Below the pieces are notes generated by a model that saw nothing but the letters and a program-made list of their open reading frames with translations, had not been told where the DNA came from and did no database searches. From Chlorobiaceae bacterium (GTDB lineage: Bacteria > Bacteroidota > Chlorobiia > Chlorobiales > Chlorobiaceae), in NCBI GenBank assembly GCA_013334565.1, contig JAAXXI010000006.1, positions 1-64,000 of the forward strand: a stretch of DNA of 64,000 bases. Direction: 5' to 3'. Both the position numbers and the translations under genes were made by a program. Each line of letters starts with the position of its first letter. Position 1 is the stretch's first letter. Below, piece by piece: positions 1 to 64,000 of the stretch.

Positions 1-1140
1 GCCCTCCGCAATTCGGTTTCAAAAGAGATCGCCGACATCAAGAAAAGCAGAACCGGTTCAGCCGATGAGCTGATCGTGAAGATGAAATCGGTTTCCGATG
101 AAATCACGGGAATGGACAGCACACTCGGGGAACTTGAAACGGAAATGGAATCCATTCTGCTCGGCCTGCCGAACAGGCTGCACCCTTCGGTCCCGACGGG
201 ACGATCGGCAGAAGATAACCTGGTCAGCAAGGGGCCAATCGAATTCAGCCACAACCTCGATTTCAAGCTGAAAAATCACCTTGAACTGGGCAAGTCGCTC
301 GGAATACTCGATTTCGAAAGGGGAGCGAAAATCAGCGGGGCAGGTTTCCCCGTCTATACCGGCAAGGGCGCACGGCTTGAACGCGCCCTCATCAACTTCA
401 TGCTCGATCACCATACGTCAAACGGCTACACCGAAATATTCCCTCCGTTTTTCGTGAACCGGGATTCGCTGAGGGGAACCGGACAGTGGCCCAAGTTCGC
501 CGACCAGGTATACTATATGCAGGAAGATGACCTCTATGCCATTCCAACGGCAGAAGTGCCGGTCACCAACCTGCACCGTGATGAAATGGTCGATGTCAAC
601 GCGCTTCCGATATCCTATGCCGCATACTCGGCCTGTTTCCGGCGTGAAGCGGGAAGCTATGGCAAGGATACCCGCGGGTTCCTGAGGGTGCACCAGTTCA
701 ACAAGGTTGAAATGGTCAAGTTCACCCGGCCGGAAAACTCATACGAAGCGCTCGAGGAGATCAGGGAAAGCGCCGAAGCCATCCTTGTTGCGCTGAAAAT
801 CCCCTACCGGGTCCTGCTGCTCTGCAGCGGCGATATCAGCGCGAATGCGGCTAAATGCTATGATATCGAAGTCTGGTCTCCGGCTGAAGGAAAGTTCCTC
901 GAAGCTTCGAGTTGCTCGAATTTCGAGGATTACCAGGCAAGGCGGGCAAATATCCGTTTCAAGCCGGACAGCAAGTCGAAACCCGAGTTCGTCCATACGC
1001 TGAACGGCTCGGGCCTTGCGACATCACGCCTTATGGTCTCTATCCTCGAACATTACCAGACACCCGAAGGCACGATCCGGGTCCCGGAAGTGCTCCAGCC
1101 CTACACCGGGTTCACCGAGATCGCTCAGGCGGCCGTCTGA
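1..1140 (+). CDS. serS: Seryl-tRNA synthetase, 5'-truncated by the window edge
   Basis: Charges tRNA(Ser) with serine in the cytoplasm. The reading frame is open from base 1, and the first residues ([15 protein letters not shown]) already read as the long coiled-coil tRNA-binding arm, so only a short N-terminal piece is missing. The class II catalytic core follows: motif 2 lies around the [14 protein letters not shown] segment (bases about 636-680) and motif 3 around [17 protein letters not shown] (bases about 1000-1050). The C-terminus overlaps the end of the convergent metX by 16 bp (1125-1140). The family assignment is firm. The true start lies outside the window. Confidence 0.96.
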
Positions 1141-2201
1141 GCTTCCCGGGCCCTGCGGTCAAGGAATTCCCTCACCATACGGCTCACCGTTTCCACGTCG
1201 ATCAGGAAGGCGTCGTGGCCGTATGGTTCCTCGAGGTAGAGCAGCTTCGAGTTCGGCATATGCTGCGCCAGTTCCTCCTGTTCTTCCTTCGGATAGAGCA
1301 CATCGGAATAGATAGAGAGGATCTCGACCGGCAAATGCATGGAACGGAGCACCTCCTCGTAGGCTCCCCTTCCCCTGGCAAGGTCATGCATATCCATCGC
1401 TTTCGTGAGGGTGACGTAGGTGTTCGCATCGAAACGCTCCACCAGCTTCCGCCCCTGGTGGTGGAGGTAGCTTTCTGCCTTGAAGGTGTTTCCCTGCTGG
1501 ATCTGTCTGCCGAAGCGCTGCTGGAAGTTCTCGAAGCTCCGGTAGCTGCACATCGCCATCATCCTTGCTGCGGCAAGGCCTCTCGAGGGCGGAAGGTCTT
1601 CGGTGTACCAGCCGTTGTTCCAGTCGCGGTCGGCAAAAATCGCCTGGCGCTGAGCTTCGCTCTGGGCGATGCACCATGCGGAATGGCGTCCCGAAGCGCC
1701 CATGGGCATGAGCGCCTCGACGACATCGGGATAGAGGAAACCCCATTCGAGCACCTGCATCCCTCCAAGCGAGGCACCTACGGCAAGCTTGACCCTGTGG
1801 ATACCAAGGGAGGCAAGCAGCCTTTGCTGCACATGCACCATGTCGCGGATGGTGATGAGCGGGAAATCGGGGCCGTAATTCCGGCCTGTCGCAGGGTCCA
1901 GGGAAACCGGCCCCGTCGTTCCGTAACAGCTGCCGAGTACATTGCTGCAGATGATGAAGTCCTGCGTTTCGTCAAACGCACCACCGGGGGAAAACATGCC
2001 TTCCCACCACGAGTCGGCATCGGCAGACCCGGTAAGCGCATGACAGACAAGAATGACGTTGTCTTTGCTGTCGTTGAGCGTCCCCCATGTCCTGTAAGCC
2101 ACGCGAAGAGAGGGAAGGCTTCCTCCAAGTTCGCAGAAATAGGGTTCGTCCGATTCGTAATATGTTGTCTTTTCCGATAAAAGTCCGGTATATGCTTTCA
2201 T
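1125..2201 (-). CDS. metX: Homoserine O-acetyltransferase
   Basis: Transfers an acetyl group from acetyl-CoA to homoserine, the activating step of methionine synthesis by direct sulfhydrylation. It is an alpha/beta-hydrolase with the nucleophile elbow GASLGGMQ, a late Asp in IYSDVLYP and a C-terminal His in YGHDAFL, which form the expected Ser-Asp-His triad. The ATG at 2201 gives 358 residues, normal for the family, and lies 4 bp after the metY stop. A longer in-frame start at 2264 would overlap metY by 59 bp and adds residues that do not look like the family. It is co-transcribed with metY and should therefore be under the upstream SAM riboswitch. Confidence 0.95.
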
Positions 2202-2205
2202 GCTC

Positions 2206-3522
<1,317 letters not shown>

Positions 3523-3605
3523 CTACCGGTCCCGAAACGCAGGAAACCAACCCCTGAAGGGTTTGCGGATATGTAAGGAGTGAGGTATGAAAATGCCGGG
3601 GCATG

Positions 3606-3714
3606 CATACCACCATCTTTCCCGGCATACGCCGGGTGGAATTGGCACCTCTCATTGGGAAATGAAGGTTGCCAAGGCTTCTCAGGGCCAGTCCCTCCGC
3701 CTTTCTGGATGATA
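3606..3714 (-). promoter_or_regulatory. SAM-I riboswitch (S-box) in the metY leader
   Basis: Read on the minus strand, the leader contains the S-box core GGCGGAGGGACTGGCCC, then GCCTTGGCAACC, then AGGTGCCAATTCC, in the conserved order. P1 can form between 3708-3713 and 3612-3617 (ATCATC with GATGGT, extendable). A GC-rich P4 stem (CCCGGC/GCCGGG) lies near 3620-3636. Just downstream, a GGTATG...CATACC hairpin (about 3585-3611) overlaps the extended 3' side of P1, and a small AACCC/GGGTT hairpin lies at 3548-3563. Neither is followed by a strong U-run, so the expression platform may act on translation rather than termination. Confidence 0.95.
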
Positions 3715-3824
3715 GCTGGAAAACAAATAAAAGAACGTTAAGTTCGATTAACATACGACAGGGAATGCTATTTTACAAGTCGCCTGAATAAAACACGTTA
3801 GAAAAACCACACTCCATTCCCGCA

Positions 3825-5156
3825 ATGAAAAGCGCTCGCGAACTTGCCCTCAGGGTCCTCCAGGCCATCGATACCGGCAAATCGAAATCGGACAGCCTGC
3901 TGCACAAGGCCCTCGGCGAATCAAAACTGGAACGCAACGAACGAGCGCTTGCCACCGGCATTGTCTACGGCGTGCTCAGGTACCGGATGCGGCTCGATTT
4001 CATCATCGGTCGTTTCTATCACCACGATTTTTCGAAAGCGGCACCGGTCCTGCAGAACATCCTGAGGATCGGTGCGTTCCAGCTCCTTTACCTCGACAAG
4101 GTCCCGGGCTGGGCCGCAGTGAACGAAAGCGTGAAACTTGCCCGGAAATACAAGGGCGAACGGATGGCGAAACTCACCAACGGCGTCCTGCGCAAAATCA
4201 CTCCCGAAAACGTACACATCGAGGAATGGCTTCAGGAAAAAGAGCTTCCGGAACGCTATGCGCTCCTCCACTCACACCCGCAGTGGCTGGTCGAACGATG
4301 GCTGAGCGCCTTCGGCAGCGAAAAATGCCTCTCCATGCTTGATTACGACAACAAACCGCCCCTGTTCGGCTTCAGGGTGAACCGCCTGAAAACATCTCCG
4401 GAGGAGTTTTTTTCCAATGCCTCTGTTACTGGCGCTGAGCTCGAGGCCTGCCCCCTCGACCATTTCTTCTTCTCGAAGGATTTCAGCAGCTTCGAAACCG
4501 CGGTAAGGGAGGGGCTGCTGTCGGTACAGAACCCAACCCAGGCCTTGGCCTGCCTCCTCCTGAACCCTTCGCCCGGAAGCACGGTGCTCGACCTGTGCGC
4601 GGCACCCGGCGGGAAATCCGGCATGATGGCGGAAATGATGATGAACACCGGTTCGATCACCTCCATCGACCGCTTTGAACAGAAACTGCAGAAACTCGCA
4701 ACCCATGCACAAGCCCTCGGGATTTCGATCATACAAACCAGGGCCGCGGATGCAAGGAGCTACCGTCCTGAAGTGAAGCCCCGTTTCATCCTGCTTGACG
4801 CACCCTGCTCAGGCAGCGGCGTGCTCGGCCGGAGAGCGGAACTGAGATGGAAAATCGACGGGAAAATGCTTCGGGAACTTGCAGAGCTGCAGCGGGAGCT
4901 GCTGGAGCATGCCGCAACGATACTCGATGAAGGGGGGGCCCTCGTCTATGCCACCTGTTCGGTAGAACCGGAAGAAAATGCCCTTCAGACAGCCTCGTTC
5001 CTCGAAAGGCACCCTGAGTTTGAAATCGATACCGACTGCAGCGGTATTCCCGAACAGTTCAGGAACAGTGCGGAAAAAAACGGATATCTCATGACCCTTC
5101 CGGGCGATCTGCCTGGATTTGACGGGGGGTTCTGCCAGAGACTGAGGAAGATCTGA
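3825..5156 (+). CDS. rsmB: 16S rRNA (cytosine-967-C5) methyltransferase RsmB
   Basis: Methylates C967 of 16S rRNA using S-adenosylmethionine. The N-terminal about 140 residues form a NusB-like RNA-binding domain (starting SARELALRVLQAID). The C-terminal half is the Rossmann methyltransferase with the SAM motif LDLCAAPGGKSGMM (about residue 253), the motif IV catalytic region LLDAPCSGSGVLGRR and the motif VI cysteine in YATCSVEPEEN. The length of 443 residues is typical. The gene stands alone on the plus strand, divergent from metY, and ends only 24 bp from the convergent deaminase gene. The intervening sequence carries one copy of the local CGATC-type repeat. Confidence 0.95.
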   Translation: MKSARELALRVLQAIDTGKSKSDSLLHKALGESKLERNERALATGIVYGVLRYRMRLDFIIGRFYHHDFSKAAPVLQNILRIGAFQLLYLDKVPGWAAVNESVKLARKYKGERMAKLTNGVLRKITPENVHIEEWLQEKELPERYALLHSHPQWLVERWLSAFGSEKCLSMLDYDNKPPLFGFRVNRLKTSPEEFFSNASVTGAELEACPLDHFFFSKDFSSFETAVREGLLSVQNPTQALACLLLNPSPGSTVLDLCAAPGGKSGMMAEMMMNTGSITSIDRFEQKLQKLATHAQALGISIIQTRAADARSYRPEVKPRFILLDAPCSGSGVLGRRAELRWKIDGKMLRELAELQRELLEHAATILDEGGALVYATCSVEPEENALQTASFLERHPEFEIDTDCSGIPEQFRNSAEKNGYLMTLPGDLPGFDGGFCQRLRKI

Positions 5157-5180
5157 CTGATCGGTCGGATCGGGCCGATT
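5149..5180. repeat. Short CGATC-type repeat, copy 1
   Basis: The junction between the convergent rsmB and deaminase genes reads as near-tandem GATCGGTCGGATCGG units ending in GGGCCGAT. The same words recur at 5643-5670, 5826-5848, about 6079-6112 and 6529-6567, all clustered around the four-helix-bundle gene. It has some dyad symmetry and could act as a bidirectional terminator, but it has no T-tract. Confidence 0.6.
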
Positions 5181-5627
5181 TCACTCGTTGCCCGCTATAT
5201 CCTCGTCCCACAAATCCGGCCGGGACCTGATGAATTCGCTCATGAGCGTCATACAGGGCTCATCCTGGAGCAGCGCGACTTCGACACCATGTTCCAGCAG
5301 GAAAGGGATATTCCCCCGGAAATTCCTGTCCTCTCCCACGACCACGCGCCTGATACCGAAGTGCACGATCGTACCGGAACACATCATGCAGGGAGAGAGG
5401 GTCGTATAGAGGGTGACGTCTTCGTACCGGGTCCTCCTTCCGGCCTTTCGGATGCAGTCCATTTCGCCATGCGAGACAGGATCGCCGTCCTGAACGCGCC
5501 TGTTGTGCCCTGAAGCGATAACGCGGCCATTTTCGACCATGACCGCGCCAACAGGGACTCCCCCCTCTTCATAACTTTTCCTGGCCTGCTCCCACGCCAG
5601 CCTCATATAATCGCTGTCAGTGTTCAT
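5181..5627 (-). CDS. Cytosine deaminase of the yeast Fcy1 type (zinc-dependent)
   Basis: Small cytidine-deaminase-fold enzyme that probably converts cytosine to uracil for pyrimidine salvage. The zinc site is HGE (in PVSHGEMD) plus PCxxC (in TLYTTLSPCMMC). The resemblance to yeast Fcy1, recalled from memory, runs through the whole chain: EGGVPVG, the GHN-x-R segment, VVGEDRNF and a C-terminal RPDLWDEDI. This favours cytosine deaminase over tRNA adenosine deaminase TadA or guanine deaminase. The ATG at 5627 has AGGAAAAC just upstream. An in-frame ATG at 5675 would add 16 residues encoded by the CGATC-type repeat and is unlikely. The exact substrate has not been shown. Confidence 0.78.
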   Translation of the reverse strand: MNTDSDYMRLAWEQARKSYEEGGVPVGAVMVENGRVIASGHNRRVQDGDPVSHGEMDCIRKAGRRTRYEDVTLYTTLSPCMMCSGTIVHFGIRRVVVGEDRNFRGNIPFLLEHGVEVALLQDEPCMTLMSEFIRSRPDLWDEDIAGNE

Positions 5628-5642
5628 GGTGTTTTCCTGGTT

Positions 5643-5670
5643 GGGCCGATACGACCGATCGGTCTGATCC
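5643..5670. repeat. Short CGATC-type repeat, copy 2
   Basis: GGGCCGAT followed by CGACCGATCGGTCTGATCC lies just upstream of the deaminase start, between it and the end of the four-helix-bundle gene. It shares GGGCCGAT and CGATCGGTC words with the copy at 5149-5180. Confidence 0.6.
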
Positions 5671-5696
5671 TTCATGTTAAAAATACCATGAAAACC

Positions 5697-6458
5697 TCAG
5701 ACTTCAACACTCCCGTTGCATTCAGGATAACCGGTACAGCCAAAGAACTGCCTGCCGGCACTGTTGCCTTTCCGTACCGTACGCAATACCATCGTTTTAC
5801 CGCATTTCGGACAAAGAGGAGGAGGATCGGACTGATCGGACATATCCTGTTTCTTTCTGTTCCGTTCTGCAAGACGTGCTGCTGAAAGCTGCCCGCTGTA
5901 ACCCCCGTCTTCGATGAACTCCCGTTCAAGAGCTTCAATCTTGCGGTCGAGAAGCCAGATTGCCTGGTGGATCAGGCATATGATGGCATTTGCCCTGATC
6001 GATGGTTCCGCGTGTTCAAGCCATCGCTTATACCGTGAATAGTGTTTATCGTCGGAGTTCCGTGTGGCGGACTGTTCTGTCCGATTGAACTGATCGGCCT
6101 TATCTGACTGATTTTCGGCGCGAACCTTTCTCACCTCCATGGCTTCCGGCGAATCGTATGCCCACTGCGGCAGGCCCCTGTGGCGCAAATAATCCTCATA
6201 ATCGAGCAGCAGTTCTTCAAGGCTGGATCTGGCGACATTTACCAGTCTCAGCTCTGTCTGCGACGAGGCCGAGGATGCCCTGCTTCCCTCTGCAATGTTC
6301 TGCCGGCCGCTTCTGGCAGCCTGGGTCATCCGGTCACAAATACGCGACCGCGCATCAAGGTATTGTTCACAAAACCGCCAGGTCGCATCGTAAATGACCG
6401 TTGCCATCTGGAAACTCCTCAGTTCACGATAACCTCCTCCGGGCCTGATCCTTCCCAT
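5697..6458 (-). CDS. Four-helix-bundle (23S rRNA intervening-sequence type) protein with suffix domain and topoisomerase-type zinc finger
   Basis: The N-terminal about 105 residues match the four-helix-bundle family first known from 23S rRNA intervening sequences (YRELRSFQMATVIYDAT, QAARSGRQNIAEGSR). A second helical suffix domain follows (SRYKRWLEHAEPSIRANAI to EFIEDGG). The C-terminus is a C4 zinc finger of the topoisomerase type, CPKCG...CTGYPEC. Two low-complexity linkers (around NQSDKADQFNRTEQ and MSDQSDPPP) are encoded by copies of the CGATC-type repeat that also lies outside the gene. The ATG at 6458 has GGAGAGG just upstream. The function of the family is unknown. It is not inside an rRNA gene here. 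Confidence 0.8.
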   Translation of the reverse strand: MGRIRPGGGYRELRSFQMATVIYDATWRFCEQYLDARSRICDRMTQAARSGRQNIAEGSRASSASSQTELRLVNVARSSLEELLLDYEDYLRHRGLPQWAYDSPEAMEVRKVRAENQSDKADQFNRTEQSATRNSDDKHYSRYKRWLEHAEPSIRANAIICLIHQAIWLLDRKIEALEREFIEDGGYSGQLSAARLAERNRKKQDMSDQSDPPPLCPKCGKTMVLRTVRKGNSAGRQFFGCTGYPECNGSVEV

Positions 6459-6528
6459 ATCCTCTCCGATGTTTTTTTTTCAATGCGGCGCCTTTCAATA
6501 TTACGCAATATTTTCGTTTTTTACAATT

Positions 6529-6567
6529 TACCCGACCTATCCGACCCATCCGACCGATCTCTCCGAT
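6529..6567. repeat. Short CGATC-type repeat, copy 5 (intergenic)
   Basis: A run of loosely tandem units (CCGACCTAT, CCGACCCAT, CCGACCGAT, CTCTCCGATTA) lies between the divergent four-helix-bundle gene and xerD. It has the same word content as the copies at 5149, 5643, 5826 and 6079. The last two lie inside the four-helix-bundle reading frame. Confidence 0.6.
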
Positions 6568-6613
6568 TATTGTCATATCTTTCTTTCTTTAAACACCCGC
6601 ACCTTGCAACCAT

Positions 6614-7522
6614 ATGCCTGAAGCCAGTTCCATAAAGGTGCTCGAAAGCTTCCTCGACTACCTTTCCATCGAACGGAACTTTTCGGAAAACACCCGGCTC
6701 TCTTACCGGAACGATCTCGAACGCTACCTTCGCTTCATGGAGGACCGGCAGAAAGCGCTCGCGGACATCAGGCCGGCCCATGTCCAGGAGTTCATTTCCT
6801 GCCTGCACGCTGCCGGGCTCGAGGCAAGTTCACTGGCCAGAAACGTTTCCGCGATCCGCTCATTCCATAAATTTCTTTCAAGGGAAAGGCTGCTTGGCAC
6901 AAACCCTGCCGAGAACCTGCACCAGCCGAAACAGTCACGATACCTTCCGGCAGTCCTGTCGCCGGAAGAGACATTGCGGGTCCTCGAAGCACCCATGAAA
7001 CAGGAACCTCGCGGGAAATTCGACCTCAGGGACAAAGCGGTCCTCGAGATCCTTTATGCAACCGGGATACGGGTAAGCGAACTGGTTGAGCTGCGTTTGC
7101 AGGACCTTTTTTTCGATGCCGGTTTTGCGAGGATTTTCGGCAAAGGCTCGAAAGAACGGCTCGTTCCGGCAGGACGCTCCGCAATCGAATGGACGACACG
7201 ATATGTCAGCGAGCAGCGTATCTCGCTCACTTCGCGTGATTCCGAAGATTATATTTTTCTGAACGCACGAGGGAAAAAACTTTCACGGATGGCCATATTC
7301 AACATCGTGCGGCAGTATGCAGCCGGTGCCGGAATAACAAAAGAGATCAGCCCGCACACCTTCCGACACACGTTCGCAACCCACCTGCTCGAAGGAGGTG
7401 CAGACCTTCGTTCGGTGCAGGAGATGCTCGGGCACAGCTCGATCAGCACCACGCAGATTTACACCCACATCGACAGGTCCTTCATCAAGGAAGTGCACAG
7501 GACTTTCCATCCGAGGGGCTGA
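6614..7522 (+). CDS. xerD: Tyrosine recombinase XerD/XerC family
   Basis: Site-specific recombinase that resolves chromosome dimers at dif. The 302-residue protein has the SAM-like N-terminal core-binding domain (FLDYLSIERNFSENTRLSYRN) and the catalytic domain with the expected residues: Arg in YATGIRVSEL, Lys in GKGSKERLVP, HxxR in HTFRHTFATHLLEGG, the late His in LGHSSISTTQIYTH, and the Tyr nucleophile in that same segment. The length and the lack of adjacent mobile-element genes favour a housekeeping Xer protein over an integrase. Which of the two Xer partners it is cannot be decided from the sequence alone. Confidence 0.9.
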   Translation: MPEASSIKVLESFLDYLSIERNFSENTRLSYRNDLERYLRFMEDRQKALADIRPAHVQEFISCLHAAGLEASSLARNVSAIRSFHKFLSRERLLGTNPAENLHQPKQSRYLPAVLSPEETLRVLEAPMKQEPRGKFDLRDKAVLEILYATGIRVSELVELRLQDLFFDAGFARIFGKGSKERLVPAGRSAIEWTTRYVSEQRISLTSRDSEDYIFLNARGKKLSRMAIFNIVRQYAAGAGITKEISPHTFRHTFATHLLEGGADLRSVQEMLGHSSISTTQIYTHIDRSFIKEVHRTFHPRG

Positions 7523-7531
7523 AATCCGGGA

Positions 7532-8020
7532 TCAGATAATCCAGGTATCCTGGCGCTCCATGATCAGTTTTTTCCTGTCATGGCTCTCCATTTCGATCCT
7601 GAACGCTTCGAGGCTCAGATTGATATCCGCGAAAAAGAAAACCAGCGTTCCGCTCAGACAGAACATGCTCGCCGTGAAAATTGCTGCGATGACCATCGGA
7701 AAGTCGAAATCGGCAAGTGCGCTGAAAAACAGCAGGATGATCAGGACCGAAGCACCGAAACAGGTCATGCATGCAAGCAGGATCGCCGTCCTGATATATC
7801 TCGCCCGTTTCCAGAGAATGGCGACCTCCCTGTTTATCCTCAGGACATACTGTTCCGGCTTCGATTCGAGGTCATCGAGGAGGGCCCGGGAGCGGTCGAT
7901 GATCCGCCCGAGCCTGTTTGTCATGGTAAGAAGAAGAAGACCGAGGCCTGAAATTAGGATCATAGGGCCGATCGAGGTCTGAAGCACAGGGACGATCTCC
8001 CTGAAGGTATGGATGGACAT
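7532..8020 (-). CDS. DUF2721 family membrane protein
   Basis: A 162-residue protein with three predicted membrane helices: GPMILISGLGLLLLTMTNRL (about 18-37), IRTAILLACMTCFGASVLIILL (about 76-98) and FPMVIAAIFTASMFCLSGTLVFFF (about 106-130). An NRLGRIIDRSRALLDDLE segment following the first helix is characteristic of DUF2721. It ends 9 bp from the end of the convergent xerD. No function is known for the family, and the neighbours do not suggest one. Confidence 0.82.
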   Translation of the reverse strand: MSIHTFREIVPVLQTSIGPMILISGLGLLLLTMTNRLGRIIDRSRALLDDLESKPEQYVLRINREVAILWKRARYIRTAILLACMTCFGASVLIILLFFSALADFDFPMVIAAIFTASMFCLSGTLVFFFADINLSLEAFRIEMESHDRKKLIMERQDTWII

Positions 8021-8174
8021 GAAACGTTTTCTTATTAATATTCCGAACTGCTCTGCACATCATGCGCTTTAAAATCAGCACACCGTAACAATTCAAAATA
8101 GAAATAGATAACTGCCGGGCAACCCCGGAATGATGTTTTTGCAAAAAAGACACCGATCCCCGAACGGGTTTCTT

Positions 8175-9578
8175 TCACTTTTTGAGTGAAGCCAGATCGA
8201 TAATTTCTCCCGCCTGGGGAATCGAAGCGGCCAGGCCAAGCTTGTCCATAATTTTCTGCCTGAAAATTTTCTTGACCTCCTCATCGCCATGCACCACATA
8301 AACCGACGGATTACTGCGAAAACCGCCCAGCCAGCGCAGCAGGTCATCCTGGTCGCCATGGGCAGACAATCCCCCGATCGTATGCAGGGTCGCCCTGACC
8401 GGTAATGACGTTCCGTGTATCGTCACCTGTTCGGCACCTTCGACAAGCTGCCTGCCGAGTGTGCCTTCCGCCTGGTACCCGGTGATGATCACCGAACATT
8501 CCGGGCGGCTGATGTTATGCTTGAGATGGTGCAGGACCCGTCCTCCGTTGCACATGCCGCTTCCTGCAATGATGATCGCGCCGGTCCTGATGGAATTGAT
8601 CGCCTGCGACTGGTCGGCCCTCGAGGTCATGTGCAGGTTTTTCAGCAACGGCATGCCTTTGTGACCGTTCCGGAACAACAGGGCTTCCTCGTCATAGAGC
8701 TCGGGATAGTCCCAGTAGATCCTGCTGGCCTCGATGGCCATGGGGCTGTCGAGAAAGACCTGCCAGCGCTCGAGGTTCCATGCATCGAAATTTTGGGCGA
8801 AAAGATAGAGCAGTTCCTGGCTTCTGCCGATGGCAAATGCCGGGATCAGGATATTGCCGCACCGATCGCATGCCGAACCGATGATCCCCCCGATTTCGGC
8901 AAGGGTCTCGGGAAGTTCCCGGTGAAGCCTGTCCCCATAGGTACTTTCGACAATCACCGCATCCGCTTCGTCGATTGCGTCCGGATCTTTCAGAATCGGG
9001 CTGCCATACTGGCCAAGATCGCCGCTGAATACGAGCTTTCTCGTTACTCCCCCTTCTTCGATCCATACCTCGACACAGGCAGAACCGAGAATATGCCCCG
9101 CGTCCTGGAAACGGACCGAAATGCCCGGAAGGATCTCCTTTTTCACATGGTAGGGCATCCCGGAGAGCGTTTCAAGGGCCCGGAGGGCGTCCTCGCGGGT
9201 GTAGAGCGGCTCGGCATGCAGGTCCTTGCGCGTTTCGGGTTGCTTCCTGCGGTAAGCTGCGTCGCTCTCCGCAAGCGATGCCGAATCAAGCAACAGCACT
9301 CTGCACAGGTCTATTGTCGCCTGCTGCGTATAGACAGGCCCTCTGAAGCCGTGTTTGACAAGAAGCGGCAGGCGTCCGGAATGATCGATGTGGCCATGGC
9401 TGAGGACTACAGCATCGAGCGATGAGGGATCGAAGGGAAATGAAGATCGGTTGAGGGCTTCCTCTTCTTTCTTCCCCTGGATGAGGCCGCAATCGAGAAG
9501 GAGAGTGCGACCGGCTGCCCTGAGGATATGGCATGAACCGGTAACTCTCTGTGTCGCGCCGTAAAACTGAAGTTCCAT
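8175..9578 (-). CDS. Metallo-beta-lactamase-fold hydrolase with beta-CASP domain (RNA-processing type)
   Basis: Likely a zinc-dependent nuclease of the CPSF-73/RNase J-like superfamily. Visible motifs are the HxHxDH zinc site in VVLSHGHIDHSG (about residue 59), an Asp in FSGDLGQYGSPI, a beta-CASP insert (about residues 200-370, with ESTYGDR and GSGMCNGGRVLHHL) and a C-terminal GLSAHGDQDDLL followed by the HGDEE segment. Its 467 residues fit the single-domain bacterial form without a KH domain. It stands alone between DUF2721 and the deaD terminator. The in vivo substrate is unknown. Confidence 0.85.
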   Translation of the reverse strand: MELQFYGATQRVTGSCHILRAAGRTLLLDCGLIQGKKEEEALNRSSFPFDPSSLDAVVLSHGHIDHSGRLPLLVKHGFRGPVYTQQATIDLCRVLLLDSASLAESDAAYRRKQPETRKDLHAEPLYTREDALRALETLSGMPYHVKKEILPGISVRFQDAGHILGSACVEVWIEEGGVTRKLVFSGDLGQYGSPILKDPDAIDEADAVIVESTYGDRLHRELPETLAEIGGIIGSACDRCGNILIPAFAIGRSQELLYLFAQNFDAWNLERWQVFLDSPMAIEASRIYWDYPELYDEEALLFRNGHKGMPLLKNLHMTSRADQSQAINSIRTGAIIIAGSGMCNGGRVLHHLKHNISRPECSVIITGYQAEGTLGRQLVEGAEQVTIHGTSLPVRATLHTIGGLSAHGDQDDLLRWLGGFRSNPSVYVVHGDEEVKKIFRQKIMDKLGLAASIPQAGEIIDLASLKK

Positions 9579-9763
9579 GGTTGCCTCCGTGTGTTCCTGA
9601 TTGGCTCTTGCCAGCGATGAGCGTACGATATTGCCGGATTCAGGAATGCCTCAGTATTTCCGAAACCGGCATTTTCATTACTGAAATATAATGATTAAAA
9701 CAGTCGGTAACGCAGGGGTGCGGATCGTCGAATGAGACAGGAAAGAAAACCTGTGAAGAAAAA

Positions 9764-9797
9764 AACAAAAAAAACGGGGAGATAAATCCCCCCGTCA
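9764..9797 (-). terminator. Rho-independent terminator after the DEAD-box helicase gene
   Basis: On the minus strand a stem of ACGGGG paired with CCCCGT, with an AT-rich loop, is followed directly by a run of T residues. It lies about 65 bp after the helicase stop codon. Confidence 0.8.
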
Positions 9798-9860
9798 TGA
9801 ACAGCTTTCTACGGACAAAACCGTATCGGAAAATGAAAAGACAGCGAAGCCTTTTGACGC

Positions 9861-11669
9861 TCAGCCTTTCCTCTTTTTCTTGTTCTGGCCGGTAAAAAAA
9901 GTTGCTTCTTTTCCTGCCGGTTTGAACGGTTTCCTTGGACTTTTCTTTGCTCCGTAAGGCGAATAGCGTTCCTGATCTTCCATTTTCGAAAGCCTGAGCT
10001 GACGGCCGCAGACCCTGACTTTACGAAGTTCGTGAAATACATTGTCGGGCATACCTTTGGGCAGTTCGACAGAACTGTAGGTGTCGCTGATTGAAATCTG
10101 GCCGACCATTTCGGGATCGAGTCCGATTTCGTTAATGATGGCGCCGAGAATATTTCCCGCCTTCACTCCGTGCTCGCTGCCGACCTCGATACGATACCGT
10201 TCTTTCGCCTCATCTCCGTAAGACTCGCCACGGGATCTCTTTTTTACCGGGCCACGATCCCTGTCCGGCCCCCGGTCCCTGTCGAAACCACGGTCCCTGT
10301 CAGTTCCCGGACGATCTTCACGAAATTTCGCCTTTTCCGGCTTGTTGGACAACAGAAGCGGCGTATCTCCCTGGAGCAGTGATGCAAGCGCTGCGGCAGC
10401 ATCGAGCACGGGAACGTCATGTTCGTGGCAGTAGCGTTCGACAAGGGTGGTATAGAACCCCAGGTCCTCGGCCGCAATCCGGTCGGTAATCCTCTGGTTG
10501 AATTTTGCAACCCTCCTGTCGTTTATCACTTCGGTGGATGGCAGCTCCATCAGTTCGATACGGCTGCGTGTCGCTTTTTCGATGGCATAGAGCATGCTTT
10601 TCTCCCTCGGCGACACGAAAAGGATGGCCTCGCCGCTCCGTCCAGCCCTTCCGGTGCGGCCGATACGATGCACATAGGATTCGGTGTCTGACGGGATATC
10701 GTAGTTGATGACGTGGCTGACCCTTTCCACATCGAGCCCTCGAGCCGCAACGTCGGTGGCGATAACAATGCTGAGGGTGCCGTCCTTCAGCTGCTCGACG
10801 GTCCTTTCACGCTGAGACTGGGGCATGTCCCCGTTCAGGGCTGACGCGGCGTATCCCCTCGCCTGGAGCTTTTCCGCCAGTTCCAGTGTCATGGTTTTCG
10901 TACGCACGAAAATGATGATGCCATCGAACTGTTCAAATTCAAGGATACGGGTAAGGATATCAAGCTTGTGACTGCCACCTACAACCCAGTACCGCTGGCG
11001 GATAGTCTCGACGGTAGCCGTTTTTTTCTGAATGGTTATTTCAGCCGGGTCTTTCAGGTACTTCTGGGCAATCCTGCGGATCTGCGCCGGCATGGTGGCT
11101 GAAAACAGCGCAACCTGGCGGCCTTCCGGGGTTTCGGAAAGAATCCATTCGACATCATCGATGAACCCCATGCGAAGCATCTCATCGGCCTCGTCAAGGA
11201 CGATGCACTGCAGCGAATGGAGGTTGAGCGAACCGCGGCGCATATGGTCCATGACCCTTCCCGGGGTTCCTACCACGACGTGAACGCCGCGTTTGAGCAT
11301 GCGGAGCTGTACACCGTAGTCCTGCCCGCCGTAAATCGGAAGCACGTGGAATCCCTTGAGGAACTCAGCGTATCGCTGGAACGCCTCGGCCACCTGGATG
11401 GCAAGCTCCCTTGTCGGAGCGAGTACGAGCGCCTGGGGTTCGGCCAGTGCAAGACGGATGTTCGCGAGGACGGGAAGGGCGAAGGCTGCCGTTTTACCGG
11501 TGCCTGTCTGGGCCTGCCCGAGCACATCGCGTCCTTCGAGAAGAAGCGGAATGGTCTGGGCCTGGATTGGTGTGGGGTTTTCGTAACCGACCTCTTCAAG
11601 CGCTTTCATGAGAGGCTGGGGCAGCTCGAGGCTGCGGAAATCCGTAAGTAACGGCTGATTGTCGTTCAT
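9861..11669 (-). CDS. deaD: DEAD-box ATP-dependent RNA helicase (DeaD/CsdA type)
   Basis: Unwinds structured RNA, typically in ribosome assembly and cold adaptation. From the ATG at 11669 (602 residues) the motifs come in order: Q motif (NPTPIQAQTIP), I (AQTGTGKT), Ia (PTRELA), II (VLDEADEML), III (SATM), IV-VI (IVATDVAARGLDVE, HRIGRTGRAGR). The C-terminus has an Arg/Asp-rich linker with repeated DRDRG units and then a DbpA-type RNA-binding domain (YRIEVGSEHGVKAGNILGAI). The start at 11669 begins right before the Q-motif domain. An in-frame ATG at 11849 would add 60 non-conserved residues. A strong terminator follows. Confidence 0.92.
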   Translation of the reverse strand: MNDNQPLLTDFRSLELPQPLMKALEEVGYENPTPIQAQTIPLLLEGRDVLGQAQTGTGKTAAFALPVLANIRLALAEPQALVLAPTRELAIQVAEAFQRYAEFLKGFHVLPIYGGQDYGVQLRMLKRGVHVVVGTPGRVMDHMRRGSLNLHSLQCIVLDEADEMLRMGFIDDVEWILSETPEGRQVALFSATMPAQIRRIAQKYLKDPAEITIQKKTATVETIRQRYWVVGGSHKLDILTRILEFEQFDGIIIFVRTKTMTLELAEKLQARGYAASALNGDMPQSQRERTVEQLKDGTLSIVIATDVAARGLDVERVSHVINYDIPSDTESYVHRIGRTGRAGRSGEAILFVSPREKSMLYAIEKATRSRIELMELPSTEVINDRRVAKFNQRITDRIAAEDLGFYTTLVERYCHEHDVPVLDAAAALASLLQGDTPLLLSNKPEKAKFREDRPGTDRDRGFDRDRGPDRDRGPVKKRSRGESYGDEAKERYRIEVGSEHGVKAGNILGAIINEIGLDPEMVGQISISDTYSSVELPKGMPDNVFHELRKVRVCGRQLRLSKMEDQERYSPYGAKKSPRKPFKPAGKEATFFTGQNKKKRKG

Positions 11670-12333
11670 GTTCTTTTCTGTTCCGGTCATTGTTTGATGA
11701 AATGCCCCGCCTGTAACGGGGGTGGCAGCAATGCAGGAAAGAAAAAAATGAAGATGGGAGGTTCTCCCGTAAGAACACCCGCACGGCCCGGAGGCGGCGC
11801 TGTTCCGACATCGTTTCGTAACAAAATCCCCGCCGGAGGATGGCTTCAACGCCTTTTTTCAGCCGGGAAATCCTTTCTTAGCATATACACCACGCACTCT
11901 AAAACGTCAGCATAGTACGATTTTATTTTGTGAAAGACGAATTTAACCATACTCACCCTTATTTTTTATACCCAGCCATGGCGGCACTCAATGTTACCGA
12001 AACGCTTTTTCATGCGCGCTTGTGGCGAGATGATGCCCTCTGCCGGAGAATGAGCGCGGGTCCCGGGCAGTGTCCTGCCTTTTCCCGGAAAGATATCCGT
12101 ATGCAACCCCTCATGTGTCAAGTGTTTCCCGATCCATCTCATTCGATGCGAAGGAATAAGGCAGCACGGAGAAAGCCTCCAGACCGAACTGCGCAGCCAT
12201 CAGGACAGGGAACCCGCTTTGCGGCGGTCTTCCAGCCAGTTGCAGGTATGGACTACAGTTATTTATATTTACTTTTATACCACCATAAAATCACACAGGA
12301 TTTCATCCCGGAATCATAAACGCGGAGGGCGAC
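11670..12333. other. Intergenic region between deaD and the first precursor gene
   Basis: About 660 bp. Its plus-strand reading frame at 11930-12319 has no recognisable domain, no good ribosome-binding site and biased composition, and I do not regard it as a gene. The region should hold the divergent promoters of deaD and of the first Nif11-type precursor. An AT-rich stretch at about 12255-12300 is the likeliest position of the latter. No structured RNA was recognised. Confidence 0.5.
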
Positions 12334-12585
12334 ATGTCCATAGACCTTGCAAAAGCGTTTCTGAAAGAAATTTCCGCTGACGAAGCATTGAAGCGTAAAC
12401 TCCTTGACTTGTCCACTGCCGCCGAACGGATGCAGCTGGCTGCCGAGAGAGGATTCGACTTTACACCTGAAGAGTTCAGGGATGCGCGTGCAGAATTATA
12501 CGAAGATGAGCTCGATACGATAGCCGGTGGCGGCATCTGCTGCTCAAATTCATGTGAGAACGAGACTCCCTGCGAACTCTACTGA
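12334..12585 (+). CDS. Nif11-type RiPP precursor peptide 1 (Cys-rich core)
   Basis: An 83-residue peptide with a helical Nif11-like leader (residues about 1-64: AKAFLKEISADEALKRKL, AAERGFDFTPEEFRDAR) ending in a double-glycine cleavage site at IAGG (residues 63-66). The predicted core is GICCSNSCENETPCELY, with four cysteines. The ATG follows GGAGGGCGAC, an excellent ribosome-binding site. Leader and cleavage site match what the C39-peptidase NHLM exporter further downstream would accept. The core shares CCxxxCENE with precursor 2, about 120 bp downstream. The modification is unknown. The only candidate enzyme in the window is the radical SAM protein at 16750-18204. Confidence 0.9.
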   Translation: MSIDLAKAFLKEISADEALKRKLLDLSTAAERMQLAAERGFDFTPEEFRDARAELYEDELDTIAGGGICCSNSCENETPCELY

Positions 12586-12705
12586 GAAGCTGTTTTGCAG
12601 TGTTACGCTCTCTTGCGGCAGGCATGCCTCTTCCGCAAACCGGCAAATTCACTGCAATAACGAAGCTTGAACCGTTTCGGTAATGAATCATAAGGAGAAT
12701 GCCTC

Positions 12706-12960
12706 ATGTCAGCAGAACATGCAACAGCATTTCTGAAGGAAATCGCCGATAACGAAACCGTCAGAAAGAAACTGTACGCCTGCTCCACAGCAGAAGAACG
12801 CAGGCATCTTGCCGCAGAACTGGGGTTTGAATTTACGGCTGAAGAGTTCAACGAAGCACGGTCCCGACTTTTCGAAAAAGAACTTGATTTCGTTTCCGGA
12901 GGCAGTTGCTGCGGTCATACCTGCGAAAATGAGGATTGTTCCGTTAATGGCATGGGGTGA
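12706..12960 (+). CDS. Nif11-type RiPP precursor peptide 2 (Cys-rich core)
   Basis: An 84-residue paralogue of precursor 1, collinear with it without gaps up to the GG site at residues 65-66 (FVSGG). The predicted core is SCCGHTCENEDCSVNGMG with four cysteines. AAGGAG lies just ahead of the ATG. Leader positions (AFLKEI, AAELGFEFTAEEFNEAR) agree with the Nif11-like leader family. The cores keep only CCxxxCENE and a last Cys, as expected where leader recognition is conserved and the product varies. It is probably transcribed with precursor 1, since no terminator is visible in the 120 bp between them. Confidence 0.9.
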   Translation: MSAEHATAFLKEIADNETVRKKLYACSTAEERRHLAAELGFEFTAEEFNEARSRLFEKELDFVSGGSCCGHTCENEDCSVNGMG

Positions 12961-13352
12961 ACGAAAGCTTTCCGCCGTCTGTGTCAGCTGATGAAAACGG
13001 GGGAATGCACCATGCACAAAGATCGCCCCTGCAAGAAAAAAGGGTTCCATCATCAACCGGCGTCTGGTTGACCGGATACCGGTATGGACCTCAGCGACCG
13101 GTATAACCGGCATTCCTGCCGTCCTGAAACCAATCAGTTACAATCCGGATGATAACGGACTTCCGGCAATGGTTCCCACCGGTAATTGGCGTCAAAACCT
13201 GCTACCGGACGGTAAATCCTTTCTCATGCTTATACACTGACGCACAATAAATCGCAAGAGCAGGACGATTGATGTTCTGAAAAAAATCCGTCGCGCAATC
13301 TGCCATCATAAAAGCGCACAGGGCAATGTTTTCCGACCTGATGCGTCAGGAT
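12961..13352. other. Intergenic region after precursor 2
   Basis: About 390 bp with no credible gene. It contains several ACCGGTAT/CCGGTA words with partial dyad symmetry (13070-13220) that could fold, but no clear terminator with a T-tract. It separates the two precursor genes from a convergent block of unrelated genes. Confidence 0.5.
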
Positions 13353-14081
13353 TTATTTCATGAACACGTATCTCTGTTTCCTGTGATCTTCAGGAACAAT
13401 CGTACCGAAATAAATCCCGTGCAATTCGAGGCCTCCGTCTCTGCGGAAGCGGTAAAAGCCCGAAAGGTCGCAATCCGCGGGCTTTTTGTTGCCGCCCTCG
13501 ATCGTAAACGCGATGGTTTTCTTTTTCAGGTCGAAGGTAAGGTGGCCCCAATAATCCTTGTAGACTTCGAACGGGTAAACGGTTACCGAAAAGCTGCGGT
13601 CAGGCCTTATGAAAAGCTCCCGGATGTTCCCTCCCTCCTCTTTCCAGTTTCCGATGAACGGATTGGCTTCCTTCGTGTAGACATACACACTGTTCTCCCG
13701 CACGGTAACGCCTTCCCGCAACGTCGCCCCGACCGAAAAAACCGTTCCGTCTTTCACGTCACGCCCGATCACGATCATGTTCCGCTGCCCGTCAAGCTGC
13801 ACGCCAGACGAAGGGGCCACATTCCAGGCAGGACTGACATCGACAGGCTTCCCGGCCATCGGGAAAAAGAAATCCCTGTTGACGGTCATCACCTTGAGCC
13901 TTATCGTATCGCCGGGACAGGCATAGATCCAGCCAGGGCTGTTGATGAGAAGGTCCTCACGCTCTTCCCTGGAAAGTGATGCCCATGTCACGGCATACAG
14001 CGAAACGGGAATACAGGGTGCAAGGATGAAAACCGCCTGGAGGAACGACATCTTGAGGAAGTATCTCAAATCGGGTATCAT
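13353..14081 (-). CDS. Hypothetical protein with N-terminal membrane anchor or signal
   Basis: From the ATG at 14081 (242 residues), or a second ATG at 14051, the protein starts with one hydrophobic segment (MSFLQAVFILAPCIPVSLYAV) and continues as a probably extracytoplasmic, beta-rich domain. I recognise no family. It is the third gene of a minus-strand set with thpR and another hypothetical gene 41 bp upstream. Neither start has a strong ribosome-binding site. A longer in-frame extension to 14261 overlaps the neighbouring gene and looks non-coding. Confidence 0.6.
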   Translation of the reverse strand: MIPDLRYFLKMSFLQAVFILAPCIPVSLYAVTWASLSREEREDLLINSPGWIYACPGDTIRLKVMTVNRDFFFPMAGKPVDVSPAWNVAPSSGVQLDGQRNMIVIGRDVKDGTVFSVGATLREGVTVRENSVYVYTKEANPFIGNWKEEGGNIRELFIRPDRSFSVTVYPFEVYKDYWGHLTFDLKKKTIAFTIEGGNKKPADCDLSGFYRFRRDGGLELHGIYFGTIVPEDHRKQRYVFMK

Positions 14082-14122
14082 CGTGATTCGTGATGAATGG
14101 TTCCTTGAAATTTCACGATTGT

Positions 14123-14581
14123 TCAAAGCCCTTTGCGGACACCAGGCATAATGGCACGGGGAATGCCGGGATACTTCCGGGCAAGTTTCCTGAAATATCC
14201 GGGACTGTCCAGACAATCGGGATTGTCCGGTTCGGTACAGGGGATCTCGACAATGGTCCATCTTCCCAGCTTTTTGTGCAGCAGGGCATAAAAATCCTCA
14301 TACCTTCCTTTTCCGTCCCCGGATTGCGGCAGCGTATGCACCCATGCCCATCCGCTGCCGACATTCATGGTTTTCACCACGAAGACGACGTCGAGCTCGT
14401 GGAGTTCCCTGATTTTCTGGCGCATCGCATCGAGGATTTCGCGGCGCTCCAGGCTTGCCGGTGCAGGGGTATGCACAGGCGGCGATATTGCGTATGCGTC
14501 CTGAAGAAGAATACGATCGAAAAATGCTCCCGCCGTCATGAAAACCGCGGCAAGTAAAAGATTGCCCATTGTTTTTTTCAT
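14123..14581 (-). CDS. Conserved hypothetical exported protein
   Basis: A 152-residue protein with a signal-like N-terminus (MKKTMGNLLLAAVFMTAGAFF) followed by a domain beginning ERREILDAMRQKIRE and containing FVVKTMNVGSGWAWVHTLP and YEDFYALLHKKLGRW. This pattern occurs in a widespread periplasmic family of unknown function. Its ATG overlaps the thpR stop (ATGA at 14578-14581), so the two are translationally coupled. There is no visible catalytic motif, and no function can be proposed. Confidence 0.75.
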   Translation of the reverse strand: MKKTMGNLLLAAVFMTAGAFFDRILLQDAYAISPPVHTPAPASLERREILDAMRQKIRELHELDVVFVVKTMNVGSGWAWVHTLPQSGDGKGRYEDFYALLHKKLGRWTIVEIPCTEPDNPDCLDSPGYFRKLARKYPGIPRAIMPGVRKGL

Positions 14582-15141
14582 TGCAATCCATCGTTTTTTT
14601 GTCCGAATGGCGCTTCGCATAAAACCCTGTACTCGGCTCCGGAAGGTTTCAGAATGGATTCATAAAGGCAAAGCCTTCGAAAGGTCGCTGTCCAGGAAAC
14701 AGGCTCTTCGAGCTTCATGCGCGCAAGGTCATGCTCATCTTCATGCCGCACGCGCGCAATCGTCAGGTGGAGCAGGAACGGCCGGTGTTCAACGGGAACA
14801 AGCGGCAGCCGGGCGCTCAGTTCGTCGCGCAGGGCGGGAAAAAATGAAACCGTCTTTCCGACAGCCCACACAAGACGGGGCCTTGAAGGTACGGGACCGG
14901 GCGTGACCATGGTAAAGGTTGCATCGGCAGCCAGAAACCCTGAAGCCGTTTCCCCCAGAATACCGCAAATGCTGCCGGGGTTTTGGGACTCCCAGGGCGG
15001 AACAACCGTAAGGTGAAGGTAATCCGGCCTTGTCCATCGGACACGGAGCCCGGCATGCCGTTTACGGAATTCCATGACCTGGGCAATCAGATCCTCCCCC
15101 GCGGGAATACCGATGAATACCCTCTTCGGACGTTTATCCAC
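14578..15141 (-). CDS. thpR: RNA 2',3'-cyclic phosphodiesterase (LigT/ThpR family)
   Basis: A 2H phosphoesterase acting on 2',3'-cyclic phosphate RNA ends. Both signature motifs are present: HLTV in YLHLTVVPPW (about residues 43-46) and HLTI in LLHLTIARVR (about residues 125-128). The typical N-terminal RVFIGIPAGEDL is also present. At 187 residues it has normal length. It is the first gene of a minus-strand set and overlaps the next gene by 4 bp. Its partners give no clue to a specific role. Confidence 0.88.
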   Translation of the reverse strand: MDKRPKRVFIGIPAGEDLIAQVMEFRKRHAGLRVRWTRPDYLHLTVVPPWESQNPGSICGILGETASGFLAADATFTMVTPGPVPSRPRLVWAVGKTVSFFPALRDELSARLPLVPVEHRPFLLHLTIARVRHEDEHDLARMKLEEPVSWTATFRRLCLYESILKPSGAEYRVLCEAPFGQKNDGLQ

Positions 15142-15354
15142 AGAACAGGTTCCTGCTTTTTATTGCGATTGTTCTCTCCGGGATCGTTTACCTGAAATTA
15201 TGCAAAGTCGGGCACATTCCAGCCGGAGGTAAAAATCCGTTTCCGCCGGAGAGTGTTAAACCGGGGCAAATGCGTTATCTTTCATGGAAAGACAGGAGTT
15301 TTTCCATGTCCCGTCGAAAATCGCACGGTCAACCTGAACCAAAAATGTACGGCC

Positions 15355-15816
15355 ATGTTCAAGATCACTACCATTCTCTGCCCGGTTGATTTCTCCGATG
15401 CTTCTCTCAAGGCGGTCAGCTACGCAAAAGAATTCGCCGCGGTTTCAGGTGCGTCGATTTTCCTGCTTCACATCGTGGAACCGGTGCCGATGCCGCCGGT
15501 GGACACATCGCTGAACTATATGGAAGTGGAGGAAGTGCTTGAAAAAGCTGCGAAAGAAGATCTCGACGCCCTTATAAAGTCAATGAAAGCAGAAGGATCA
15601 AACGTCGAAGGAACAATGGAGATCGGGAAGGCCGCGGATATCATCCTCGACAAAGCGGCGGAACTGAACGCCAATTTCATCATCATGGGCTCGCATGGAC
15701 GAAAAGGCTTCAACCGGCTCATCATGGGCAGCGTGGCCGATGCCGTCATCCGCAGGTCCGACTGCCCGGTCCTGATCGTCAAGAACAGAGAAAAAGAGTT
15801 CATCGACGAAAAGTGA
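15355..15816 (+). CDS. Universal stress protein UspA family, ATP-binding type
   Basis: A 153-residue single-domain Usp. It starts with the beta-strand ITTILCPVDFSDASLKA and has the nucleotide-binding signature GSHGRKGFNRLIMGSVADAVIRRSDCPVLIVK (G-2x-G-9x-G-S/T pattern) near the C-terminus. The ATG at 15355 directly precedes the domain. An in-frame start at 15253 adds non-conserved residues. It stands alone in the interruption of the RiPP locus. A second Usp gene lies at 42569-43072. A stress role is inferred from the family only. Confidence 0.88.
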   Translation: MFKITTILCPVDFSDASLKAVSYAKEFAAVSGASIFLLHIVEPVPMPPVDTSLNYMEVEEVLEKAAKEDLDALIKSMKAEGSNVEGTMEIGKAADIILDKAAELNANFIIMGSHGRKGFNRLIMGSVADAVIRRSDCPVLIVKNREKEFIDEK

Positions 15817-15876
15817 CTCGCACTCCCGGAGCATGGTAAAGCAGGTCCGGCAGCAATTTCAGCAAAACCTGCAGTT

Positions 15877-15921
15877 GTTAGGAAAACCTTGTCAGTCGTT
15901 TTCCTTCTAACGGGACTTTTT
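15877..15921 (+). terminator. Probable terminator hairpin after uspA
   Basis: GTTAGGAAAAC (15877-15887) can pair with GTTTTCC (15898-15904) and CTAAC (15907-15911), and a TTTTT run follows four bases later. It lies 60 bp after the uspA stop. Confidence 0.5.
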
Positions 15922-16111
15922 ATCTGGCATTACGGCTTATTCATCCTTGCAGGACCCCTTTCCGGAACCCTGCCGGTCCTGCTTCGGAGAAAACTGAACG
16001 GCAGGTACGACCTCCATGAAAGCCGGAAAATGACTCCTCCCGCAAGACACTACGCCCTCTTTCCTGACTGCGTGCTCATGTTTCCGTATTCGCCTGCACG
16101 GGATTGTTGCG

Positions 16112-16130
16112 TAATATTATTGCTATATTT
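16112..16130 (+). promoter_or_regulatory. Candidate extended -10 promoter of precursor 3
   Basis: TAATATTATTGCTATATTT lies about 72 bp upstream of the third precursor gene. It contains TTGCTATATT, which fits an extended -10 element (TGnTATAaT). Almost the same sequence occurs ahead of the radical SAM maturase gene (18243-18260, minus strand). No good -35 is visible at the standard distance, which is normal for extended -10 promoters. Confidence 0.5.
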
Positions 16131-16202
16131 CAGGGTTAACCTCTCCCTACATCCGGGAGCGTTGAATACAACCGCCGATCCTTACCGGCAAAGGAGTCCG
16201 TC

Positions 16203-16430
16203 ATGTCCATAGAAGCTGCAAAAGCCTGCATCGGTAAAATGAAAAGCGACGAAAGTTTCAGGGAAACGATCATGTCCTTGAAGGATACTGACGCACGCCT
16301 GAAGGCAATCCGGGATGCCGGTTTTACCTGTACGGCCGAGGAACTGCTTCAGATAAGTTCGGAGATCGATCCTTCGGATATCGTAGCGGGCAACTTCGGA
16401 ATGTCCGTCGTCAACATCATGATCTGTTAG
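16203..16430 (+). CDS. Nif11-type RiPP precursor peptide 3 (divergent core)
   Basis: A 75-residue peptide whose leader (SIEAAKACIGKMKSDESF, IRDAGFTCTAEELLQIS) belongs to the same Nif11-like family as precursors 1 and 2. The cleavage site is VAG (residues 61-63) instead of GG, and the predicted core is only NFGMSVVNIMIC with a single Cys. AAAGGAGT lies upstream of the ATG. A decayed copy of this gene follows at 16657-16743, and the convergent maturase gene follows that. A peptide so unlike the other two may be modified differently, or may be losing function. Confidence 0.8.
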   Translation: MSIEAAKACIGKMKSDESFRETIMSLKDTDARLKAIRDAGFTCTAEELLQISSEIDPSDIVAGNFGMSVVNIMIC

Positions 16431-16656
16431 CTTATTTTCCCGACCATTTCCGTAAATGATGCCGCGTATTTCCAGCCGACGGACTCACGGTCAGCTTTTT
16501 CGGCCGGCATGCGTTGTGCGAGCCATACGGCTTTCAGATATCCGATTTCGCCAGCCGGATAGAAACAATACGGAAAAATGGCAAGTCGGTATCTTTTTCG
16601 CATAAGACAACCCGCCTGTACGTATCCTCATTACGCGATGAGAATTAATTGTATAA

Positions 16657-16743
16657 CGTCCATCGAAAACAGCAAAAGCCTGCATCGCCAGATTGAAATC
16701 AGAGAAAGCAGTCAGGGAGCGAGGAAGTAAGAGCCCTTGCTGA
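16657..16743 (+). pseudogene. Decayed Nif11-type precursor gene remnant
   Basis: ACGTCCATCGAAAACAGCAAAAGCC (written in two parts, ACGTCCATCGAAA and ACAGCAAAAGCC) matches the start of precursor 3 (ATGTCCATAGAAGCTGCAAAAGCC). The start codon has become ACG and one base is inserted. In the frame after the insertion it reads AKACIARLKSEKAVRE, against AKACIGKMKSDESFRE in precursor 3, then diverges and stops at 16743. This is visible directly in the sequence. It is too short and broken to be made as a peptide. Confidence 0.75.
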
Positions 16744-16749
16744 AAGCGC

Positions 16750-18204
16750 TCAGTCATGTTCCAGCATCGACTCAAGAGGGTTTTCCCCCAAATTCAGATT
16801 TCCCCTTTCCGGCTGCACCATTCTGTAACCGTTCAATTTCTCCGTTCCGGAACCTTTCCCGAGCAGCTGATTGCAGATTTCGAGGCTTCTCCGGGTATCG
16901 ATGTATGCCTCAAGAAACGGCACCAGGGAGTTCTTCAGCACAGAACAGTATTCCATGCCTTCCTGTCCGTAATATTTAGCCCGCAGGCGCTTGCTTGCGC
17001 AACCGCCCCCGCAGAGCGGCAATACCGGGCATTCCATGCAGGTTTTGTCGGTGAACGGATCGACGCCCGTACTGTACCTGGCAACCATTTCCCGGTTGCT
17101 GACCGGTTCAGGGGCAAAGATGGAACCGACAACCATCTCCCTGTTGCCGACATCTTCAAGGCATTTGTATATCTCGCCCGCCGGACCTATCACATACCCG
17201 TAGCGGGATGTCGCCAGACAGGTATTCGAATATCCGGGATAAGGAAAAAATCCGCCCCTGGGAACGATACCCTTCCGGCTGTAACTCTCGAGCAGAAATT
17301 CCGACCATTCGTCCGGACACAGGCCGCAACGGAAATGATAGGGGTGGATCGGATACGTATTGACATGGCCTGGATAAACCGACACTTTTTTACCGTTGAG
17401 ACGCTGCATGAGTTCCTCCCTGAGTGAAGAGAACTCATCCATGTTGGACCTGTCGACATTTATCCTCACGGCCAGTTTCCCCCGCCATCGAGAGTTCATG
17501 AGCAGGTCGATGTTTTCCATGATTTTCCGGTAGGTCGGACCACCTCCGTTCAGCATTCTCCTTCCGTCATGGACTGCTTCTCTGCCGTCGAGCGTGACCT
17601 GGATATAACCGATTCTGAGTTCGTCCAGCACCGCTATCCACGTTTCATCGAGCAGGTAGGCGTTTGTCACCATCCCTGCATTGCCGTAACCGGGAAAAAG
17701 CTCCAGGAACCGGCATGTCAACTCCCTGACAATATCGAGAGAGAGGGTCGGTTCACCACCGAACCAGGTGACACTGAGGTTCCTGATGTCTTTCTGCTTT
17801 TTTACGAAGGAAACAAGCTTTTCAATCGTCTCCCTGTCCATGGTTTTCACTTCGCCCCTGCCGTGCTCGTAGCAATAAATGCAGCTGAAATTGCATGAGA
17901 GTGTCGGGCAGATGCACAAACCGAGGGTGGAAGTCCCGAAGCATGCCGCATTCCGGTTGTAATGCAGCTGCATCAGCGACGAGGCATCTTCCTCACTTGC
18001 GGCAAGGAAACCTTTTTCTTCGAGCAGCTTCAGGAATACGGAATCCGTTTCATCCGGAGGGTTTTCCACACCGTCACGTAACGCTTTCGACCGTTCGTAA
18101 TGCCGGCGGTCCAGCTCAAGCATCGTCCCTGACAGTGCATTGAAAAGAAAGAAGCCAAACTTTTCCGAAGAAAAAAGCGTGTTGTAACGGGACCAGGGCT
18201 TCAT
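16750..18204 (-). CDS. Radical SAM/SPASM peptide maturase
   Basis: Probable modifying enzyme for the Nif11-type peptides. From the ATG at 18204 (484 residues, AGGAAATCC upstream), an N-terminal about 90-residue segment is followed by the [4Fe-4S] motif CNFSCIYCYE (CxxxCxxC), the radical SAM core (VTWFGGEPTLS, MVTNAYLLDE, VTLDGREAVHDGRR) and a C-terminal SPASM domain with the auxiliary-cluster cysteines (CLATSRYG, YKCLEDVGNRE, CMECPVLPLCGGGC, EYC). Such enzymes form thioether or C-C crosslinks or epimerise residues. Which applies here cannot be read from the sequence. It faces the precursors and is divergent from the export genes. Confidence 0.88.
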   Translation of the reverse strand: MKPWSRYNTLFSSEKFGFFLFNALSGTMLELDRRHYERSKALRDGVENPPDETDSVFLKLLEEKGFLAASEEDASSLMQLHYNRNAACFGTSTLGLCICPTLSCNFSCIYCYEHGRGEVKTMDRETIEKLVSFVKKQKDIRNLSVTWFGGEPTLSLDIVRELTCRFLELFPGYGNAGMVTNAYLLDETWIAVLDELRIGYIQVTLDGREAVHDGRRMLNGGGPTYRKIMENIDLLMNSRWRGKLAVRINVDRSNMDEFSSLREELMQRLNGKKVSVYPGHVNTYPIHPYHFRCGLCPDEWSEFLLESYSRKGIVPRGGFFPYPGYSNTCLATSRYGYVIGPAGEIYKCLEDVGNREMVVGSIFAPEPVSNREMVARYSTGVDPFTDKTCMECPVLPLCGGGCASKRLRAKYYGQEGMEYCSVLKNSLVPFLEAYIDTRRSLEICNQLLGKGSGTEKLNGYRMVQPERGNLNLGENPLESMLEHD

Positions 18205-18242
18205 GGATTTCCTGACAGGCAGGTTGATGTTTGGTATTCGAT

Positions 18243-18260
18243 AAATATAGCAATAAATTA
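18243..18260 (-). promoter_or_regulatory. Candidate extended -10 promoter of the maturase gene
   Basis: On the minus strand TAATTTATTGCTATATTT lies 38 bp upstream of the maturase ATG. It matches the sequence ahead of precursor 3 except for a one-base gap. The shared TTGCTATATT suggests co-expression of peptide 3 and enzyme. Confidence 0.5.
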
Positions 18261-18356
18261 CACTAAACAAGGCTGCGACCGGGAAGCGCCAGATTTGGCA
18301 AGACAAGCTCGCACCCATTACAGGCAATATCCATTCTCCTGTTCACTTGTCCCTGC

Positions 18357-19472
18357 ATGGCTATCGAGTTCAGAAAGGAAGCCCTGAAAAAGCTCAATTC
18401 GCCGGATGACCTTGACAGCCTCATGCCGGTGACGGACCGGAAAGGCTGGATAGCTCTGCTATCGACGGCCCTTTTCATCGTCGCGGTGCTTGTCTGGGGA
18501 TTCCAGGGCAAGATATACACGACGGTAGACGGGCAGGGAATCACCATGAGCACGGAAACCATACAGTCTATCGCCGCAAGATCGACGGGCTTCGTGACCG
18601 GTCTGTCCGTCAGGGACGGGCAGACCATCCAGGAAGGTGAAATCCTGGCGATCATCGAGCAACCGGAACTGAAACAGGAATTTCTTTCGGCATTTGCCAC
18701 CTATGAGTACCTCTCTTCCCATCAGGCTGAAAAACGGTATTTCCTGAAAAACCAGATCACACAGCTTGAGAATAAAGTTCAGGACACTCACCGGCAATCC
18801 GGCGGCAGCTTCCCCGGAAAAAGCCTCTCCTCGGAACAGTCGCTCATGGAGCTGAAAAACAAACTCTACGTTCTGGACAAGGAGCTTTCCGACGCCGAGC
18901 GTAACCTCGATAAATCAAGGGAAAACTATAAATGGCGTTCCGCGGTTATCGCACCGTTCACCGGGAGGGTCACTGAAATAAAAACCACGAACGGCCAGGA
19001 AGTTTCCCCGGGTTTCGAGATCCTTCAGGCCGAACCCTTCAACAGCCAGCTCCATCAGGATGTCAGGCTCGACCTCTATGTTTCGTCGGGCAACGCGAAA
19101 AAGATCCGCAAAGGCATGGAAGTCTACGTATCACCGTCCACGGTAAAACCGGAGGAGTACGGCTATATCGTCGGAAAAGTCTTCTATGTCAGCGAATACC
19201 CGGTCTCCGAACAATCGATTGCCGCCGATATCAGGAACGAAGGCCTCGCCCGCAACTTTGCTTCGGGAAGCCCTCCCTACAAAGTCACCATAAGGCTGAT
19301 CAGGGACCCTGCTAACAGGAGCGGATTCAGGTGGACTTCGGGAAGGGACCCGCAGACAACCGTCACTTCAGGAATACTCTGCAAAGGGAAAATCATTGTT
19401 GAAGAACAATCTCCGGCAGAGCTGGTCATTCCGTCCCTGAAAAAAATGGTTCTGGGAGACACCGGTTCCTGA
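18357..19472 (+). CDS. NHLM-type bacteriocin secretion protein, HlyD-like membrane fusion protein
   Basis: Periplasmic adaptor that links the inner-membrane ABC exporters to an outer-membrane channel. At 371 residues it has one N-terminal membrane helix (about residues 41-60, GWIALLSTALFIVAVLVWGF), a biotinyl-lipoyl half (IAARSTGFVTGLSVRDGQTIQEGEILAIIEQPE), a coiled-coil hairpin (about 115-190) and a second lipoyl half (VIAPFTGRVTEIKTTNGQEV). Together with the two following ABC genes it forms the standard three-gene NHLM export set. That set is known to accompany nitrile-hydratase-type and Nif11-type leader peptides. No TolC gene is adjacent. Confidence 0.88.
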   Translation: MAIEFRKEALKKLNSPDDLDSLMPVTDRKGWIALLSTALFIVAVLVWGFQGKIYTTVDGQGITMSTETIQSIAARSTGFVTGLSVRDGQTIQEGEILAIIEQPELKQEFLSAFATYEYLSSHQAEKRYFLKNQITQLENKVQDTHRQSGGSFPGKSLSSEQSLMELKNKLYVLDKELSDAERNLDKSRENYKWRSAVIAPFTGRVTEIKTTNGQEVSPGFEILQAEPFNSQLHQDVRLDLYVSSGNAKKIRKGMEVYVSPSTVKPEEYGYIVGKVFYVSEYPVSEQSIAADIRNEGLARNFASGSPPYKVTIRLIRDPANRSGFRWTSGRDPQTTVTSGILCKGKIIVEEQSPAELVIPSLKKMVLGDTGS

Positions 19473-19610
19473 ACAGGAGGTTCAAAGAGCTGCAACCGTT
19501 TGAACGACGGGTTAGTGCAATGCTCGGGGAGTTTTGTCAATTCATCGTGCAGAAAACATGAACAGCCGGCAAAATCCATTCACCATCGATTCCCCGGGAG
19601 GGTCCCTCGA

Positions 19611-21791
19611 ATGAGTTTCATGCTTTTTCCCACCGAAAAGCTCTGGGATGAAAAACGGGTAAGGACACCGACTATCCTGCAGATGGAAGCGACAGAATGC
19701 GGTGCGGCCTCGCTGGGAATGATCCTTGCATGGTTCGGCCTTTATGTGCCGCTTGAACAGCTCCGCATCGACTGCGGGGTGTCTCGGGACGGCAGCAAGG
19801 CGAGCAACCTGATCGTAGCCGCCAGAAAATACGGGCTCGAGGCAAAAGGCTGCCGGCTGGACATCGACGACCTGCAAAGGAAAAACCTCCCGATGATCCT
19901 GTTCTGGAACATGTACCATTTCGTGGTTCTCGAGGGATTCAGGAAAGGGTGTTACTATATCAACGACCCTGCGAGAGGAGAGCGTAAAGTGAGCCTGAAA
20001 GAATTCAGCGACTCCTATTCGGGAATAGCCATCGCCTTCGATAAAACCGCAACATTCAGGAGCGGCGGACAGCCTTTCAACCTGTTCGAAGCATTGAAAA
20101 AACGGTTGCCCGGCCTTGAAAAGGCGATGACGTACATTATCCTTGCCAGCTTGCTGCTCGTCGTTCCCGGACTTCTTGTTCCATCCTTTCTGAGGATCTA
20201 CATCGATTATGTCATCGTGAAGGGAACGACCGGCTGGATACAGCCCCTCATGATCGGCATGCTGCTTACCGCATGTCTCCAGGGCGCATTGACCTGGCTG
20301 CAGCAGTTCTATATACTCAGGGCCGAGACAAAACTGGCCATGGTATCATCGGCAAAATTCTTCAACCATGTCTTCGCGCAGCCCATGAGGTTTTTCACCA
20401 TGCGCCAGGCAGGTGAAATATCCAACAGGGTCCAGCTGAACGACCAGGTTGCGACCCTGCTCGCTGGAGAGCTTTCGACAAGGTCGCTCAATGTCCTTCT
20501 TATGGTCTTCTATGCGCTCCTGATGCTCCGGTATGACATCATCCTGACGCTTGGCGCAGTCGTTATCGCGCTGATCAATGCATCTGCTCTCTTCTACGTC
20601 TCCCGCAAGCGCATCAGCCTGAACCAGAAATTCATGCAGGATAACGGCAAGCTGATGGGAACGACATTTCACGGCATACGGACCATCGAAAGCCTGAAAG
20701 CTTCCGGCAATGAACAGGATTTTTTTTCAAGATGGGGCGGGCTTTTCGCCAACATGGTGATCGGCAGGCAGGAACTGCAGACAGCCACGGTTTTCCTGCT
20801 CGCACTTCCTCCGTTCCTGCAGTCGATCGGCAATATTTCCATCCTCACCCTCGGCGGGCTGCGGGTCATGGAAGGCAATCTCTCCATAGGCATGCTGGTG
20901 GCGTTCCAGAGCCTGCTGCTTTCATTTCTCGCGCCAGTCAACCAGATGGTCAGCCTCGGTCAGAAACTGCAGGATACCAGGGCCAGCCTGCAGCGCCTCG
21001 ATGACGTCACGAACAACGAGAGCGAACTCTCCATCGAAGACGACACCGCGGAGGCAACGAAATTCAGAAGGCTGGAAGGGAATGTCGAACTGAAAAATAT
21101 CACGTTCGGCTACAACCTTCTCGATCCGCCCCTGATTGAAAATTTTTCACTTGTGATCAGTCCCGGCAATCGCGTCGCGCTTGTCGGAGGTTCCGGCTCC
21201 GGGAAATCCACAATCGCGAAACTTGTCGCGGGGCTTTATGAACCCTGGACCGGCGAGGTGCTGTTCGACGGAATACCGAGAGAGAAGATACCCGGAAAGC
21301 TGCAGGCTGCCAACATCAGCATGGTTGACCAGGAAATCAGCCTCTTCGAAGGAACGATAGCGGAAAATATCGCCATGTGGGACATGACGATACCTCATGA
21401 TGATATCGTGCTTGCAGCCAGGGATGCGGCAATTCACGAAATGATCATATCCAGGACAGGCGGCTACCAGTCCCGTCTCGGAGAGGGAGGCAGAAACATA
21501 AGCGGCGGTCAGCGGCAGAGGATAGAAATCGCCAGGGCACTCTCCCAGAACCCGTCCATCCTCATCCTTGACGAAGCGACAAGCGCCCTGGACCCGCCGA
21601 CAGAAAAGATTATCGATATGAACATCCGAAACCGCGGTTGTTCATGCCTTATCGTCGCCCACCGGCTGAGCACCATCCGTGACTGCGACGAAATTATCGT
21701 ACTCGATTCGGGAAAGGTCGCTGAACGGGGCACCCATGACTCGCTCATGGCGGCAGGCGGCATCTATGCGGGACTTGTGGCAAAAGGTTAG
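19611..21791 (+). CDS. NHLM-type ABC exporter with C39 leader peptidase
   Basis: Cleaves leaders at GG-type sites and exports the peptide. From the ATG at 19611 (726 residues, GGGAGGG upstream), the N-terminal C39 peptidase has Cys30 in QMEATECGAASLGMI, His103 in MYHFVVLEGF and Asp119 in YYINDPARG, a complete catalytic set. A six-helix exporter membrane domain (about 160-440) and an ABC ATPase follow: Walker A GGSGSGKS near 526, signature ISGGQRQR near 630, Walker B ILILDEATSALD. An upstream in-frame start at 19500 lacks a ribosome-binding site and adds non-conserved residues. Confidence 0.92.
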   Translation: MSFMLFPTEKLWDEKRVRTPTILQMEATECGAASLGMILAWFGLYVPLEQLRIDCGVSRDGSKASNLIVAARKYGLEAKGCRLDIDDLQRKNLPMILFWNMYHFVVLEGFRKGCYYINDPARGERKVSLKEFSDSYSGIAIAFDKTATFRSGGQPFNLFEALKKRLPGLEKAMTYIILASLLLVVPGLLVPSFLRIYIDYVIVKGTTGWIQPLMIGMLLTACLQGALTWLQQFYILRAETKLAMVSSAKFFNHVFAQPMRFFTMRQAGEISNRVQLNDQVATLLAGELSTRSLNVLLMVFYALLMLRYDIILTLGAVVIALINASALFYVSRKRISLNQKFMQDNGKLMGTTFHGIRTIESLKASGNEQDFFSRWGGLFANMVIGRQELQTATVFLLALPPFLQSIGNISILTLGGLRVMEGNLSIGMLVAFQSLLLSFLAPVNQMVSLGQKLQDTRASLQRLDDVTNNESELSIEDDTAEATKFRRLEGNVELKNITFGYNLLDPPLIENFSLVISPGNRVALVGGSGSGKSTIAKLVAGLYEPWTGEVLFDGIPREKIPGKLQAANISMVDQEISLFEGTIAENIAMWDMTIPHDDIVLAARDAAIHEMIISRTGGYQSRLGEGGRNISGGQRQRIEIARALSQNPSILILDEATSALDPPTEKIIDMNIRNRGCSCLIVAHRLSTIRDCDEIIVLDSGKVAERGTHDSLMAAGGIYAGLVAKG

Positions 21792-21847
21792 ACGCTCCTT
21801 TCGGGCACTGATATTCAGGAATGAAAAACAGGTATCGTTTCTGACCG

Positions 21848-24055
21848 ATGAATAAAGAGAAGGCTGCAGCACTTGCAGAAAAAAGGTTCACTGAAAAAAA
21901 CCGTTTTCAGACTGAACGTTACCGAAAAGCGCTCGAAGGGCTTTCGGAGATCCTCGTCGAAAACGATAATGGCGATGCTGCTGCCGTGTCGGACCCGCTG
22001 CTCGCCGCATGCATGCTTGTGGGACTGGCTTCTCATATCGTCATCAGCGAACCGCCCTCGGAAATCGACGCTTCCCATGAAGATCCCCTTCAGTTCATCT
22101 GCCGCTTTTCGGGCATCCGCGCACGCCGGGTAAGTTTTTCCAGGGGAGGCCGATGGTGGTTGCATGAAAACGGCCCGCTTCTTGCCTTCAGGGGAAAAAA
22201 GATGAACCCGGTAGCCCTGCTCCCCGGGAAAAAAGGATACCGGCTCATCGATCCGCAGACTCATGAGAACCTGGAGGTGGATGAACTGCTTCAGGAGGAA
22301 CTCGATCATGAAAACGCATGGATGTTTTACCGCCCGTTCCCGGAAAGGGTCCTGCATTTCCGGGACATCGTCCGTTACGGCATTTCGGGAAGCAGGTCCG
22401 ACCTCGCGATCATGCTTCTTTTCGGTTTTGCAGGCGCGTCTATCGGACTTCTTGTCCCCATCCTGACCGGCATACTCTTCGATACGATCATCCCCCGCTC
22501 CTCGAGCGGGCAACTGCTGCAACTCGGCACGATCCTTGCAGCGGGCATCACGGCGTCATGCGGCTTCGAACTGGCCCGCCAGATCCTGGTCATGAGAGTG
22601 CAGTCACGGCTTGACATCAGGCTTCAACCGGCATTTATCGACCGCCTTCTCAACCTGCCCAGCACCTTCTTCAGGAATTACTCCTCCGGCGACCTTGCGA
22701 CCCGCATTCTCGGTATTTCACAAATCAGGGAGGTCCTGAGCAGCGCGGTACTGACCGCACTTCTTGGGCTGGTATTCGGGTTCATGAATTTTTTCCTGCT
22801 TTTTTTCTACAGCTGGAAACTTGCCTTCGTCGCCGCAGCAATGACCATGGTCCTTGTCGGCATCACCGTCTGGGCAAGCTACCGGCAGCTGGGGCTTAAA
22901 AAAGCCGCTTTCGAAACACGCGGGAACATTTCGGGTCTGCTCGGCAACCTGCTGACCGGAATAGCGAAAATCAGGCTGACGGGAACTGAAAAGCATGCAT
23001 TCGCAGAGTGGGCGTCAAGGTTCCGAAAAGAGCGGAGCATATTGCTCAAAGCCGGCAGCATGCAGAATATGCTGGCTGTAACATCGGCATCGTTTCCGGT
23101 CATAGGCCTCGCGATCATTATATTTTCAGCGGGTAGCACCCTTACCGGAGAACATCTCAGCTGCGGCTCGTTCATCGCTTTCACCACCGCGTTCACCACG
23201 TTCCAGAGCGCGCTCCTGCAATCAGCGATGACCATCATCGGGAGCCTCGATGTCGTACCGCTCTACGAACGGATCAAGCCGGTCCTCGATGCCCTTCCGG
23301 AAACATCCTTCACCCGTTCGCACCCTGGAAAACTTCAGGGCGAAGTGGAAATGCAGGGTGTGAATTTCAGTTACACGCCGGACGGCCCCCAAATTCTCAA
23401 TGACATCGATTTCAAGGCGGAACCGGGAGAATTCATAGCGATAGTCGGCAGTTCAGGTTCAGGAAAATCCACCATCATGCGCCTCCTTCTCGGCTTCGAA
23501 AAGCCTGCCGCCGGAACGGTGTTCTATGACGGCGTCGATCTGGCGACCCTGAACGTACAGGCGGTGCGCCGCCAGATAGGAGTGGTCCTGCAGAACGCAC
23601 ATCTTCAGCCCGGCTTCATTATCAATACAATTCTCGGCTCATCGACCCTGACGGCTGAAGATGCCTGGGAAGCCGCAAAAATGGCAGGTATCGACGAAGA
23701 TATCAGAAAAATGCCGATGGGCATGTACACCATCATCAGCGAAGGGTGTGAAACCATATCGGGAGGACAGAAACAACGGCTGCTGATTGCCGGGGCCCTT
23801 GTCCGGAAGCCCGGAATGATTTTTTTCGATGAAGCGACCAGCGCCCTCGATAACGAAACGCAGGAAATAATCAGCAGAAGCCTCGAAACGTTGCAGTCAA
23901 CCCGGATCGTGATCGCCCACCGGCTGAGCACCATCCGAAATGCCGACAGGATCTACTGCATCGAGGGCGGACGCGTTGTACAGACAGGCAGATATGACGA
24001 ACTTATGGCTGTGGAAGGTTTTTTCAGGGAGCTGGCCAACCGTCAGATCGCATGA
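21848..24055 (+). CDS. NHLM-type ABC exporter without peptidase domain
   Basis: Second exporter subunit of the NHLM system, 735 residues. The N-terminal about 190 residues replace the peptidase with a domain of unknown role (DPLQFICRFSGIRARRVSFSRG, PVALLPGKKGYRLIDP), which lacks the C39 catalytic residues. The membrane domain (about 200-470) and ATPase (Walker A VGSSGSGKS near 533, signature ISGGQKQR near 637, Walker B IFFDEATSALD) are complete. It lies 56 bp after the peptidase-exporter gene. The pair probably works as a heterodimer, or as two stages of one export route. Confidence 0.9.
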   Translation: MNKEKAAALAEKRFTEKNRFQTERYRKALEGLSEILVENDNGDAAAVSDPLLAACMLVGLASHIVISEPPSEIDASHEDPLQFICRFSGIRARRVSFSRGGRWWLHENGPLLAFRGKKMNPVALLPGKKGYRLIDPQTHENLEVDELLQEELDHENAWMFYRPFPERVLHFRDIVRYGISGSRSDLAIMLLFGFAGASIGLLVPILTGILFDTIIPRSSSGQLLQLGTILAAGITASCGFELARQILVMRVQSRLDIRLQPAFIDRLLNLPSTFFRNYSSGDLATRILGISQIREVLSSAVLTALLGLVFGFMNFFLLFFYSWKLAFVAAAMTMVLVGITVWASYRQLGLKKAAFETRGNISGLLGNLLTGIAKIRLTGTEKHAFAEWASRFRKERSILLKAGSMQNMLAVTSASFPVIGLAIIIFSAGSTLTGEHLSCGSFIAFTTAFTTFQSALLQSAMTIIGSLDVVPLYERIKPVLDALPETSFTRSHPGKLQGEVEMQGVNFSYTPDGPQILNDIDFKAEPGEFIAIVGSSGSGKSTIMRLLLGFEKPAAGTVFYDGVDLATLNVQAVRRQIGVVLQNAHLQPGFIINTILGSSTLTAEDAWEAAKMAGIDEDIRKMPMGMYTIISEGCETISGGQKQRLLIAGALVRKPGMIFFDEATSALDNETQEIISRSLETLQSTRIVIAHRLSTIRNADRIYCIEGGRVVQTGRYDELMAVEGFFRELANRQIA

Positions 24056-24104
24056 GGAAAAAACCCTTAGAAGCCGCCTTTTCAAACAGGGAAACTGAAA
24101 AACA

Positions 24105-25064
24105 ATGAAAAAACCCGAAATCGGCAGACTCCCCCTGGTCCAGCTTTCCATCATTTTTGCCGTGCTGCTGACATCGCTCGTCATATCCTGGACGATGCTG
24201 AGCCGACAAGCCATGAACAGCGGCAGAAACCTCATCAACCTGAGCATGCTCCACATTGCCGACCAGATCAGGCAGAACGACCAGACGCTCTATACCCTCA
24301 GGCTCGAGTCCGACGCCCAGTCGATCGCAAAAGCACGCGCTTTTGCCTACATGATACAGCAGGACCCTTCCCTGATCCACGACGAGCAGAAACTCGAAGA
24401 GATCCGAAAGCTCCTCGATGTCGATGAACTCCACGTCAGCGACAAGAACGGCATCCTCGTCGGCAGCACGATCCACAGTTTCATAGGCTATAACTTCGCA
24501 TCCGATCCGCAGTCGAAGCCGTTCCTGCTCGCCATTTACTACAGGGATTTCAAACTGGCCCAGCCTCCGATGCCGAAAGGTTTCGACAAAACCATATTCC
24601 AGTACACCGGCGTTTCACGTCTTGACGAACCGGGAATCGTTCAGATCGGGTACAAGCCGGAAAGGCTCTACCGGGCGCTCGCAGCCGCAGATATCGCAAA
24701 AGTCGCCTATGGCTACAGGACAAGGCAGACGGGCACGATCATTGTCACGGACCTCAACGGCAAAATCCTGAGCAGTACGGATGGCAGGTTCACAGGAAGG
24801 GATGTATCCGCTTACGGATTTCCCCGGAACTGCTTCAGGGGACCGGAAGGGATGTTCACTGAAACCATCGGCGGACTGAAATCGCTCTTCATCTACAGGG
24901 TCTATGACGATTATATGATCATCGGCTCACTCGGGCTCGAAGAGCTCTACCAGCGCAGGAACCAGTCGATGATCGTCCAGGTCGTGACCAGCATCGCTGT
25001 TTTTTCCCTGATGACGCTGTTTCTCATCCGGAAAAACAATAAATCAGAAACCGTGTCAGCCTGA
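24105..25064 (+). CDS. Cache-domain sensor-like membrane protein lacking an output domain
   Basis: A 319-residue protein with an N-terminal helix (LVQLSIIFAVLLTSLVISWTM), an extracytoplasmic double-Cache-like region (residues about 35-285, including AKARAFAYMIQQDPSL, LLDVDELHVSDKNGIL and GYRTRQTGTIIVTDLNGKIL) and a C-terminal helix (MIVQVVTSIAVFSLMTLFLI) followed by only about 12 cytoplasmic residues. In related proteins this sensor part precedes a SpoIIE-type phosphatase, which is absent here. It lies 49 bp after the second exporter, so it probably belongs to the export operon. It may sense the peptide or a signal for it, but how it would transmit is unknown. Confidence 0.75.
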   Translation: MKKPEIGRLPLVQLSIIFAVLLTSLVISWTMLSRQAMNSGRNLINLSMLHIADQIRQNDQTLYTLRLESDAQSIAKARAFAYMIQQDPSLIHDEQKLEEIRKLLDVDELHVSDKNGILVGSTIHSFIGYNFASDPQSKPFLLAIYYRDFKLAQPPMPKGFDKTIFQYTGVSRLDEPGIVQIGYKPERLYRALAAADIAKVAYGYRTRQTGTIIVTDLNGKILSSTDGRFTGRDVSAYGFPRNCFRGPEGMFTETIGGLKSLFIYRVYDDYMIIGSLGLEELYQRRNQSMIVQVVTSIAVFSLMTLFLIRKNNKSETVSA

Positions 25065-25603
25065 CGGGCACTCCTGTTTATTGCTGTGGGAAGCTCGAGT
25101 GCAAGGCGAAGAAAATCCTGACAATATCGGGATATACTTCGTAACCGGATTGTACTCGTGGCAGATGAGGTTTTTGATCCCGACTCGTCGGAACCAACCC
25201 GAGCTACAGTGCTTCGAAACAAATACACAGAGGTTCCCTGATGCGATATCACTGGCTGGTTGCAGGCTGACTTCAGCCGAACGGTCCAAACTGCCACCGC
25301 CATTCTATTATCGTGTCCGGCAATGATCTGCCGACAGCAACCTATTGCCTGCACGCCCCTTTACACCTAAAATAAAAAAGAAACTAACTCGAAAGCATAC
25401 ATAATACTTTCCAATTATTTTTATCTTTCCTAAATTATTTAGTCCCATCAACAAAAACCCTATTTACCTGATTCGTCAAAGCGCATCTCGCTATACCATC
25501 AAATAAATAACGATCGACAAAGGAAAAGCATGCCCGGAAAAGAGGCAGATCCCTGTTCAGGTTTGGGAAGCCCAGGATTATGAAGCAATAAACAAACGCC
25601 GCC
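25065..25603. other. Intergenic region between the RiPP export operon and the SBP/GTPase/ATPase unit
   Basis: About 540 bp. I see no credible gene: the short reading frames on both strands lack ribosome-binding sites and recognisable motifs. The second half (about 25370-25530) is strikingly AT-rich compared with its surroundings and may hold the promoter of the next operon. No riboswitch was recognised. Confidence 0.5.
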
Positions 25604-26674
25604 ATGATAAAGTCAATTAAGCGAATGGACAGGGACGAAATGATCCTTTCAACCTGCAGTTCTCCTCTTACAAAAAAATCGACCGGAAACGGCATCCCGC
25701 TCCTGAAAAAAGGAGCGCTGAACCTGTACATGAACATGCCGTGCCCGCTGAAAGTCACCGCAAAAATGGTGATCGGCGAATTTGCCGAACTCTACAACAG
25801 ATCGCACGAAGTCCCCATCTACTCGCCCATGCTGCTCGACGGCGACTCGAAGGGAATCGAAGGAGAATTGAAAGCGGCGCAGAGTGAGGATGAAATCCCC
25901 GAAATCCTGATCGCTTCGGGACTTCATACCGTGCTTTCGAAAGATTTTAAAAAACGCTTCATCGATTCAGGCATCTACACTGGAATCACCAGTGAAACTG
26001 CACTCGTGAAAATGCCGGAGTCATACAGAAAAATAGCAAAGGAAAACAATATCGGCATCTTCAGCATCGGCCAGTGGAGCATCGTCTGCGATCTCTCGCT
26101 CAATACACCGGCGCCATACCCCAGGCGCTGGACTGATCTTGTCGATCCGCTCTACAAGGACCTTGTCACGGTTCACGGGTACAACGGAAAAGCAAGCATC
26201 GCCGCCCTTCTGCTTGTACTGAGGGAACAGCTCGGAAAAAATGCGGTCATCGACTTTGCAGGCAACATCCGCAACGTCTGGCATTTCGCGGAAATCCTGA
26301 AAAGACTCGACTCTTCCGAACCTCGCCGCACGCCGTTCAACCTCCTGCCGAATGCAGCAACCGTTCAGATGCCCTCGAAAAAAAACGCGGCCATTCTCGA
26401 ATTCGAGGATGGGCCGGTACTGGCCCCGATGCTCATGTACGTCAAGACGTCCCGGATGGATGAATGCCGGCCGATAATCAACTTCATGCAGAGCACGGCG
26501 ATCAGGCGTGCGCTGCGCAGAGGTGATTTCTTCCTTGCGGACGAGTTCGACTGGTCGCAGCCGTTCAGTTATCCTTCGTGGGAATACCTCATGAAGAACG
26601 ACTACGAAGAACTGGTGGCAGAACTTGACGTGGAACTGAAAAAAGGCCTTAAAGCAGATGTATTTCAGACCTGA
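25604..26674 (+). CDS. Periplasmic-binding-protein-fold protein without signal peptide (unknown ligand)
   Basis: A 356-residue protein resembling type 2 ABC solute-binding proteins: NLYMNMPCPLKVTAKMVIGEF (first strand-helix), EDEIPEILIASGLHTVLSKDF, the hinge-like RWTDLVDPLYKDLVTVHGYNG, and a late PVLAPMLMYVKTSRMDECRPIINFM. It has neither signal peptide nor lipobox, so it should be cytoplasmic, which is unusual for the fold. The start could also be the ATG at 25625 or 25640. It is followed 30 bp later by a GTPase and then an ABC ATPase, with no permease gene. The ligand, and whether transport is involved at all, are unknown. Confidence 0.7.
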   Translation: MIKSIKRMDRDEMILSTCSSPLTKKSTGNGIPLLKKGALNLYMNMPCPLKVTAKMVIGEFAELYNRSHEVPIYSPMLLDGDSKGIEGELKAAQSEDEIPEILIASGLHTVLSKDFKKRFIDSGIYTGITSETALVKMPESYRKIAKENNIGIFSIGQWSIVCDLSLNTPAPYPRRWTDLVDPLYKDLVTVHGYNGKASIAALLLVLREQLGKNAVIDFAGNIRNVWHFAEILKRLDSSEPRRTPFNLLPNAATVQMPSKKNAAILEFEDGPVLAPMLMYVKTSRMDECRPIINFMQSTAIRRALRRGDFFLADEFDWSQPFSYPSWEYLMKNDYEELVAELDVELKKGLKADVFQT

Positions 26675-26704
26675 ACATCTATCGATCATACAGAAAATTT
26701 TACC

Positions 26705-27403
26705 ATGAAACTTGTCACTATTTCCGGCCCGCCCTCTTCGGGAAAAACAGCGGTGCTCGCGGGAGTCATAAAATCGCTGAAAACCTCAGGGCTGCGACCG
26801 GGCGCACTCAAATACGACTGCCTCAGCACCGACGACGACGCCCGATTCAAATCACTTGGAATTCCCGTCCAGACAGGACTTTCCGGAAACCTCTGTCCTG
26901 ACCACTATTTCGTCAGCAATATCGAGGAGTGCCTCAAATGGGGTTCCGGCCTCGGCCTCGATATCCTGCTTTCGGAGAGCGCAGGCCTCTGCAACCGTTG
27001 TGCTCCTCATATCAAGGGAGTGCTCGCCGTGTGCGTCATAGACAACCTCATGGGTGCGACGACCCCGAAAAAAATCGGACCGATGCTCAAGTATGCCGAC
27101 ATTGTCGTCATCACGAAAGGCGACATCGTATCCCAGGCGGAACGGGAGGTATTCGCATTTCAGGTCCGCAGGGCAAACCCCAAAGCGAAGATCATGCATA
27201 TCAACGGCATCACCGGCCAGGGTGCGAGCGAGCTCGCATCGCAGTTCATGAAAGCTCCTGAGACCGTGAACCTCGAAGGCGAACGGCTTCGTTTTTCCAT
27301 GCCCGCCGCCCTATGCTCCTACTGCCTTGGCGAAACAAGGATCGGCATGGAATTCCAGTTGGGAAACATCAAAAGGATAAAACTGCAGGAGAGCGCTTCA
27401 TGA
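26705..27403 (+). CDS. HypB/UreG-like SIMIBI-class GTPase with extra cysteines
   Basis: A 232-residue P-loop protein: Walker A SGPPSSGKTAV (residues about 6-16), an Asp-rich switch-like segment (YDCLSTDDDARFKSLGIPVQTG), SESAGLCNRCAPH in the position where HypB/UreG have their metal-linked motif, and VVITKGDIVSQAE as the G4-like motif. Near the C-terminus is a CSYC pair. The fold suggests a metal-insertion or metallochaperone NTPase, but no hydrogenase, urease or CODH genes are nearby. Its stop overlaps the start of the ATPase gene (ATGA), so the two products are probably made in fixed ratio. The substrate is unknown. Confidence 0.72.
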   Translation: MKLVTISGPPSSGKTAVLAGVIKSLKTSGLRPGALKYDCLSTDDDARFKSLGIPVQTGLSGNLCPDHYFVSNIEECLKWGSGLGLDILLSESAGLCNRCAPHIKGVLAVCVIDNLMGATTPKKIGPMLKYADIVVITKGDIVSQAEREVFAFQVRRANPKAKIMHINGITGQGASELASQFMKAPETVNLEGERLRFSMPAALCSYCLGETRIGMEFQLGNIKRIKLQESAS

Positions 27404-28404
27404 ACTTGCTGAACGAACAGAAAATAGAAGACCTCTTCACCGAGATACCCGGAATATCAGGTATTTTTCATGATTATGGACTTTTTCCCGACAACCGCGA
27501 ACTTTCCCTGAAAGAGTATCTCGGCTCCCTCTCGGAAGAAATCTATGAAGACCTCGGCATCGACCTTTCCGGGCTCCTGGAACAGATCGAAGGCTTTATT
27601 CAGCAGCGGCATGAAACCCTGAACGGCAAACTGCCTCCGGTCAATGAGATCACCATCGCTGGCGGGAGGGACAAGAGCGGCAATGCTGAAGACATCCTGC
27701 TCCGGCTTGTCCGCGGTTCGGTAACGAGCATCGTCGGCCCAACGGGTTCCGGCAAAAGCCGGCTGCTGGCCGACATAGAATGGATGGCCCAGGGCGATAC
27801 TCCGACAGGACGAAGGATACTGGTCAACGGAGAGGTCCCCGACCCTAACCTTCGTTTTTCCCTTGAATACAAGCTGGTCGCACAGCTCTCCCAGAACATG
27901 AATTTCGTGATGGACACCACGGTTGCCGATTTCGTAGCCCTGCACGCGGAAAGCCGCATGATCGCCAATGCCGATGAAGTGGTCGGCGATATCATCACCC
28001 AGGCCAACATGCTCGCCGGCGAACAGTTCGGTCCGGAAACCCCGGTCACCTCGCTTTCGGGAGGACAATCGAGAGCGCTGATGATCGCCGATACGGCATT
28101 TCTCAGTTCGTCGCCTGTCGTGCTGATAGACGAAATTGAAAACGCAGGCATCGACAGGAAAAAAGCCCTGTCGCTTCTCGTCCGCAAAGAGAAAATCGTG
28201 CTGATGGCAACCCATGACCCGATCCTCGCCCTCATGGCTGAAAGGAGGCTGATCATCAGGAACGGAGGAATACACAGGATCATCGAAACGACAGACAAGG
28301 AAAAAGCCAATCTCGCGATGCTCGAAGAACTTGACAACAGGCTGCTTGCCCTTCGCACAAGGCTCAGAAGCGGAGAGTTGATCAAAGATATCGACCAAGG
28401 CTAA
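27400..28404 (+). CDS. Soluble ABC ATPase with N-terminal DUF1858/ScdA-N-like helical domain
   Basis: A 334-residue protein from the ATG at 27400 (CAGGAGAG upstream, ATGA overlap with the GTPase). The first about 70 residues (IEDLFTEIPGISGIFHDYGLFPD to GIDLSGLLEQIEGF) resemble the small helical DUF1858/ScdA-N domains but lack their cysteines. The ABC domain has Walker A VGPTGSGKSRL, signature TSLSGGQSRALM, Walker B PVVLIDEIENAG and the H-loop His in MATHDP. There is no transmembrane segment. A strong bidirectional terminator follows. With its two upstream partners it forms an apparently permease-less module of unknown function. Confidence 0.75.
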   Translation: MNLLNEQKIEDLFTEIPGISGIFHDYGLFPDNRELSLKEYLGSLSEEIYEDLGIDLSGLLEQIEGFIQQRHETLNGKLPPVNEITIAGGRDKSGNAEDILLRLVRGSVTSIVGPTGSGKSRLLADIEWMAQGDTPTGRRILVNGEVPDPNLRFSLEYKLVAQLSQNMNFVMDTTVADFVALHAESRMIANADEVVGDIITQANMLAGEQFGPETPVTSLSGGQSRALMIADTAFLSSSPVVLIDEIENAGIDRKKALSLLVRKEKIVLMATHDPILALMAERRLIIRNGGIHRIIETTDKEKANLAMLEELDNRLLALRTRLRSGELIKDIDQG

Positions 28405-28432
28405 TACGGCATTGATTGAAGCGTAAAGACAG

Positions 28433-28475
28433 AAAAAAACTCCCCGGTGTCATCTGAACCTCCGGGGAGTTTTTT
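28433..28475. terminator. Bidirectional terminator between the ABC ATPase and cytochrome c genes
   Basis: AAAAAACTCCCCGG and CCGGGGAGTTTTTT form a 10-bp or longer perfect stem with A and T tracts on either side, between two convergent genes. Confidence 0.92.
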
Positions 28476-28504
28476 ATGATTACTATACTGCATGCAGAAT
28501 ACCG

Positions 28505-28906
28505 TCAGTCAGCGCAGTTGCCCGGCGATTTAAAATTCGGGTCATAACTGTCCCAGAGCCAGCCGGCAACCGCTTCGAGTTCCTTATCGGACAGAGTCAT
28601 CGCCGGCATGAGGCCGAAACGGCTGATAGCGGCCGCTTCGAGTTTCGATTGCTTCGCATCCGGCTTTTTCATGAACTTCACCATATGGACCACCCCATCG
28701 TTCCTGTCGGCAAAGGCCTGATGGTAATGCCTGGTAATCCCAAGGATCGGCGGAGCCGATTTGGGGGGAGGGCTCATGGAATGGCAGATGCTGCAGTGCT
28801 TGTCGTAAAGCAACTTGTCCTGGGTCCCGTCCGGAACGGCATGAAGGGGGCCTGCCGTCAACGTGAGCAGCAAAAGGATAAAAACGGATCTGTTAAACCG
28901 GATCAT
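28505..28906 (-). CDS. Small exported c-type cytochrome
   Basis: A 133-residue protein with a signal peptide (SVFILLLLTLTAGPLHA) and one heme-binding motif CSICH (about residue 38). A distal Met is probably in GLMPAMTLSD, followed by the class I C-terminal helix (ELEAVAGWLWDSY). It acts in the periplasm as an electron carrier. The partner is not identifiable. It is the last gene of the minus-strand block, 48 bp after the TonB-dependent receptor, with the shared terminator just beyond. Whether it belongs to the receptor's transcript is uncertain. Confidence 0.85.
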   Translation of the reverse strand: MIRFNRSVFILLLLTLTAGPLHAVPDGTQDKLLYDKHCSICHSMSPPPKSAPPILGITRHYHQAFADRNDGVVHMVKFMKKPDAKQSKLEAAAISRFGLMPAMTLSDKELEAVAGWLWDSYDPNFKSPGNCAD

Positions 28907-28954
28907 GAATTGAGATTTTAAACGTTTACAAAATGATTTCGCAGCTGAAATAAT

Positions 28955-30871
28955 CTAAAAAGCGCACATGATGCCGCCGTAGAAATACGTACCCGTTGAT
29001 GCCGCGCCTCCGCTGTTGCCATAAGCCGCGTTTGCCTCGACATTGAAGATATTGTCAACGCCCAAGAACAGCTCCGAATTGCTGTTCACTTTTTTTGCGA
29101 GGTAGCAGTTCACAAGCGTATAGGGATCGGTACGGCTCGTTTCGCTGGTCCACTGCCGTCCTGTGGTAATGACCCTGATATTGCCGCTGAATCCATGCCC
29201 GCTCTTGAATGCAAGTTTGACGGTGTTTGCTATATCCGGAACAAAGAGCAGATCGTGACCGGTCGTTTGATCTTCGGTATCAAGAAATGTAATTTGATCG
29301 GAAAGCGTGAACCCATAAGGAAGTTTGATGCCAGCCGATACTTCGAGTCCCTGCGTCATGGCTTTCGAAGTGTTTCTCAGTTCATAGATCGGGATAGCCG
29401 GTTTCGATCCGCTATAGCTGTGGGTGAAGAATTCCGTTATCATATCGCGCATGTCGTTGCGGAACGCCGTAATGCCGCAGGTAAACCTGCTCCATGTCCC
29501 GTCGGCACCTATTTCATAGGAACGTGATTTCTCGGGATCGAGGTTCGGATTGGCATAGATGATTTTTTGTTTTGTTGAGGTAGATCCCGTATAAAGCTCG
29601 TAAAGCGTCGGGGCCCTGAACCCTTCGCTGTATGATCCCCTCAGTCGCACATGGTCGTTGAGCTTCAGCCATGCACCGACTTTTGGACTGAATGCGTTGC
29701 CAAAATCCGAATGATCGTCATACCTTGCGCCGATCACCGCACCGAAAGGATCGGCAAGCTGCAATTCATCCTGCAGAAAAGCAGCGAAGTTATGTGCATC
29801 ATGAGAAAGACTGTTATCCGACCTGTTTTCAGTACTGTACTCCATCCCGGTCGTAATCCGGTGATTTTGAGCGATCGTTGTCGTCCACCTCCCCTCATAC
29901 TGGTATGTATCAACATCGAGTGTCGTTGTAGTCACCGTCCCGCCGGCAACCGGCTGCATATCTGATTTCCAGTCATAAGTGGATTTCCAGCTCCGAAGCG
30001 TCAGTTTGGATTCTTTGCCGGTATCGATGTCAACTCCGAGATAACCGAACAACCGGTCGGCATTGACCGTCCTGTTCTTGTAGCCATTATTTGAACGGAT
30101 TCCCTCCAGTTTCGTATCGGCAAAGTTGACACCTAACGAAAGATTGCAGCCCGGAGCGAGAAGGTAGTTCAAGGCTGCAGAATAGGCATCGAACCGCCTG
30201 TCGTCACCATCGGTATCAAGGGTGCTTTTATCCCTGTCATAGCGATCCCTGTTATTGTAGGTTGCAGAGGCAACATATCCGAGCTTTCCCCGGGTACCGC
30301 TCACATAACCGTTGGTGTTGATACTGCCCGCTTCTCCGTATGTGCTCTCGCCCGTATAAATGTTGAGGCCGGCATGGATGTCTTTCGTCGGTTTTTTCGT
30401 GATGATGTTGATGACGCCTCCGACAGCATCGCTGCCATAAAGGGCGGAGCCTGATCCTCGGATAATTTCGATCCGTTCGATCATACCGGCCGGAATTTCC
30501 CCCATGTCGAGCAATCCCTGGAATCCGCTGTACATACGCATGCCATCGACAAGCACCAGCGTGTTCCTGCTGTTGAGTCCGCGCATCCTTGCTGCACTAA
30601 TCCTCCCGTTCGAGGGTTCAAGGGTGATACTCTGTGCTTCGGTCAGCACATCGGAAAGTGTCGTGGCACCACTTTCATTTATCTCCTTCCTGCCGATCAC
30701 CTCGACTGCCGCGGGGATCTTCGAAACCGGTGTTTCGCTGAGTGTCGCCGTCACGACAATTTCCTCCGACTGCCCGCTGTTGAGTGACTGCGCTGATGCT
30801 GTTGCCTCTGAAGAAACCGCCGAACTCAGCAGTGCAAAAAAAATGATCAGTTTACTCGATCTGTTCTTCAT
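28955..30871 (-). CDS. TonB-dependent outer-membrane receptor 1 (BtuB-like, probably Mo-regulated)
   Basis: A 638-residue outer-membrane transporter: signal peptide, TonB-box-like EEIVVTATLSETPV (about residues 36-49), plug domain (LSDVLTEAQSITLEP, MRGLNSRNTLVLVDGMRMYSG, IEIIRGSGSALYGSDAVGGVINIITKKP) and a 22-strand barrel ending in a terminal Phe. A candidate ModE operator lies about 100 bp upstream of the ATG, and modB-modA are the next genes upstream. This suggests uptake of a molybdenum (or tungsten) complex rather than cobalamin, despite the BtuB-like plug. No cobalamin riboswitch is visible in its leader. Confidence 0.88.
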   Translation of the reverse strand: MKNRSSKLIIFFALLSSAVSSEATASAQSLNSGQSEEIVVTATLSETPVSKIPAAVEVIGRKEINESGATTLSDVLTEAQSITLEPSNGRISAARMRGLNSRNTLVLVDGMRMYSGFQGLLDMGEIPAGMIERIEIIRGSGSALYGSDAVGGVINIITKKPTKDIHAGLNIYTGESTYGEAGSINTNGYVSGTRGKLGYVASATYNNRDRYDRDKSTLDTDGDDRRFDAYSAALNYLLAPGCNLSLGVNFADTKLEGIRSNNGYKNRTVNADRLFGYLGVDIDTGKESKLTLRSWKSTYDWKSDMQPVAGGTVTTTTLDVDTYQYEGRWTTTIAQNHRITTGMEYSTENRSDNSLSHDAHNFAAFLQDELQLADPFGAVIGARYDDHSDFGNAFSPKVGAWLKLNDHVRLRGSYSEGFRAPTLYELYTGSTSTKQKIIYANPNLDPEKSRSYEIGADGTWSRFTCGITAFRNDMRDMITEFFTHSYSGSKPAIPIYELRNTSKAMTQGLEVSAGIKLPYGFTLSDQITFLDTEDQTTGHDLLFVPDIANTVKLAFKSGHGFSGNIRVITTGRQWTSETSRTDPYTLVNCYLAKKVNSNSELFLGVDNIFNVEANAAYGNSGGAASTGTYFYGGIMCAF

Positions 30872-30968
30872 CGTTGAAAACTTCTTTTGATTTATGAAAT
30901 GAATTGGATATCGAAAAAAACTCCTGATCGGCGAATCCGGCTTTACATAAACAGTCGTTCACGATCAC

Positions 30969-30992
30969 CGCTATATCTCTGAACATATAACG
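30969..30992 (-). promoter_or_regulatory. Candidate ModE operator upstream of TonB-dependent receptor 1
   Basis: CGCTATAT-N8-ATATAACG: the half-sites are inverted repeats with 7 of 8 bases matching. This closely matches the E. coli ModE operator layout. Three similar elements occur at 34985, 60639 and 63617. Confidence 0.72.
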
Positions 30993-31128
30993 CTATAAGC
31001 ACGAAACAGGTCTCCATTTATTCCTTCAGTGCATTGTGTCAACCATTACAGCGTCCCGTACAAAAAATGCAGCTTTAAGCAGATAAGACATCATAACGGA
31101 CACTGATTCAGACCCTGCCTTCTCAAGC

Positions 31129-31809
31129 TCAGCTGCGGCTGAATTTCCTCAATGCGTAGAAAAGCAGGATCGATACAACGCCAAGCATCAGGGACAGCAC
31201 TGCCGCTTTTTCAAAATTCCCCTCGAAAACAGCATTATAGACCGCAAGCGATACCGTTTCGGTCTTTCCTATGATGTTCCCCCCGAGGATCAACGTTATA
31301 CCGACCTCGCCGAGCGAACGCCCCATAGAAAGGATGAGTCCGGCGATCAGCGCACGGCTGATGGTCGGCAGAACGACGGAACGATAGGTCTGGAACCTGT
31401 TTTTCCCCAACGTCCAGGCAGCCTCGACAAGTGAAGGATTCATTCCCTCGACAGCCGCCTGAACCGATTTGCACACAAGCGGAAGTCCGGCAATGAACGA
31501 TGCGATGAATACACCGGATTTGCTGAAAATGATTTCCTGACCAACTGCTGACAAGGGTGCGCCTATAACCCCGTTCCTTCCGAGCAGCATAAGCAGCAGA
31601 AACCCGGTAGCTATCGGAGGAAAGACCAGCGGAAGGGTAATGATGGTATCGGCAACGGATATAACGAGGTTCCTTTTGCAGGTAAAAAAATAACCGGCAC
31701 TTATTCCTGCCGCCAGGTGAAGCAGCAGGGTGACCAGTGAAGTCTCGACGGTCAGCATGAGGGATGCCGTCATTCCATCGCCTGAAATAATACTGAAATA
31801 ATGTCGCAT
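31129..31809 (-). CDS. modB: Molybdate-type ABC transporter permease
   Basis: Inner-membrane channel subunit of an oxyanion importer. From the ATG at 31809 (226 residues) it shows five or more hydrophobic segments and the permease EAA loop VEAAWTLGKNRFQTYRSVVLP (about residues 136-156), plus the ModB-like GRSLGEVGITLILGGNI near the C-terminus. Its ATG overlaps the modA stop (TGATG). An in-frame start at 31842 would overlap modA further. The ATPase partner modC lies on the opposite strand beyond the next receptor gene, a split arrangement. Confidence 0.9.
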   Translation of the reverse strand: MRHYFSIISGDGMTASLMLTVETSLVTLLLHLAAGISAGYFFTCKRNLVISVADTIITLPLVFPPIATGFLLLMLLGRNGVIGAPLSAVGQEIIFSKSGVFIASFIAGLPLVCKSVQAAVEGMNPSLVEAAWTLGKNRFQTYRSVVLPTISRALIAGLILSMGRSLGEVGITLILGGNIIGKTETVSLAVYNAVFEGNFEKAAVLSLMLGVVSILLFYALRKFSRS

Positions 31810-32537
31810 CAAAGTCCGTAATGCCTGAGAATGGCAATACAATCCTTATCCTGCATGAACTTCAGGAATGACCTGACTACGGATTGCTTTTCGAAACCGC
31901 TGACAACACCTGCTTCTATAAAAATGGGCGTATAGAGCGACTGCTCTGCTGGAAGGTAACCGCCGATATTTTCCTGTATGCCGATCGCATCAGTCACGTT
32001 GATGAAACCGGCATCGATTTCGCCCGTCTGCAGGTATGAAGAAACCTGGGGCACAGTTGCAACGATGAGCAGCTTGCTTCCGAGATGTCCCGCGAGTCCC
32101 GATTTCTGCAGATATTCCGCAGCTGCCTTCCCGTAAACCGCTTTCCTGTCATCAGGCATGGCAACTCTTGTAACGGCACTGCTGCCGATGTCGCTGATCT
32201 TCTTCAAAGCAAGCCCCTTGCGCCAGGCCAGCACAAGTTTTCCCTGGCCCAGTGGATAGTATGAAACGAAATTGATCCCCGACTGCTCGAAAAAACTTTT
32301 TTCCCCGAACAGGACCGCTATCTGACCGGTCATCCTGGATTGGGAAATAATCTGCTGCATGTGACCGAAAATTGCATCGACATGATTGCCGGTCTTTCTT
32401 TCGAATTTTTCCGCAATCTCCATAATCGGCCTCTTGTACCCTGCACCGGCAGCGATCGTTATGGATTCGGCACGAAGGGTCGCATAAAGGAAGAACGACA
32501 CGATGAACACGGCAAACAACAGGAACTTCTTCTGCAT
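31809..32537 (-). CDS. modA: Molybdate-type periplasmic binding protein
   Basis: From the ATG at 32537 (242 residues) it has a signal peptide (KKFLLFAVFIVSFFLYATLRA) and then the ModA-like start ESITIAAGAGYKRPIMEIAEKFERKTG. It continues with YYPLGQGKLVLAWRKG and ATVPQVSSYLQTGEIDAGFINVTDA, which line the ligand cleft in ModA-family proteins. Typical ModA proteins read AAxSL where this one has AAGAG, so the ligand could be molybdate, tungstate or another oxyanion. It is coupled to modB by a TGATG overlap. A terminator-like hairpin separates it from receptor gene 2 upstream. Confidence 0.85.
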   Translation of the reverse strand: MQKKFLLFAVFIVSFFLYATLRAESITIAAGAGYKRPIMEIAEKFERKTGNHVDAIFGHMQQIISQSRMTGQIAVLFGEKSFFEQSGINFVSYYPLGQGKLVLAWRKGLALKKISDIGSSAVTRVAMPDDRKAVYGKAAAEYLQKSGLAGHLGSKLLIVATVPQVSSYLQTGEIDAGFINVTDAIGIQENIGGYLPAEQSLYTPIFIEAGVVSGFEKQSVVRSFLKFMQDKDCIAILRHYGL

Positions 32538-32559
32538 TTCTGTTAACTTTTTTGTTATT

Positions 32560-32595
32560 CGGAAAAAACTCCCGGTGTCTGAACATGCCGGGAGT
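32560..32595 (-). terminator. Terminator or attenuator between receptor gene 2 and modA
   Basis: On the minus strand CTCCCGG...CCGGGAG with a 13-base loop is followed by TTTTTT. It lies 33 bp after the receptor stop and 23 bp before the modA ATG, so it may reduce rather than abolish read-through into modAB. Confidence 0.8.
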
Positions 32596-32627
32596 AAACA
32601 CAAGCGAAAGAACACGAAGAAAATATG

Positions 32628-34841
32628 TCAGTAATGGAACGAAACCGATGCCATGACGGTGAACGGAGCTCCCGGCAGGTACGAGGTTTTCAATGTCTTG
32701 TAATCAGACGTGCTGATCAGGCTGACATATTTCTTGTCGAATATGTTCAGGAACGAGAGCGAACAATCGACATTTTTAAATCCGAACATCCCGCTGCTCC
32801 AGGTCAGGTCAAGGTCATAGAGCGTGAATCCGGGTATTCTTTCCGTGCTCTTGACATCACCATAACGAACCGAGGTGTACCTGACTACAGGCGTAATGGT
32901 CAGGTTTCCCGTTTTGTAGCTGACCATACCTTTGGCAAGGAATTCGGGGGCATCCGGAACCTGGTTTCCCTTGACATGAATAATCCCGTTCCCTGTCGCA
33001 TCGGAGTTTATATCCTGTGAAAAAAAGAACCTGTTCCAGGAAAATGAACCATAGAGCCTGAGCTTGTCTGCCGGTTTGTACTCGCCTTCCAGTTCGATCC
33101 CGTACCCCTCGGCTTCCGCATTGTTCATCGGATAGTAGGCGTCAAGTGATTCGTCGTGGAGCACGGCCTGCTTGTTGTCATGCTTCGTATAATAAAATGT
33201 GGGTACGATACTCCAGTTACTTCCCTTCGCATTGATGCCAAGCTCGAAATTCTTCGAAATCTCCATCACTTTCCTGTCCCAGAGCTGCCCGAACGTAATC
33301 CCTTTAGGGCTGAAATAGGCAAGCTGCTGCATGTAGTAAGGATAGATGTCGACATGGGTGACATAGTTTTCACCGTAGGACGCGAAAAGAGTGACGTTGT
33401 CATTCAGGGTCCTCGACAGAGTCACATCCGGAAAAAGACGCCTGAATGTTTTTGCATCCTGAGCGCTTTGAGAGGCAATGACGGCAGGGTTGACCGCAAG
33501 TGCATCCTCATAGCTGACATCTCCAATGCCAGTTGTGTTATAGGTCAGGATAGAAGGCAGTGAATAGATGACATATTTCAGGCCGGCCTCGATCTGGTAG
33601 TCTCCGATACGATGTTTCGCCTCGATGAACGGTGTATGCAGCTCATGGCTTGAGGAGTTTGAAAGCAGAGAATATTTACTGAAAACAAGTTGACCGCCTG
33701 TCTGATTATAAACCTTCCATGAAGTTGGAGGACCCGGCCTTTCCTGGGAATGGTAAAGGTAACCCAGATCGAGATCTGCACCGGCGACATTCGTCCTGTA
33801 TTCCACCAGTATCCCTTTCAGATCGTGGTCAATATCCCACCTGCGGATATTTTTATCTGCTATTCCCTCAAGGTAGTACCCATTGTCACTCCAGTAGTAG
33901 GGTTTGATGGAAAGGGTAGAACGATCGCCTGTTTTGATCTCGAGGTTCGCCATTACCATCCAGTCCTCGAATTCATTTTTGTTGTAATCGTAATAGTCAT
34001 ATTTCTTCGGATCGATGCCATAATCGGTCGAATAGGCATAGTCAAGGTTGCTGATTTCCGAATAGGTGAAAGGCTTGTAGTTATGTATCGTTCCCTTGCT
34101 CCAGGTAACGAAGGTTTCAAGCTTCACGTTGTCCCCGAACTGTTTGGACACGCCGGCCATGAAGTTTTTCCTCTTGCTGTCTCCTTCCCCTTTCCATTTA
34201 TCTGCCGATACATCGGAAAAAGAAAAGAACGCCCTGACATCACCCGGCAGCAATCCGGTATCCACACGCAGATATGTACGACGAAAACTGTCGCTGCCGA
34301 TGCTCTGTTTCAGCAGCATATCGAATTTGTCCTCGGGACGGCGGATTTCCATATTGATTTTTCCGCCCACATCCGCAAGGCCAAGCCCTGCATAGGCGGG
34401 CATGACACCGGTATAGATATTGATAGTGCCGAAATTCTCGAGATCGTAGATGGTCGCTCCACCCCCGGGACGGCCTGTCAGCGGCAGACCCTCGATGTTG
34501 ACGGTCGTTGCCGGCACGCCCCCTGCCGTAGCTTCGACACCCCTGAAACGGAAAGATTCATGGTAGTTGACGATATCGGCCAGGCCCCAGGGATCGACGC
34601 TCTGCTGGTTGATCGAAGGAAGGAGGTTGATCGCCTTGTAGACCGACATCTGGGAAGGGTTCAGCACTTCGGTCTCCTTACCGGTAACGCGCTGAAGAAC
34701 ATCCCCCTTCCTGCCCTGAACGACGAGCTCTTCGGCAGTCACCCCATTCATTGCCACCATCTCCACGTCCGGCTTTGCTCCGGCGGCTGAAAGCGATTCA
34801 GAAACAGAAAGAAGAAAAACAAAAAGAAATATTTTTTTCAT
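32628..34841 (-). CDS. TonB-dependent outer-membrane receptor 2 (Mo-island)
   Basis: A 737-residue receptor: signal peptide, TonB-box-like EELVVQGRKG (about residues 36-45), plug (NLLPSINQQSVDPWG, FRFRGVEATAGGVPATTVNIEGLPLTGRPGGG split around position 100, YTGVMPAYAGLGLADVGGKINMEIRRP) and a barrel ending SFHY with an aromatic last residue. It lies directly upstream of modAB and is divergent from the di-TOBE protein and modC, with a candidate ModE operator between. This makes it the best candidate for the outer-membrane step of molybdate uptake in this island. The ligand may be a chelated oxyanion. That is inference. Confidence 0.88.
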   Translation of the reverse strand: MKKIFLFVFLLSVSESLSAAGAKPDVEMVAMNGVTAEELVVQGRKGDVLQRVTGKETEVLNPSQMSVYKAINLLPSINQQSVDPWGLADIVNYHESFRFRGVEATAGGVPATTVNIEGLPLTGRPGGGATIYDLENFGTINIYTGVMPAYAGLGLADVGGKINMEIRRPEDKFDMLLKQSIGSDSFRRTYLRVDTGLLPGDVRAFFSFSDVSADKWKGEGDSKRKNFMAGVSKQFGDNVKLETFVTWSKGTIHNYKPFTYSEISNLDYAYSTDYGIDPKKYDYYDYNKNEFEDWMVMANLEIKTGDRSTLSIKPYYWSDNGYYLEGIADKNIRRWDIDHDLKGILVEYRTNVAGADLDLGYLYHSQERPGPPTSWKVYNQTGGQLVFSKYSLLSNSSSHELHTPFIEAKHRIGDYQIEAGLKYVIYSLPSILTYNTTGIGDVSYEDALAVNPAVIASQSAQDAKTFRRLFPDVTLSRTLNDNVTLFASYGENYVTHVDIYPYYMQQLAYFSPKGITFGQLWDRKVMEISKNFELGINAKGSNWSIVPTFYYTKHDNKQAVLHDESLDAYYPMNNAEAEGYGIELEGEYKPADKLRLYGSFSWNRFFFSQDINSDATGNGIIHVKGNQVPDAPEFLAKGMVSYKTGNLTITPVVRYTSVRYGDVKSTERIPGFTLYDLDLTWSSGMFGFKNVDCSLSFLNIFDKKYVSLISTSDYKTLKTSYLPGAPFTVMASVSFHY

Positions 34842-34886
34842 GAAAACGGAAGTTTCGCTATTTCCGAAAATAATAACGTTTGTTAA

Positions 34887-34912
34887 TAAAAAAGGGAACC
34901 CCGGTTTCCCTT
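34887..34912 (-). terminator. Terminator-like hairpin in the leader of receptor gene 2
   Basis: On the minus strand AAGGGAA...TTCCCTT with a GC loop is followed by TTTTTT, about 50 bp upstream of the receptor ATG and downstream of the ModE-like operator. A GCGGG...CCCGC hairpin lies further upstream (about 34950-34968). The element could be an attenuator or the 3' end of a short RNA. Confidence 0.65.
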
Positions 34913-34984
34913 ATGGACCTGCTCAAAAGCCACTGCTCATGATTGAGGCGCGGGTTCGGCCCGCAACACATCACACAACAAAAC

Positions 34985-35007
34985 GTTATATCTAAAAGCA
35001 ATAACGA
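34985..35007. promoter_or_regulatory. Candidate ModE operator between receptor 2 and the di-TOBE/modC genes
   Basis: CGTTATAT-N7-CAATAACG, an imperfect inverted repeat (CGTTAT/ATAACG arms) similar to the elements at 30969, 60639 and 63617. It lies about 145 bp upstream of receptor gene 2 and about 270 bp upstream of the di-TOBE gene, and may act on either. Confidence 0.65.
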
Positions 35008-35278
35008 AACACGGACGCATATACATCTAAAACGATTGGCTTCCGGGGTAAATATCAGACAACAAATCTAATTAAACAAATTATTTCAACAAAATTGCCG
35101 TATCTGGTTATGAAATCAACAATCATTACCTTATAAAATCAGGCAAAACAAGGCGCCATCGCATAAAGCACTCACAGCATTATCAGAAAATGGGAGCACG
35201 TTTATACCGATTTCGAACAAAACCGGTTATTTTCCCGGAAAGCACATGTATTTGGACCATTCACGCTAAAGAATCAGG

Positions 35279-35692
35279 ATGAACAGTTTTTCGGCATCGA
35301 TTCTTCGTGTCGAACGCAAGGATTCATTATGTCTCCTTGAACTCGACGCTTCGGGTATCATGCTCTGCATGGTGCTGTTCGACCTCGATCCATCTTTTTG
35401 TTGCAATTGCCGGGTCAACATCCTCTTCAAGGAGACCGAAGTGATCCTTTCGAGAGAACCCCTGCCGGAAACGACCATAATCAACTGTTTTCCGGCCACA
35501 ATCAGGACAATACGTGCCGGACAGATACTCGCCGATATCGGAATGCACTGCGCTGCGGGAGCCGTTTCAGGCATCATCAGCAGAAAAGCGCTCGATAGGT
35601 TGCAGTTCACGGAAAACGAAACGGTGACGGTACTGATAAAAGCGGACCAGTTGACGCTTGAAACGGTTCCGGAAAACGGGGAACGCGTCTGA
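35279..35692 (+). CDS. Tandem TOBE-domain protein, probable molybdate-binding (Mop-like)
   Basis: A 137-residue soluble protein made of two TOBE-type beta-barrel halves. The first spans about residues 2-65 (NSFSASILRVERKDSLCLLELDASG). The second spans about 68-132 (IRTIRAGQILADIGMHCAAGAVSGI, KALDRLQFTENETVTVLIKADQLTLET). Such Mop/di-TOBE proteins bind molybdate or tungstate for storage or sensing. It has no DNA-binding helix-turn-helix domain, so it is not ModE itself. The stop overlaps the modC start (TGATG at 35690-35694), tying it to import. The ATG has AGG immediately next to it, a poor ribosome-binding site. Confidence 0.75.
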   Translation: MNSFSASILRVERKDSLCLLELDASGIMLCMVLFDLDPSFCCNCRVNILFKETEVILSREPLPETTIINCFPATIRTIRAGQILADIGMHCAAGAVSGIISRKALDRLQFTENETVTVLIKADQLTLETVPENGERV

Positions 35693-36579
35693 TGGTGGTT
35701 CTGGAGGTAAAAAAAACACTGGCAGGGTCCGATGGACCCTTCGATCTTTCAGTCAATCTTGAGATCAGGCCTGGAACACTGCAAACCTTGTATGGAAAAT
35801 CAGGAAGCGGAAAAACCACCATTCTTCGTATACTTGCCGGCCTTGCTACTCCGGACACCGGTTATATTGAAGTGCACGGCAGCGTCTGGCTGGACAGCGT
35901 GAGAGGTATCAATATCCCTGCCCGGAAAAGACGTGTAGGGTTTGTGTTCCAGGATTACTCACTTTTTCCGAAAATGACGGTAAGGGAAAACCTGTTGTTC
36001 GCCCAGAACAAAAAAAACAGCCGCAAGATTGACGACCTGCTTGATCTGATAGACCTTGCGACCCTCGCAGACCGTTATCCATCTATGCTTTCCGGAGGAC
36101 AGCAGCAGCGGGTCGCACTCGCACGTGCCGTACTCAGAGAACCGGAAATCCTGCTTCTCGACGAACCCCTGTCCGCGCTCGACCAGAAAATGCGGGCAAA
36201 ACTGCAGGATGAAATATTGAGGCTCCATAAAGAGTTCAACCTGACCACCATCCTGGTCTCACACGACAAGCAGGAAGTTTTCAAACTGTCAGACAAAGTG
36301 GCCTTCCTGGAAAAAGGCGGGATCATTCGCGAAGGAAGCGTACTGGATGTCTTTCTGAACAGGAACACGTCAAACAAGTTTTCATTTGCGGGAACAATCC
36401 TGAGCATCAGGAAAGCCGATTGCATCTATCTCGCCGTCATCGGGTCCGGCAACGAGCTCTTCGAAGCGGTGCTGACGGAAAAGGATATCAGGCACCTCAT
36501 GCCGGGCGATGAGGTGCTTGTCGCGTCAAAGGCTTTCAATCCAGTTGTCATGAAACTTGAGAACGTCAGAAATTCCTGA
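35692..36579 (+). CDS. modC: Molybdate-type ABC importer ATPase
   Basis: Energises the ModAB importer. At 295 residues it has Walker A YGKSGSGKT (about residues 34-42), Q-loop FVFQDYSLFPKMTVRENL, signature LSGGQQQRVALARA, Walker B ILLLDEPLSALD, and the H-loop His in LVSHDKQEVF. The C-terminal about 70 residues form a single TOBE-like domain (FAGTILSIRKAD...VLVASKAFNPVVM), as in ModC/CysA-type ATPases. It is translationally coupled to the di-TOBE gene and lies on the strand opposite modAB. It ends 15 bp from the convergent methyltransferase gene. Confidence 0.9.
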   Translation: MVVLEVKKTLAGSDGPFDLSVNLEIRPGTLQTLYGKSGSGKTTILRILAGLATPDTGYIEVHGSVWLDSVRGINIPARKRRVGFVFQDYSLFPKMTVRENLLFAQNKKNSRKIDDLLDLIDLATLADRYPSMLSGGQQQRVALARAVLREPEILLLDEPLSALDQKMRAKLQDEILRLHKEFNLTTILVSHDKQEVFKLSDKVAFLEKGGIIREGSVLDVFLNRNTSNKFSFAGTILSIRKADCIYLAVIGSGNELFEAVLTEKDIRHLMPGDEVLVASKAFNPVVMKLENVRNS

Positions 36580-36594
36580 TCCTGAAAACTCCCG

Positions 36595-37374
36595 TCACTC
36601 GACAATCCCGACCCTGAGATGAAGCGGCCAGACAAGGAGCTTTGTTTCCGACGCATTACCCCAGGCATATCTCAGTTCGGCGTCCATCATGTCGAGGATA
36701 TCGATTCCTCTCTTCGAACGCATCTCTTCGGCTGCCGACCAGGTGGAAAGATAGCCGAGAAACCGGTCCAGCCCCCAGTGGGCCTTCATGCTGAATGACG
36801 GAACAGCTATCTCCCTGAAAGGAAACGACATGGACCGGTAACCGTCATCGACCTTCTTCCGCTCCGGCGGCCAGTATGGAGCGAGGACATCGTAATAGAG
36901 GTGCAGCAGCAGTTCGTCGATTTTATCATTGACCGTCACCAGGCCGTACGAAAAAGCCGAAAAAACGGCCCCGTCCGATGCGACACGACTGACTTCCCTG
37001 TAAAACCGGTCGATATCGAACCAGTGCAGAGACTGTGCCGCAACGATAAGGTCGGAACTTCGGCCGGGAAGTCCTGTCGCTTCGGCCGGTACAGCCATAT
37101 AAGTTATCTTCGGGTCCTGAACGGCATTGGCTATCTGCGCCTTGCTCGGGTCAACCGCGTATACTTTCTGAAAATATGCGGCCAGCCCCAGGGAAGCCTG
37201 GCCTGTGCCGCAACCGCAGTCGAGAGCAGTTTCGCAACGGGGAGAAATCCCTGCAAGCCATTTGAAAAGTTCCTTGGGATAAACCGGCCGATACTGCCTG
37301 TAGGATTGCGATATATTCGAAAAGTAATCCTTGAATGAGAGGCTCATCTCGACATCTTTACCGTATGTATTCAT
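36595..37374 (-). CDS. Class I SAM-dependent methyltransferase (unknown substrate)
   Basis: A 259-residue protein with the SAM-binding motif I ETALDCGCGTGQASLGLA (about residues 48-65), the acidic motif II VYAVDPSKAQI, and DLIVAAQSLHWFDIDRFY, typical of the small-molecule/UbiE-like Methyltransf_11 group. The C-terminal half has aromatic stretches (YYDVLAPYWPPERKK) as in trans-aconitate-type methyltransferases. It stands alone between convergent modC and the exporter operon on the same strand. A second ATG at 37347 is also possible. No substrate can be inferred from the neighbourhood. Confidence 0.82.
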   Translation of the reverse strand: MNTYGKDVEMSLSFKDYFSNISQSYRQYRPVYPKELFKWLAGISPRCETALDCGCGTGQASLGLAAYFQKVYAVDPSKAQIANAVQDPKITYMAVPAEATGLPGRSSDLIVAAQSLHWFDIDRFYREVSRVASDGAVFSAFSYGLVTVNDKIDELLLHLYYDVLAPYWPPERKKVDDGYRSMSFPFREIAVPSFSMKAHWGLDRFLGYLSTWSAAEEMRSKRGIDILDMMDAELRYAWGNASETKLLVWPLHLRVGIVE

Positions 37375-37437
37375 GATGATAAGGATAGTGTTAGAAAAAT
37401 AAATCCCTGTTGCGGATAATGGAAATCCTCCCGATCC

Positions 37438-38571
37438 TCAGACCTGGATCAATGCGACGCTTTTCTTGAACCTCAGGTGCGCGATGCCAAAAAAAACAGT
37501 TCCGATAACAACCACTGCGGCAAATTGCGGCCAGACAACCTCGAATCCGGCGCCTCTGTAGAGAATTGCCTGAGAAAATTTCACGAAATGGGTGGTCGGG
37601 GCTGCAAGCATGACATCCTGCACCAGTTTCGGCATGCTCTCCCGTGGCGTCATGCCTCCCGAAAGAAGCTGCATCGGAATGATGACCAGGATGACAAGCA
37701 GGCCGAGCTGAGGCATGGAACGGGCTATCGTACCGAGAAAAATGCCTATCGACGTCGTTGAAAAGAGATAAAGCAGCGCCCCGAAAAGGAAAAGAGGAAT
37801 GGAACCGTGTATCGGCACTCCCAATATACCCTTCACGACCAGGAACAGCGAGATCGCGGCACTGAAAAGGATGACAAGGCCGTTCGCCCATATTTTCGCA
37901 ACCATGATCTCAAAAGGCGACAAGGGCATGACCAGAAGATGCTCTACCGTGCCATGCTCCCTTTCCCTGATCAGGGCCGCACCGGTCAGGATGATCGACA
38001 GCAGGGTGATATCGGTCATGATCTCCATGATTCCACCGAACCAGATGCCGTCGAGGTTGGGATTGAACAGGGCATGGATCACGAAATTGACCGGTGCAGC
38101 TGACGATATCGCCCCCCTGCCCACCTGGCTGTTGATTTCACCGGTGATGATCGACCTGATATACCCCGCCCCGATAAACGCCTGCGTCACCCTTGTTGCG
38201 TCGATGTCAACTCCGATCTCGGGTTGCTTTCCCGATAAGACATCGTGTTCGAACGACGGCGGTATATCGACCACGAACGTCGATTTCCCGTTGTTGAGCT
38301 CCCGGTCGACCTCCGACGCCGGAATAATTTTTGGCCGGCTGAAAGATGGTTCGTAAAAAGCTTCGACGATCCTTCCGGATAACGGAGATGCGTCTTCATC
38401 GACAAAAGCTATCGGTGCGTTGTGCAGTTCAAGTGAGCTGGAGTTCGCTCCGGTATGGATGCCGACGGTGAACATGAACGCGATGATGACGAGCAGTGCC
38501 TTGTCATGCCAGAGGCTCTGCAGTTCCTTGATGCCGAGTTGCCAGATATTGTTCAGCTTCCTCATGGTCAT
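37438..38571 (-). CDS. ABC-2 type exporter permease (YhhJ/YbhR-like)
   Basis: A 377-residue inner-membrane permease with an N-terminal helix (LLVIIAFMFTVGIHTG), a large extracytoplasmic domain (about residues 40-175) and five C-terminal helices. The ABC-2 motif is present around EREHGTVEHLLVMPLSPFEIMVAKI. Its ATG overlaps the stop of the fused ATPase gene by 4 bp. It is the last gene of a five- or six-gene minus-strand operon encoding a complete tripartite efflux or export system. The substrate is not evident. Confidence 0.9.
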   Translation of the reverse strand: MTMRKLNNIWQLGIKELQSLWHDKALLVIIAFMFTVGIHTGANSSSLELHNAPIAFVDEDASPLSGRIVEAFYEPSFSRPKIIPASEVDRELNNGKSTFVVDIPPSFEHDVLSGKQPEIGVDIDATRVTQAFIGAGYIRSIITGEINSQVGRGAISSAAPVNFVIHALFNPNLDGIWFGGIMEIMTDITLLSIILTGAALIREREHGTVEHLLVMPLSPFEIMVAKIWANGLVILFSAAISLFLVVKGILGVPIHGSIPLFLFGALLYLFSTTSIGIFLGTIARSMPQLGLLVILVIIPMQLLSGGMTPRESMPKLVQDVMLAAPTTHFVKFSQAILYRGAGFEVVWPQFAAVVVIGTVFFGIAHLRFKKSVALIQV

Positions 38572-41306
38572 TTTCCCTGTTTTTTCAGGAGAACCAGACT
38601 GAGCAGCAAAAGCACCGGAATGAAAAGCGCTATTGCGCCCAGATAGGGATAAAGCTCGACAAGGCCGAGCCCTTTGGAAAAAACCCCCCTTGTCACAAGC
38701 AGATAGTAGGTTTCCGGATAGCAGGTCCCGATAAGCTGCCCTGCGGCATCGAGCGACGAAACCGGCTGCAGGAGGCCGCAGAAACGGACTGACGGGACCA
38801 GCGCGGTAAAAGCCGTACAGGCAAGGGCGGCGATCTGTGTCGAGGTGAACGACGAGATCAGCTGCCCGAACGCGGTCGTTACCATGACATACAGCAGGGT
38901 CGCGAGGGTGAGTGTCAGGAAACTGCCCTTGACCGGAACATGAAAGAACGCCACGGAGAGCATGATGAGCGAGAAATAGCTCACCATGCCGATGACGATA
39001 TATGGCACCTGTTTGCCCACCAGGAACTCCAGGCGCGTAACGGGAGTGACATAGAGGTTCGTGATTGAACCGAGCTCTTTTTCCCTCACGATGCCAAGGG
39101 CCATCAGGATCGACGGAATGAAGAGCAGCAGGAGCGGTATCACGGCGGGCACCATGATCGGAATACTCCTGAAATCCTGGTTGTAGCGGTAACGGAACAC
39201 GATATCCGCAGGAGATAGTTTCGGACGTGGATAACCGTTCCTGACGGCAAGCTCTTCAAAATACCTGAGTGCGATGAGCGAGATGTACCCTTTCATGGTT
39301 TCCCCGTAAAACGGCATGGCGCCGTCGATCCAGATCGCGATCTCGGGTTTCCTGCCGCCCTGAAGCTTCCTGCCGAATTCAGGGGCGATCTCGATGCCGA
39401 TCTTGAGCTCTCCGCTTTTCATTCTCATGAACAGATCTTCCGAAGACGTTGACGGGCGCCGCTGGAGAAAATAGTTCGACCCGTCCACAGCCTCGACAAA
39501 CTCCCTGCTTGACGGGCTCTGGTCCATATCGAACACGGCAAACGGCACATCCTTCACATCGAAAGTTATACCAAGCCCGAGTATCAGCATAAGCAGCATC
39601 GAACCGGCAAGCGCAAAGACAAGCCTGACCGGATCGCGCATGATCTCGATGCTTTCACGCAGCACATACCCGTAACATCTCCTGAAACTGAACGCAGGGC
39701 CAGCGCTGCGTTCACGCTTTTCGACGGTAACGGCAGTACTTTCAATGCTCTCCGGAACCGGTGCCTGTTCCCGCGAGGCTTCTTCGAGGCACATGATAAA
39801 TGCCTGTTCAAGGTTCGAAGCTTTCTTCGAAGCAACGATAGTTTTCGGGGCATCGCAGGCAAGCACCCTGCCGGAATGCATGAGCGAAATCCTGTCGCAG
39901 CGCTCGCCTTCGTTCATGAAATGCGTGGAAATGAAAATGGTCACCCCATGGTTCCGCGACAGGTCGACGAGTATCTCCCAGAAATGGTCCCTGGCGACAG
40001 GGTCCACACCGGAGGTGGGCTCGTCAAGGATAAGGATAGCCGGATCGTGAACGATGGCGACAGCCAGGGAAAGGCGTTGCCTTATACCCATCGGCAGGTC
40101 TTCGGCAAGATGGTTTCGTGATTCAACGAGGCCAAAGCGTTCGAGAAGCTCTTCGACACGGAGGGTTATCTTTGATTTGTCGATACCGAAAAGGTTCGCA
40201 TGCAGCCTGAGGTTCTGTTCGACGGAGAGCTCGCTGTAGAGCGAAAAAAGCTGGGACATGTAACCGACCTTCATGCGGACCTCGTCGCTGCTGTGCTCGA
40301 CAGGGCTGCCGAAGAGCGATGCTTCGCCTTCAGTAGGAGGAAGCAGGCCGGTAAGCATTTTCATCGTGGTGGTTTTTCCGCAGCCGTTCGAGCCGAGGAA
40401 CCCGAATATTTCACCTTTTGAAATCCGGAAACTCACCCCGTCGACAGCGGTAAACCCGTCGAACTTTTTTGTCAGCCCGTCAGCCACAATGACCAGCTCC
40501 GACTCCCTGAAATCGCGGGAAACGATTTCGAGCCGTCTGTGACCGGAGGTCTTTTCACAGGGAAGCAGCGCAATGAAAGCATCTTCGAGAGAACCGCCAC
40601 CGGTCCTCTTTTTCAGCTCCGCAGGGCTTCCGACAGCCAAGATACGGCCGTCGTCCATCGCTGCCAGCCAGTCGAACTGTTCGGCTTCGTCCATGTAAGC
40701 GGTAGCGATAAGCACACTGAGCCCGCTGTTCCGCTGCCTGATCCGGCCGATCAGCTCCCAGAACTGCCGACGGGAAAGCGGGTCGACGCCGGTTGTCGGT
40801 TCATCGAGTATCAGCAGGGCCGGATCGTGGATCAGCGAACAGCAGAGCCCGAGCTTCTGTTTCATGCCGCCGGACAGTTTTCCGGCCGGCCGGTCCCTGA
40901 ACGGAAGCAGCCCGGTGCTTTCGAGCACCTCGTTGATTCTCCGGTTTCTTTCGGATGCTTCCAGACCGAACAGCCGGCCGAAAAAATCGATATTTTCGAA
41001 GACCGAAAGGGTGAGGTAGAGGTTCTTGCCGAGCCCCTGGGGCATATAGGCAATGCCCGAAGAGACCTGCTTTCGGAAGCCTGCATCCCGCATATCCCCC
41101 CCCAGTACCGAAACCGATCCGTTGCGGACTGCGACTGCCCCCGCAACGATGCCCAGCAGAGTCGATTTGCCTACCCCGTCCGGCCCGATGAACCCGGCCA
41201 TGCACCCCGCAGGAATTTGAAGTTCTACATCCCTGAGCGCCTGGACCTTACCGTAGGAATGTGATAGCGAGGAAATCCGGGCAACGGGTGTAGCCGAAGC
41301 GTTCAT
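38568..41306 (-). CDS. Fused ABC exporter: two ATPase domains plus ABC-2 permease (RbbA/YhiH-like)
   Basis: A 912-residue fusion. ATPase 1 spans about 1-235: Walker A GPDGVGKST, signature LSGGMKQKL, Walker B LLILDEPTTGVD. ATPase 2 spans about 265-490: Walker A GSNGCGKTT, a degenerate signature DLPMGIRQRL, Walker B ILILDEPTSGVD. A C-terminal ABC-2 permease spans about 545-910, with EKELGSITNLYVTPVTRLEFLVG and six helices. E. coli relatives (RbbA/YhiH) share this layout. It overlaps both neighbours by 4 bp (41303-41306 and 38568-38571), so the export components are translationally coupled. The role is probably drug, lipid or glycan export, not known here. Confidence 0.9.
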   Translation of the reverse strand: MNASATPVARISSLSHSYGKVQALRDVELQIPAGCMAGFIGPDGVGKSTLLGIVAGAVAVRNGSVSVLGGDMRDAGFRKQVSSGIAYMPQGLGKNLYLTLSVFENIDFFGRLFGLEASERNRRINEVLESTGLLPFRDRPAGKLSGGMKQKLGLCCSLIHDPALLILDEPTTGVDPLSRRQFWELIGRIRQRNSGLSVLIATAYMDEAEQFDWLAAMDDGRILAVGSPAELKKRTGGGSLEDAFIALLPCEKTSGHRRLEIVSRDFRESELVIVADGLTKKFDGFTAVDGVSFRISKGEIFGFLGSNGCGKTTTMKMLTGLLPPTEGEASLFGSPVEHSSDEVRMKVGYMSQLFSLYSELSVEQNLRLHANLFGIDKSKITLRVEELLERFGLVESRNHLAEDLPMGIRQRLSLAVAIVHDPAILILDEPTSGVDPVARDHFWEILVDLSRNHGVTIFISTHFMNEGERCDRISLMHSGRVLACDAPKTIVASKKASNLEQAFIMCLEEASREQAPVPESIESTAVTVEKRERSAGPAFSFRRCYGYVLRESIEIMRDPVRLVFALAGSMLLMLILGLGITFDVKDVPFAVFDMDQSPSSREFVEAVDGSNYFLQRRPSTSSEDLFMRMKSGELKIGIEIAPEFGRKLQGGRKPEIAIWIDGAMPFYGETMKGYISLIALRYFEELAVRNGYPRPKLSPADIVFRYRYNQDFRSIPIMVPAVIPLLLLFIPSILMALGIVREKELGSITNLYVTPVTRLEFLVGKQVPYIVIGMVSYFSLIMLSVAFFHVPVKGSFLTLTLATLLYVMVTTAFGQLISSFTSTQIAALACTAFTALVPSVRFCGLLQPVSSLDAAGQLIGTCYPETYYLLVTRGVFSKGLGLVELYPYLGAIALFIPVLLLLSLVLLKKQGK

Positions 41307-42298
41307 TGCTTCCTGTGCAGCTGGAGGTTATCAGGCCATACGGCTTTTGAAGAAATGCGAACGTATGCAACCCCGGTAAGCCCCGTTTTAACGCTGTTCA
41401 GGTTCGTCCTGAGCACTGCCGGATCTATTTTCAGCTTGATCCTGTACATGAGTTTTTCCCTTTCTGTCCGTGTTTCGACCTCTTTCGGGGTGAACTGCGC
41501 CCGTGGAGAGATGAACGAGACCGTGGCCGGGATCACTTCCCCCGGGGCCGCATCGAGAACGATCCTCGCTTCTGAGCCGATAGTCAGGGCCCCGGCTTTC
41601 TCGCAGGGCAGGAAAATAGTCATGTACACATCGGTGAGATCGAGCACGCTCAGGACCTTCCCTCCTGCGCCGATGACTTCGCCCGGTTCTGAAATACGGT
41701 AGAGCACCCTGCCTTCTACTGGTGATTTGAGCCTTGAATCCTCGATATTGTTTTTTACAATCTGCGATTTCGCCCGGATCACCTCTATCATCGATGAAGC
41801 TCCCGCAATCTGCGCTTTCGAAGCCTTCACCGTCGCGGCATAAGCCGAACGTTTTGCGGTTGCCTGGTCGAATGCCTGCCGGGACACGACATCCTGCCGG
41901 TAGAGTGACTGGTAACGGACGAAATCCTTTTCGGCCAGCAGGCTTTCGCTCTCCTGCTGGGCGGAAACCGCACGGGCTTTCGCCAGGTCCGTTTCCGCGG
42001 CATGCACCTGCGCCTCGCTTTCCCGCAGCGTGGATCTGAGATCATCCATGTTCATGACCGCCAGCACCTGGCCCGGCTTTACCGGATCGCCTTCCTGAAC
42101 AAAAACCGAATCGATCCGGCCGGCGATTTTTGTACTGACGGCATACTCCGTCGCTTCGATACGGCCGTTCCCCGACAGGATGCCTTCGGGCAGTTCAGGC
42201 TTTGCAAAGAAATGCCATAATACAAATCCGCCGGTAGCCAGTGCGATGATCAATCCCGAGAAGACGGCCACTTTTTTTGCCGATACAGATGATGGCAT
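41303..42298 (-). CDS. HlyD-family membrane fusion protein of the exporter operon
   Basis: Periplasmic adaptor, 331 residues from the ATG at 42298. It has an N-terminal helix (VAVFSGLIIALATGGFVLWHFF), a first lipoyl half (AVSTKIAGRIDSVFVQEGDPVKPGQVLAVMN), a coiled-coil hairpin (about 80-180), a second lipoyl half (LKSPVEGRVLYRISEPGEVIGAGGKVLSV split) and a beta-barrel domain. An in-frame TTG at 42334 overlaps the stop of a small lipoprotein gene as TTGA, matching the 4-bp overlaps elsewhere in this operon, so the true start may be there. Partners are the downstream fused ABC exporter and the upstream TolC. Confidence 0.9.
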   Translation of the reverse strand: MPSSVSAKKVAVFSGLIIALATGGFVLWHFFAKPELPEGILSGNGRIEATEYAVSTKIAGRIDSVFVQEGDPVKPGQVLAVMNMDDLRSTLRESEAQVHAAETDLAKARAVSAQQESESLLAEKDFVRYQSLYRQDVVSRQAFDQATAKRSAYAATVKASKAQIAGASSMIEVIRAKSQIVKNNIEDSRLKSPVEGRVLYRISEPGEVIGAGGKVLSVLDLTDVYMTIFLPCEKAGALTIGSEARIVLDAAPGEVIPATVSFISPRAQFTPKEVETRTEREKLMYRIKLKIDPAVLRTNLNSVKTGLTGVAYVRISSKAVWPDNLQLHRKQ

Positions 42299-42330
42299 GA
42301 TGGTTTTCAATTGGTTCGTTCGAACAGTGG

Positions 42331-42459
42331 TCAATATTCAGTCCTTACCTTTCCCCTGCTTTTTGCCGGAGCGCGGAACAATCTGGCAAAACCGCACCCG
42401 GTCAGCAGTAAAAGTGTGGAGATCAGTCCGATCAGTAAAGGTTTCATATTCATGTTCAT
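42331..42459 (-). CDS. Small putative lipoprotein (42 residues)
   Basis: A short reading frame starting at an ATG preceded by GGAGGCGCAT, an almost ideal ribosome-binding site. The peptide is MNMNMKPLLIGLISTLLLLT followed by GCGFARLFRAPAKSRGKVRTEY (split at residue 20). It has a hydrophobic segment ending in a lipobox-like LLTGC and a basic tail. It lies between the Usp and HlyD genes on the same strand, and its TGA overlaps a possible TTG start of the HlyD gene. Lipidation at Cys22 is inferred from the motif. A single-span membrane peptide is the alternative. Confidence 0.55.
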   Translation of the reverse strand: MNMNMKPLLIGLISTLLLLTGCGFARLFRAPAKSRGKVRTEY

Positions 42460-42568
42460 ATGCGCCTCCATCGCTTGTTTTGTATTTCCCCCCAGCCCTG
42501 TCATGTTTCATCCCTGTATGCACATCCGTGAAAAAAATACGGGAATCGCCCGCATCATACTGTCCGGC

Positions 42569-43072
42569 TTAAAACCAGTTGATGCCCTCGGTCCTTTCCC
42601 CTTCTTTCTCTCCACCGACACCAGCTTCTTCTGTTTTTGCCTCGTGAAGGGTCTTTATGAGCAAAACCGGACAATCGGCATACCGCACAACCGTTTCCGC
42701 AGTACTGCCCATGACCAGATAAGGAATATCGGATTCGCCATGCGACCCTATCGATATCATATCGGCCTTGCGCTTTTTTGCGTATGCAACGATCACATCG
42801 GCAGGTGAACCATACCCGTCAAGCTCCTGAACATCGAGTTGATAAATGCAGTCATACTGGTTCAATATTTTTATATAACTCGAAAACATCTTGTACCGGT
42901 TTTTCACGGCATCGCTGCACTCCGGAGGGTTCCGGGTACAGACATGAAACAGTATCAAACCGGAATCCTTTGCATAATACTGGGCAAGTTGTTTCAGCGC
43001 CGCCTCGGAAGGCGCTGAAAAATCGACCGGGCAAAGAATGATTTTCCGCAGTTGTGATGATTTCTTTTCCAT
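42569..43072 (-). CDS. Universal stress protein UspA family
   Basis: A 167-residue Usp from the ATG at 43072, 22 bp after the tolC stop. It starts with SQLRKIILCPVDFSAPSEAALK and has the nucleotide-binding region SIGSHGESDIPYLVMGSTAETVVRYADCPVLLIK, then an Arg/Glu-rich tail. The binding loop (GSHGESDIPYLVMGS) keeps the glycine spacing of ATP-binding Usp proteins. Its place inside an exporter operon (TolC upstream, lipoprotein and HlyD downstream) suggests the exporter responds to stress or energy state, which is only inference. An upstream in-frame ATG would overlap tolC by 47 bp. Confidence 0.85.
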   Translation of the reverse strand: MEKKSSQLRKIILCPVDFSAPSEAALKQLAQYYAKDSGLILFHVCTRNPPECSDAVKNRYKMFSSYIKILNQYDCIYQLDVQELDGYGSPADVIVAYAKKRKADMISIGSHGESDIPYLVMGSTAETVVRYADCPVLLIKTLHEAKTEEAGVGGEKEGERTEGINWF

Positions 43073-43094
43073 AACACAGGGATTTATCGGTTGT

Positions 43095-44420
43095 TTATTG
43101 ATCCAGCAGATCACCTGCTGCTCGTCTGAAGGCATAAACATTTACGACATAATCATATCGGGCCTTGAGACCTGCCAGTTCCGCCTCGGCAAGCTTCGCT
43201 TCGGCATCGAGCAGATCGAGCGTTGTCCCGATGCCGTTCTGGAAACGGATTCTCGCCTGACGGGCGGCAAGTTCCGCCTGGGAATACTGGAGAGCGGTTG
43301 TCCCGATCTTCACCTTGCTCGAACGAAGCGTGTTGAGGGACTGGCTGATCTCGGTCTTCACCATCTCCTCGGTATCGAGCTGCTCCTGTTCCGCTGCCCG
43401 CATCAGTGCTGCGGACTCCCTCGTCGCAGCCTGAGTTCTGAATCCGGTAAAAAGAGGTACCTGCAGTTCGACGCCCGCGGCAATGTTTCTGCGCATTTCG
43501 TTGATATCGGGCTGATACCCGTTGGCTGTGCCCCACGAGGCCATTCCATAGACTTTCGGCAGCCCTTCACTGGCAGCTGCTGATTTCCGGAACGATGCCG
43601 CACGTAAATTTTCCCTTGCAATCCTCAGTTCGGGACGGTCATGGACCGCATCATCCTCAGGTTTCAGGCTCTCCGCATCAAGACTCGGAGTATCGAACGA
43701 TCCCTTCAGCTCGAAAGATACTCCGTCGTTCAACCCGCATAAACGCCGAATATTGAGACGCTGGTTCTCAAGTTCGGTCTGCAGGTCGATTTTACGGTTA
43801 CGCGCCGCTTCAAGACGGACTTGTGTCGAAAGGATGTCGAAACGTGTCGCTATACCCGCCTGGTACAACTTTTCGATATTATCGAGGTTCCGCTGCAGAG
43901 CGACGATTTCCTTCTCCTGAACCCCTTCGGCATCCTGCAGGAAAAGCACGGCATAAAAAGCCCTTACCGTGGCATATGAGAGCTCCCTAAGCACAAGATC
44001 ACGCTTGCCCTCCACCGCCGACCTGCCGGCAATGGCCATATCGACGCTCTTTCCTCTTCCTCCGAAATCGAAAAGCAGCATCTGGGCGGTAATTCTCGCA
44101 TCATAGTTGTCGTGAGGCATGAATTGCAGAGTATTGCCGAACATGTTGATTTCCGAAACGGGATCGAGGTAGCGGTACCCGGCCTTTGCGGTAATCTGCG
44201 GGAAAAAGGCGCTTCGCGCTTCGGTTACCCTTGCCTGGGCAGCTTTCACCTCTTCACCTGCCTGCTTCCCTTTCGGATTCATTCCCCTTGCCAATTGTAT
44301 TGCATCGTCAAGAGTTATCACCGTTGAATTTTCCGGCTTGTTTTCCGCTGAAAAAGCTGTTCCGGTTGAAAAAAAAACGGAGAGCAGAAGCGAAACGAGA
44401 AAAATGATACCTGATTTCAT
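43095..44420 (-). CDS. TolC-family outer-membrane channel
   Basis: A 441-residue outer-membrane efflux protein with a signal peptide (IIFLVSLLLSVFFSTGTAFS) and the duplicated OEP architecture: ITLDDAIQLARGMNP near the N-terminus and long helices with heptad character (RVTEARSAFFPQITAKAGY, QLDTEEMVKTEISQSLNTL). It is the first gene of the operon that continues with Usp, lipoprotein, HlyD, fused ABC and permease genes. It is divergent from a sigma-54 activator gene 192 bp away. It could also serve the NHLM exporter, which has no TolC of its own in the window. Confidence 0.9.
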   Translation of the reverse strand: MKSGIIFLVSLLLSVFFSTGTAFSAENKPENSTVITLDDAIQLARGMNPKGKQAGEEVKAAQARVTEARSAFFPQITAKAGYRYLDPVSEINMFGNTLQFMPHDNYDARITAQMLLFDFGGRGKSVDMAIAGRSAVEGKRDLVLRELSYATVRAFYAVLFLQDAEGVQEKEIVALQRNLDNIEKLYQAGIATRFDILSTQVRLEAARNRKIDLQTELENQRLNIRRLCGLNDGVSFELKGSFDTPSLDAESLKPEDDAVHDRPELRIARENLRAASFRKSAAASEGLPKVYGMASWGTANGYQPDINEMRRNIAAGVELQVPLFTGFRTQAATRESAALMRAAEQEQLDTEEMVKTEISQSLNTLRSSKVKIGTTALQYSQAELAARQARIRFQNGIGTTLDLLDAEAKLAEAELAGLKARYDYVVNVYAFRRAAGDLLDQ

Positions 44421-44453
44421 GGTTTGTCATGATTATTGTCCCGAATATGATCG

Positions 44454-44469
44454 ATCAATAACCATGCCA
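44454..44469 (-). promoter_or_regulatory. Weak candidate sigma-54 promoter of the tolC operon
   Basis: TGGCAT-N5-TTGAT on the minus strand, with a predicted start about 23 bp before the tolC ATG. The -24 half is good. The -12 half lacks the usual GC. It is mentioned mainly because a sigma-54 activator gene lies directly divergent. Confidence 0.3.
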
Positions 44470-44612
44470 TCATGCAGCGTCACCGAGGAAATATTTTATT
44501 GTATTGATTTATAATTTGTTAACGACTCGTCGCCACAAAATTGAATACATTATTTTTCTGATTATTCAGAAATATCTTTAATTACGACATCTGAAAACTC
44601 AGAAATCCGACC

Positions 44613-46724
44613 ATGAAAAGGAATGCCCCGTCAGAATCCCGCCAGCTGCTGAAATATATCAGTGATGCCATAGGAACGATCCGGGACCCGGGTGAACTGT
44701 TCAGGACGATCATCAACCGACTCCGCCTGATGTTCTATTTCGATTCCGGAGCGATCATCACCCTGAGCAGCGAAGGCCGGCATCTTGAAATTTTTTTCGA
44801 TACGTCGAGGACCGTGCTTCCGGAATGGCTGCAGGAGCAGAAACAGCTGATCGCCGAAGCCCTGATCGAAAACCATCGGGAAGACCACGAGGTGAAGGCG
44901 CTCAGCATCGAGAACGACTCCTTCGGCGAGAATGAAAAAAGCCGGAAGGTCCTGCAGTCGTTTCATGAGCACGGCATACGCCAGATCATCCTCTCCCCCC
45001 TGCGGCCGGGTGGGAGGCTGATCGGATTCCTGACGCTCATATCGAGGCAACAGACGGAATGGGCCCAGGCCCAGAAAGACCTCCTTGCCGACATATCCCT
45101 TCCGATTGCCATGTCCGTCAGCAATGCCCTCGCTTATGAGGAATTGCGGCAGAAAGAGGCTGAAACGTCCATGCAGCTTACCATCAACAACCTCCTGCTG
45201 ACCATAAAAGACCGGCACAGCATGCTGCTGGCTGTCTGCGAAGAGATAGCGAAACTTGTCTCATGCACGTTCATGGGGATCAGGGTTATCGGCCAGAACG
45301 GGAAGTTCCTTGTCGCCGATAATTATATGCTTGATTCCGGAAAACGGTTCAGGCATTTCTCACCTGTCGAGTACCTCGACCCGGAACAGGAAAACGGAAG
45401 TATCGCACAGGAAGGCGTCGAGCTGATTTCAAAATCGGGAATCTTTTCCAACCGGGAGTTCATCGAACTCTCCAGGGAGTATAAAATCATCGAGCTGCTC
45501 AGAGAGAGGTACCGCATCTGTTCACTGATCTCCCACCAGCTCTGGCAGAGCTACGGCAGCAAAGCCGGGCTCTTCATTGCAGCGACCGACCGGGCGTTCA
45601 GCAATGAGGACATGGAAACGATCAGGCTGATCGTTCCCCAGCTTTCGCTCTCGCTCCAGAATTACCTGGCTTTCGAAGAGATCGACTCGCTTCGCCGGAA
45701 GCTCGAGGGAGAAAAAACATACCTGATCGAAGAGATACGGTCGGCACACAACTTCGAAGAGATCATCGGCAACAGCGATGCGCTGGTGTCGGTACTGCAG
45801 AAAGTTCGGCTTGTCGCGCCGACCGACGCAACCGTGCTGATGCAGAGCGAGACCGGCACCGGCAAGGAACTTATCGCCAGGGCGATCCACAACCTTTCCC
45901 CCCGAAAAGAGAGCGTGCTCGTAAAAGTCAACTGTGCGGCACTTCCGGCAGCCCTCATCGAATCCGAACTGTTCGGGCATGAAAAAGGAAGTTTCACCGG
46001 GGCGATAGACCGCAGGATCGGAAAATTCGAACTTGCCGACGGAGGGACCATTTTTCTCGACGAAATCGGCGAACTGCCGATCGACCTTCAGGCAAAGCTG
46101 CTCAGGGTCCTGCAGGAACGGGAGCTTGAACGTATCGGCGGAAGAAAAACTATCCCGGTCAACGTACGGGTGATCGCTGCGACAAACAAAAAACTGGAAA
46201 AGGAAGTCGCAGAAGGGCGGTTCAGGGAGGACCTCTATTTCCGCCTCAATGTCTTCCCTCTCTTTCTGCCACCGCTCCGGGAGCGCCGAAGCGATATCCC
46301 CCCGCTTGCCATCCATTTCGCCATAAAGTATGCCCGTGAGTTCGGCCGACCGGTGCGATCTATCCGCGAGTCGGATATGAGGGACCTGTGCACCCGCGAC
46401 TGGAAGGGAAATATCCGTGAGTTGGCACACTGTGTCGAGCAGGCGGTCATCATGTCCGAAGGCGAAATGCTTGATTTTTCTTCGATCGTCACCCCGAAAG
46501 CTTCGACAAAGAGGGCACTCGACCCTTCGGGAAAGCTCATGACTCTGCCGGAACTGGAAAAGGAACAGCGGGAAAAAGAACTTTCGATCATCCTTGCCGC
46601 ACTTGACCGGGCTGCCGGACGGGTAAGCGGAAAAGGGGGGGCGGCTGAAATCCTCGACATCAACCCGAAAACCCTTTTTTCCCGTATCGACGCCCTTGGC
46701 ATCAGAAAACGCTACACACCCTGA
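44613..46724 (+). CDS. Sigma-54-dependent transcriptional activator with GAF sensor domains (FhlA/NorR-like)
   Basis: A 703-residue enhancer-binding protein. It has two GAF-like sensor domains (about residues 20-175 and 195-355), an AAA+ domain with Walker [16 protein letters not shown] (about 413), a sigma-54 contact loop GSFTGA (usually GAFTGA), Walker [12 protein letters not shown] and an R-finger region, and a C-terminal Fis-type helix-turn-helix ([23 protein letters not shown]). There is no receiver domain, so it probably senses a ligand or redox state directly. Its divergent position suggests control of the tolC exporter operon. A role at the nif promoter in the same window cannot be excluded. 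Confidence 0.9.
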
Positions 46725-47063
46725 ATCGATCTTCATTGACCGGCATTGTTCAACAACCCAACCGTTATGAACTGATGGTGTTATCGGCAATACTGTTGCC
46801 TTCCGGTCCATAAAACCATGAAAAAATCACACAATCAGCAAAACCCTTCACGTTACAGGTCATGCATGCCAAACCATCTTGAACAAGATATTGACTGAAG
46901 CCGGGAAAGATTTTTTAAATTCATTCTTCAGAAGCATCGCGAGAACATTCATCATCTCTTCCCTCTCCTGCTACAGACTGACGGCAGTCCCGTTTCTGGA
47001 CAAAACCGTAAAGAAGCAGTCGGGCTTGATGAGCAGCATTCAAACTGAAAACTGGAAACGATT
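46725..47063. other. Intergenic region upstream of mscL
   Basis: About 340 bp with no supported gene. The short frames present have no ribosome-binding site or recognisable motif. Presumably it contains the mscL promoter and the end of the activator transcript, but no clear terminator was found. Confidence 0.45.
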
Positions 47064-47519
47064 ATGTTCAAGGAATTCAAGGAATTTGCCATGAAAGGCA
47101 ACATGATCGACATGGCTGTCGGTATCATTATCGGCGGTGCATTCGGAAATGTCGTGACCGCACTTGTTTCACAGATCATGATGCCTCCCCTCGGCCTTCT
47201 GATCGGCGGAATCGATTTTTCAAACCTCTATATTCTCCTCAGGGATGGAGCAAAAAACCCCGGTCCCTACTCATCGCTGGCCGATGCTCATGCAGCCGGC
47301 GCCGTAACGATCGGTTACGGTCTGTTCCTCAATTCACTGATCAGCTTCCTGATCATGGCTTTCGCCGTATTCCTGCTGGTCAAGGGCATCAATACGTTGC
47401 GAAGGGAAAAACAGGCACCACCGGCGTCGCCCGAGACAAAGGAATGCCCATACTGCTTCTCCAGTGTGCCGCTCAAGGCGACACGCTGCCCGGCATGCAC
47501 ATCGGAAATAGGGAAATAA
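47064..47519 (+). CDS. mscL: Large-conductance mechanosensitive channel with C-terminal zinc ribbon
   Basis: Inner-membrane osmotic safety valve. Residues 1-100 are the MscL core: [23 protein letters not shown] (N-helix and TM1) and [25 protein letters not shown] (TM2). The usual C-terminal helix is followed by [23 protein letters not shown], a two-CxxC zinc-ribbon-like tail. That tail extends the protein to 151 residues, somewhat longer than the E. coli form. It is followed 15 bp later by a Sel1-repeat gene, so the two may share a transcript. Confidence 0.93.
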
Positions 47520-47534
47520 CAATAAACAGCCTCC

Positions 47535-48365
47535 ATGAAATACTTCATCATCGGACTTATTACGCTGCTTGCCGCCTTTGCTCCCGCAAGTTCATCTGGT
47601 GCGGCACCGACACCCACGGAAATCAACCTGCTCAAGCAAAAAGCATTGAAAGGTGATGCCGAATCGCAGAACAGCCTCGGGCTCTTCTACCATTTCGGCC
47701 AGGGAGTAAGGAAAAACTATGCGGAAGCCATGAAATACTACAGGCTCGCAGCCGCTCAAGGCCATCCCATGGCACAGAACAACATCGGCGAAATGTACCG
47801 CAACGGTGACGGTGTCAGCCAGGATTATGCCGAAGCGCTCAAATGGTTCAAACTTGCTGCGGAGCAGGCCCTTCCGCTGGCGGAAAACAATATCGGCACC
47901 ATGCATGCCCAGGGCCAGGGCGTACCCCTGGACTATACCGAAGCATCGAAATGGTTTAAAATCGCCGCTGCACAGGGGCTCGATATGGCGGAAAACAACC
48001 TTGGATACCTTTACCAGAACGGTTTGGGTGTAACAAAAGATTATGACGAGGCGCTGAAATGGTACCGCCTCTCGGCTGAGCAGAACCTCGACCTCGCGCA
48101 GAACAATATCGGGACGATGTACCTGCTCGGCCAGGGTGTAAAACAGGATTTCAGCGAAGCCATAAAATGGTTCATGCTTGCCGCGGAACAGGGTCTCGAC
48201 CTGGCGCAGAACAACCTCGGAACCATGTATGCACAGGGGCAGGGCGTCAGGCAGGATTATGCCGAAGCGCTCAAATGGTTCAAACTCGCTGCGGAGCAGG
48301 GTAACGAACTTGCCGTGAGCAATCTGAAAATGATGCAGGAACAGGGGCTTGGCGGAACGAAATAA
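47535..48365 (+). CDS. Exported Sel1-like repeat protein
   Basis: A 276-residue protein with a signal peptide (MKYFIIGLITLLAAFAPASSSGA) followed by about six Sel1 (TPR-like) repeats of 36 residues with the pattern AQNNIGTMYxxGQGVxxDYxEALKWFxLAAEQG. Two stretches of the gene (about 47823-47868 and 48259-48304) are nearly identical at the DNA level, pointing to recent repeat duplication. It is probably a periplasmic protein-protein interaction scaffold. No partner can be named from context. Confidence 0.9.
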   Translation: MKYFIIGLITLLAAFAPASSSGAAPTPTEINLLKQKALKGDAESQNSLGLFYHFGQGVRKNYAEAMKYYRLAAAQGHPMAQNNIGEMYRNGDGVSQDYAEALKWFKLAAEQALPLAENNIGTMHAQGQGVPLDYTEASKWFKIAAAQGLDMAENNLGYLYQNGLGVTKDYDEALKWYRLSAEQNLDLAQNNIGTMYLLGQGVKQDFSEAIKWFMLAAEQGLDLAQNNLGTMYAQGQGVRQDYAEALKWFKLAAEQGNELAVSNLKMMQEQGLGGTK

Positions 48366-48798
48366 ACCTCAGCCAGGTTTCTTTCAGGCATTCCATGAAA
48401 CAGCCCTTTGACATTCCGTTGCCCGTTAATCAGGAAGCTGTTTTCGCTGGTTCTGAAAAGAAGACCTTCAAGCCTGACAGCAAAGATTCAACAAACATCG
48501 AACACCATGGCGCGAGTGCACTTTTTTGATGAGAATTACGAATAGAAGGGAGAAGGATTTCCGACAATTCGGGATAACGCATGAACAGAGGTTCCCACAA
48601 AAAAACAACGATGTTGAATATCCTGAACTTGCGGCCTCTTTTCGTCGGTGCAAATAAGAATATCAGCTTCGCCCTGCAGAACACGCGAGGCACCCTTTCT
48701 GCATATGTCACCGTCCAGCAAGGCATGTTTCCTGGAAAATTTCATCTGCCCCCGCACGACCTCATGAATACTTCGCGAACATCGACATTCACTCCGTC
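48366..48798. other. Intergenic region between the Sel1 and FMN reductase genes
   Basis: About 430 bp. Several short frames of 60-100 codons exist on both strands (for example minus strand 48536-48757), but none has a good ribosome-binding site or a recognisable domain, and I do not call a gene. It could be the remains of a lost gene. Confidence 0.45.
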
Positions 48799-49353
48799 AT
48801 GACAAAAGCATACCGTATCGCCGTCATTATCGGAAGCCTCCGCAAGGAATCGCTGAACCGCAAATTCGCCAGGGCACTGATGCAGCTCGCCCCCGAAGAT
48901 ATGCTGTTCAGGGAATCGGCAATCGGAGATATGCCTCTCTATACCGAAGAAGAGGAAAACAACCCGCCCGCACCGGTCATCCGCCTGAAACAGGAGATCA
49001 GCGAATCCGACGGCGTCCTGTTCGTCACCCCGGAATACAACCGTTCGATACCCGGCCTGCTGAAAAACGCGATCGACCAGGCTTCGCGCCCTTACGGCAG
49101 AAGCTCCTTTTCCGGCAAACCGGCCGGAATCGCGGGAGTTTCCCCCGGAGCTGCCGGTACAGCCATGGCCCAGCAGCACCTGCGCAACGTCCTCGCGTTT
49201 CTCGACATGCCGACCCTCGGCCAGCCCGAACTGTTCATCCAGGCAAAAGAGGGGTTGTTCGACCCCGAAGGCAATTTCGGCGAGGCCAGCCGTCCTTTCC
49301 TTCAGGGATGGATGGACCGTTACAGCTCATGGGTCCGGCATCATTCACACTGA
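48799..49353 (+). CDS. NAD(P)H-dependent FMN reductase (ChrR/quinone reductase type)
   Basis: A 184-residue flavodoxin-like oxidoreductase. The FMN phosphate loop is IGSLRKESLNRKFARAL (about residues 11-27), followed by the family's TPEYNRSIPGLLKNAIDQASRP (about 75-96) and GKPAGIAGVSPGAAGTAMAQ (about 109-128), all typical of the NADPH-dependent FMN reductase family including ChrR. It probably makes a two-electron reduction of quinones or other acceptors in the cytoplasm. It is monocistronic, and the upstream ribosome-binding site is poor. Confidence 0.9.
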   Translation: MTKAYRIAVIIGSLRKESLNRKFARALMQLAPEDMLFRESAIGDMPLYTEEEENNPPAPVIRLKQEISESDGVLFVTPEYNRSIPGLLKNAIDQASRPYGRSSFSGKPAGIAGVSPGAAGTAMAQQHLRNVLAFLDMPTLGQPELFIQAKEGLFDPEGNFGEASRPFLQGWMDRYSSWVRHHSH

Positions 49354-49500
49354 CCGGCTGGCCCGGCCTGCAGATGATTCCTGCCGATCGGCGCTGAAAC
49401 CCGCGAATTGACGAATAACACGGCCCAATAAACCCGGTTTGAAGGGAGACCTTTATTTGTACATGAAGAACCGCCCGCTATAACGTAAATACTGTTACCC

Positions 49501-50100
49501 ATGAAAAAAACCTGCTGCACCATCGCTTGCGCCTTTGCGCTCCTGTTTCCGAAACCGGCATCGGCATCGACATGGACTATCGATCCTGACCATTCCAATG
49601 TGGGATTTTCAATCAGGCACCTGACGATAACGAATGTCAAGGGAGATTTCCTCAAGTTCAACGGCACTGTCGAGCTGGATGACAGGAACGTCACCCGTTC
49701 GACAGTCGAGGCGACTATAGACCCCGCCTCGATTTCGACAAATGTGCAGAAAAGGGACGATCACCTGCGCGGTCCCGATTTCTTCGATGTCGCAAAATAC
49801 CCGGGCATGAATTTCGTTTCGAAAAAATGGTCGACGGCGGGAAAAGGCGAACTGCGGATTACCGGAGACCTTACGATCCACGGCATCACGAAAGAGGTTG
49901 TCCTGCATGCCGAACCCTTCACCAGGGAAGTGAAAGATCCGTGGGGCAATATCAGGCGTTCCACATCGGCGACGGCAAAAATCAACCGCAGGGATTTTGG
50001 GCTCGGCTGGAACCAGACGCTCGAATCAGGTGGTGCGATGATCGGTGATGAGGTCACGATCGATCTCGAAATCGAAATGGTCAGAAAGCTGCCGAAATGA
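49501..50100 (+). CDS. YceI-family periplasmic lipid-binding-like protein
   Basis: A 199-residue secreted protein with a signal peptide (KKTCCTIACAFALLFPKPASA) and the YceI beta-barrel: STWTIDPDHSNVGFSIRHL at the start, EATIDPASISTNVQKRDDHLRGPDFFDVAKYP, GDLTIHGITKEVVLHAE and NRRDFGLGW...GDEVTIDLEIE at the end. YceI proteins bind long isoprenoid or amphiphilic molecules. It stands alone. The upstream CGCTATAACG resembles part of the ModE-like half-site but lacks the second arm. Confidence 0.92.
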   Translation: MKKTCCTIACAFALLFPKPASASTWTIDPDHSNVGFSIRHLTITNVKGDFLKFNGTVELDDRNVTRSTVEATIDPASISTNVQKRDDHLRGPDFFDVAKYPGMNFVSKKWSTAGKGELRITGDLTIHGITKEVVLHAEPFTREVKDPWGNIRRSTSATAKINRRDFGLGWNQTLESGGAMIGDEVTIDLEIEMVRKLPK

Positions 50101-50188
50101 TATCTGAGGAAAAGGCCGATCCGTTCTGACCGATTTTCCTACATTATTGTATTTTCTTAAAAAAGCCGGCATGATGGACAAATAATGT

Positions 50189-50869
50189 TCATTTGCGGCC
50201 CGAAAAGACAGCAAAGCTGTAATGCTGGTACCAACAGTTCACATCCCTGAACCCGGCTGTCCGCAGAAATCCGAGCTGGTCTTCGAGGGTGCCCATCCGG
50301 TCGGCTTTCATCCTTTCCCTGGCCGCCGCGAAATCCTCATGCGTGATGCCGCTTTCCAGTACCTGCCTTATCCACGTTTCGCGGTAGATGCGATCGATCT
50401 CTCCGGTCTGCCCTCTTACCTGGTCGGCGTTGATGAACATGCCTCCGGTTTTGAGGACCCCGCAGACCGATCTGAACAGTTCCGCTTTCCGCTCGTCTTC
50501 AAGATGATGAATGGAAAGCGCGGAAACCACAAGATCGAATGATCCTCGCAAGTCTGCGTCATAATCCTGGACTATAAAAGAAAAACGGCCGGATTGCCCG
50601 GAAAATCGTTCGCGTGCCTTCATGAGCATGTCGCCCGAAATATCCATAAGGGTAAAACAGGCATGGGGAAAGCGATCGGCAATCATCATCGACAGAAGTC
50701 CGGTCCCCGACCCCAGATCGAGCACGCTGAAAGCATGGTCCGACTTGAACGGAACGAGTTCGGCTGCGGTCCGGTAAAACGCTTCGAAACAGGGAATAAG
50801 CAGCCGCCTGTTCCTGTCATATCTCTCGACCGAACGGTCAAACAGTTCTTTAACTGAATCAGTTTTCAT
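50189..50869 (-). CDS. Class I SAM-dependent methyltransferase
   Basis: A 226-residue methyltransferase: motif I FSVLDLGSGTGLLSMMIADRFP (about residues 42-63), motif II TLMDISGDML, motif III FDLVVSALSIHHLEDERK and the post-motif GGMFINADQVRG. The N-terminal KELFDRSVERYDRNRRLLIP is typical of Methyltransf_12/tRNA- or quinone-type groups. The substrate is unknown. It diverges from nifH with 400 bp between them, so it could share the regulatory region at 50970-51011. It converges with yceI. Confidence 0.82.
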   Translation of the reverse strand: MKTDSVKELFDRSVERYDRNRRLLIPCFEAFYRTAAELVPFKSDHAFSVLDLGSGTGLLSMMIADRFPHACFTLMDISGDMLMKARERFSGQSGRFSFIVQDYDADLRGSFDLVVSALSIHHLEDERKAELFRSVCGVLKTGGMFINADQVRGQTGEIDRIYRETWIRQVLESGITHEDFAAARERMKADRMGTLEDQLGFLRTAGFRDVNCWYQHYSFAVFSGRK

Positions 50870-50969
50870 GGCATCCCCGATTGAATCAACGGCTTGATCG
50901 ATATTCGGAACAGGTTACCGATAATGCCGGAAAAAGAAAAGTGCTGCCCGGAGGAAGACGCATTATTTC

Positions 50970-51011
50970 CTACATTAATGTAGCACAAGACCATTCCCTA
51001 CACGAATGTAG
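50970..51011. promoter_or_regulatory. Two palindromes upstream of nifH, candidate enhancer (UAS) sites
   Basis: CTACATTAATGTAG at 50970-50983 and CTACACGAATGTAG at 50998-51011 share the form CTACA-N4-TGTAG, with centres 28 bp apart. They lie about 190 and 220 bp upstream of the start predicted from the sigma-54 promoter, a usual distance for enhancer-binding activators. They do not match the NifA consensus TGT-N10-ACA. Confidence 0.55.
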
Positions 51012-51166
51012 GTATCTTCGCATCCCCTGATTACGGTATTTCACTACCCTGCCCGATCCCCTGAAAAAAAATATCGCCTTCCGATAATTCGTAACCTCTT
51101 GTAAAACAAGCTTCAAGCGACATCTCCCCCCTTCTCCCGATTTTTTCTTCGGAAAAACTCAACCTG

Positions 51167-51182
51167 TGGCACACGTTTTGCA
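51167..51182 (+). promoter_or_regulatory. Sigma-54 (-24/-12) promoter of the nif operon
   Basis: TGGCAC-ACGTT-TTGCA matches the sigma-54 consensus TGGCAC-N5-TTGCA at every position. The predicted transcription start is near 51193, leaving a leader of about 75 bases before nifH. Confidence 0.92.
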
Positions 51183-51257
51183 AATAACTGACAGAACTAT
51201 TCAGGACGTCGAGCAAGTTTGCCTGAATATTTATCACCAACAATAACGATAACCTAA

Positions 51258-52094
<837 letters not shown>

Positions 52095-52179
52095 TTACTA
52101 TTTCAAAAACCCGGCTCTTCCGAAAAACGGTTTTATGGTTTGGAGGAAGTGCCGTCAACAAATAAAGGAGAACAAACAC

Positions 52180-52533
52180 ATGTTAATGATCAGGACAATC
52201 GTCAGACCGGAAAAAGTACATGAGGTCATGCAGGGGCTGCTCGATGCAGGGTACCCGGCCGTCACAAAAATTTCGGTGGTCGGACGAGGCAAGCAGCGCG
52301 GCTTACGCGTAGGCGATGTCGTTTACGATGAACTTCCGAAAGAGATGCTTTTCGTGGTCGTACCCGATGTGGACAAGGATTTCGTGATCCGCGCGATCCT
52401 CGAAAATGCAAAGTCCGGCCCTGACGGCAAGTTCGGCGACGGCAAGATTTTCGTGTCGGCTGTCGAGGAGGTCTACACCATCAGTTCCGGAACGAAAGAA
52501 ACCGAAGCTGTGATGGCAGCGAAGGAGGACTGA
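52180..52533 (+). CDS. nifI1: PII-family nitrogenase switch-off regulator NifI1
   Basis: A 117-residue GlnB-like protein that, with NifI2, binds and inhibits NifDK when ammonium is plentiful, as shown for methanogen homologues. It begins MLMIRTIVRPEKVHEVMQGLLDAGYPAVTKISVVGRGKQRG (written in parts: MLMIRTIVRPEKVHEVM and KISVVGRGKQRG) and ends with the PII-type GDGKIFVSAVEEVYTI. The ATG at 52180 has AAAGGAG just upstream. An in-frame start at 52057 inside nifH is unlikely. Its stop overlaps the nifI2 start (TGATG). Confidence 0.95.
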   Translation: MLMIRTIVRPEKVHEVMQGLLDAGYPAVTKISVVGRGKQRGLRVGDVVYDELPKEMLFVVVPDVDKDFVIRAILENAKSGPDGKFGDGKIFVSAVEEVYTISSGTKETEAVMAAKED

Positions 52534-52910
52534 TGAAAGAGATCATTTCAGTCATACGGATCAACAAGGTGAACGAAACCAAGAAAGCGCTCGTCGATGC
52601 GGGAATACCGGCATTCACGGCAACCGGAAGGGTTATGGGAAGAGGCAGGGGCCAGGTGCATTTCGACATCCTGCACGGCGCCGAGGAAGGCCATCCCGAA
52701 GCCATAGCACAGCTCGGCAACGCACCGAGGCTTGTCGCCAAAAGGATTCTCACCGTTGTTGTGCCGGACGAACTCTGCCAGATGGCGATCGATACGATCA
52801 TCAGAACAAACCAGACAGGCAAACCCGGCGACGGCAAGATTTTTGTCACCCCGATCCTTGAAACCGTCAGGGTCAGGACCGGAGAAGAGGGTGACGAAGC
52901 ATTGAACTGA
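52533..52910 (+). CDS. nifI2: PII-family nitrogenase switch-off regulator NifI2
   Basis: A 125-residue partner of NifI1, with the NifI2-type T-loop region TATGRVMGRGRGQVHFDILHG and the C-terminal PII signature GKPGDGKIFVTPILETVRVRTGE. In methanogens NifI1 and NifI2 form a hetero-oligomer that responds to 2-oxoglutarate, ATP and ADP. Translational coupling to nifI1 (TGATG) keeps the two in balance. Placement between nifH and nifD is the methanogen/green-sulfur/clostridial order rather than the proteobacterial one. Confidence 0.95.
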   Translation: MKEIISVIRINKVNETKKALVDAGIPAFTATGRVMGRGRGQVHFDILHGAEEGHPEAIAQLGNAPRLVAKRILTVVVPDELCQMAIDTIIRTNQTGKPGDGKIFVTPILETVRVRTGEEGDEALN

Positions 52911-52975
52911 ACAGGAACCGTCTTGACGGTAACAGGAGAACAACTATCACAAGGTGTAAACGGAGAGAGTTAACA

Positions 52976-54607
52976 ATGGAGGCAAAAAGTATCTATCAAG
53001 ATCCTGCTGTGATCAAACAGGAACTGATCGACAAATACCCGTCGAAGGTTGCCAAAAAACGCAGCAAGTCGATCGTGATCAACGACCCGGAAACGATCCC
53101 TGAAGTTCAGGCGAACGTCCGTACCGTTCCGGGCATCATAACCCAGAGGGGCTGTTCCTATGCGGGCTGCAAAGGCGTGGTGCTCGGTCCTACCCGCGAT
53201 ATCGTCAACATCACCCACGGCCCGATCGGCTGCAGTTTCTACAGCTGGCTGACGCGCCGCAACCAGACGAGGCCGGAAAGCCCGGAACATGAAAACTTCA
53301 TCACCTACTGCTTTTCGACGGACATGCAGGAAGAAAACGTGGTGTTCGGCGGTGAAAAGAAGCTGAAAGTGGCTATCCAGGAAGCATACGATCTCTTCCA
53401 CCCGAAGGCGATCGCCATCTTCTCGACCTGTCCGGTCGGACTTATCGGCGACGACGTCCATGCCGCGGCAAGAGAGATGAAGGAAAAGCTCGGAGACTGC
53501 AATGTGTTCGGTTTCAGCTGCGAGGGCTACCGCGGCGTCAGCCAGTCGGCCGGCCACCACATCGCCAACAACGGTGTGTTCAAGCATATGGTCGGGCGCA
53601 ACAGCAAACCTGCCGAAGGGAAATTCAAGATCAACCTGCTCGGCGAATACAACATCGGCGGCGACGCCTTCGAGATCGAACGCATCTTCGAAAAGTGCGG
53701 CCTTACCCTGGTTGCCTCGTTCAGCGGCAACTCGACGGTCGGACAGATCGAGAACGCGCATGTGGCTGACCTCAACGTGATCCTGTGCCACCGGTCGATC
53801 AACTACATGGGCGACATGATGGAAACCAAATACGGCATCCCATGGATGAAAGTCAACTTCGTCGGCGCGGAATCGAGCGCGAAATCGCTGCGCAAGATAG
53901 CCGAATACTTCGACGATGCCGAACTGAAGGCACGAATCGAAGCGGTTATCGCTGAAGAGATGCCGAAAGTAAAGGCTGTCATCGAAGATATCCGTCCGAG
54001 GACCGAAGGCAAGACCGCCATGCTGTTCGTCGGCGGGTCGCGCGCCCACCACTACCAGGACCTCTTCAGCGAGCTTGGAATGACGACGATTGCAGCTGGT
54101 TACGAGTTCGCCCACCGCGACGACTATGAAGGCCGCCAGGTCCTGCCGGGCATCAAGATCGACGCCGACAGCAAGAACATCGAGGAACTCAAGGTAACGG
54201 CCGACCCGGAGCTCTACAACCCGAGGAAGACTGAAGCCGAAATCGAGGAACTCAAGGCGAAAGGCCTCGAAATGAACGGTTATGAAGGCATGATGAAGCA
54301 GATGCAGAGAAAATCGCTGGTTATCGACGACGTGAGCCACTATGAGTCCGAAAAGCTGATCGAGATCTACAAACCCGACATTTTCTGCGCCGGCATCAAG
54401 GAAAAATATGTGGTCCAGAAAATGGGCGTGCCGCTCAAGCAGCTCCACAGCTACGACTACGGCGGACCATACACCGGATTTGAAGGTGCGGTGAACTTCT
54501 ACAAGGATATCGACCGCATGGTCAACAACCCGGTATGGAAGCTCATCAAGGCCCCGTGGGAACAGGCGGAAACCGACCCGCTGGAAGCCAGCTATGTCAC
54601 ACAGTAA
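52976..54607 (+). CDS. nifD: Nitrogenase MoFe protein alpha chain
   Basis: Carries the FeMo-cofactor. The P-cluster ligands are Cys60 (TQRGCSYAGC), Cys86 (GPIGCSFYSW) and Cys152 (FSTCPVGLIGDD). The cofactor ligands are Cys271 (VILCHRSINYM) and His491 (QLHSYDYGGPY). At 543 residues it is about 50 longer than proteobacterial NifD. The extra residues lie around 410-440, an acidic, Lys/Glu-rich helical insertion (EAEIEELKAKGLEMNGYEG) known from the methanogen/Chlorobium/Clostridium group. The context (nifH, nifI, nifK, nifE, nifN) and ligand set indicate Mo-nitrogenase, not the V or Fe-only forms, and no anfG/vnfG is present. Confidence 0.97.
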   Translation: MEAKSIYQDPAVIKQELIDKYPSKVAKKRSKSIVINDPETIPEVQANVRTVPGIITQRGCSYAGCKGVVLGPTRDIVNITHGPIGCSFYSWLTRRNQTRPESPEHENFITYCFSTDMQEENVVFGGEKKLKVAIQEAYDLFHPKAIAIFSTCPVGLIGDDVHAAAREMKEKLGDCNVFGFSCEGYRGVSQSAGHHIANNGVFKHMVGRNSKPAEGKFKINLLGEYNIGGDAFEIERIFEKCGLTLVASFSGNSTVGQIENAHVADLNVILCHRSINYMGDMMETKYGIPWMKVNFVGAESSAKSLRKIAEYFDDAELKARIEAVIAEEMPKVKAVIEDIRPRTEGKTAMLFVGGSRAHHYQDLFSELGMTTIAAGYEFAHRDDYEGRQVLPGIKIDADSKNIEELKVTADPELYNPRKTEAEIEELKAKGLEMNGYEGMMKQMQRKSLVIDDVSHYESEKLIEIYKPDIFCAGIKEKYVVQKMGVPLKQLHSYDYGGPYTGFEGAVNFYKDIDRMVNNPVWKLIKAPWEQAETDPLEASYVTQ

Positions 54608-54628
54608 CGATAAGGAGATTACAGTACC

Positions 54629-56008
54629 ATGTTATTAAGACACACGACAAAAGAGATCAAAGAGCGCGAAGGGCTGACGATCAATCCGGCGAAAACCTGC
54701 CAGCCGATCGGAGCCATGTACGCAGCGCTCGGCGTCCACGGATGCCTGCCTCACAGCCACGGTTCCCAGGGCTGCTGCTCATACCACCGCAGCACCCTGA
54801 CCAGGCACTACAAGGAGCCGGTCATGGCCGCCACCAGCTCGTTCACCGAAGGCGCTTCGGTGTTCGGCGGACAGGCCAACCTGCTTGCGGCGATCGAAAC
54901 CATTTTCGCGGTATACGACCCGGAAATCATCGCCGTGCATTCGACCTGCCTGTCGGAAACCATCGGCGACGACTTGCAGCAGATCACCAAAAAAGCAAGC
55001 GACGACGGTAAAATCCCAGAAGGGAAACGGGTCATCTATGCCAGCACACCGAGCTTCGTTGGCTCGCACGTCACCGGTTACGCCAACATGGTGACGGGCA
55101 TCGCCGAACAGTTCGCCGAATCCACTGGCGAGAAAAAGGACCAGGTGAACGTCATCGCCGGATGGATGGAGCCTTCGGACATGCGCGAGATCAAGCGTTA
55201 TGCGAAAGAGCTCGGTTCTAAAATCGTTCTCTTCCCGGACACATCGGACGTGCTCGACGCGCCCCAGACCGGCAAGCACGAATTCTACCCGAAAGGAGGT
55301 ACAACCACTGAAGAGCTGAAAAGCACCGGTGACAGCAAAATGTCGCTCGCTCTCGGCTGCGTCAGCGCTGAACCTGCGGCTATCGCACTGGACAAGAAGT
55401 TCAAGGTACCTTTCGAAACGCTTGAAATCCCGATCGGCCTCAGGGCGACCGACCGGTTCATCGTCTCGCTCAGCAAAGCTGCCGTCGTGAAGGTGCCTGC
55501 TGAAATCACCAGCGAGCGTGGCCGCCTCGTGGACGTCATCGCCGACATGGAGCAGTACTTCCATGGCAAAAAGGTGGCGCTGTTCGGCGACCCCGACCAG
55601 CTGATCCCGCTTGTCGAGTTCCTGCTCGACCTGAACATGAAACCGGTGCACATCGTCAGCGGCACACCGGGCATGCGGTTCGAAAAACGCATGAAGGAAA
55701 TCCTGGAAAGGGCACCGTACGCGAACTTCAAAAACGGCCTCGGAGCAGATATGTTCCTGCTCCACCAGTGGATCAAGAACGAACCGGTAGACCTGCTCAT
55801 CGGCAACACCTACGGCAAGTACATCGCACGCGACGAGGACATCCCGTTCATCAGGTTCGGGTTCCCGATCCTCGACCGTATCGGGCACAGTTACTTCCCG
55901 AGCGTCGGGTACACCGGTGGGCTCAGGCTGGTCGAAAAGATCCTCGGAGCGCTGCTTGACCGGCAGGACCGCATTGCTGAAGAAGAGAAGTTCGAACTGG
56001 TCATGTAA
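54629..56008 (+). CDS. nifK: Nitrogenase MoFe protein beta chain (short form)
   Basis: Partner of NifD that completes the P-cluster. Ligands are Cys24 (KTCQPIGAMYA), Cys39 (VHGCLPHSHGSQGCC) and a third Cys in HSTCLSETIGDD near 110. With 459 residues it lacks the about 50-residue N-terminal extension that wraps around NifD in Azotobacter. The extended NifD insertion in this group is often seen together with short NifK. It follows nifD by 21 bp with AAGGAGA ahead of the ATG. A tight GC hairpin separates it from nifE. Confidence 0.97.
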   Translation: MLLRHTTKEIKEREGLTINPAKTCQPIGAMYAALGVHGCLPHSHGSQGCCSYHRSTLTRHYKEPVMAATSSFTEGASVFGGQANLLAAIETIFAVYDPEIIAVHSTCLSETIGDDLQQITKKASDDGKIPEGKRVIYASTPSFVGSHVTGYANMVTGIAEQFAESTGEKKDQVNVIAGWMEPSDMREIKRYAKELGSKIVLFPDTSDVLDAPQTGKHEFYPKGGTTTEELKSTGDSKMSLALGCVSAEPAAIALDKKFKVPFETLEIPIGLRATDRFIVSLSKAAVVKVPAEITSERGRLVDVIADMEQYFHGKKVALFGDPDQLIPLVEFLLDLNMKPVHIVSGTPGMRFEKRMKEILERAPYANFKNGLGADMFLLHQWIKNEPVDLLIGNTYGKYIARDEDIPFIRFGFPILDRIGHSYFPSVGYTGGLRLVEKILGALLDRQDRIAEEEKFELVM

Positions 56009-56048
56009 AGGCAACGCCAATCAGTAAGTACAAGGGACATAAACAAAC

Positions 56049-56067
56049 CTCCCGGCATGGCCGGGAG
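56049..56067 (+). other. Intercistronic hairpin between nifK and nifE
   Basis: CTCCCGGC-ATG-GCCGGGAG, an 8-bp perfect stem with a 3-base loop and no T-run after it. It probably protects or punctuates the nifHDK transcript, giving more structural than scaffold protein, rather than acting as a full terminator. Confidence 0.65.
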
Positions 56068-56113
56068 AAGTCCCTGCAATACGCAATTATTTATTCAGTA
56101 AGGGGTCAGCGCC

Positions 56114-57478
56114 ATGAAAGAAGAGATCAGGATACTTGAAGGCAGGGAAAAACAGGTCTACGAAAAGAAAAGCGGCAACACAGAGATCGATATCGCATGC
56201 GATACCACGAGCCTTTCAGGTTCCGTGAGCCAGCGGGCCTGCGTCTTCTGCGGTTCAAGGGTGGTGCTTTACCCGGTGGCGGACGCCATTCACATCGTGC
56301 ACGGACCGATCGGATGCGCCGCCTATACCTGGGACATCCGGGGTGCGGTTTCTTCCGGCCCTGAACTGCACAGGCTGAGCTTTTCGAGCGACCTCGGGGA
56401 AATGGACGTCATCTACGGCGGCGAAAAGAAATTATACCGTTCGCTCATCGAACTGATCGACCAGTACAAACCCAATGCGGCTTTTGTTTATTCAACCTGC
56501 ATCATCGGCCTTATCGGCGACGATATCGACGCGGTCTGCAGGAAAGTTGAAAAAGAGAAAGGTATCCCGGTCATGCCGGTTCATTCCGAAGGTTTCAAGG
56601 GCACCAAGAAAGACGGTTACAAAGCCGCATGCACAGCCCTCATGAAGCTGATCGGCACCGGATCGACAGAAGGGATCAGCAAATACAGCATCAACATCCT
56701 CGGCGAATTCAACCTTGCAGGGGAAGCCTGGATCATCCGGGAATATTATGAAAAGATGGGAATCCAGGTCGTGGCCACCATGACCGGTGACGGCAGGATC
56801 GACGCGATCAGGCGTTCGCACGGCGCATCGCTCAACGTGGTCCAGTGCTCCGGTTCGATGACCACCCTGGCAAAGGAGATGGAAGAAAAATACGGCATCC
56901 CGTTTATCAGGGTATCCTATTTCGGTTTCGAAGATATGTCGAAATCGCTCTACGACGTCGCGCAGTACTTCGGCGAAAAGGAAGAGATTATGGAAAAAGC
57001 GAAGGTGATCGTCCGGGAGGAGATCCAGCGCTACTATCCGGAAATGCAGAAGTTCAAAAAAGCACTCACGGGAAAAAAGGCCGCGATCTATGTCGGCGGG
57101 GCATTCAAGACATTTTCGCTCATCAAGGCGCTGCGCACCATCGGCATGTCGGTTGTGCTCGCCGGATCGCAGACAGGCAACAAGGACGACTATAACCGGC
57201 TGAAAGAGATGTGTGACGAAGGGACCGTGATCGTTGACGACTCGAACCCGGTCGAGCTCTCAAAGTTCATTCTTGAAAAAGAAGCCGACCTGCTCATCGG
57301 CGGCGTCAAGGAACGCCCGATCGCCTTCAAGCTCGGTGTCGGGTTCTGCGACCACAACCATGAGCGGAAAATTCCGCTGGCAGGTTTTATCGGCATGTAC
57401 AATTTCGCAAAAGAGGTTTATGAATCGGTGATGAGCCCCGTATGGCAGTTCGCTCCGAGAAAAGGAGGTTTACAATGA
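56114..57478 (+). CDS. nifE: FeMo-cofactor assembly scaffold NifE
   Basis: With NifN it forms the scaffold where the NifB product is converted to FeMo-cofactor. The 454-residue NifD-like protein keeps the cluster-binding cysteines in QRACVFCGSRVVLYP, HGPIGCAAYTWDIRG and YSTCIIGLIGDDID. A NifE-type C-terminus follows (GGVKERPIAFKLGVGFCDHNHER). It lacks the NifD cofactor-ligand pattern around HSYDYGG. Its stop overlaps the nifN start (ATGA), which fits the fixed 1:1 subunit ratio. Confidence 0.95.
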   Translation: MKEEIRILEGREKQVYEKKSGNTEIDIACDTTSLSGSVSQRACVFCGSRVVLYPVADAIHIVHGPIGCAAYTWDIRGAVSSGPELHRLSFSSDLGEMDVIYGGEKKLYRSLIELIDQYKPNAAFVYSTCIIGLIGDDIDAVCRKVEKEKGIPVMPVHSEGFKGTKKDGYKAACTALMKLIGTGSTEGISKYSINILGEFNLAGEAWIIREYYEKMGIQVVATMTGDGRIDAIRRSHGASLNVVQCSGSMTTLAKEMEEKYGIPFIRVSYFGFEDMSKSLYDVAQYFGEKEEIMEKAKVIVREEIQRYYPEMQKFKKALTGKKAAIYVGGAFKTFSLIKALRTIGMSVVLAGSQTGNKDDYNRLKEMCDEGTVIVDDSNPVELSKFILEKEADLLIGGVKERPIAFKLGVGFCDHNHERKIPLAGFIGMYNFAKEVYESVMSPVWQFAPRKGGLQ

Positions 57479-58836
57479 TTACGGAAACGACAGCAAAGAC
57501 AGCGACACAGAACGCATGCAGGCTCTGCAACCCGCTTGGCGCATGCCTGGCATTCAAAGGTATTGAAAAGTGCGTGCCCTTCCTGCACGGCTCCCAGGGG
57601 TGCGCGACCTACATCCGACGCTACCTGATCAGCCACTACAAGGAGCCTATCGACATTGCGTCTTCGAACTTCAACGAGGAAACCGCAGTCTTCGGCGGCA
57701 GCCACAACCTGAAGCTCGGCCTGAAAAACGTGACGCAGCAGTACAAGCCGGATGTGATCGGTATCGCGACGACCTGTCTTTCGGAAACGATCGGTGACGA
57801 CGTGCAGATGATCCTCAGGGAGTACGAAGCGGCATTCGGCAGTGACGGACCGATGCCGGAGATGATTTTCGCTTCCACGCCGAGCTACCAGGGAAGCCAT
57901 ATCGACGGGTTCCATGCAGCAGTGCGTTCGGCGGTGAAAACGCTGGCCGAGGGAGGAGCGGAAAAACACCTGGTGAATATCTTCCCGGGCATGATCTCTC
58001 CGGCGGATATCCGATACCTGAAGGAAATCTTCACTGACTTCGGACTCCCTTTCGTGCTGCTGCCGGACTATTCGCAGACCCTCGACGGCGGACCCTGGGC
58101 GGAATATCACCGCATCCCGAAAGGAGGAACTCCGAGAAACGCGATCGCCTCCACGGGCAGTGCAGCGGCAAGCATCGAGTTCGGCTCGACCCTCGAAGCC
58201 TCGAAATCCGCGGCAGGATACCTCGAAGAGCGTTTCGGCGTCCCTCGCCTCGATATGGCCATGCCCATCGGCATCAGGGAAACCGACCGTTTCTTTGAGA
58301 TAATGGAAAAACTGACCGAGAAACCGGCCCCGGAAAAGTACCTGGATGAACGCAGGCGACTTGTCGACGCCTACGCAGACGGGCACAAATATGTCTTCGG
58401 GAAAAAAGCCATCGTTTACGGAGAGGAAGACCTGGTGATCTCCATCGCTTCATTCCTCGATGAAATCGGCATCGTACCCGTACTGTGCGCTTCAGGCGGG
58501 AAAAGCGGCCTCATGAGGAACAAGCTCGGGGAACTGATTCCCGATATGGAAGAAAAAGGCATCAAGGTCCGGCACGGCGTCGATTTCGTGGACATCGAAA
58601 ACGAAACTGCCGTGCTCCAGCCCGACCTGCTTATCGGAAACAGCAAAGGGTTCACCATGTCGAAAAAAAGCCGCCTTCCGCTGCTGCGCATCGGGTTCCC
58701 GATCCACGACAGGTTCGGAGGACAGCGACTGCACCACCTCGGATACCGCGGCACCCAGGAACTGTTCGACCGTATCGTCAACACCATCATCGAACAGCGC
58801 CAGAACGCATCGCCAATCGGCTACACCTATATGTAA
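57475..58836 (+). CDS. nifN: FeMo-cofactor assembly scaffold NifN
   Basis: NifK-like subunit of the NifEN scaffold, 453 residues from the ATG at 57475 (AAAGGAGG upstream, 4-bp overlap with nifE). The N-terminal cluster region NACRLCNPLGACLAFKGIEKC and FLHGSQGCATYIRRYLISHYKEP are characteristic. It then has TTCLSETIGDD, and LGYRGTQELFDRIVNT at the end. An earlier in-frame ATG at 57442 lies inside nifE and is not needed. It lies 12 bp ahead of nifB in the same operon. Confidence 0.95.
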   Translation: MITETTAKTATQNACRLCNPLGACLAFKGIEKCVPFLHGSQGCATYIRRYLISHYKEPIDIASSNFNEETAVFGGSHNLKLGLKNVTQQYKPDVIGIATTCLSETIGDDVQMILREYEAAFGSDGPMPEMIFASTPSYQGSHIDGFHAAVRSAVKTLAEGGAEKHLVNIFPGMISPADIRYLKEIFTDFGLPFVLLPDYSQTLDGGPWAEYHRIPKGGTPRNAIASTGSAAASIEFGSTLEASKSAAGYLEERFGVPRLDMAMPIGIRETDRFFEIMEKLTEKPAPEKYLDERRRLVDAYADGHKYVFGKKAIVYGEEDLVISIASFLDEIGIVPVLCASGGKSGLMRNKLGELIPDMEEKGIKVRHGVDFVDIENETAVLQPDLLIGNSKGFTMSKKSRLPLLRIGFPIHDRFGGQRLHHLGYRGTQELFDRIVNTIIEQRQNASPIGYTYM

Positions 58837-58848
58837 CGGAGAACAACC

Positions 58849-60123
58849 ATGAGTATCGACATTAAAAACCATCCTTGTTTCAACGATTCTTCGAGGCACA
58901 AGTTCGGGCGCATCCACCTGCCGGTCGCACCGAAATGCAACATCCAGTGCAACTACTGCAGCCGCAAATTCGACTGCATGAACGAAAACCGGCCGGGTGT
59001 CACCAGCAAGGTGCTCTCGCCGAAACAGGCGCTCTACTACCTCGACCAGGCATTGACCCTGTCCCCCAACATCGCGGTTGTCGGCATCGCCGGGCCAGGC
59101 GATCCGTTCGCCAATCCTGAAGAAACCATGGAAACGCTCCGGCTCGTCAGGGAAAAATACCCGGAGATGCTGCTCTGCGTTGCCACCAACGGTCTCGATG
59201 TGCTTCCGTACATCGAAGAACTGGCCGAGCTCCAGGTGAGCCATGTCACGCTCACCATCAACGCGGTCGATCCCAAAATCGGAGCGGAAATCTATGCGTG
59301 GGTCCGATATAAAAAACGTATGTACCGCGATCTCGAAGCCGCCCAGCTTCTGCTCGAAAACCAGCTCGCTGCCCTGCAGAAGCTCAAACGGTTCGGAATT
59401 ACCGCCAAGGTGAATTCGATCATCATTCCCGGCATCAACGATACGCATATCATCGATGTCGCCAGGCAGGTCGCTTCGATGGATGCGGACATTCTCAACT
59501 GCCTGCCTTACTACAACACGACCGAGACCGTGTTCGAGAACATAGCCGAGCCCGATCCGAAGATGGTGAAGGAACTCCAGGAAGAGGCAGGAAAACTGCT
59601 TCCGCAGATGAAACACTGTGCGCGCTGCCGGGCCGATGCGGTCGGCATCATCGGCGAACTCAACTCGCCCGAGATGACGGCGAAAATGAACGAAGCTGCA
59701 CTTCTGCCGAAAAACCCCGGAGAACACCGGCCGTTCATCGCCGTAGCCAGCCTCGAAGGAGTGCTGGTCAACCAGCATCTCGGTGAAGCAGACAGGTTCC
59801 TGGTTTATGCGCTCGACAAGGAAAGACGGAGCTGCGCTCTCGTCGATTCCCGCGAGGCACCCCCTCCGGGGGGAGGAAGGGACCGGTGGGAAGCTCTTGC
59901 TTCGACGCTGTCGGACTGCCGCGCTCTGCTCGTCAACAGCGCGGGAGATTCTCCGAAATCCGTCCTCACCGCACGCGGCATCGAAGTCATGGCGCTCGAG
60001 GGGGTAATCGAAGAAGCGGTCTACGGTGTCTTTACCGGACAGAACATGAAGCATCTTCTGAAGAGCAGCCAGATTCATGCCTGCAAATCAGGCTGCTCCG
60101 GAACCGGCAACGGATGCGGATGA
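58849..60123 (+). CDS. nifB: FeMo-cofactor core synthase NifB (radical SAM) with C-terminal NifX-like domain
   Basis: Fuses two [4Fe-4S] clusters with carbide and sulfide to make NifB-co. The radical SAM motif is CNIQCNYC (Cys30, 34, 37), preceded by HPCFNDSSRHKFGRIHLPVAP. GIAGPGDPFANPEETM and the late CARCRADAVG motif are also NifB-typical. Residues about 290-410 form a NifX/NafY-like domain (FIAVASLEGVLVNQHLGEADRFLVY) that carries the product. The tail is Cys/Gly-rich (CKSGCSGTGNGCG). It is the last of the uninterrupted nif genes. A repeat hairpin follows. Confidence 0.96.
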   Translation: MSIDIKNHPCFNDSSRHKFGRIHLPVAPKCNIQCNYCSRKFDCMNENRPGVTSKVLSPKQALYYLDQALTLSPNIAVVGIAGPGDPFANPEETMETLRLVREKYPEMLLCVATNGLDVLPYIEELAELQVSHVTLTINAVDPKIGAEIYAWVRYKKRMYRDLEAAQLLLENQLAALQKLKRFGITAKVNSIIIPGINDTHIIDVARQVASMDADILNCLPYYNTTETVFENIAEPDPKMVKELQEEAGKLLPQMKHCARCRADAVGIIGELNSPEMTAKMNEAALLPKNPGEHRPFIAVASLEGVLVNQHLGEADRFLVYALDKERRSCALVDSREAPPPGGGRDRWEALASTLSDCRALLVNSAGDSPKSVLTARGIEVMALEGVIEEAVYGVFTGQNMKHLLKSSQIHACKSGCSGTGNGCG

Positions 60124-60132
60124 AGTGCCACA

Positions 60133-60241
60133 GCAATGAGCAATGAGCAACGAGATTTTCTGATCTTGTCCAGAAATTCATCACTCATCACTCATCACTC
60201 ATCGCTCATCACTCATTGCTCATTGCTCATTGCTCATTGCT
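60133..60241. repeat. Heptamer tandem repeat and matching inverted arm between nifB and the ferredoxin gene
   Basis: Nine copies of a 7-bp unit (CATCACT, with variants CATCGCT and CATTGCT) run from 60179 to 60241. Upstream at 60133-60155, AGCAATGAGCAATGAGC is the exact reverse complement of GCTCATTGCTCATTGCT in the array, so a stem of at least 17 bp can form. It has no coding potential. It could be a transcript stabiliser or terminator, or an expanding satellite. Confidence 0.85.
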
Positions 60242-60271
60242 TTCAACTTAATTAACACCATCTAAACCATC

Positions 60272-60580
60272 ATGGACAAACCGAAACACCACATTTTCGT
60301 CTGCGCGAGTTTCAGGGCGCAGGGAACCCCCCAGGGCATCTGCCACAAAAAGGAAGCCCTCGGACTCATACCCTATATCGAAAGCGAACTGTCCGACCGC
60401 GGCATGAGCGATGTCGCCGTATCCGCGACCGGATGCCTGAACCTCTGCGAAAAAGGCCCGGTCCTGGTCGTCTATCCTGAAAACTTCTGGTATGGCGAAA
60501 TCGACAGTACCGACAAGATCGACGAAATTCTCGATGCGCTCGAAGAAGGTGAAGCATGTGAAGACCACCTGATCAACTGA
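60272..60580 (+). CDS. Thioredoxin-like [2Fe-2S] ferredoxin, nif-associated
   Basis: A 102-residue Shethna-type ferredoxin. Four cysteines in the family pattern bind the cluster: Cys in FVCASFRAQGTPQGICHKKEA (two, 12 residues between) and Cys in ATGCLNLCEKGPVLVVYP (two, 3 between). The YPENFWYGEI segment is also typical. Homologues in nif clusters are thought to supply electrons or to protect nitrogenase under oxygen, depending on the organism. It ends the nif transcript, with a strong terminator 8 bp after the stop. The repeat hairpin upstream may reduce its read-through from nifB. Confidence 0.9.
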   Translation: MDKPKHHIFVCASFRAQGTPQGICHKKEALGLIPYIESELSDRGMSDVAVSATGCLNLCEKGPVLVVYPENFWYGEIDSTDKIDEILDALEEGEACEDHLIN

Positions 60581-60587
60581 CAGTCAG

Positions 60588-60628
60588 AAGGGGCATTAGC
60601 TTTAGCTCATAAAGAAAATGCCCCTTTT
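60588..60628 (+). terminator. Rho-independent terminator of the nif operon
   Basis: AAGGGGCATT pairs with AATGCCCCTT, and TTTT follows. It lies directly after the ferredoxin stop codon and just ahead of the next regulatory element. Confidence 0.9.
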
Positions 60629-60638
60629 CCGGATTTTT

Positions 60639-60662
60639 CGTTATATACCAAACAACATATCG
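60639..60662 (+). promoter_or_regulatory. Candidate ModE operator upstream of TonB-dependent receptor 3
   Basis: CGTTATAT-N8-ACATATCG. The left arm is perfect against the shared motif and the right arm matches ATATAACG at 6 of 8 positions. It lies about 160 bp ahead of the receptor ATG, directly after the nif terminator. Confidence 0.6.
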
Positions 60663-60823
60663 AATTAATGGAAGGTTAAAAAAAACATGAAAATACCGGG
60701 AACACAAACTATCATCGAAAGTAACGGAACGTCAGGTTCTAACAGACGCGGATATCGCTCATGCGGAATTTTTTTATCCACCGCTATGGAATAAATAACA
60801 TAACGCAATCCACACACACAATC

Positions 60824-62845
60824 ATGAAAAAAGCAGTTCTCCTTGTTCTCCTCCTTGCATGTCCCGAGATACGGGCAATGGCGGCAGTTTCGTCCGAATC
60901 GCCCGATACCGGCAAAAACGTGTTTACCGCCGGTGAAATTCTCGTCAACGGCAAAAAACACCATGCGAATGAAAAAGTCACTTCGGCCGACATTGAAAAG
61001 CTCGATAAAAAAACCATAACCCAGGCGGCGAACCTGCTGCCCGGCGTCAACATCACCAACGTCGGCGGCAGGAACGAAGGAATGATCTATGTCAGGGGCT
61101 TCGACATGAGGCAGGTCCCGCTCTACCTTGACGGCATCCCGCAATACCTGCCATATGACGGATATATGGACCCGAACCGATTTGTCACCTTCAACCTGTC
61201 CGAAATTACCGTTGCAAAAGGATATTCTTCGGTTCTCTATGGACCCAATACCCTTGGTGGGGCCATCAACCTCGTGACAGGCAAACCTGAAAAGACGATC
61301 GAAGGCTCGCTTGCCGGTGGCATGGTAACGGGCAGGGAAGGAATCGCATCGCAATTCGGCACCCTCAAATTCGGTTCTAACCTGGGCAAATGGTATATCC
61401 AGGGAACGCTGTCAGCGATTGACACCGATTTCTGGCCTCTTTCAAAATCCTTCGATGCTGTGACGAAAACAATCAACAATGTTTCCACGGTAATCGAAGA
61501 CGGTGGTAAACGGGACAACGCCCGGTCGAAAGACATCAGCGGTGGCATCAAAGTCGGCTACACCCCGAACGCGACAGACGAATACACGTTCGCTTTCAAC
61601 GGTATCACTTCGGATAAAGATGTCCCTGTCTATACAGGATCCAATGCTGCCACCCCGACCAGGTACTGGAAATACAGTGACTGGGACAAGGCAAGCTTCT
61701 ATTATATCGGTAAAACGGTACTCTCCGGCAAAACATACCTGAAAACAAGGGCATACTACGATCTGTACTACAATGTTCTCGATACGTATACCGATAAAAC
61801 GTACTCGAAGATCTCTTCAAGCAGTGTTTATGACGATACAATTTTCGGTGGTTCTGTTGAATTGGGAACTGAAATTCTGAGAGACAACCTGCTTAAAATT
61901 GCCGTTCTCGAAAAGCGGGATATCCACAAGGAATACGACAAAGGCAGCTTTTACAGCAAGGGGGATGAAGAAAACACGCTTTCTCTCGCGGCTGAAAACA
62001 CCTGGACGGCATCGCCATTTCTCACCGTCATTGCTGGTATAAGGCAGGACTTTCAGCATATCGTAAAAGCCGAGGATTATACCTATTCAGGTAAAACAGT
62101 CAGCGGTACCACCTCCTTCCCGCTCAAAAACAACCAGGCGACCAACTACCAGCTTGCACTGGTGGGACATATCAGTGAAAATCAGGAACTGACAGGCTAT
62201 GTGGCTCGAACGACCAGGTTTCCGACCCAGAAAGACCGCTATTCCTATAAAAATGGCAAAGCGATACCAAACCCGGAACTGATTCCTGAAAAGAGCTGGA
62301 ATTACGGACTGGATTATTCGATAAAACCATCCAATGATCTGAAAATCGTGGCCTCACTTTTCCAGAGCAGCATCACCGATGTTATCCAGCAGGTTGATAA
62401 TGTTTCCGGATCCAAATACCAGCTCCAGAACACCGGAAAAGCAACCTTCACCGGCTGTGAGATCTCGGCCGACTGGCAACCGGTATCCTGGCTGAAAGGT
62501 TTTGCCGGCTACAGCTATATCGAGAGGGAGAACAAGAGCAACCCGAACCTCTGTTTCACCGACGTGCCGAAACACAAGGTCAACGCCTACCTGCAGTTTT
62601 TCACAGGAAAAAACACCTGGATCATTGCAGAAACCGAGTTCGATTCAAAGCGTTACAGCACGAGCGACGGGAAATATACCGCAGGAGGTTACACGATCTA
62701 CAACCTGAGGGCCAACGCTGCACTGTCGAAATCGGTATCGGCCCAGGTAGCGGTGGAAAACCTCTTCGACCGCAATTACGCTGTGGCGGAAGGTTATCCC
62801 GAACCCGGAAGGCAGATCGTCTTCGCCCTCAACAGCTCTTTCTGA
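60824..62845 (+). CDS. TonB-dependent outer-membrane receptor 3
   Basis: A 673-residue receptor from the ATG at 60824. An in-frame ATG at 60761 would put 21 residues before the signal peptide KKAVLLVLLLACPEIRAMA. The plug contains ITQAANLLPGVNITNVGGRNEG, MIYVRGFDMRQVPLYLDGIP and VAKGYSSVLYGPNTLGGAINLVTGKP. The barrel ends in a terminal Phe (FALNSSF). Ahead of it is a candidate ModE operator. Behind it come a molybdopterin-oxidoreductase-fold protein and modA, so it probably imports a molybdenum or tungsten species. The ligand is inferred from context only. Confidence 0.88.
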   Translation: MKKAVLLVLLLACPEIRAMAAVSSESPDTGKNVFTAGEILVNGKKHHANEKVTSADIEKLDKKTITQAANLLPGVNITNVGGRNEGMIYVRGFDMRQVPLYLDGIPQYLPYDGYMDPNRFVTFNLSEITVAKGYSSVLYGPNTLGGAINLVTGKPEKTIEGSLAGGMVTGREGIASQFGTLKFGSNLGKWYIQGTLSAIDTDFWPLSKSFDAVTKTINNVSTVIEDGGKRDNARSKDISGGIKVGYTPNATDEYTFAFNGITSDKDVPVYTGSNAATPTRYWKYSDWDKASFYYIGKTVLSGKTYLKTRAYYDLYYNVLDTYTDKTYSKISSSSVYDDTIFGGSVELGTEILRDNLLKIAVLEKRDIHKEYDKGSFYSKGDEENTLSLAAENTWTASPFLTVIAGIRQDFQHIVKAEDYTYSGKTVSGTTSFPLKNNQATNYQLALVGHISENQELTGYVARTTRFPTQKDRYSYKNGKAIPNPELIPEKSWNYGLDYSIKPSNDLKIVASLFQSSITDVIQQVDNVSGSKYQLQNTGKATFTGCEISADWQPVSWLKGFAGYSYIERENKSNPNLCFTDVPKHKVNAYLQFFTGKNTWIIAETEFDSKRYSTSDGKYTAGGYTIYNLRANAALSKSVSAQVAVENLFDRNYAVAEGYPEPGRQIVFALNSSF

Positions 62846-62922
62846 GAAATGCATCCAATTAAACAGCCGGAACGATCGGGGCAACTCCCGCAGAGTTCCG
62901 GCAGCTATAACAACAGTCAAAC

Positions 62923-63513
62923 ATGAAATCCATGAAAGCAAAAATCGTATCAGGCAAATCCCTCTGCATGCTCCTTATAGCCATGCTTTTCACCACAGGG
63001 AGCGTATCGGCAAAAAAAACGGAAAATGTTTCAACAATGGTGACGGTTTCCGGACTTGTCGAAAAACCCTTTACAATCACGACTGAAAGCATCAGGACAA
63101 TGCACCCGGTGGAACGGGAAAACAGCTCGATTGTCTGTGATTCGGGACAGACACGAAAAGTATTGAAATCCTACAAAGGAGTGCTTCTGCGAGACGTCCT
63201 CGACTCCGCAAAGGTCGTCATGCCGAATTCGAAACAGCGTAGAGAATACGCGGTGCTTGTCCGCTCAACGGATGACTACAATGTGCTGTTTACCTACAAC
63301 GAGCTTTTCTATGGCACTGCAGGTGACAACACATGGCTGATTTTCGAAGAAAACGGCAAAGCCATCAGGGATAACGGGCTTTTCGTCCTCTTCTGCTCCA
63401 ACGATAAATTCACCGGACCCCGGCATGTAAAATTCGTGAACGGCTTGGAGGTACTGAAAGTCGATGCCGGCAGAAAAGTCCCGACGAACTGCAGCCAGCC
63501 ATCCATGAAGTAA
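62923..63513 (+). CDS. Exported protein with sulfite-oxidase (molybdopterin-binding) fold
   Basis: A 196-residue protein with a signal peptide (KSLCMLLIAMLFTTGSVSA) and a domain resembling the oxidoreductase molybdopterin-binding fold: VTVSGLVEKPFTITTESIRTM, SSIVCDSGQTRKVLKSYKGVLLRDVLDSA (split at 20) and FTGPRHVKFVNGLEVLKV. The Cys in IVCDSGQ is near where sulfite-oxidase-type proteins hold Mo, but the protein is short, and an enzyme function is uncertain. Its position between a TonB-dependent receptor and modA suggests a role in binding or delivering molybdenum in the periplasm. A strong terminator follows. Confidence 0.7.
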   Translation: MKSMKAKIVSGKSLCMLLIAMLFTTGSVSAKKTENVSTMVTVSGLVEKPFTITTESIRTMHPVERENSSIVCDSGQTRKVLKSYKGVLLRDVLDSAKVVMPNSKQRREYAVLVRSTDDYNVLFTYNELFYGTAGDNTWLIFEENGKAIRDNGLFVLFCSNDKFTGPRHVKFVNGLEVLKVDAGRKVPTNCSQPSMK

Positions 63514-63566
63514 CGAAAACCCATTGTTTTTCTCCGCAGTACCCTGTTCTTTCTCCATTGCACCTG

Positions 63567-63595
63567 CCCGGCGTTTCTCCGCGCCGGGTTTTTTT
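63567..63595 (+). terminator. Rho-independent terminator after the molybdopterin-fold gene
   Basis: CCCGGCG...CGCCGGG with an 8-base loop is followed by TTTTTTT. It separates the receptor transcript from the following modA. Confidence 0.93.
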
Positions 63596-63616
63596 ATCCA
63601 CGTTCTAAACAGCAAT

Positions 63617-63640
63617 CGCTATTTAGAAGATGATATAACG
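63617..63640 (+). promoter_or_regulatory. Candidate ModE operator upstream of the right-end modA
   Basis: CGCTATTT-N8-ATATAACG. The right arm is perfect, the left arm differs from CGTTATAT at two positions, and the spacing equals that of the element at 30969. It lies about 107 bp ahead of the modA ATG. Confidence 0.7.
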
Positions 63641-63747
63641 AAACAATTGTTTATTTTTCCCCGTCAGTCAGCGGCTGTCATTACCAGCCGTCGTGACCTG
63701 ATATGTAAACATCAAAAAATTCGTAATGCTTTATTCCTGACATGATC

Positions 63748-64000
63748 ATGAAAAAAATACCGATAACCGTATTAAGCCGCCTCTTCCTTTTCGTTGCGGC
63801 ACTGCTTCTTACCAGCGCTCCAGCCATTGCCGGAGAACTCAACCTTTCCGTCGCTGCAAGCCTCAAGGAAGTCATCAACGACCTGACCGCTTCCTATACG
63901 ACCAGACACCCGGCAACTACCTTCGTGAAAAATTACGGCGGATCGGGCACTCTTGCCAGCCAGATTGAAAACGGCGCCCCGGCCGATCTTTTCATCGCAG
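63748..64000 (+). CDS. modA: Molybdate-binding protein ModA, 3'-truncated by the window edge
   Basis: Periplasmic molybdate receptor, first 84 residues visible. A signal peptide (MKKIPITVLSRLFLFVAALL, LTSAPAIAG) is followed by ELNLSVAASLKEVINDLTAS, with the AASL motif typical of ModA, then FVKNYGGSGTLASQIENGAPADLFIA, which lines the oxyanion site. This is a closer match to canonical ModA than the protein at 31809-32537. An ATG two codons earlier (63742) is also possible. It probably opens a second modABC operon lying beyond the window. Confidence 0.92.
   Translation, partial: MKKIPITVLSRLFLFVAALLLTSAPAIAGELNLSVAASLKEVINDLTASYTTRHPATTFVKNYGGSGTLASQIENGAPADLFIA

Follow-up and report, generated by a model that had tools for sequence, protein, structure and literature searches.

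The two precursor genes

Two collinear genes in a contig of a Chlorobiaceae bacterium encode short Cys-rich peptides with similar leaders, which raises the question of what these peptides are, which enzyme modifies them and how the product leaves the cell. We analysed a window of 64,000 nucleotides, the whole stretch of DNA under study, in which the two genes are located as follows:

12334–12585, + strand: Nif11-leader RiPP precursor 1, 83 aa (TIGR03798 55.3 bits, Pfam Nif11 49.7 bits)
12706–12960, + strand: Nif11-leader RiPP precursor 2, 84 aa (TIGR03798 58.1 bits, Pfam Nif11 56.2 bits)

Both genes start with ATG and carry GGAG/AGGAG-type ribosome-binding sites shortly 5′ of the start. Precursor 1 consists of the leader MSIDLAKAF...LDTIAGG and the core GICCSNSCENETPCELY, precursor 2 of the leader MSAEHATAF...LDFVSGG and the core SCCGHTCENEDCSVNGMG. 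Both exceed the curated cut-off of 32.3 bits for TIGR03798 (leader_Nif11), and in both a double-Gly site is followed by a core, the two features that define a precursor of this family. The original prediction of two Nif11-type RiPP precursors was thus confirmed with exact coordinates, as was the proposed host, a green sulfur bacterium: the named close relatives are Chlorobiaceae and Chlorobium MAGs. In the literature searched, no characterised peptide with either core was found, again as predicted.

The gapless alignment of the two precursors through GG at residues 65-66 was reproduced. Just after GG the cores are offset by one residue. Each contains four Cys, and they have the noted CC-x3-CENE and a later Cys in common, the spacing of which differs (x2 in one, x1 in the other). 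When residues were shuffled within the cores, six or more identities without gaps arose in 6,127 of 200,000 trials (p ∼0.03). Taken alone, the similarity of the pair is only modestly above chance, because both cores are rich in Cys and Glu. An Rfam search of positions 11500-17000 gave no match, a scan for promoters and terminators gave no signal better than chance, and no relative of precursor 2 was found among plasmid records.

A conserved core element in related precursors

A profile search revealed 12 Nif11 peptides in the same genome. Cores resembling those of the window precursors are encoded on three of its other contigs, C37 (NCCMQSCESESGMCGFDG), C31 (GTCCGHTCEQDCSCDISGCEVDAVVE) and C65 (GWACGTTCGTECGKLSQTVCG), and we refer to all such peptides as CC-type precursors. 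Among 98 genomes of the order, matches above 100 bits beyond the own genome were found only in G036, G040 and G076, which match Chlorobium sp. L304-S-6D, Chlorobiaceae W9_148 and Chlorobiaceae LaPlata-b bin-1930.

All 13 CC-type precursors of these four Chlorobiaceae genomes contain C-x3-C-x2-[D/E], compared with one of the 64 other Nif11 precursors at the loci examined, 27 of which have at least two Cys in the tail. The residue following the second Cys is E, except for G in two of the 13. Judged from this alignment, the invariant element is C-x3-C-[EG]-x-[DE], of which CENE is one version, and we dropped CENE as the conserved motif. The CENE pattern of the original prediction is therefore real in the window pair but is not what the family keeps. 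Its expectation of conservation in related strains held for the motif, which is retained in 13 of 13, but not for the window genes themselves, which are missing from the corresponding locus of the closest relative. At the level of sequence comparison, we regard the family (13/13 against 1/64) and not the window pair as the convincing test of the core motif. The CC-type precursors apparently form a small, undescribed family.

The single match outside this family is located in a Bacillota MAG (L030, 9670-10249), where two Nif11 precursors with the cores CGHLC and CGHVC adjoin a TIGR04064-type radical-SAM gene. A further CC-type precursor on C37 (L012, 3385-3734) is broken and has an intact relative in G076 (C89). 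Between the orthologous precursors at L012 2750-3004 (C37) and L102 2479-2733 (G076), 25 of the 66 codons for the leader are different, whereas all 18 core codons are identical, even at synonymous sites. Since high identity extends some way beyond the stop codon, a recombination tract as well as selection is possible as the cause of the core identity.

The NHLM export locus downstream

Nif11-like leaders had also been said to direct export by NHLM systems, and such a cluster is present 5-12 kb downstream of the precursors, together with a third Nif11 peptide and a radical-SAM gene:

16203–16430, + strand: third Nif11-leader peptide, 75 aa, of another subfamily (TIGR03798 57.8 bits)
16750–18327, – strand: NHLM-cluster peptide maturase of the radical SAM/SPASM type (best match TIGR04463, 212 bits, cut-off 525)
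18357–19472, + strand: NHLM HlyD-type periplasmic adaptor (TIGR03794 277.8 bits, cut-off 156.2)
19500–21791, + strand: NHLM ABC transporter with N-terminal C39 peptidase, predicted to cleave and export (TIGR03796 1063 bits, cut-off 853; Peptidase_C39 119.8 bits)
21848–24055, + strand: second NHLM ABC transporter subunit (TIGR03797 901 bits, cut-off 709)

The adaptor and both ABC proteins score above their cut-offs. The first ABC protein does so in 21 of the 98 genomes, including all four with CC-type precursors. C39 peptidases are described to recognize L-12/E-8/L-7 and V/I-4 (PMC6363468); before GG, precursor 1 shows L-12/E-8/L-7/I-4 and precursor 2 L-12/E-8/L-7/V-4. From gene content and recognition residues, the window genes very probably encode RiPP precursors exported by the NHLM system.

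Directly after the second ABC gene, 24105-25064 (+) encodes a 319-aa protein with no match in Pfam or NCBIfam. Nucleotide matches to G036, G040 and G076 cover most or all of this gene, and its product could be a membrane protein of NHLM systems that has so far gone unrecognised. Elsewhere in the genome, a separate C39-peptidase ABC gene lies beside another radical-SAM/SPASM gene (L108, 5587-9361, on contig C26), possibly representing a second peptide system.

Candidate modifying enzymes

The closest candidate for the modification of both precursors is the enzyme encoded at 16750-18327, which is peptide-maturase-like, 3.8 kb away and part of the same NHLM locus. It might introduce other chemistry, such as alpha-thioethers or C-C links. 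We consider this unlikely in view of its distribution: orthologues (E < 1e-100) are present in roughly two dozen of the 98 genomes, most of them without CC-type precursors, which accompany the enzyme in only four. The enzyme also has a Nif11 peptide of its own at 16203-16430, which lacks a C-x3-C-x2-[DE] core and is its likely substrate. An equivalent peptide is found at the same place next to the enzyme in G076, and there the locus retains an enzyme of this type yet lacks the two precursors. Finally, a tree (with a long-branch warning) and profile scores set the window enzyme apart from the C37 and C31 types; the enzymes that adjoin CC-type precursors belong to another subfamily. It is probably not the main modifier of these peptides.

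TIGR04064-like radical-SAM/SPASM genes adjoin CC-type precursors on the own contigs C37 and C31 and in G076 (C89 and C154), G036 (C14) and G040 (C48). The association of a maturase with Cys-containing precursors that is characteristic of ranthipeptides is thus seen at six sites in four genomes, though not next to the window genes. Across the 98 genomes, a TIGR04064-like enzyme scoring above 300 bits is encoded by all four precursor-bearing genomes and otherwise only by G063, whose enzyme (614 bits) belongs to the canonical TIGR04064 subfamily and goes with a different peptide. The co-occurrence of enzyme and precursors gives a Fisher p of 1.4e-6, a value that ignores kinship although the four genomes are related. 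Radical-SAM loci on contigs C26 and C77 were rejected as candidates; they have other contexts and do not adjoin CC-type precursors.

These associations also bear on the idea that the cores contain no enzymatic C-S link but only disulfides, or use C-x3-C and the acids as ligands of a metal or an Fe-S cluster, and that the secreted peptides serve as small carriers of metal or in redox reactions. Four Cys per core and the acidic residues make metal binding conceivable, and the window genes have no maturase next to them. Such carriers are nevertheless rather improbable, given the SPASM maturase at all six sibling sites and the way in which the TIGR04064-like enzyme tracks the precursors across the 98 genomes.

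The C37 enzyme matches most of the profiles of TIGR04064 (384 bits), PapB (232), the SCIFF maturase (195) and QhpD (161), and the C31 enzyme scores 318 bits with TIGR04064 and 193 with PapB. Both remain below the TIGR04064 cut-off of 518.7 bits, making them homologous to but not equivalogs of this family, and below the PapB cut-off of 340 bits. The best solved relative of the C37 enzyme is 5wgg/5why (E 5.6e-43), which we take to be the SCIFF maturase CteB. The remote radical-SAM enzyme carries CxxxCxxC and SPASM-type Cys motifs. An AlphaFold model of the C37 enzyme, based on seven sequences, is of low confidence (pLDDT 52).

In G036 (C2), a GNAT acyltransferase gene lies between radical-SAM 1 and radical-SAM 2. 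The own contig C37 ends with the GNAT gene and C31 starts with radical-SAM 2; because these ends fit the G036 order, the two contigs probably adjoin over an assembly gap. The GNAT-type acyltransferase (FeeM-like, Acetyltransf_5; L012, 109-951) adjoins radical-SAM 1 on C37 and is found in only three of the 98 genomes, all with CC-type precursors. It recalls GNATs that acylate other RiPPs; most CC-type cores are without Lys. Overall, the genomic comparison argues for modification of the window precursors by the remote radical-SAM pair and not by the local enzyme, which we consider likely.

Predicted chemistry of the product

PapB joins Cys to the C-beta of Asp or the C-gamma of Glu and tolerates Cys-Xn-Asp with n = 0-6 (PMC9413430), and the link made by CteB is to C-gamma (PMC11002830, review). 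The invariant acid three residues past the second Cys would therefore be a natural acceptor in CC-type cores. LanC-like domains (PF05147) and YcaO (PF02624) gave no match in the four genomes, whereas the controls did match; the own genome is 87% complete and G036 is rated 100%. A lanthionine route and an azole/TOMM route were therefore both rejected, and such chemistry appears unlikely.

With PapB/CteB-like enzymes, an acid acceptor and neither LanC nor YcaO, a ranthipeptide-like product is our best guess, and the product likely behaves like one. For the links themselves, non-alpha Cys-Asp/Glu thioethers are predicted with a confidence that we would place midway between doubt and acceptance. 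The analogy is not exact: the PapA motif has x3 spacing, whereas x2 separates the second Cys from the invariant acid here. Because the remote enzymes score below the TIGR04064 and PapB equivalog cut-offs, their regiochemistry may also differ. The thioether product of the original prediction remains plausible, and its disulfide-linked alternative is possible though less probable. The calculated core masses are 1863.678 (precursor 1) and 1844.589 (precursor 2) when unmodified, 1861.663 and 1842.574 with one link, and 1859.647 and 1840.558 with two.

The precursor-bearing segment and its history

Comparison with the closest relative, G076, revealed that the precursors lie on a segment that is absent from its syntenic site. 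The segment and its surroundings contain the following features:

11829–11935, + strand: left copy of the direct repeat on either side of the segment, the copies of which have diverged (repeat comparison)
11944–13209, no strand: precursor-bearing segment, absent from the syntenic site in G076 (contig C55; blastn)
12970–13112, + strand: degraded 5′ remnant of an IS3-type transposase OrfA just 3′ of precursor 2 (71-73% identity to OrfA starts)
13175–13283, + strand: right copy of the flanking direct repeat (repeat comparison)

In blastn comparisons with L107 of G076, the adjoining stretches 7803-11943 and 13210-15828 show 93.7% and 90.6% identity, and the 1.27 kb between 11943 and 13210 are missing. 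The repeats share 70% identity over 50 nt (11829-11878 and 13175-13224), and 11841-11935 matches the right copy with 71% over 95 bases. At this site, the G076 sequence resembles a left copy fused to a right copy. Both a deletion by recombination in G076 and an insertion in the window strain would fit this arrangement. Within the own genome, the repeat occurs only at this segment, and a cassette element around all precursors was rejected on this ground. The OrfA remnant, assigned to the IS3 family by eye from the sequences, matches OrfA start regions in G036 (C12 and C1) and G040 (C70), in the latter with an integrase-core ORF as neighbour. A second segment missing from G076, 25363-27991, encodes an SBP_bac_6-type binding protein, a CobW/HypB-like GTPase and a portion of an ABC ATPase.

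As the window genes are missing from the nearest relative, they are dispensable or newly arrived. They could even be unused leftovers, decaying orphans that recombination or an insertion sequence had brought in or duplicated, as the absence in G076, the flanking repeats, the adjacent IS3 remnant and the visibly broken precursor on C37 would suggest. In the window pair, however, reading frames, ribosome-binding sites, GG, C39 recognition residues and core motif are all intact, and decay seems a quite unlikely account.

A model for a dispersed RiPP system

We instead propose that the window genes encode substrates of a RiPP system that is dispersed over the genome of this green sulfur bacterium. 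The Nif11 leaders would recruit the radical-SAM/SPASM maturases encoded on C37 and C31, together with the GNAT-type acyltransferase. Acting in trans, the maturases would join Cys sulfurs to non-alpha side-chain carbons of the conserved acids in a PapB-like manner. The C39-ABC transporter of the NHLM locus would then cleave after GG and export the cross-linked core, which would probably serve as a bacteriocin or signal towards neighbouring cells. Such an antibacterial or signalling role is a guess, to which we give slightly less than even credence. The explanation as a whole, with remote maturation and NHLM export, is evenly poised between right and wrong in our estimate; that no maturase of the right type lies beside the window genes speaks against it.

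More tentatively, these systems could represent a new ranthipeptide-like class of the Chlorobiaceae, in which two types of radical-SAM/SPASM enzymes (C37 and C31), perhaps with the GNAT, act in trans on Nif11 precursors that are scattered over the genome and share an invariant C-x3-C-x2-[D/E]. Overlapping Cys-to-acid macrocycles would then result, a topology not yet described. We hold this to be doubtful.

Comparison with known systems

No characterised RiPP from green sulfur photosynthetic anaerobes was found in the literature searched. Nif11/NHLM precursors as such are known from this group, for example from Chlorobium luteolum and C. phaeobacteroides (PMC2887384), and share leader family, GG and NHLM genes in the locus with the window (Haft et al. 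2010, PMC2887384). Those systems were paired mainly with cyclodehydratases or LanM, whereas neither LanC nor YcaO was found in the Chlorobiaceae studied here, and their core motif is different.

The family TIGR04064, “nif11-like peptide radical SAM maturase” (Haft 2011, PMC3023750), likewise has a radical-SAM/SPASM gene beside a Nif11 peptide as sole candidate maturase. With 310-409 bits, the Chlorobiaceae enzymes stay below its cut-off of 518.7 and branch separately, and their precursors are scattered in the genome. Canonical members go with short cores that lack C-x3-C-x2-[DE], with the one exception in L030. The ranthipeptide systems freyrasin/PapB and thermocellin/CteB (PMC9413430, PMC11002830) resemble ours in enzyme homology and in Cys close to Asp/Glu acceptors. 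They differ in that our precursors have a Nif11 leader and, in place of six CX3D motifs, usually one C-x3-C-x2-[DE] unit, and in that the links are predicted here.

The prochlorosins (Nif11 leader, ProcM; PMC10783134) show the same layout of scattered precursors with one leader type and remote enzyme(s). There, however, the enzyme is a LanM and the cores are hypervariable, whereas the enzymes here are radical-SAM proteins and one core motif is constant, with one orthologous pair even combining an identical core with a diverged leader. If our reading is correct, it provides a radical-SAM counterpart of the prochlorosin layout with a constant core motif, and supplies an uncharacterised branch of Nif11 radical-SAM chemistry with a defined substrate motif and the enzymes that match it. 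The original observation holds up and can now be stated more precisely: it concerns a RiPP of the Nif11/NHLM/radical-SAM kind that has a specific core motif and candidate enzymes on other contigs.
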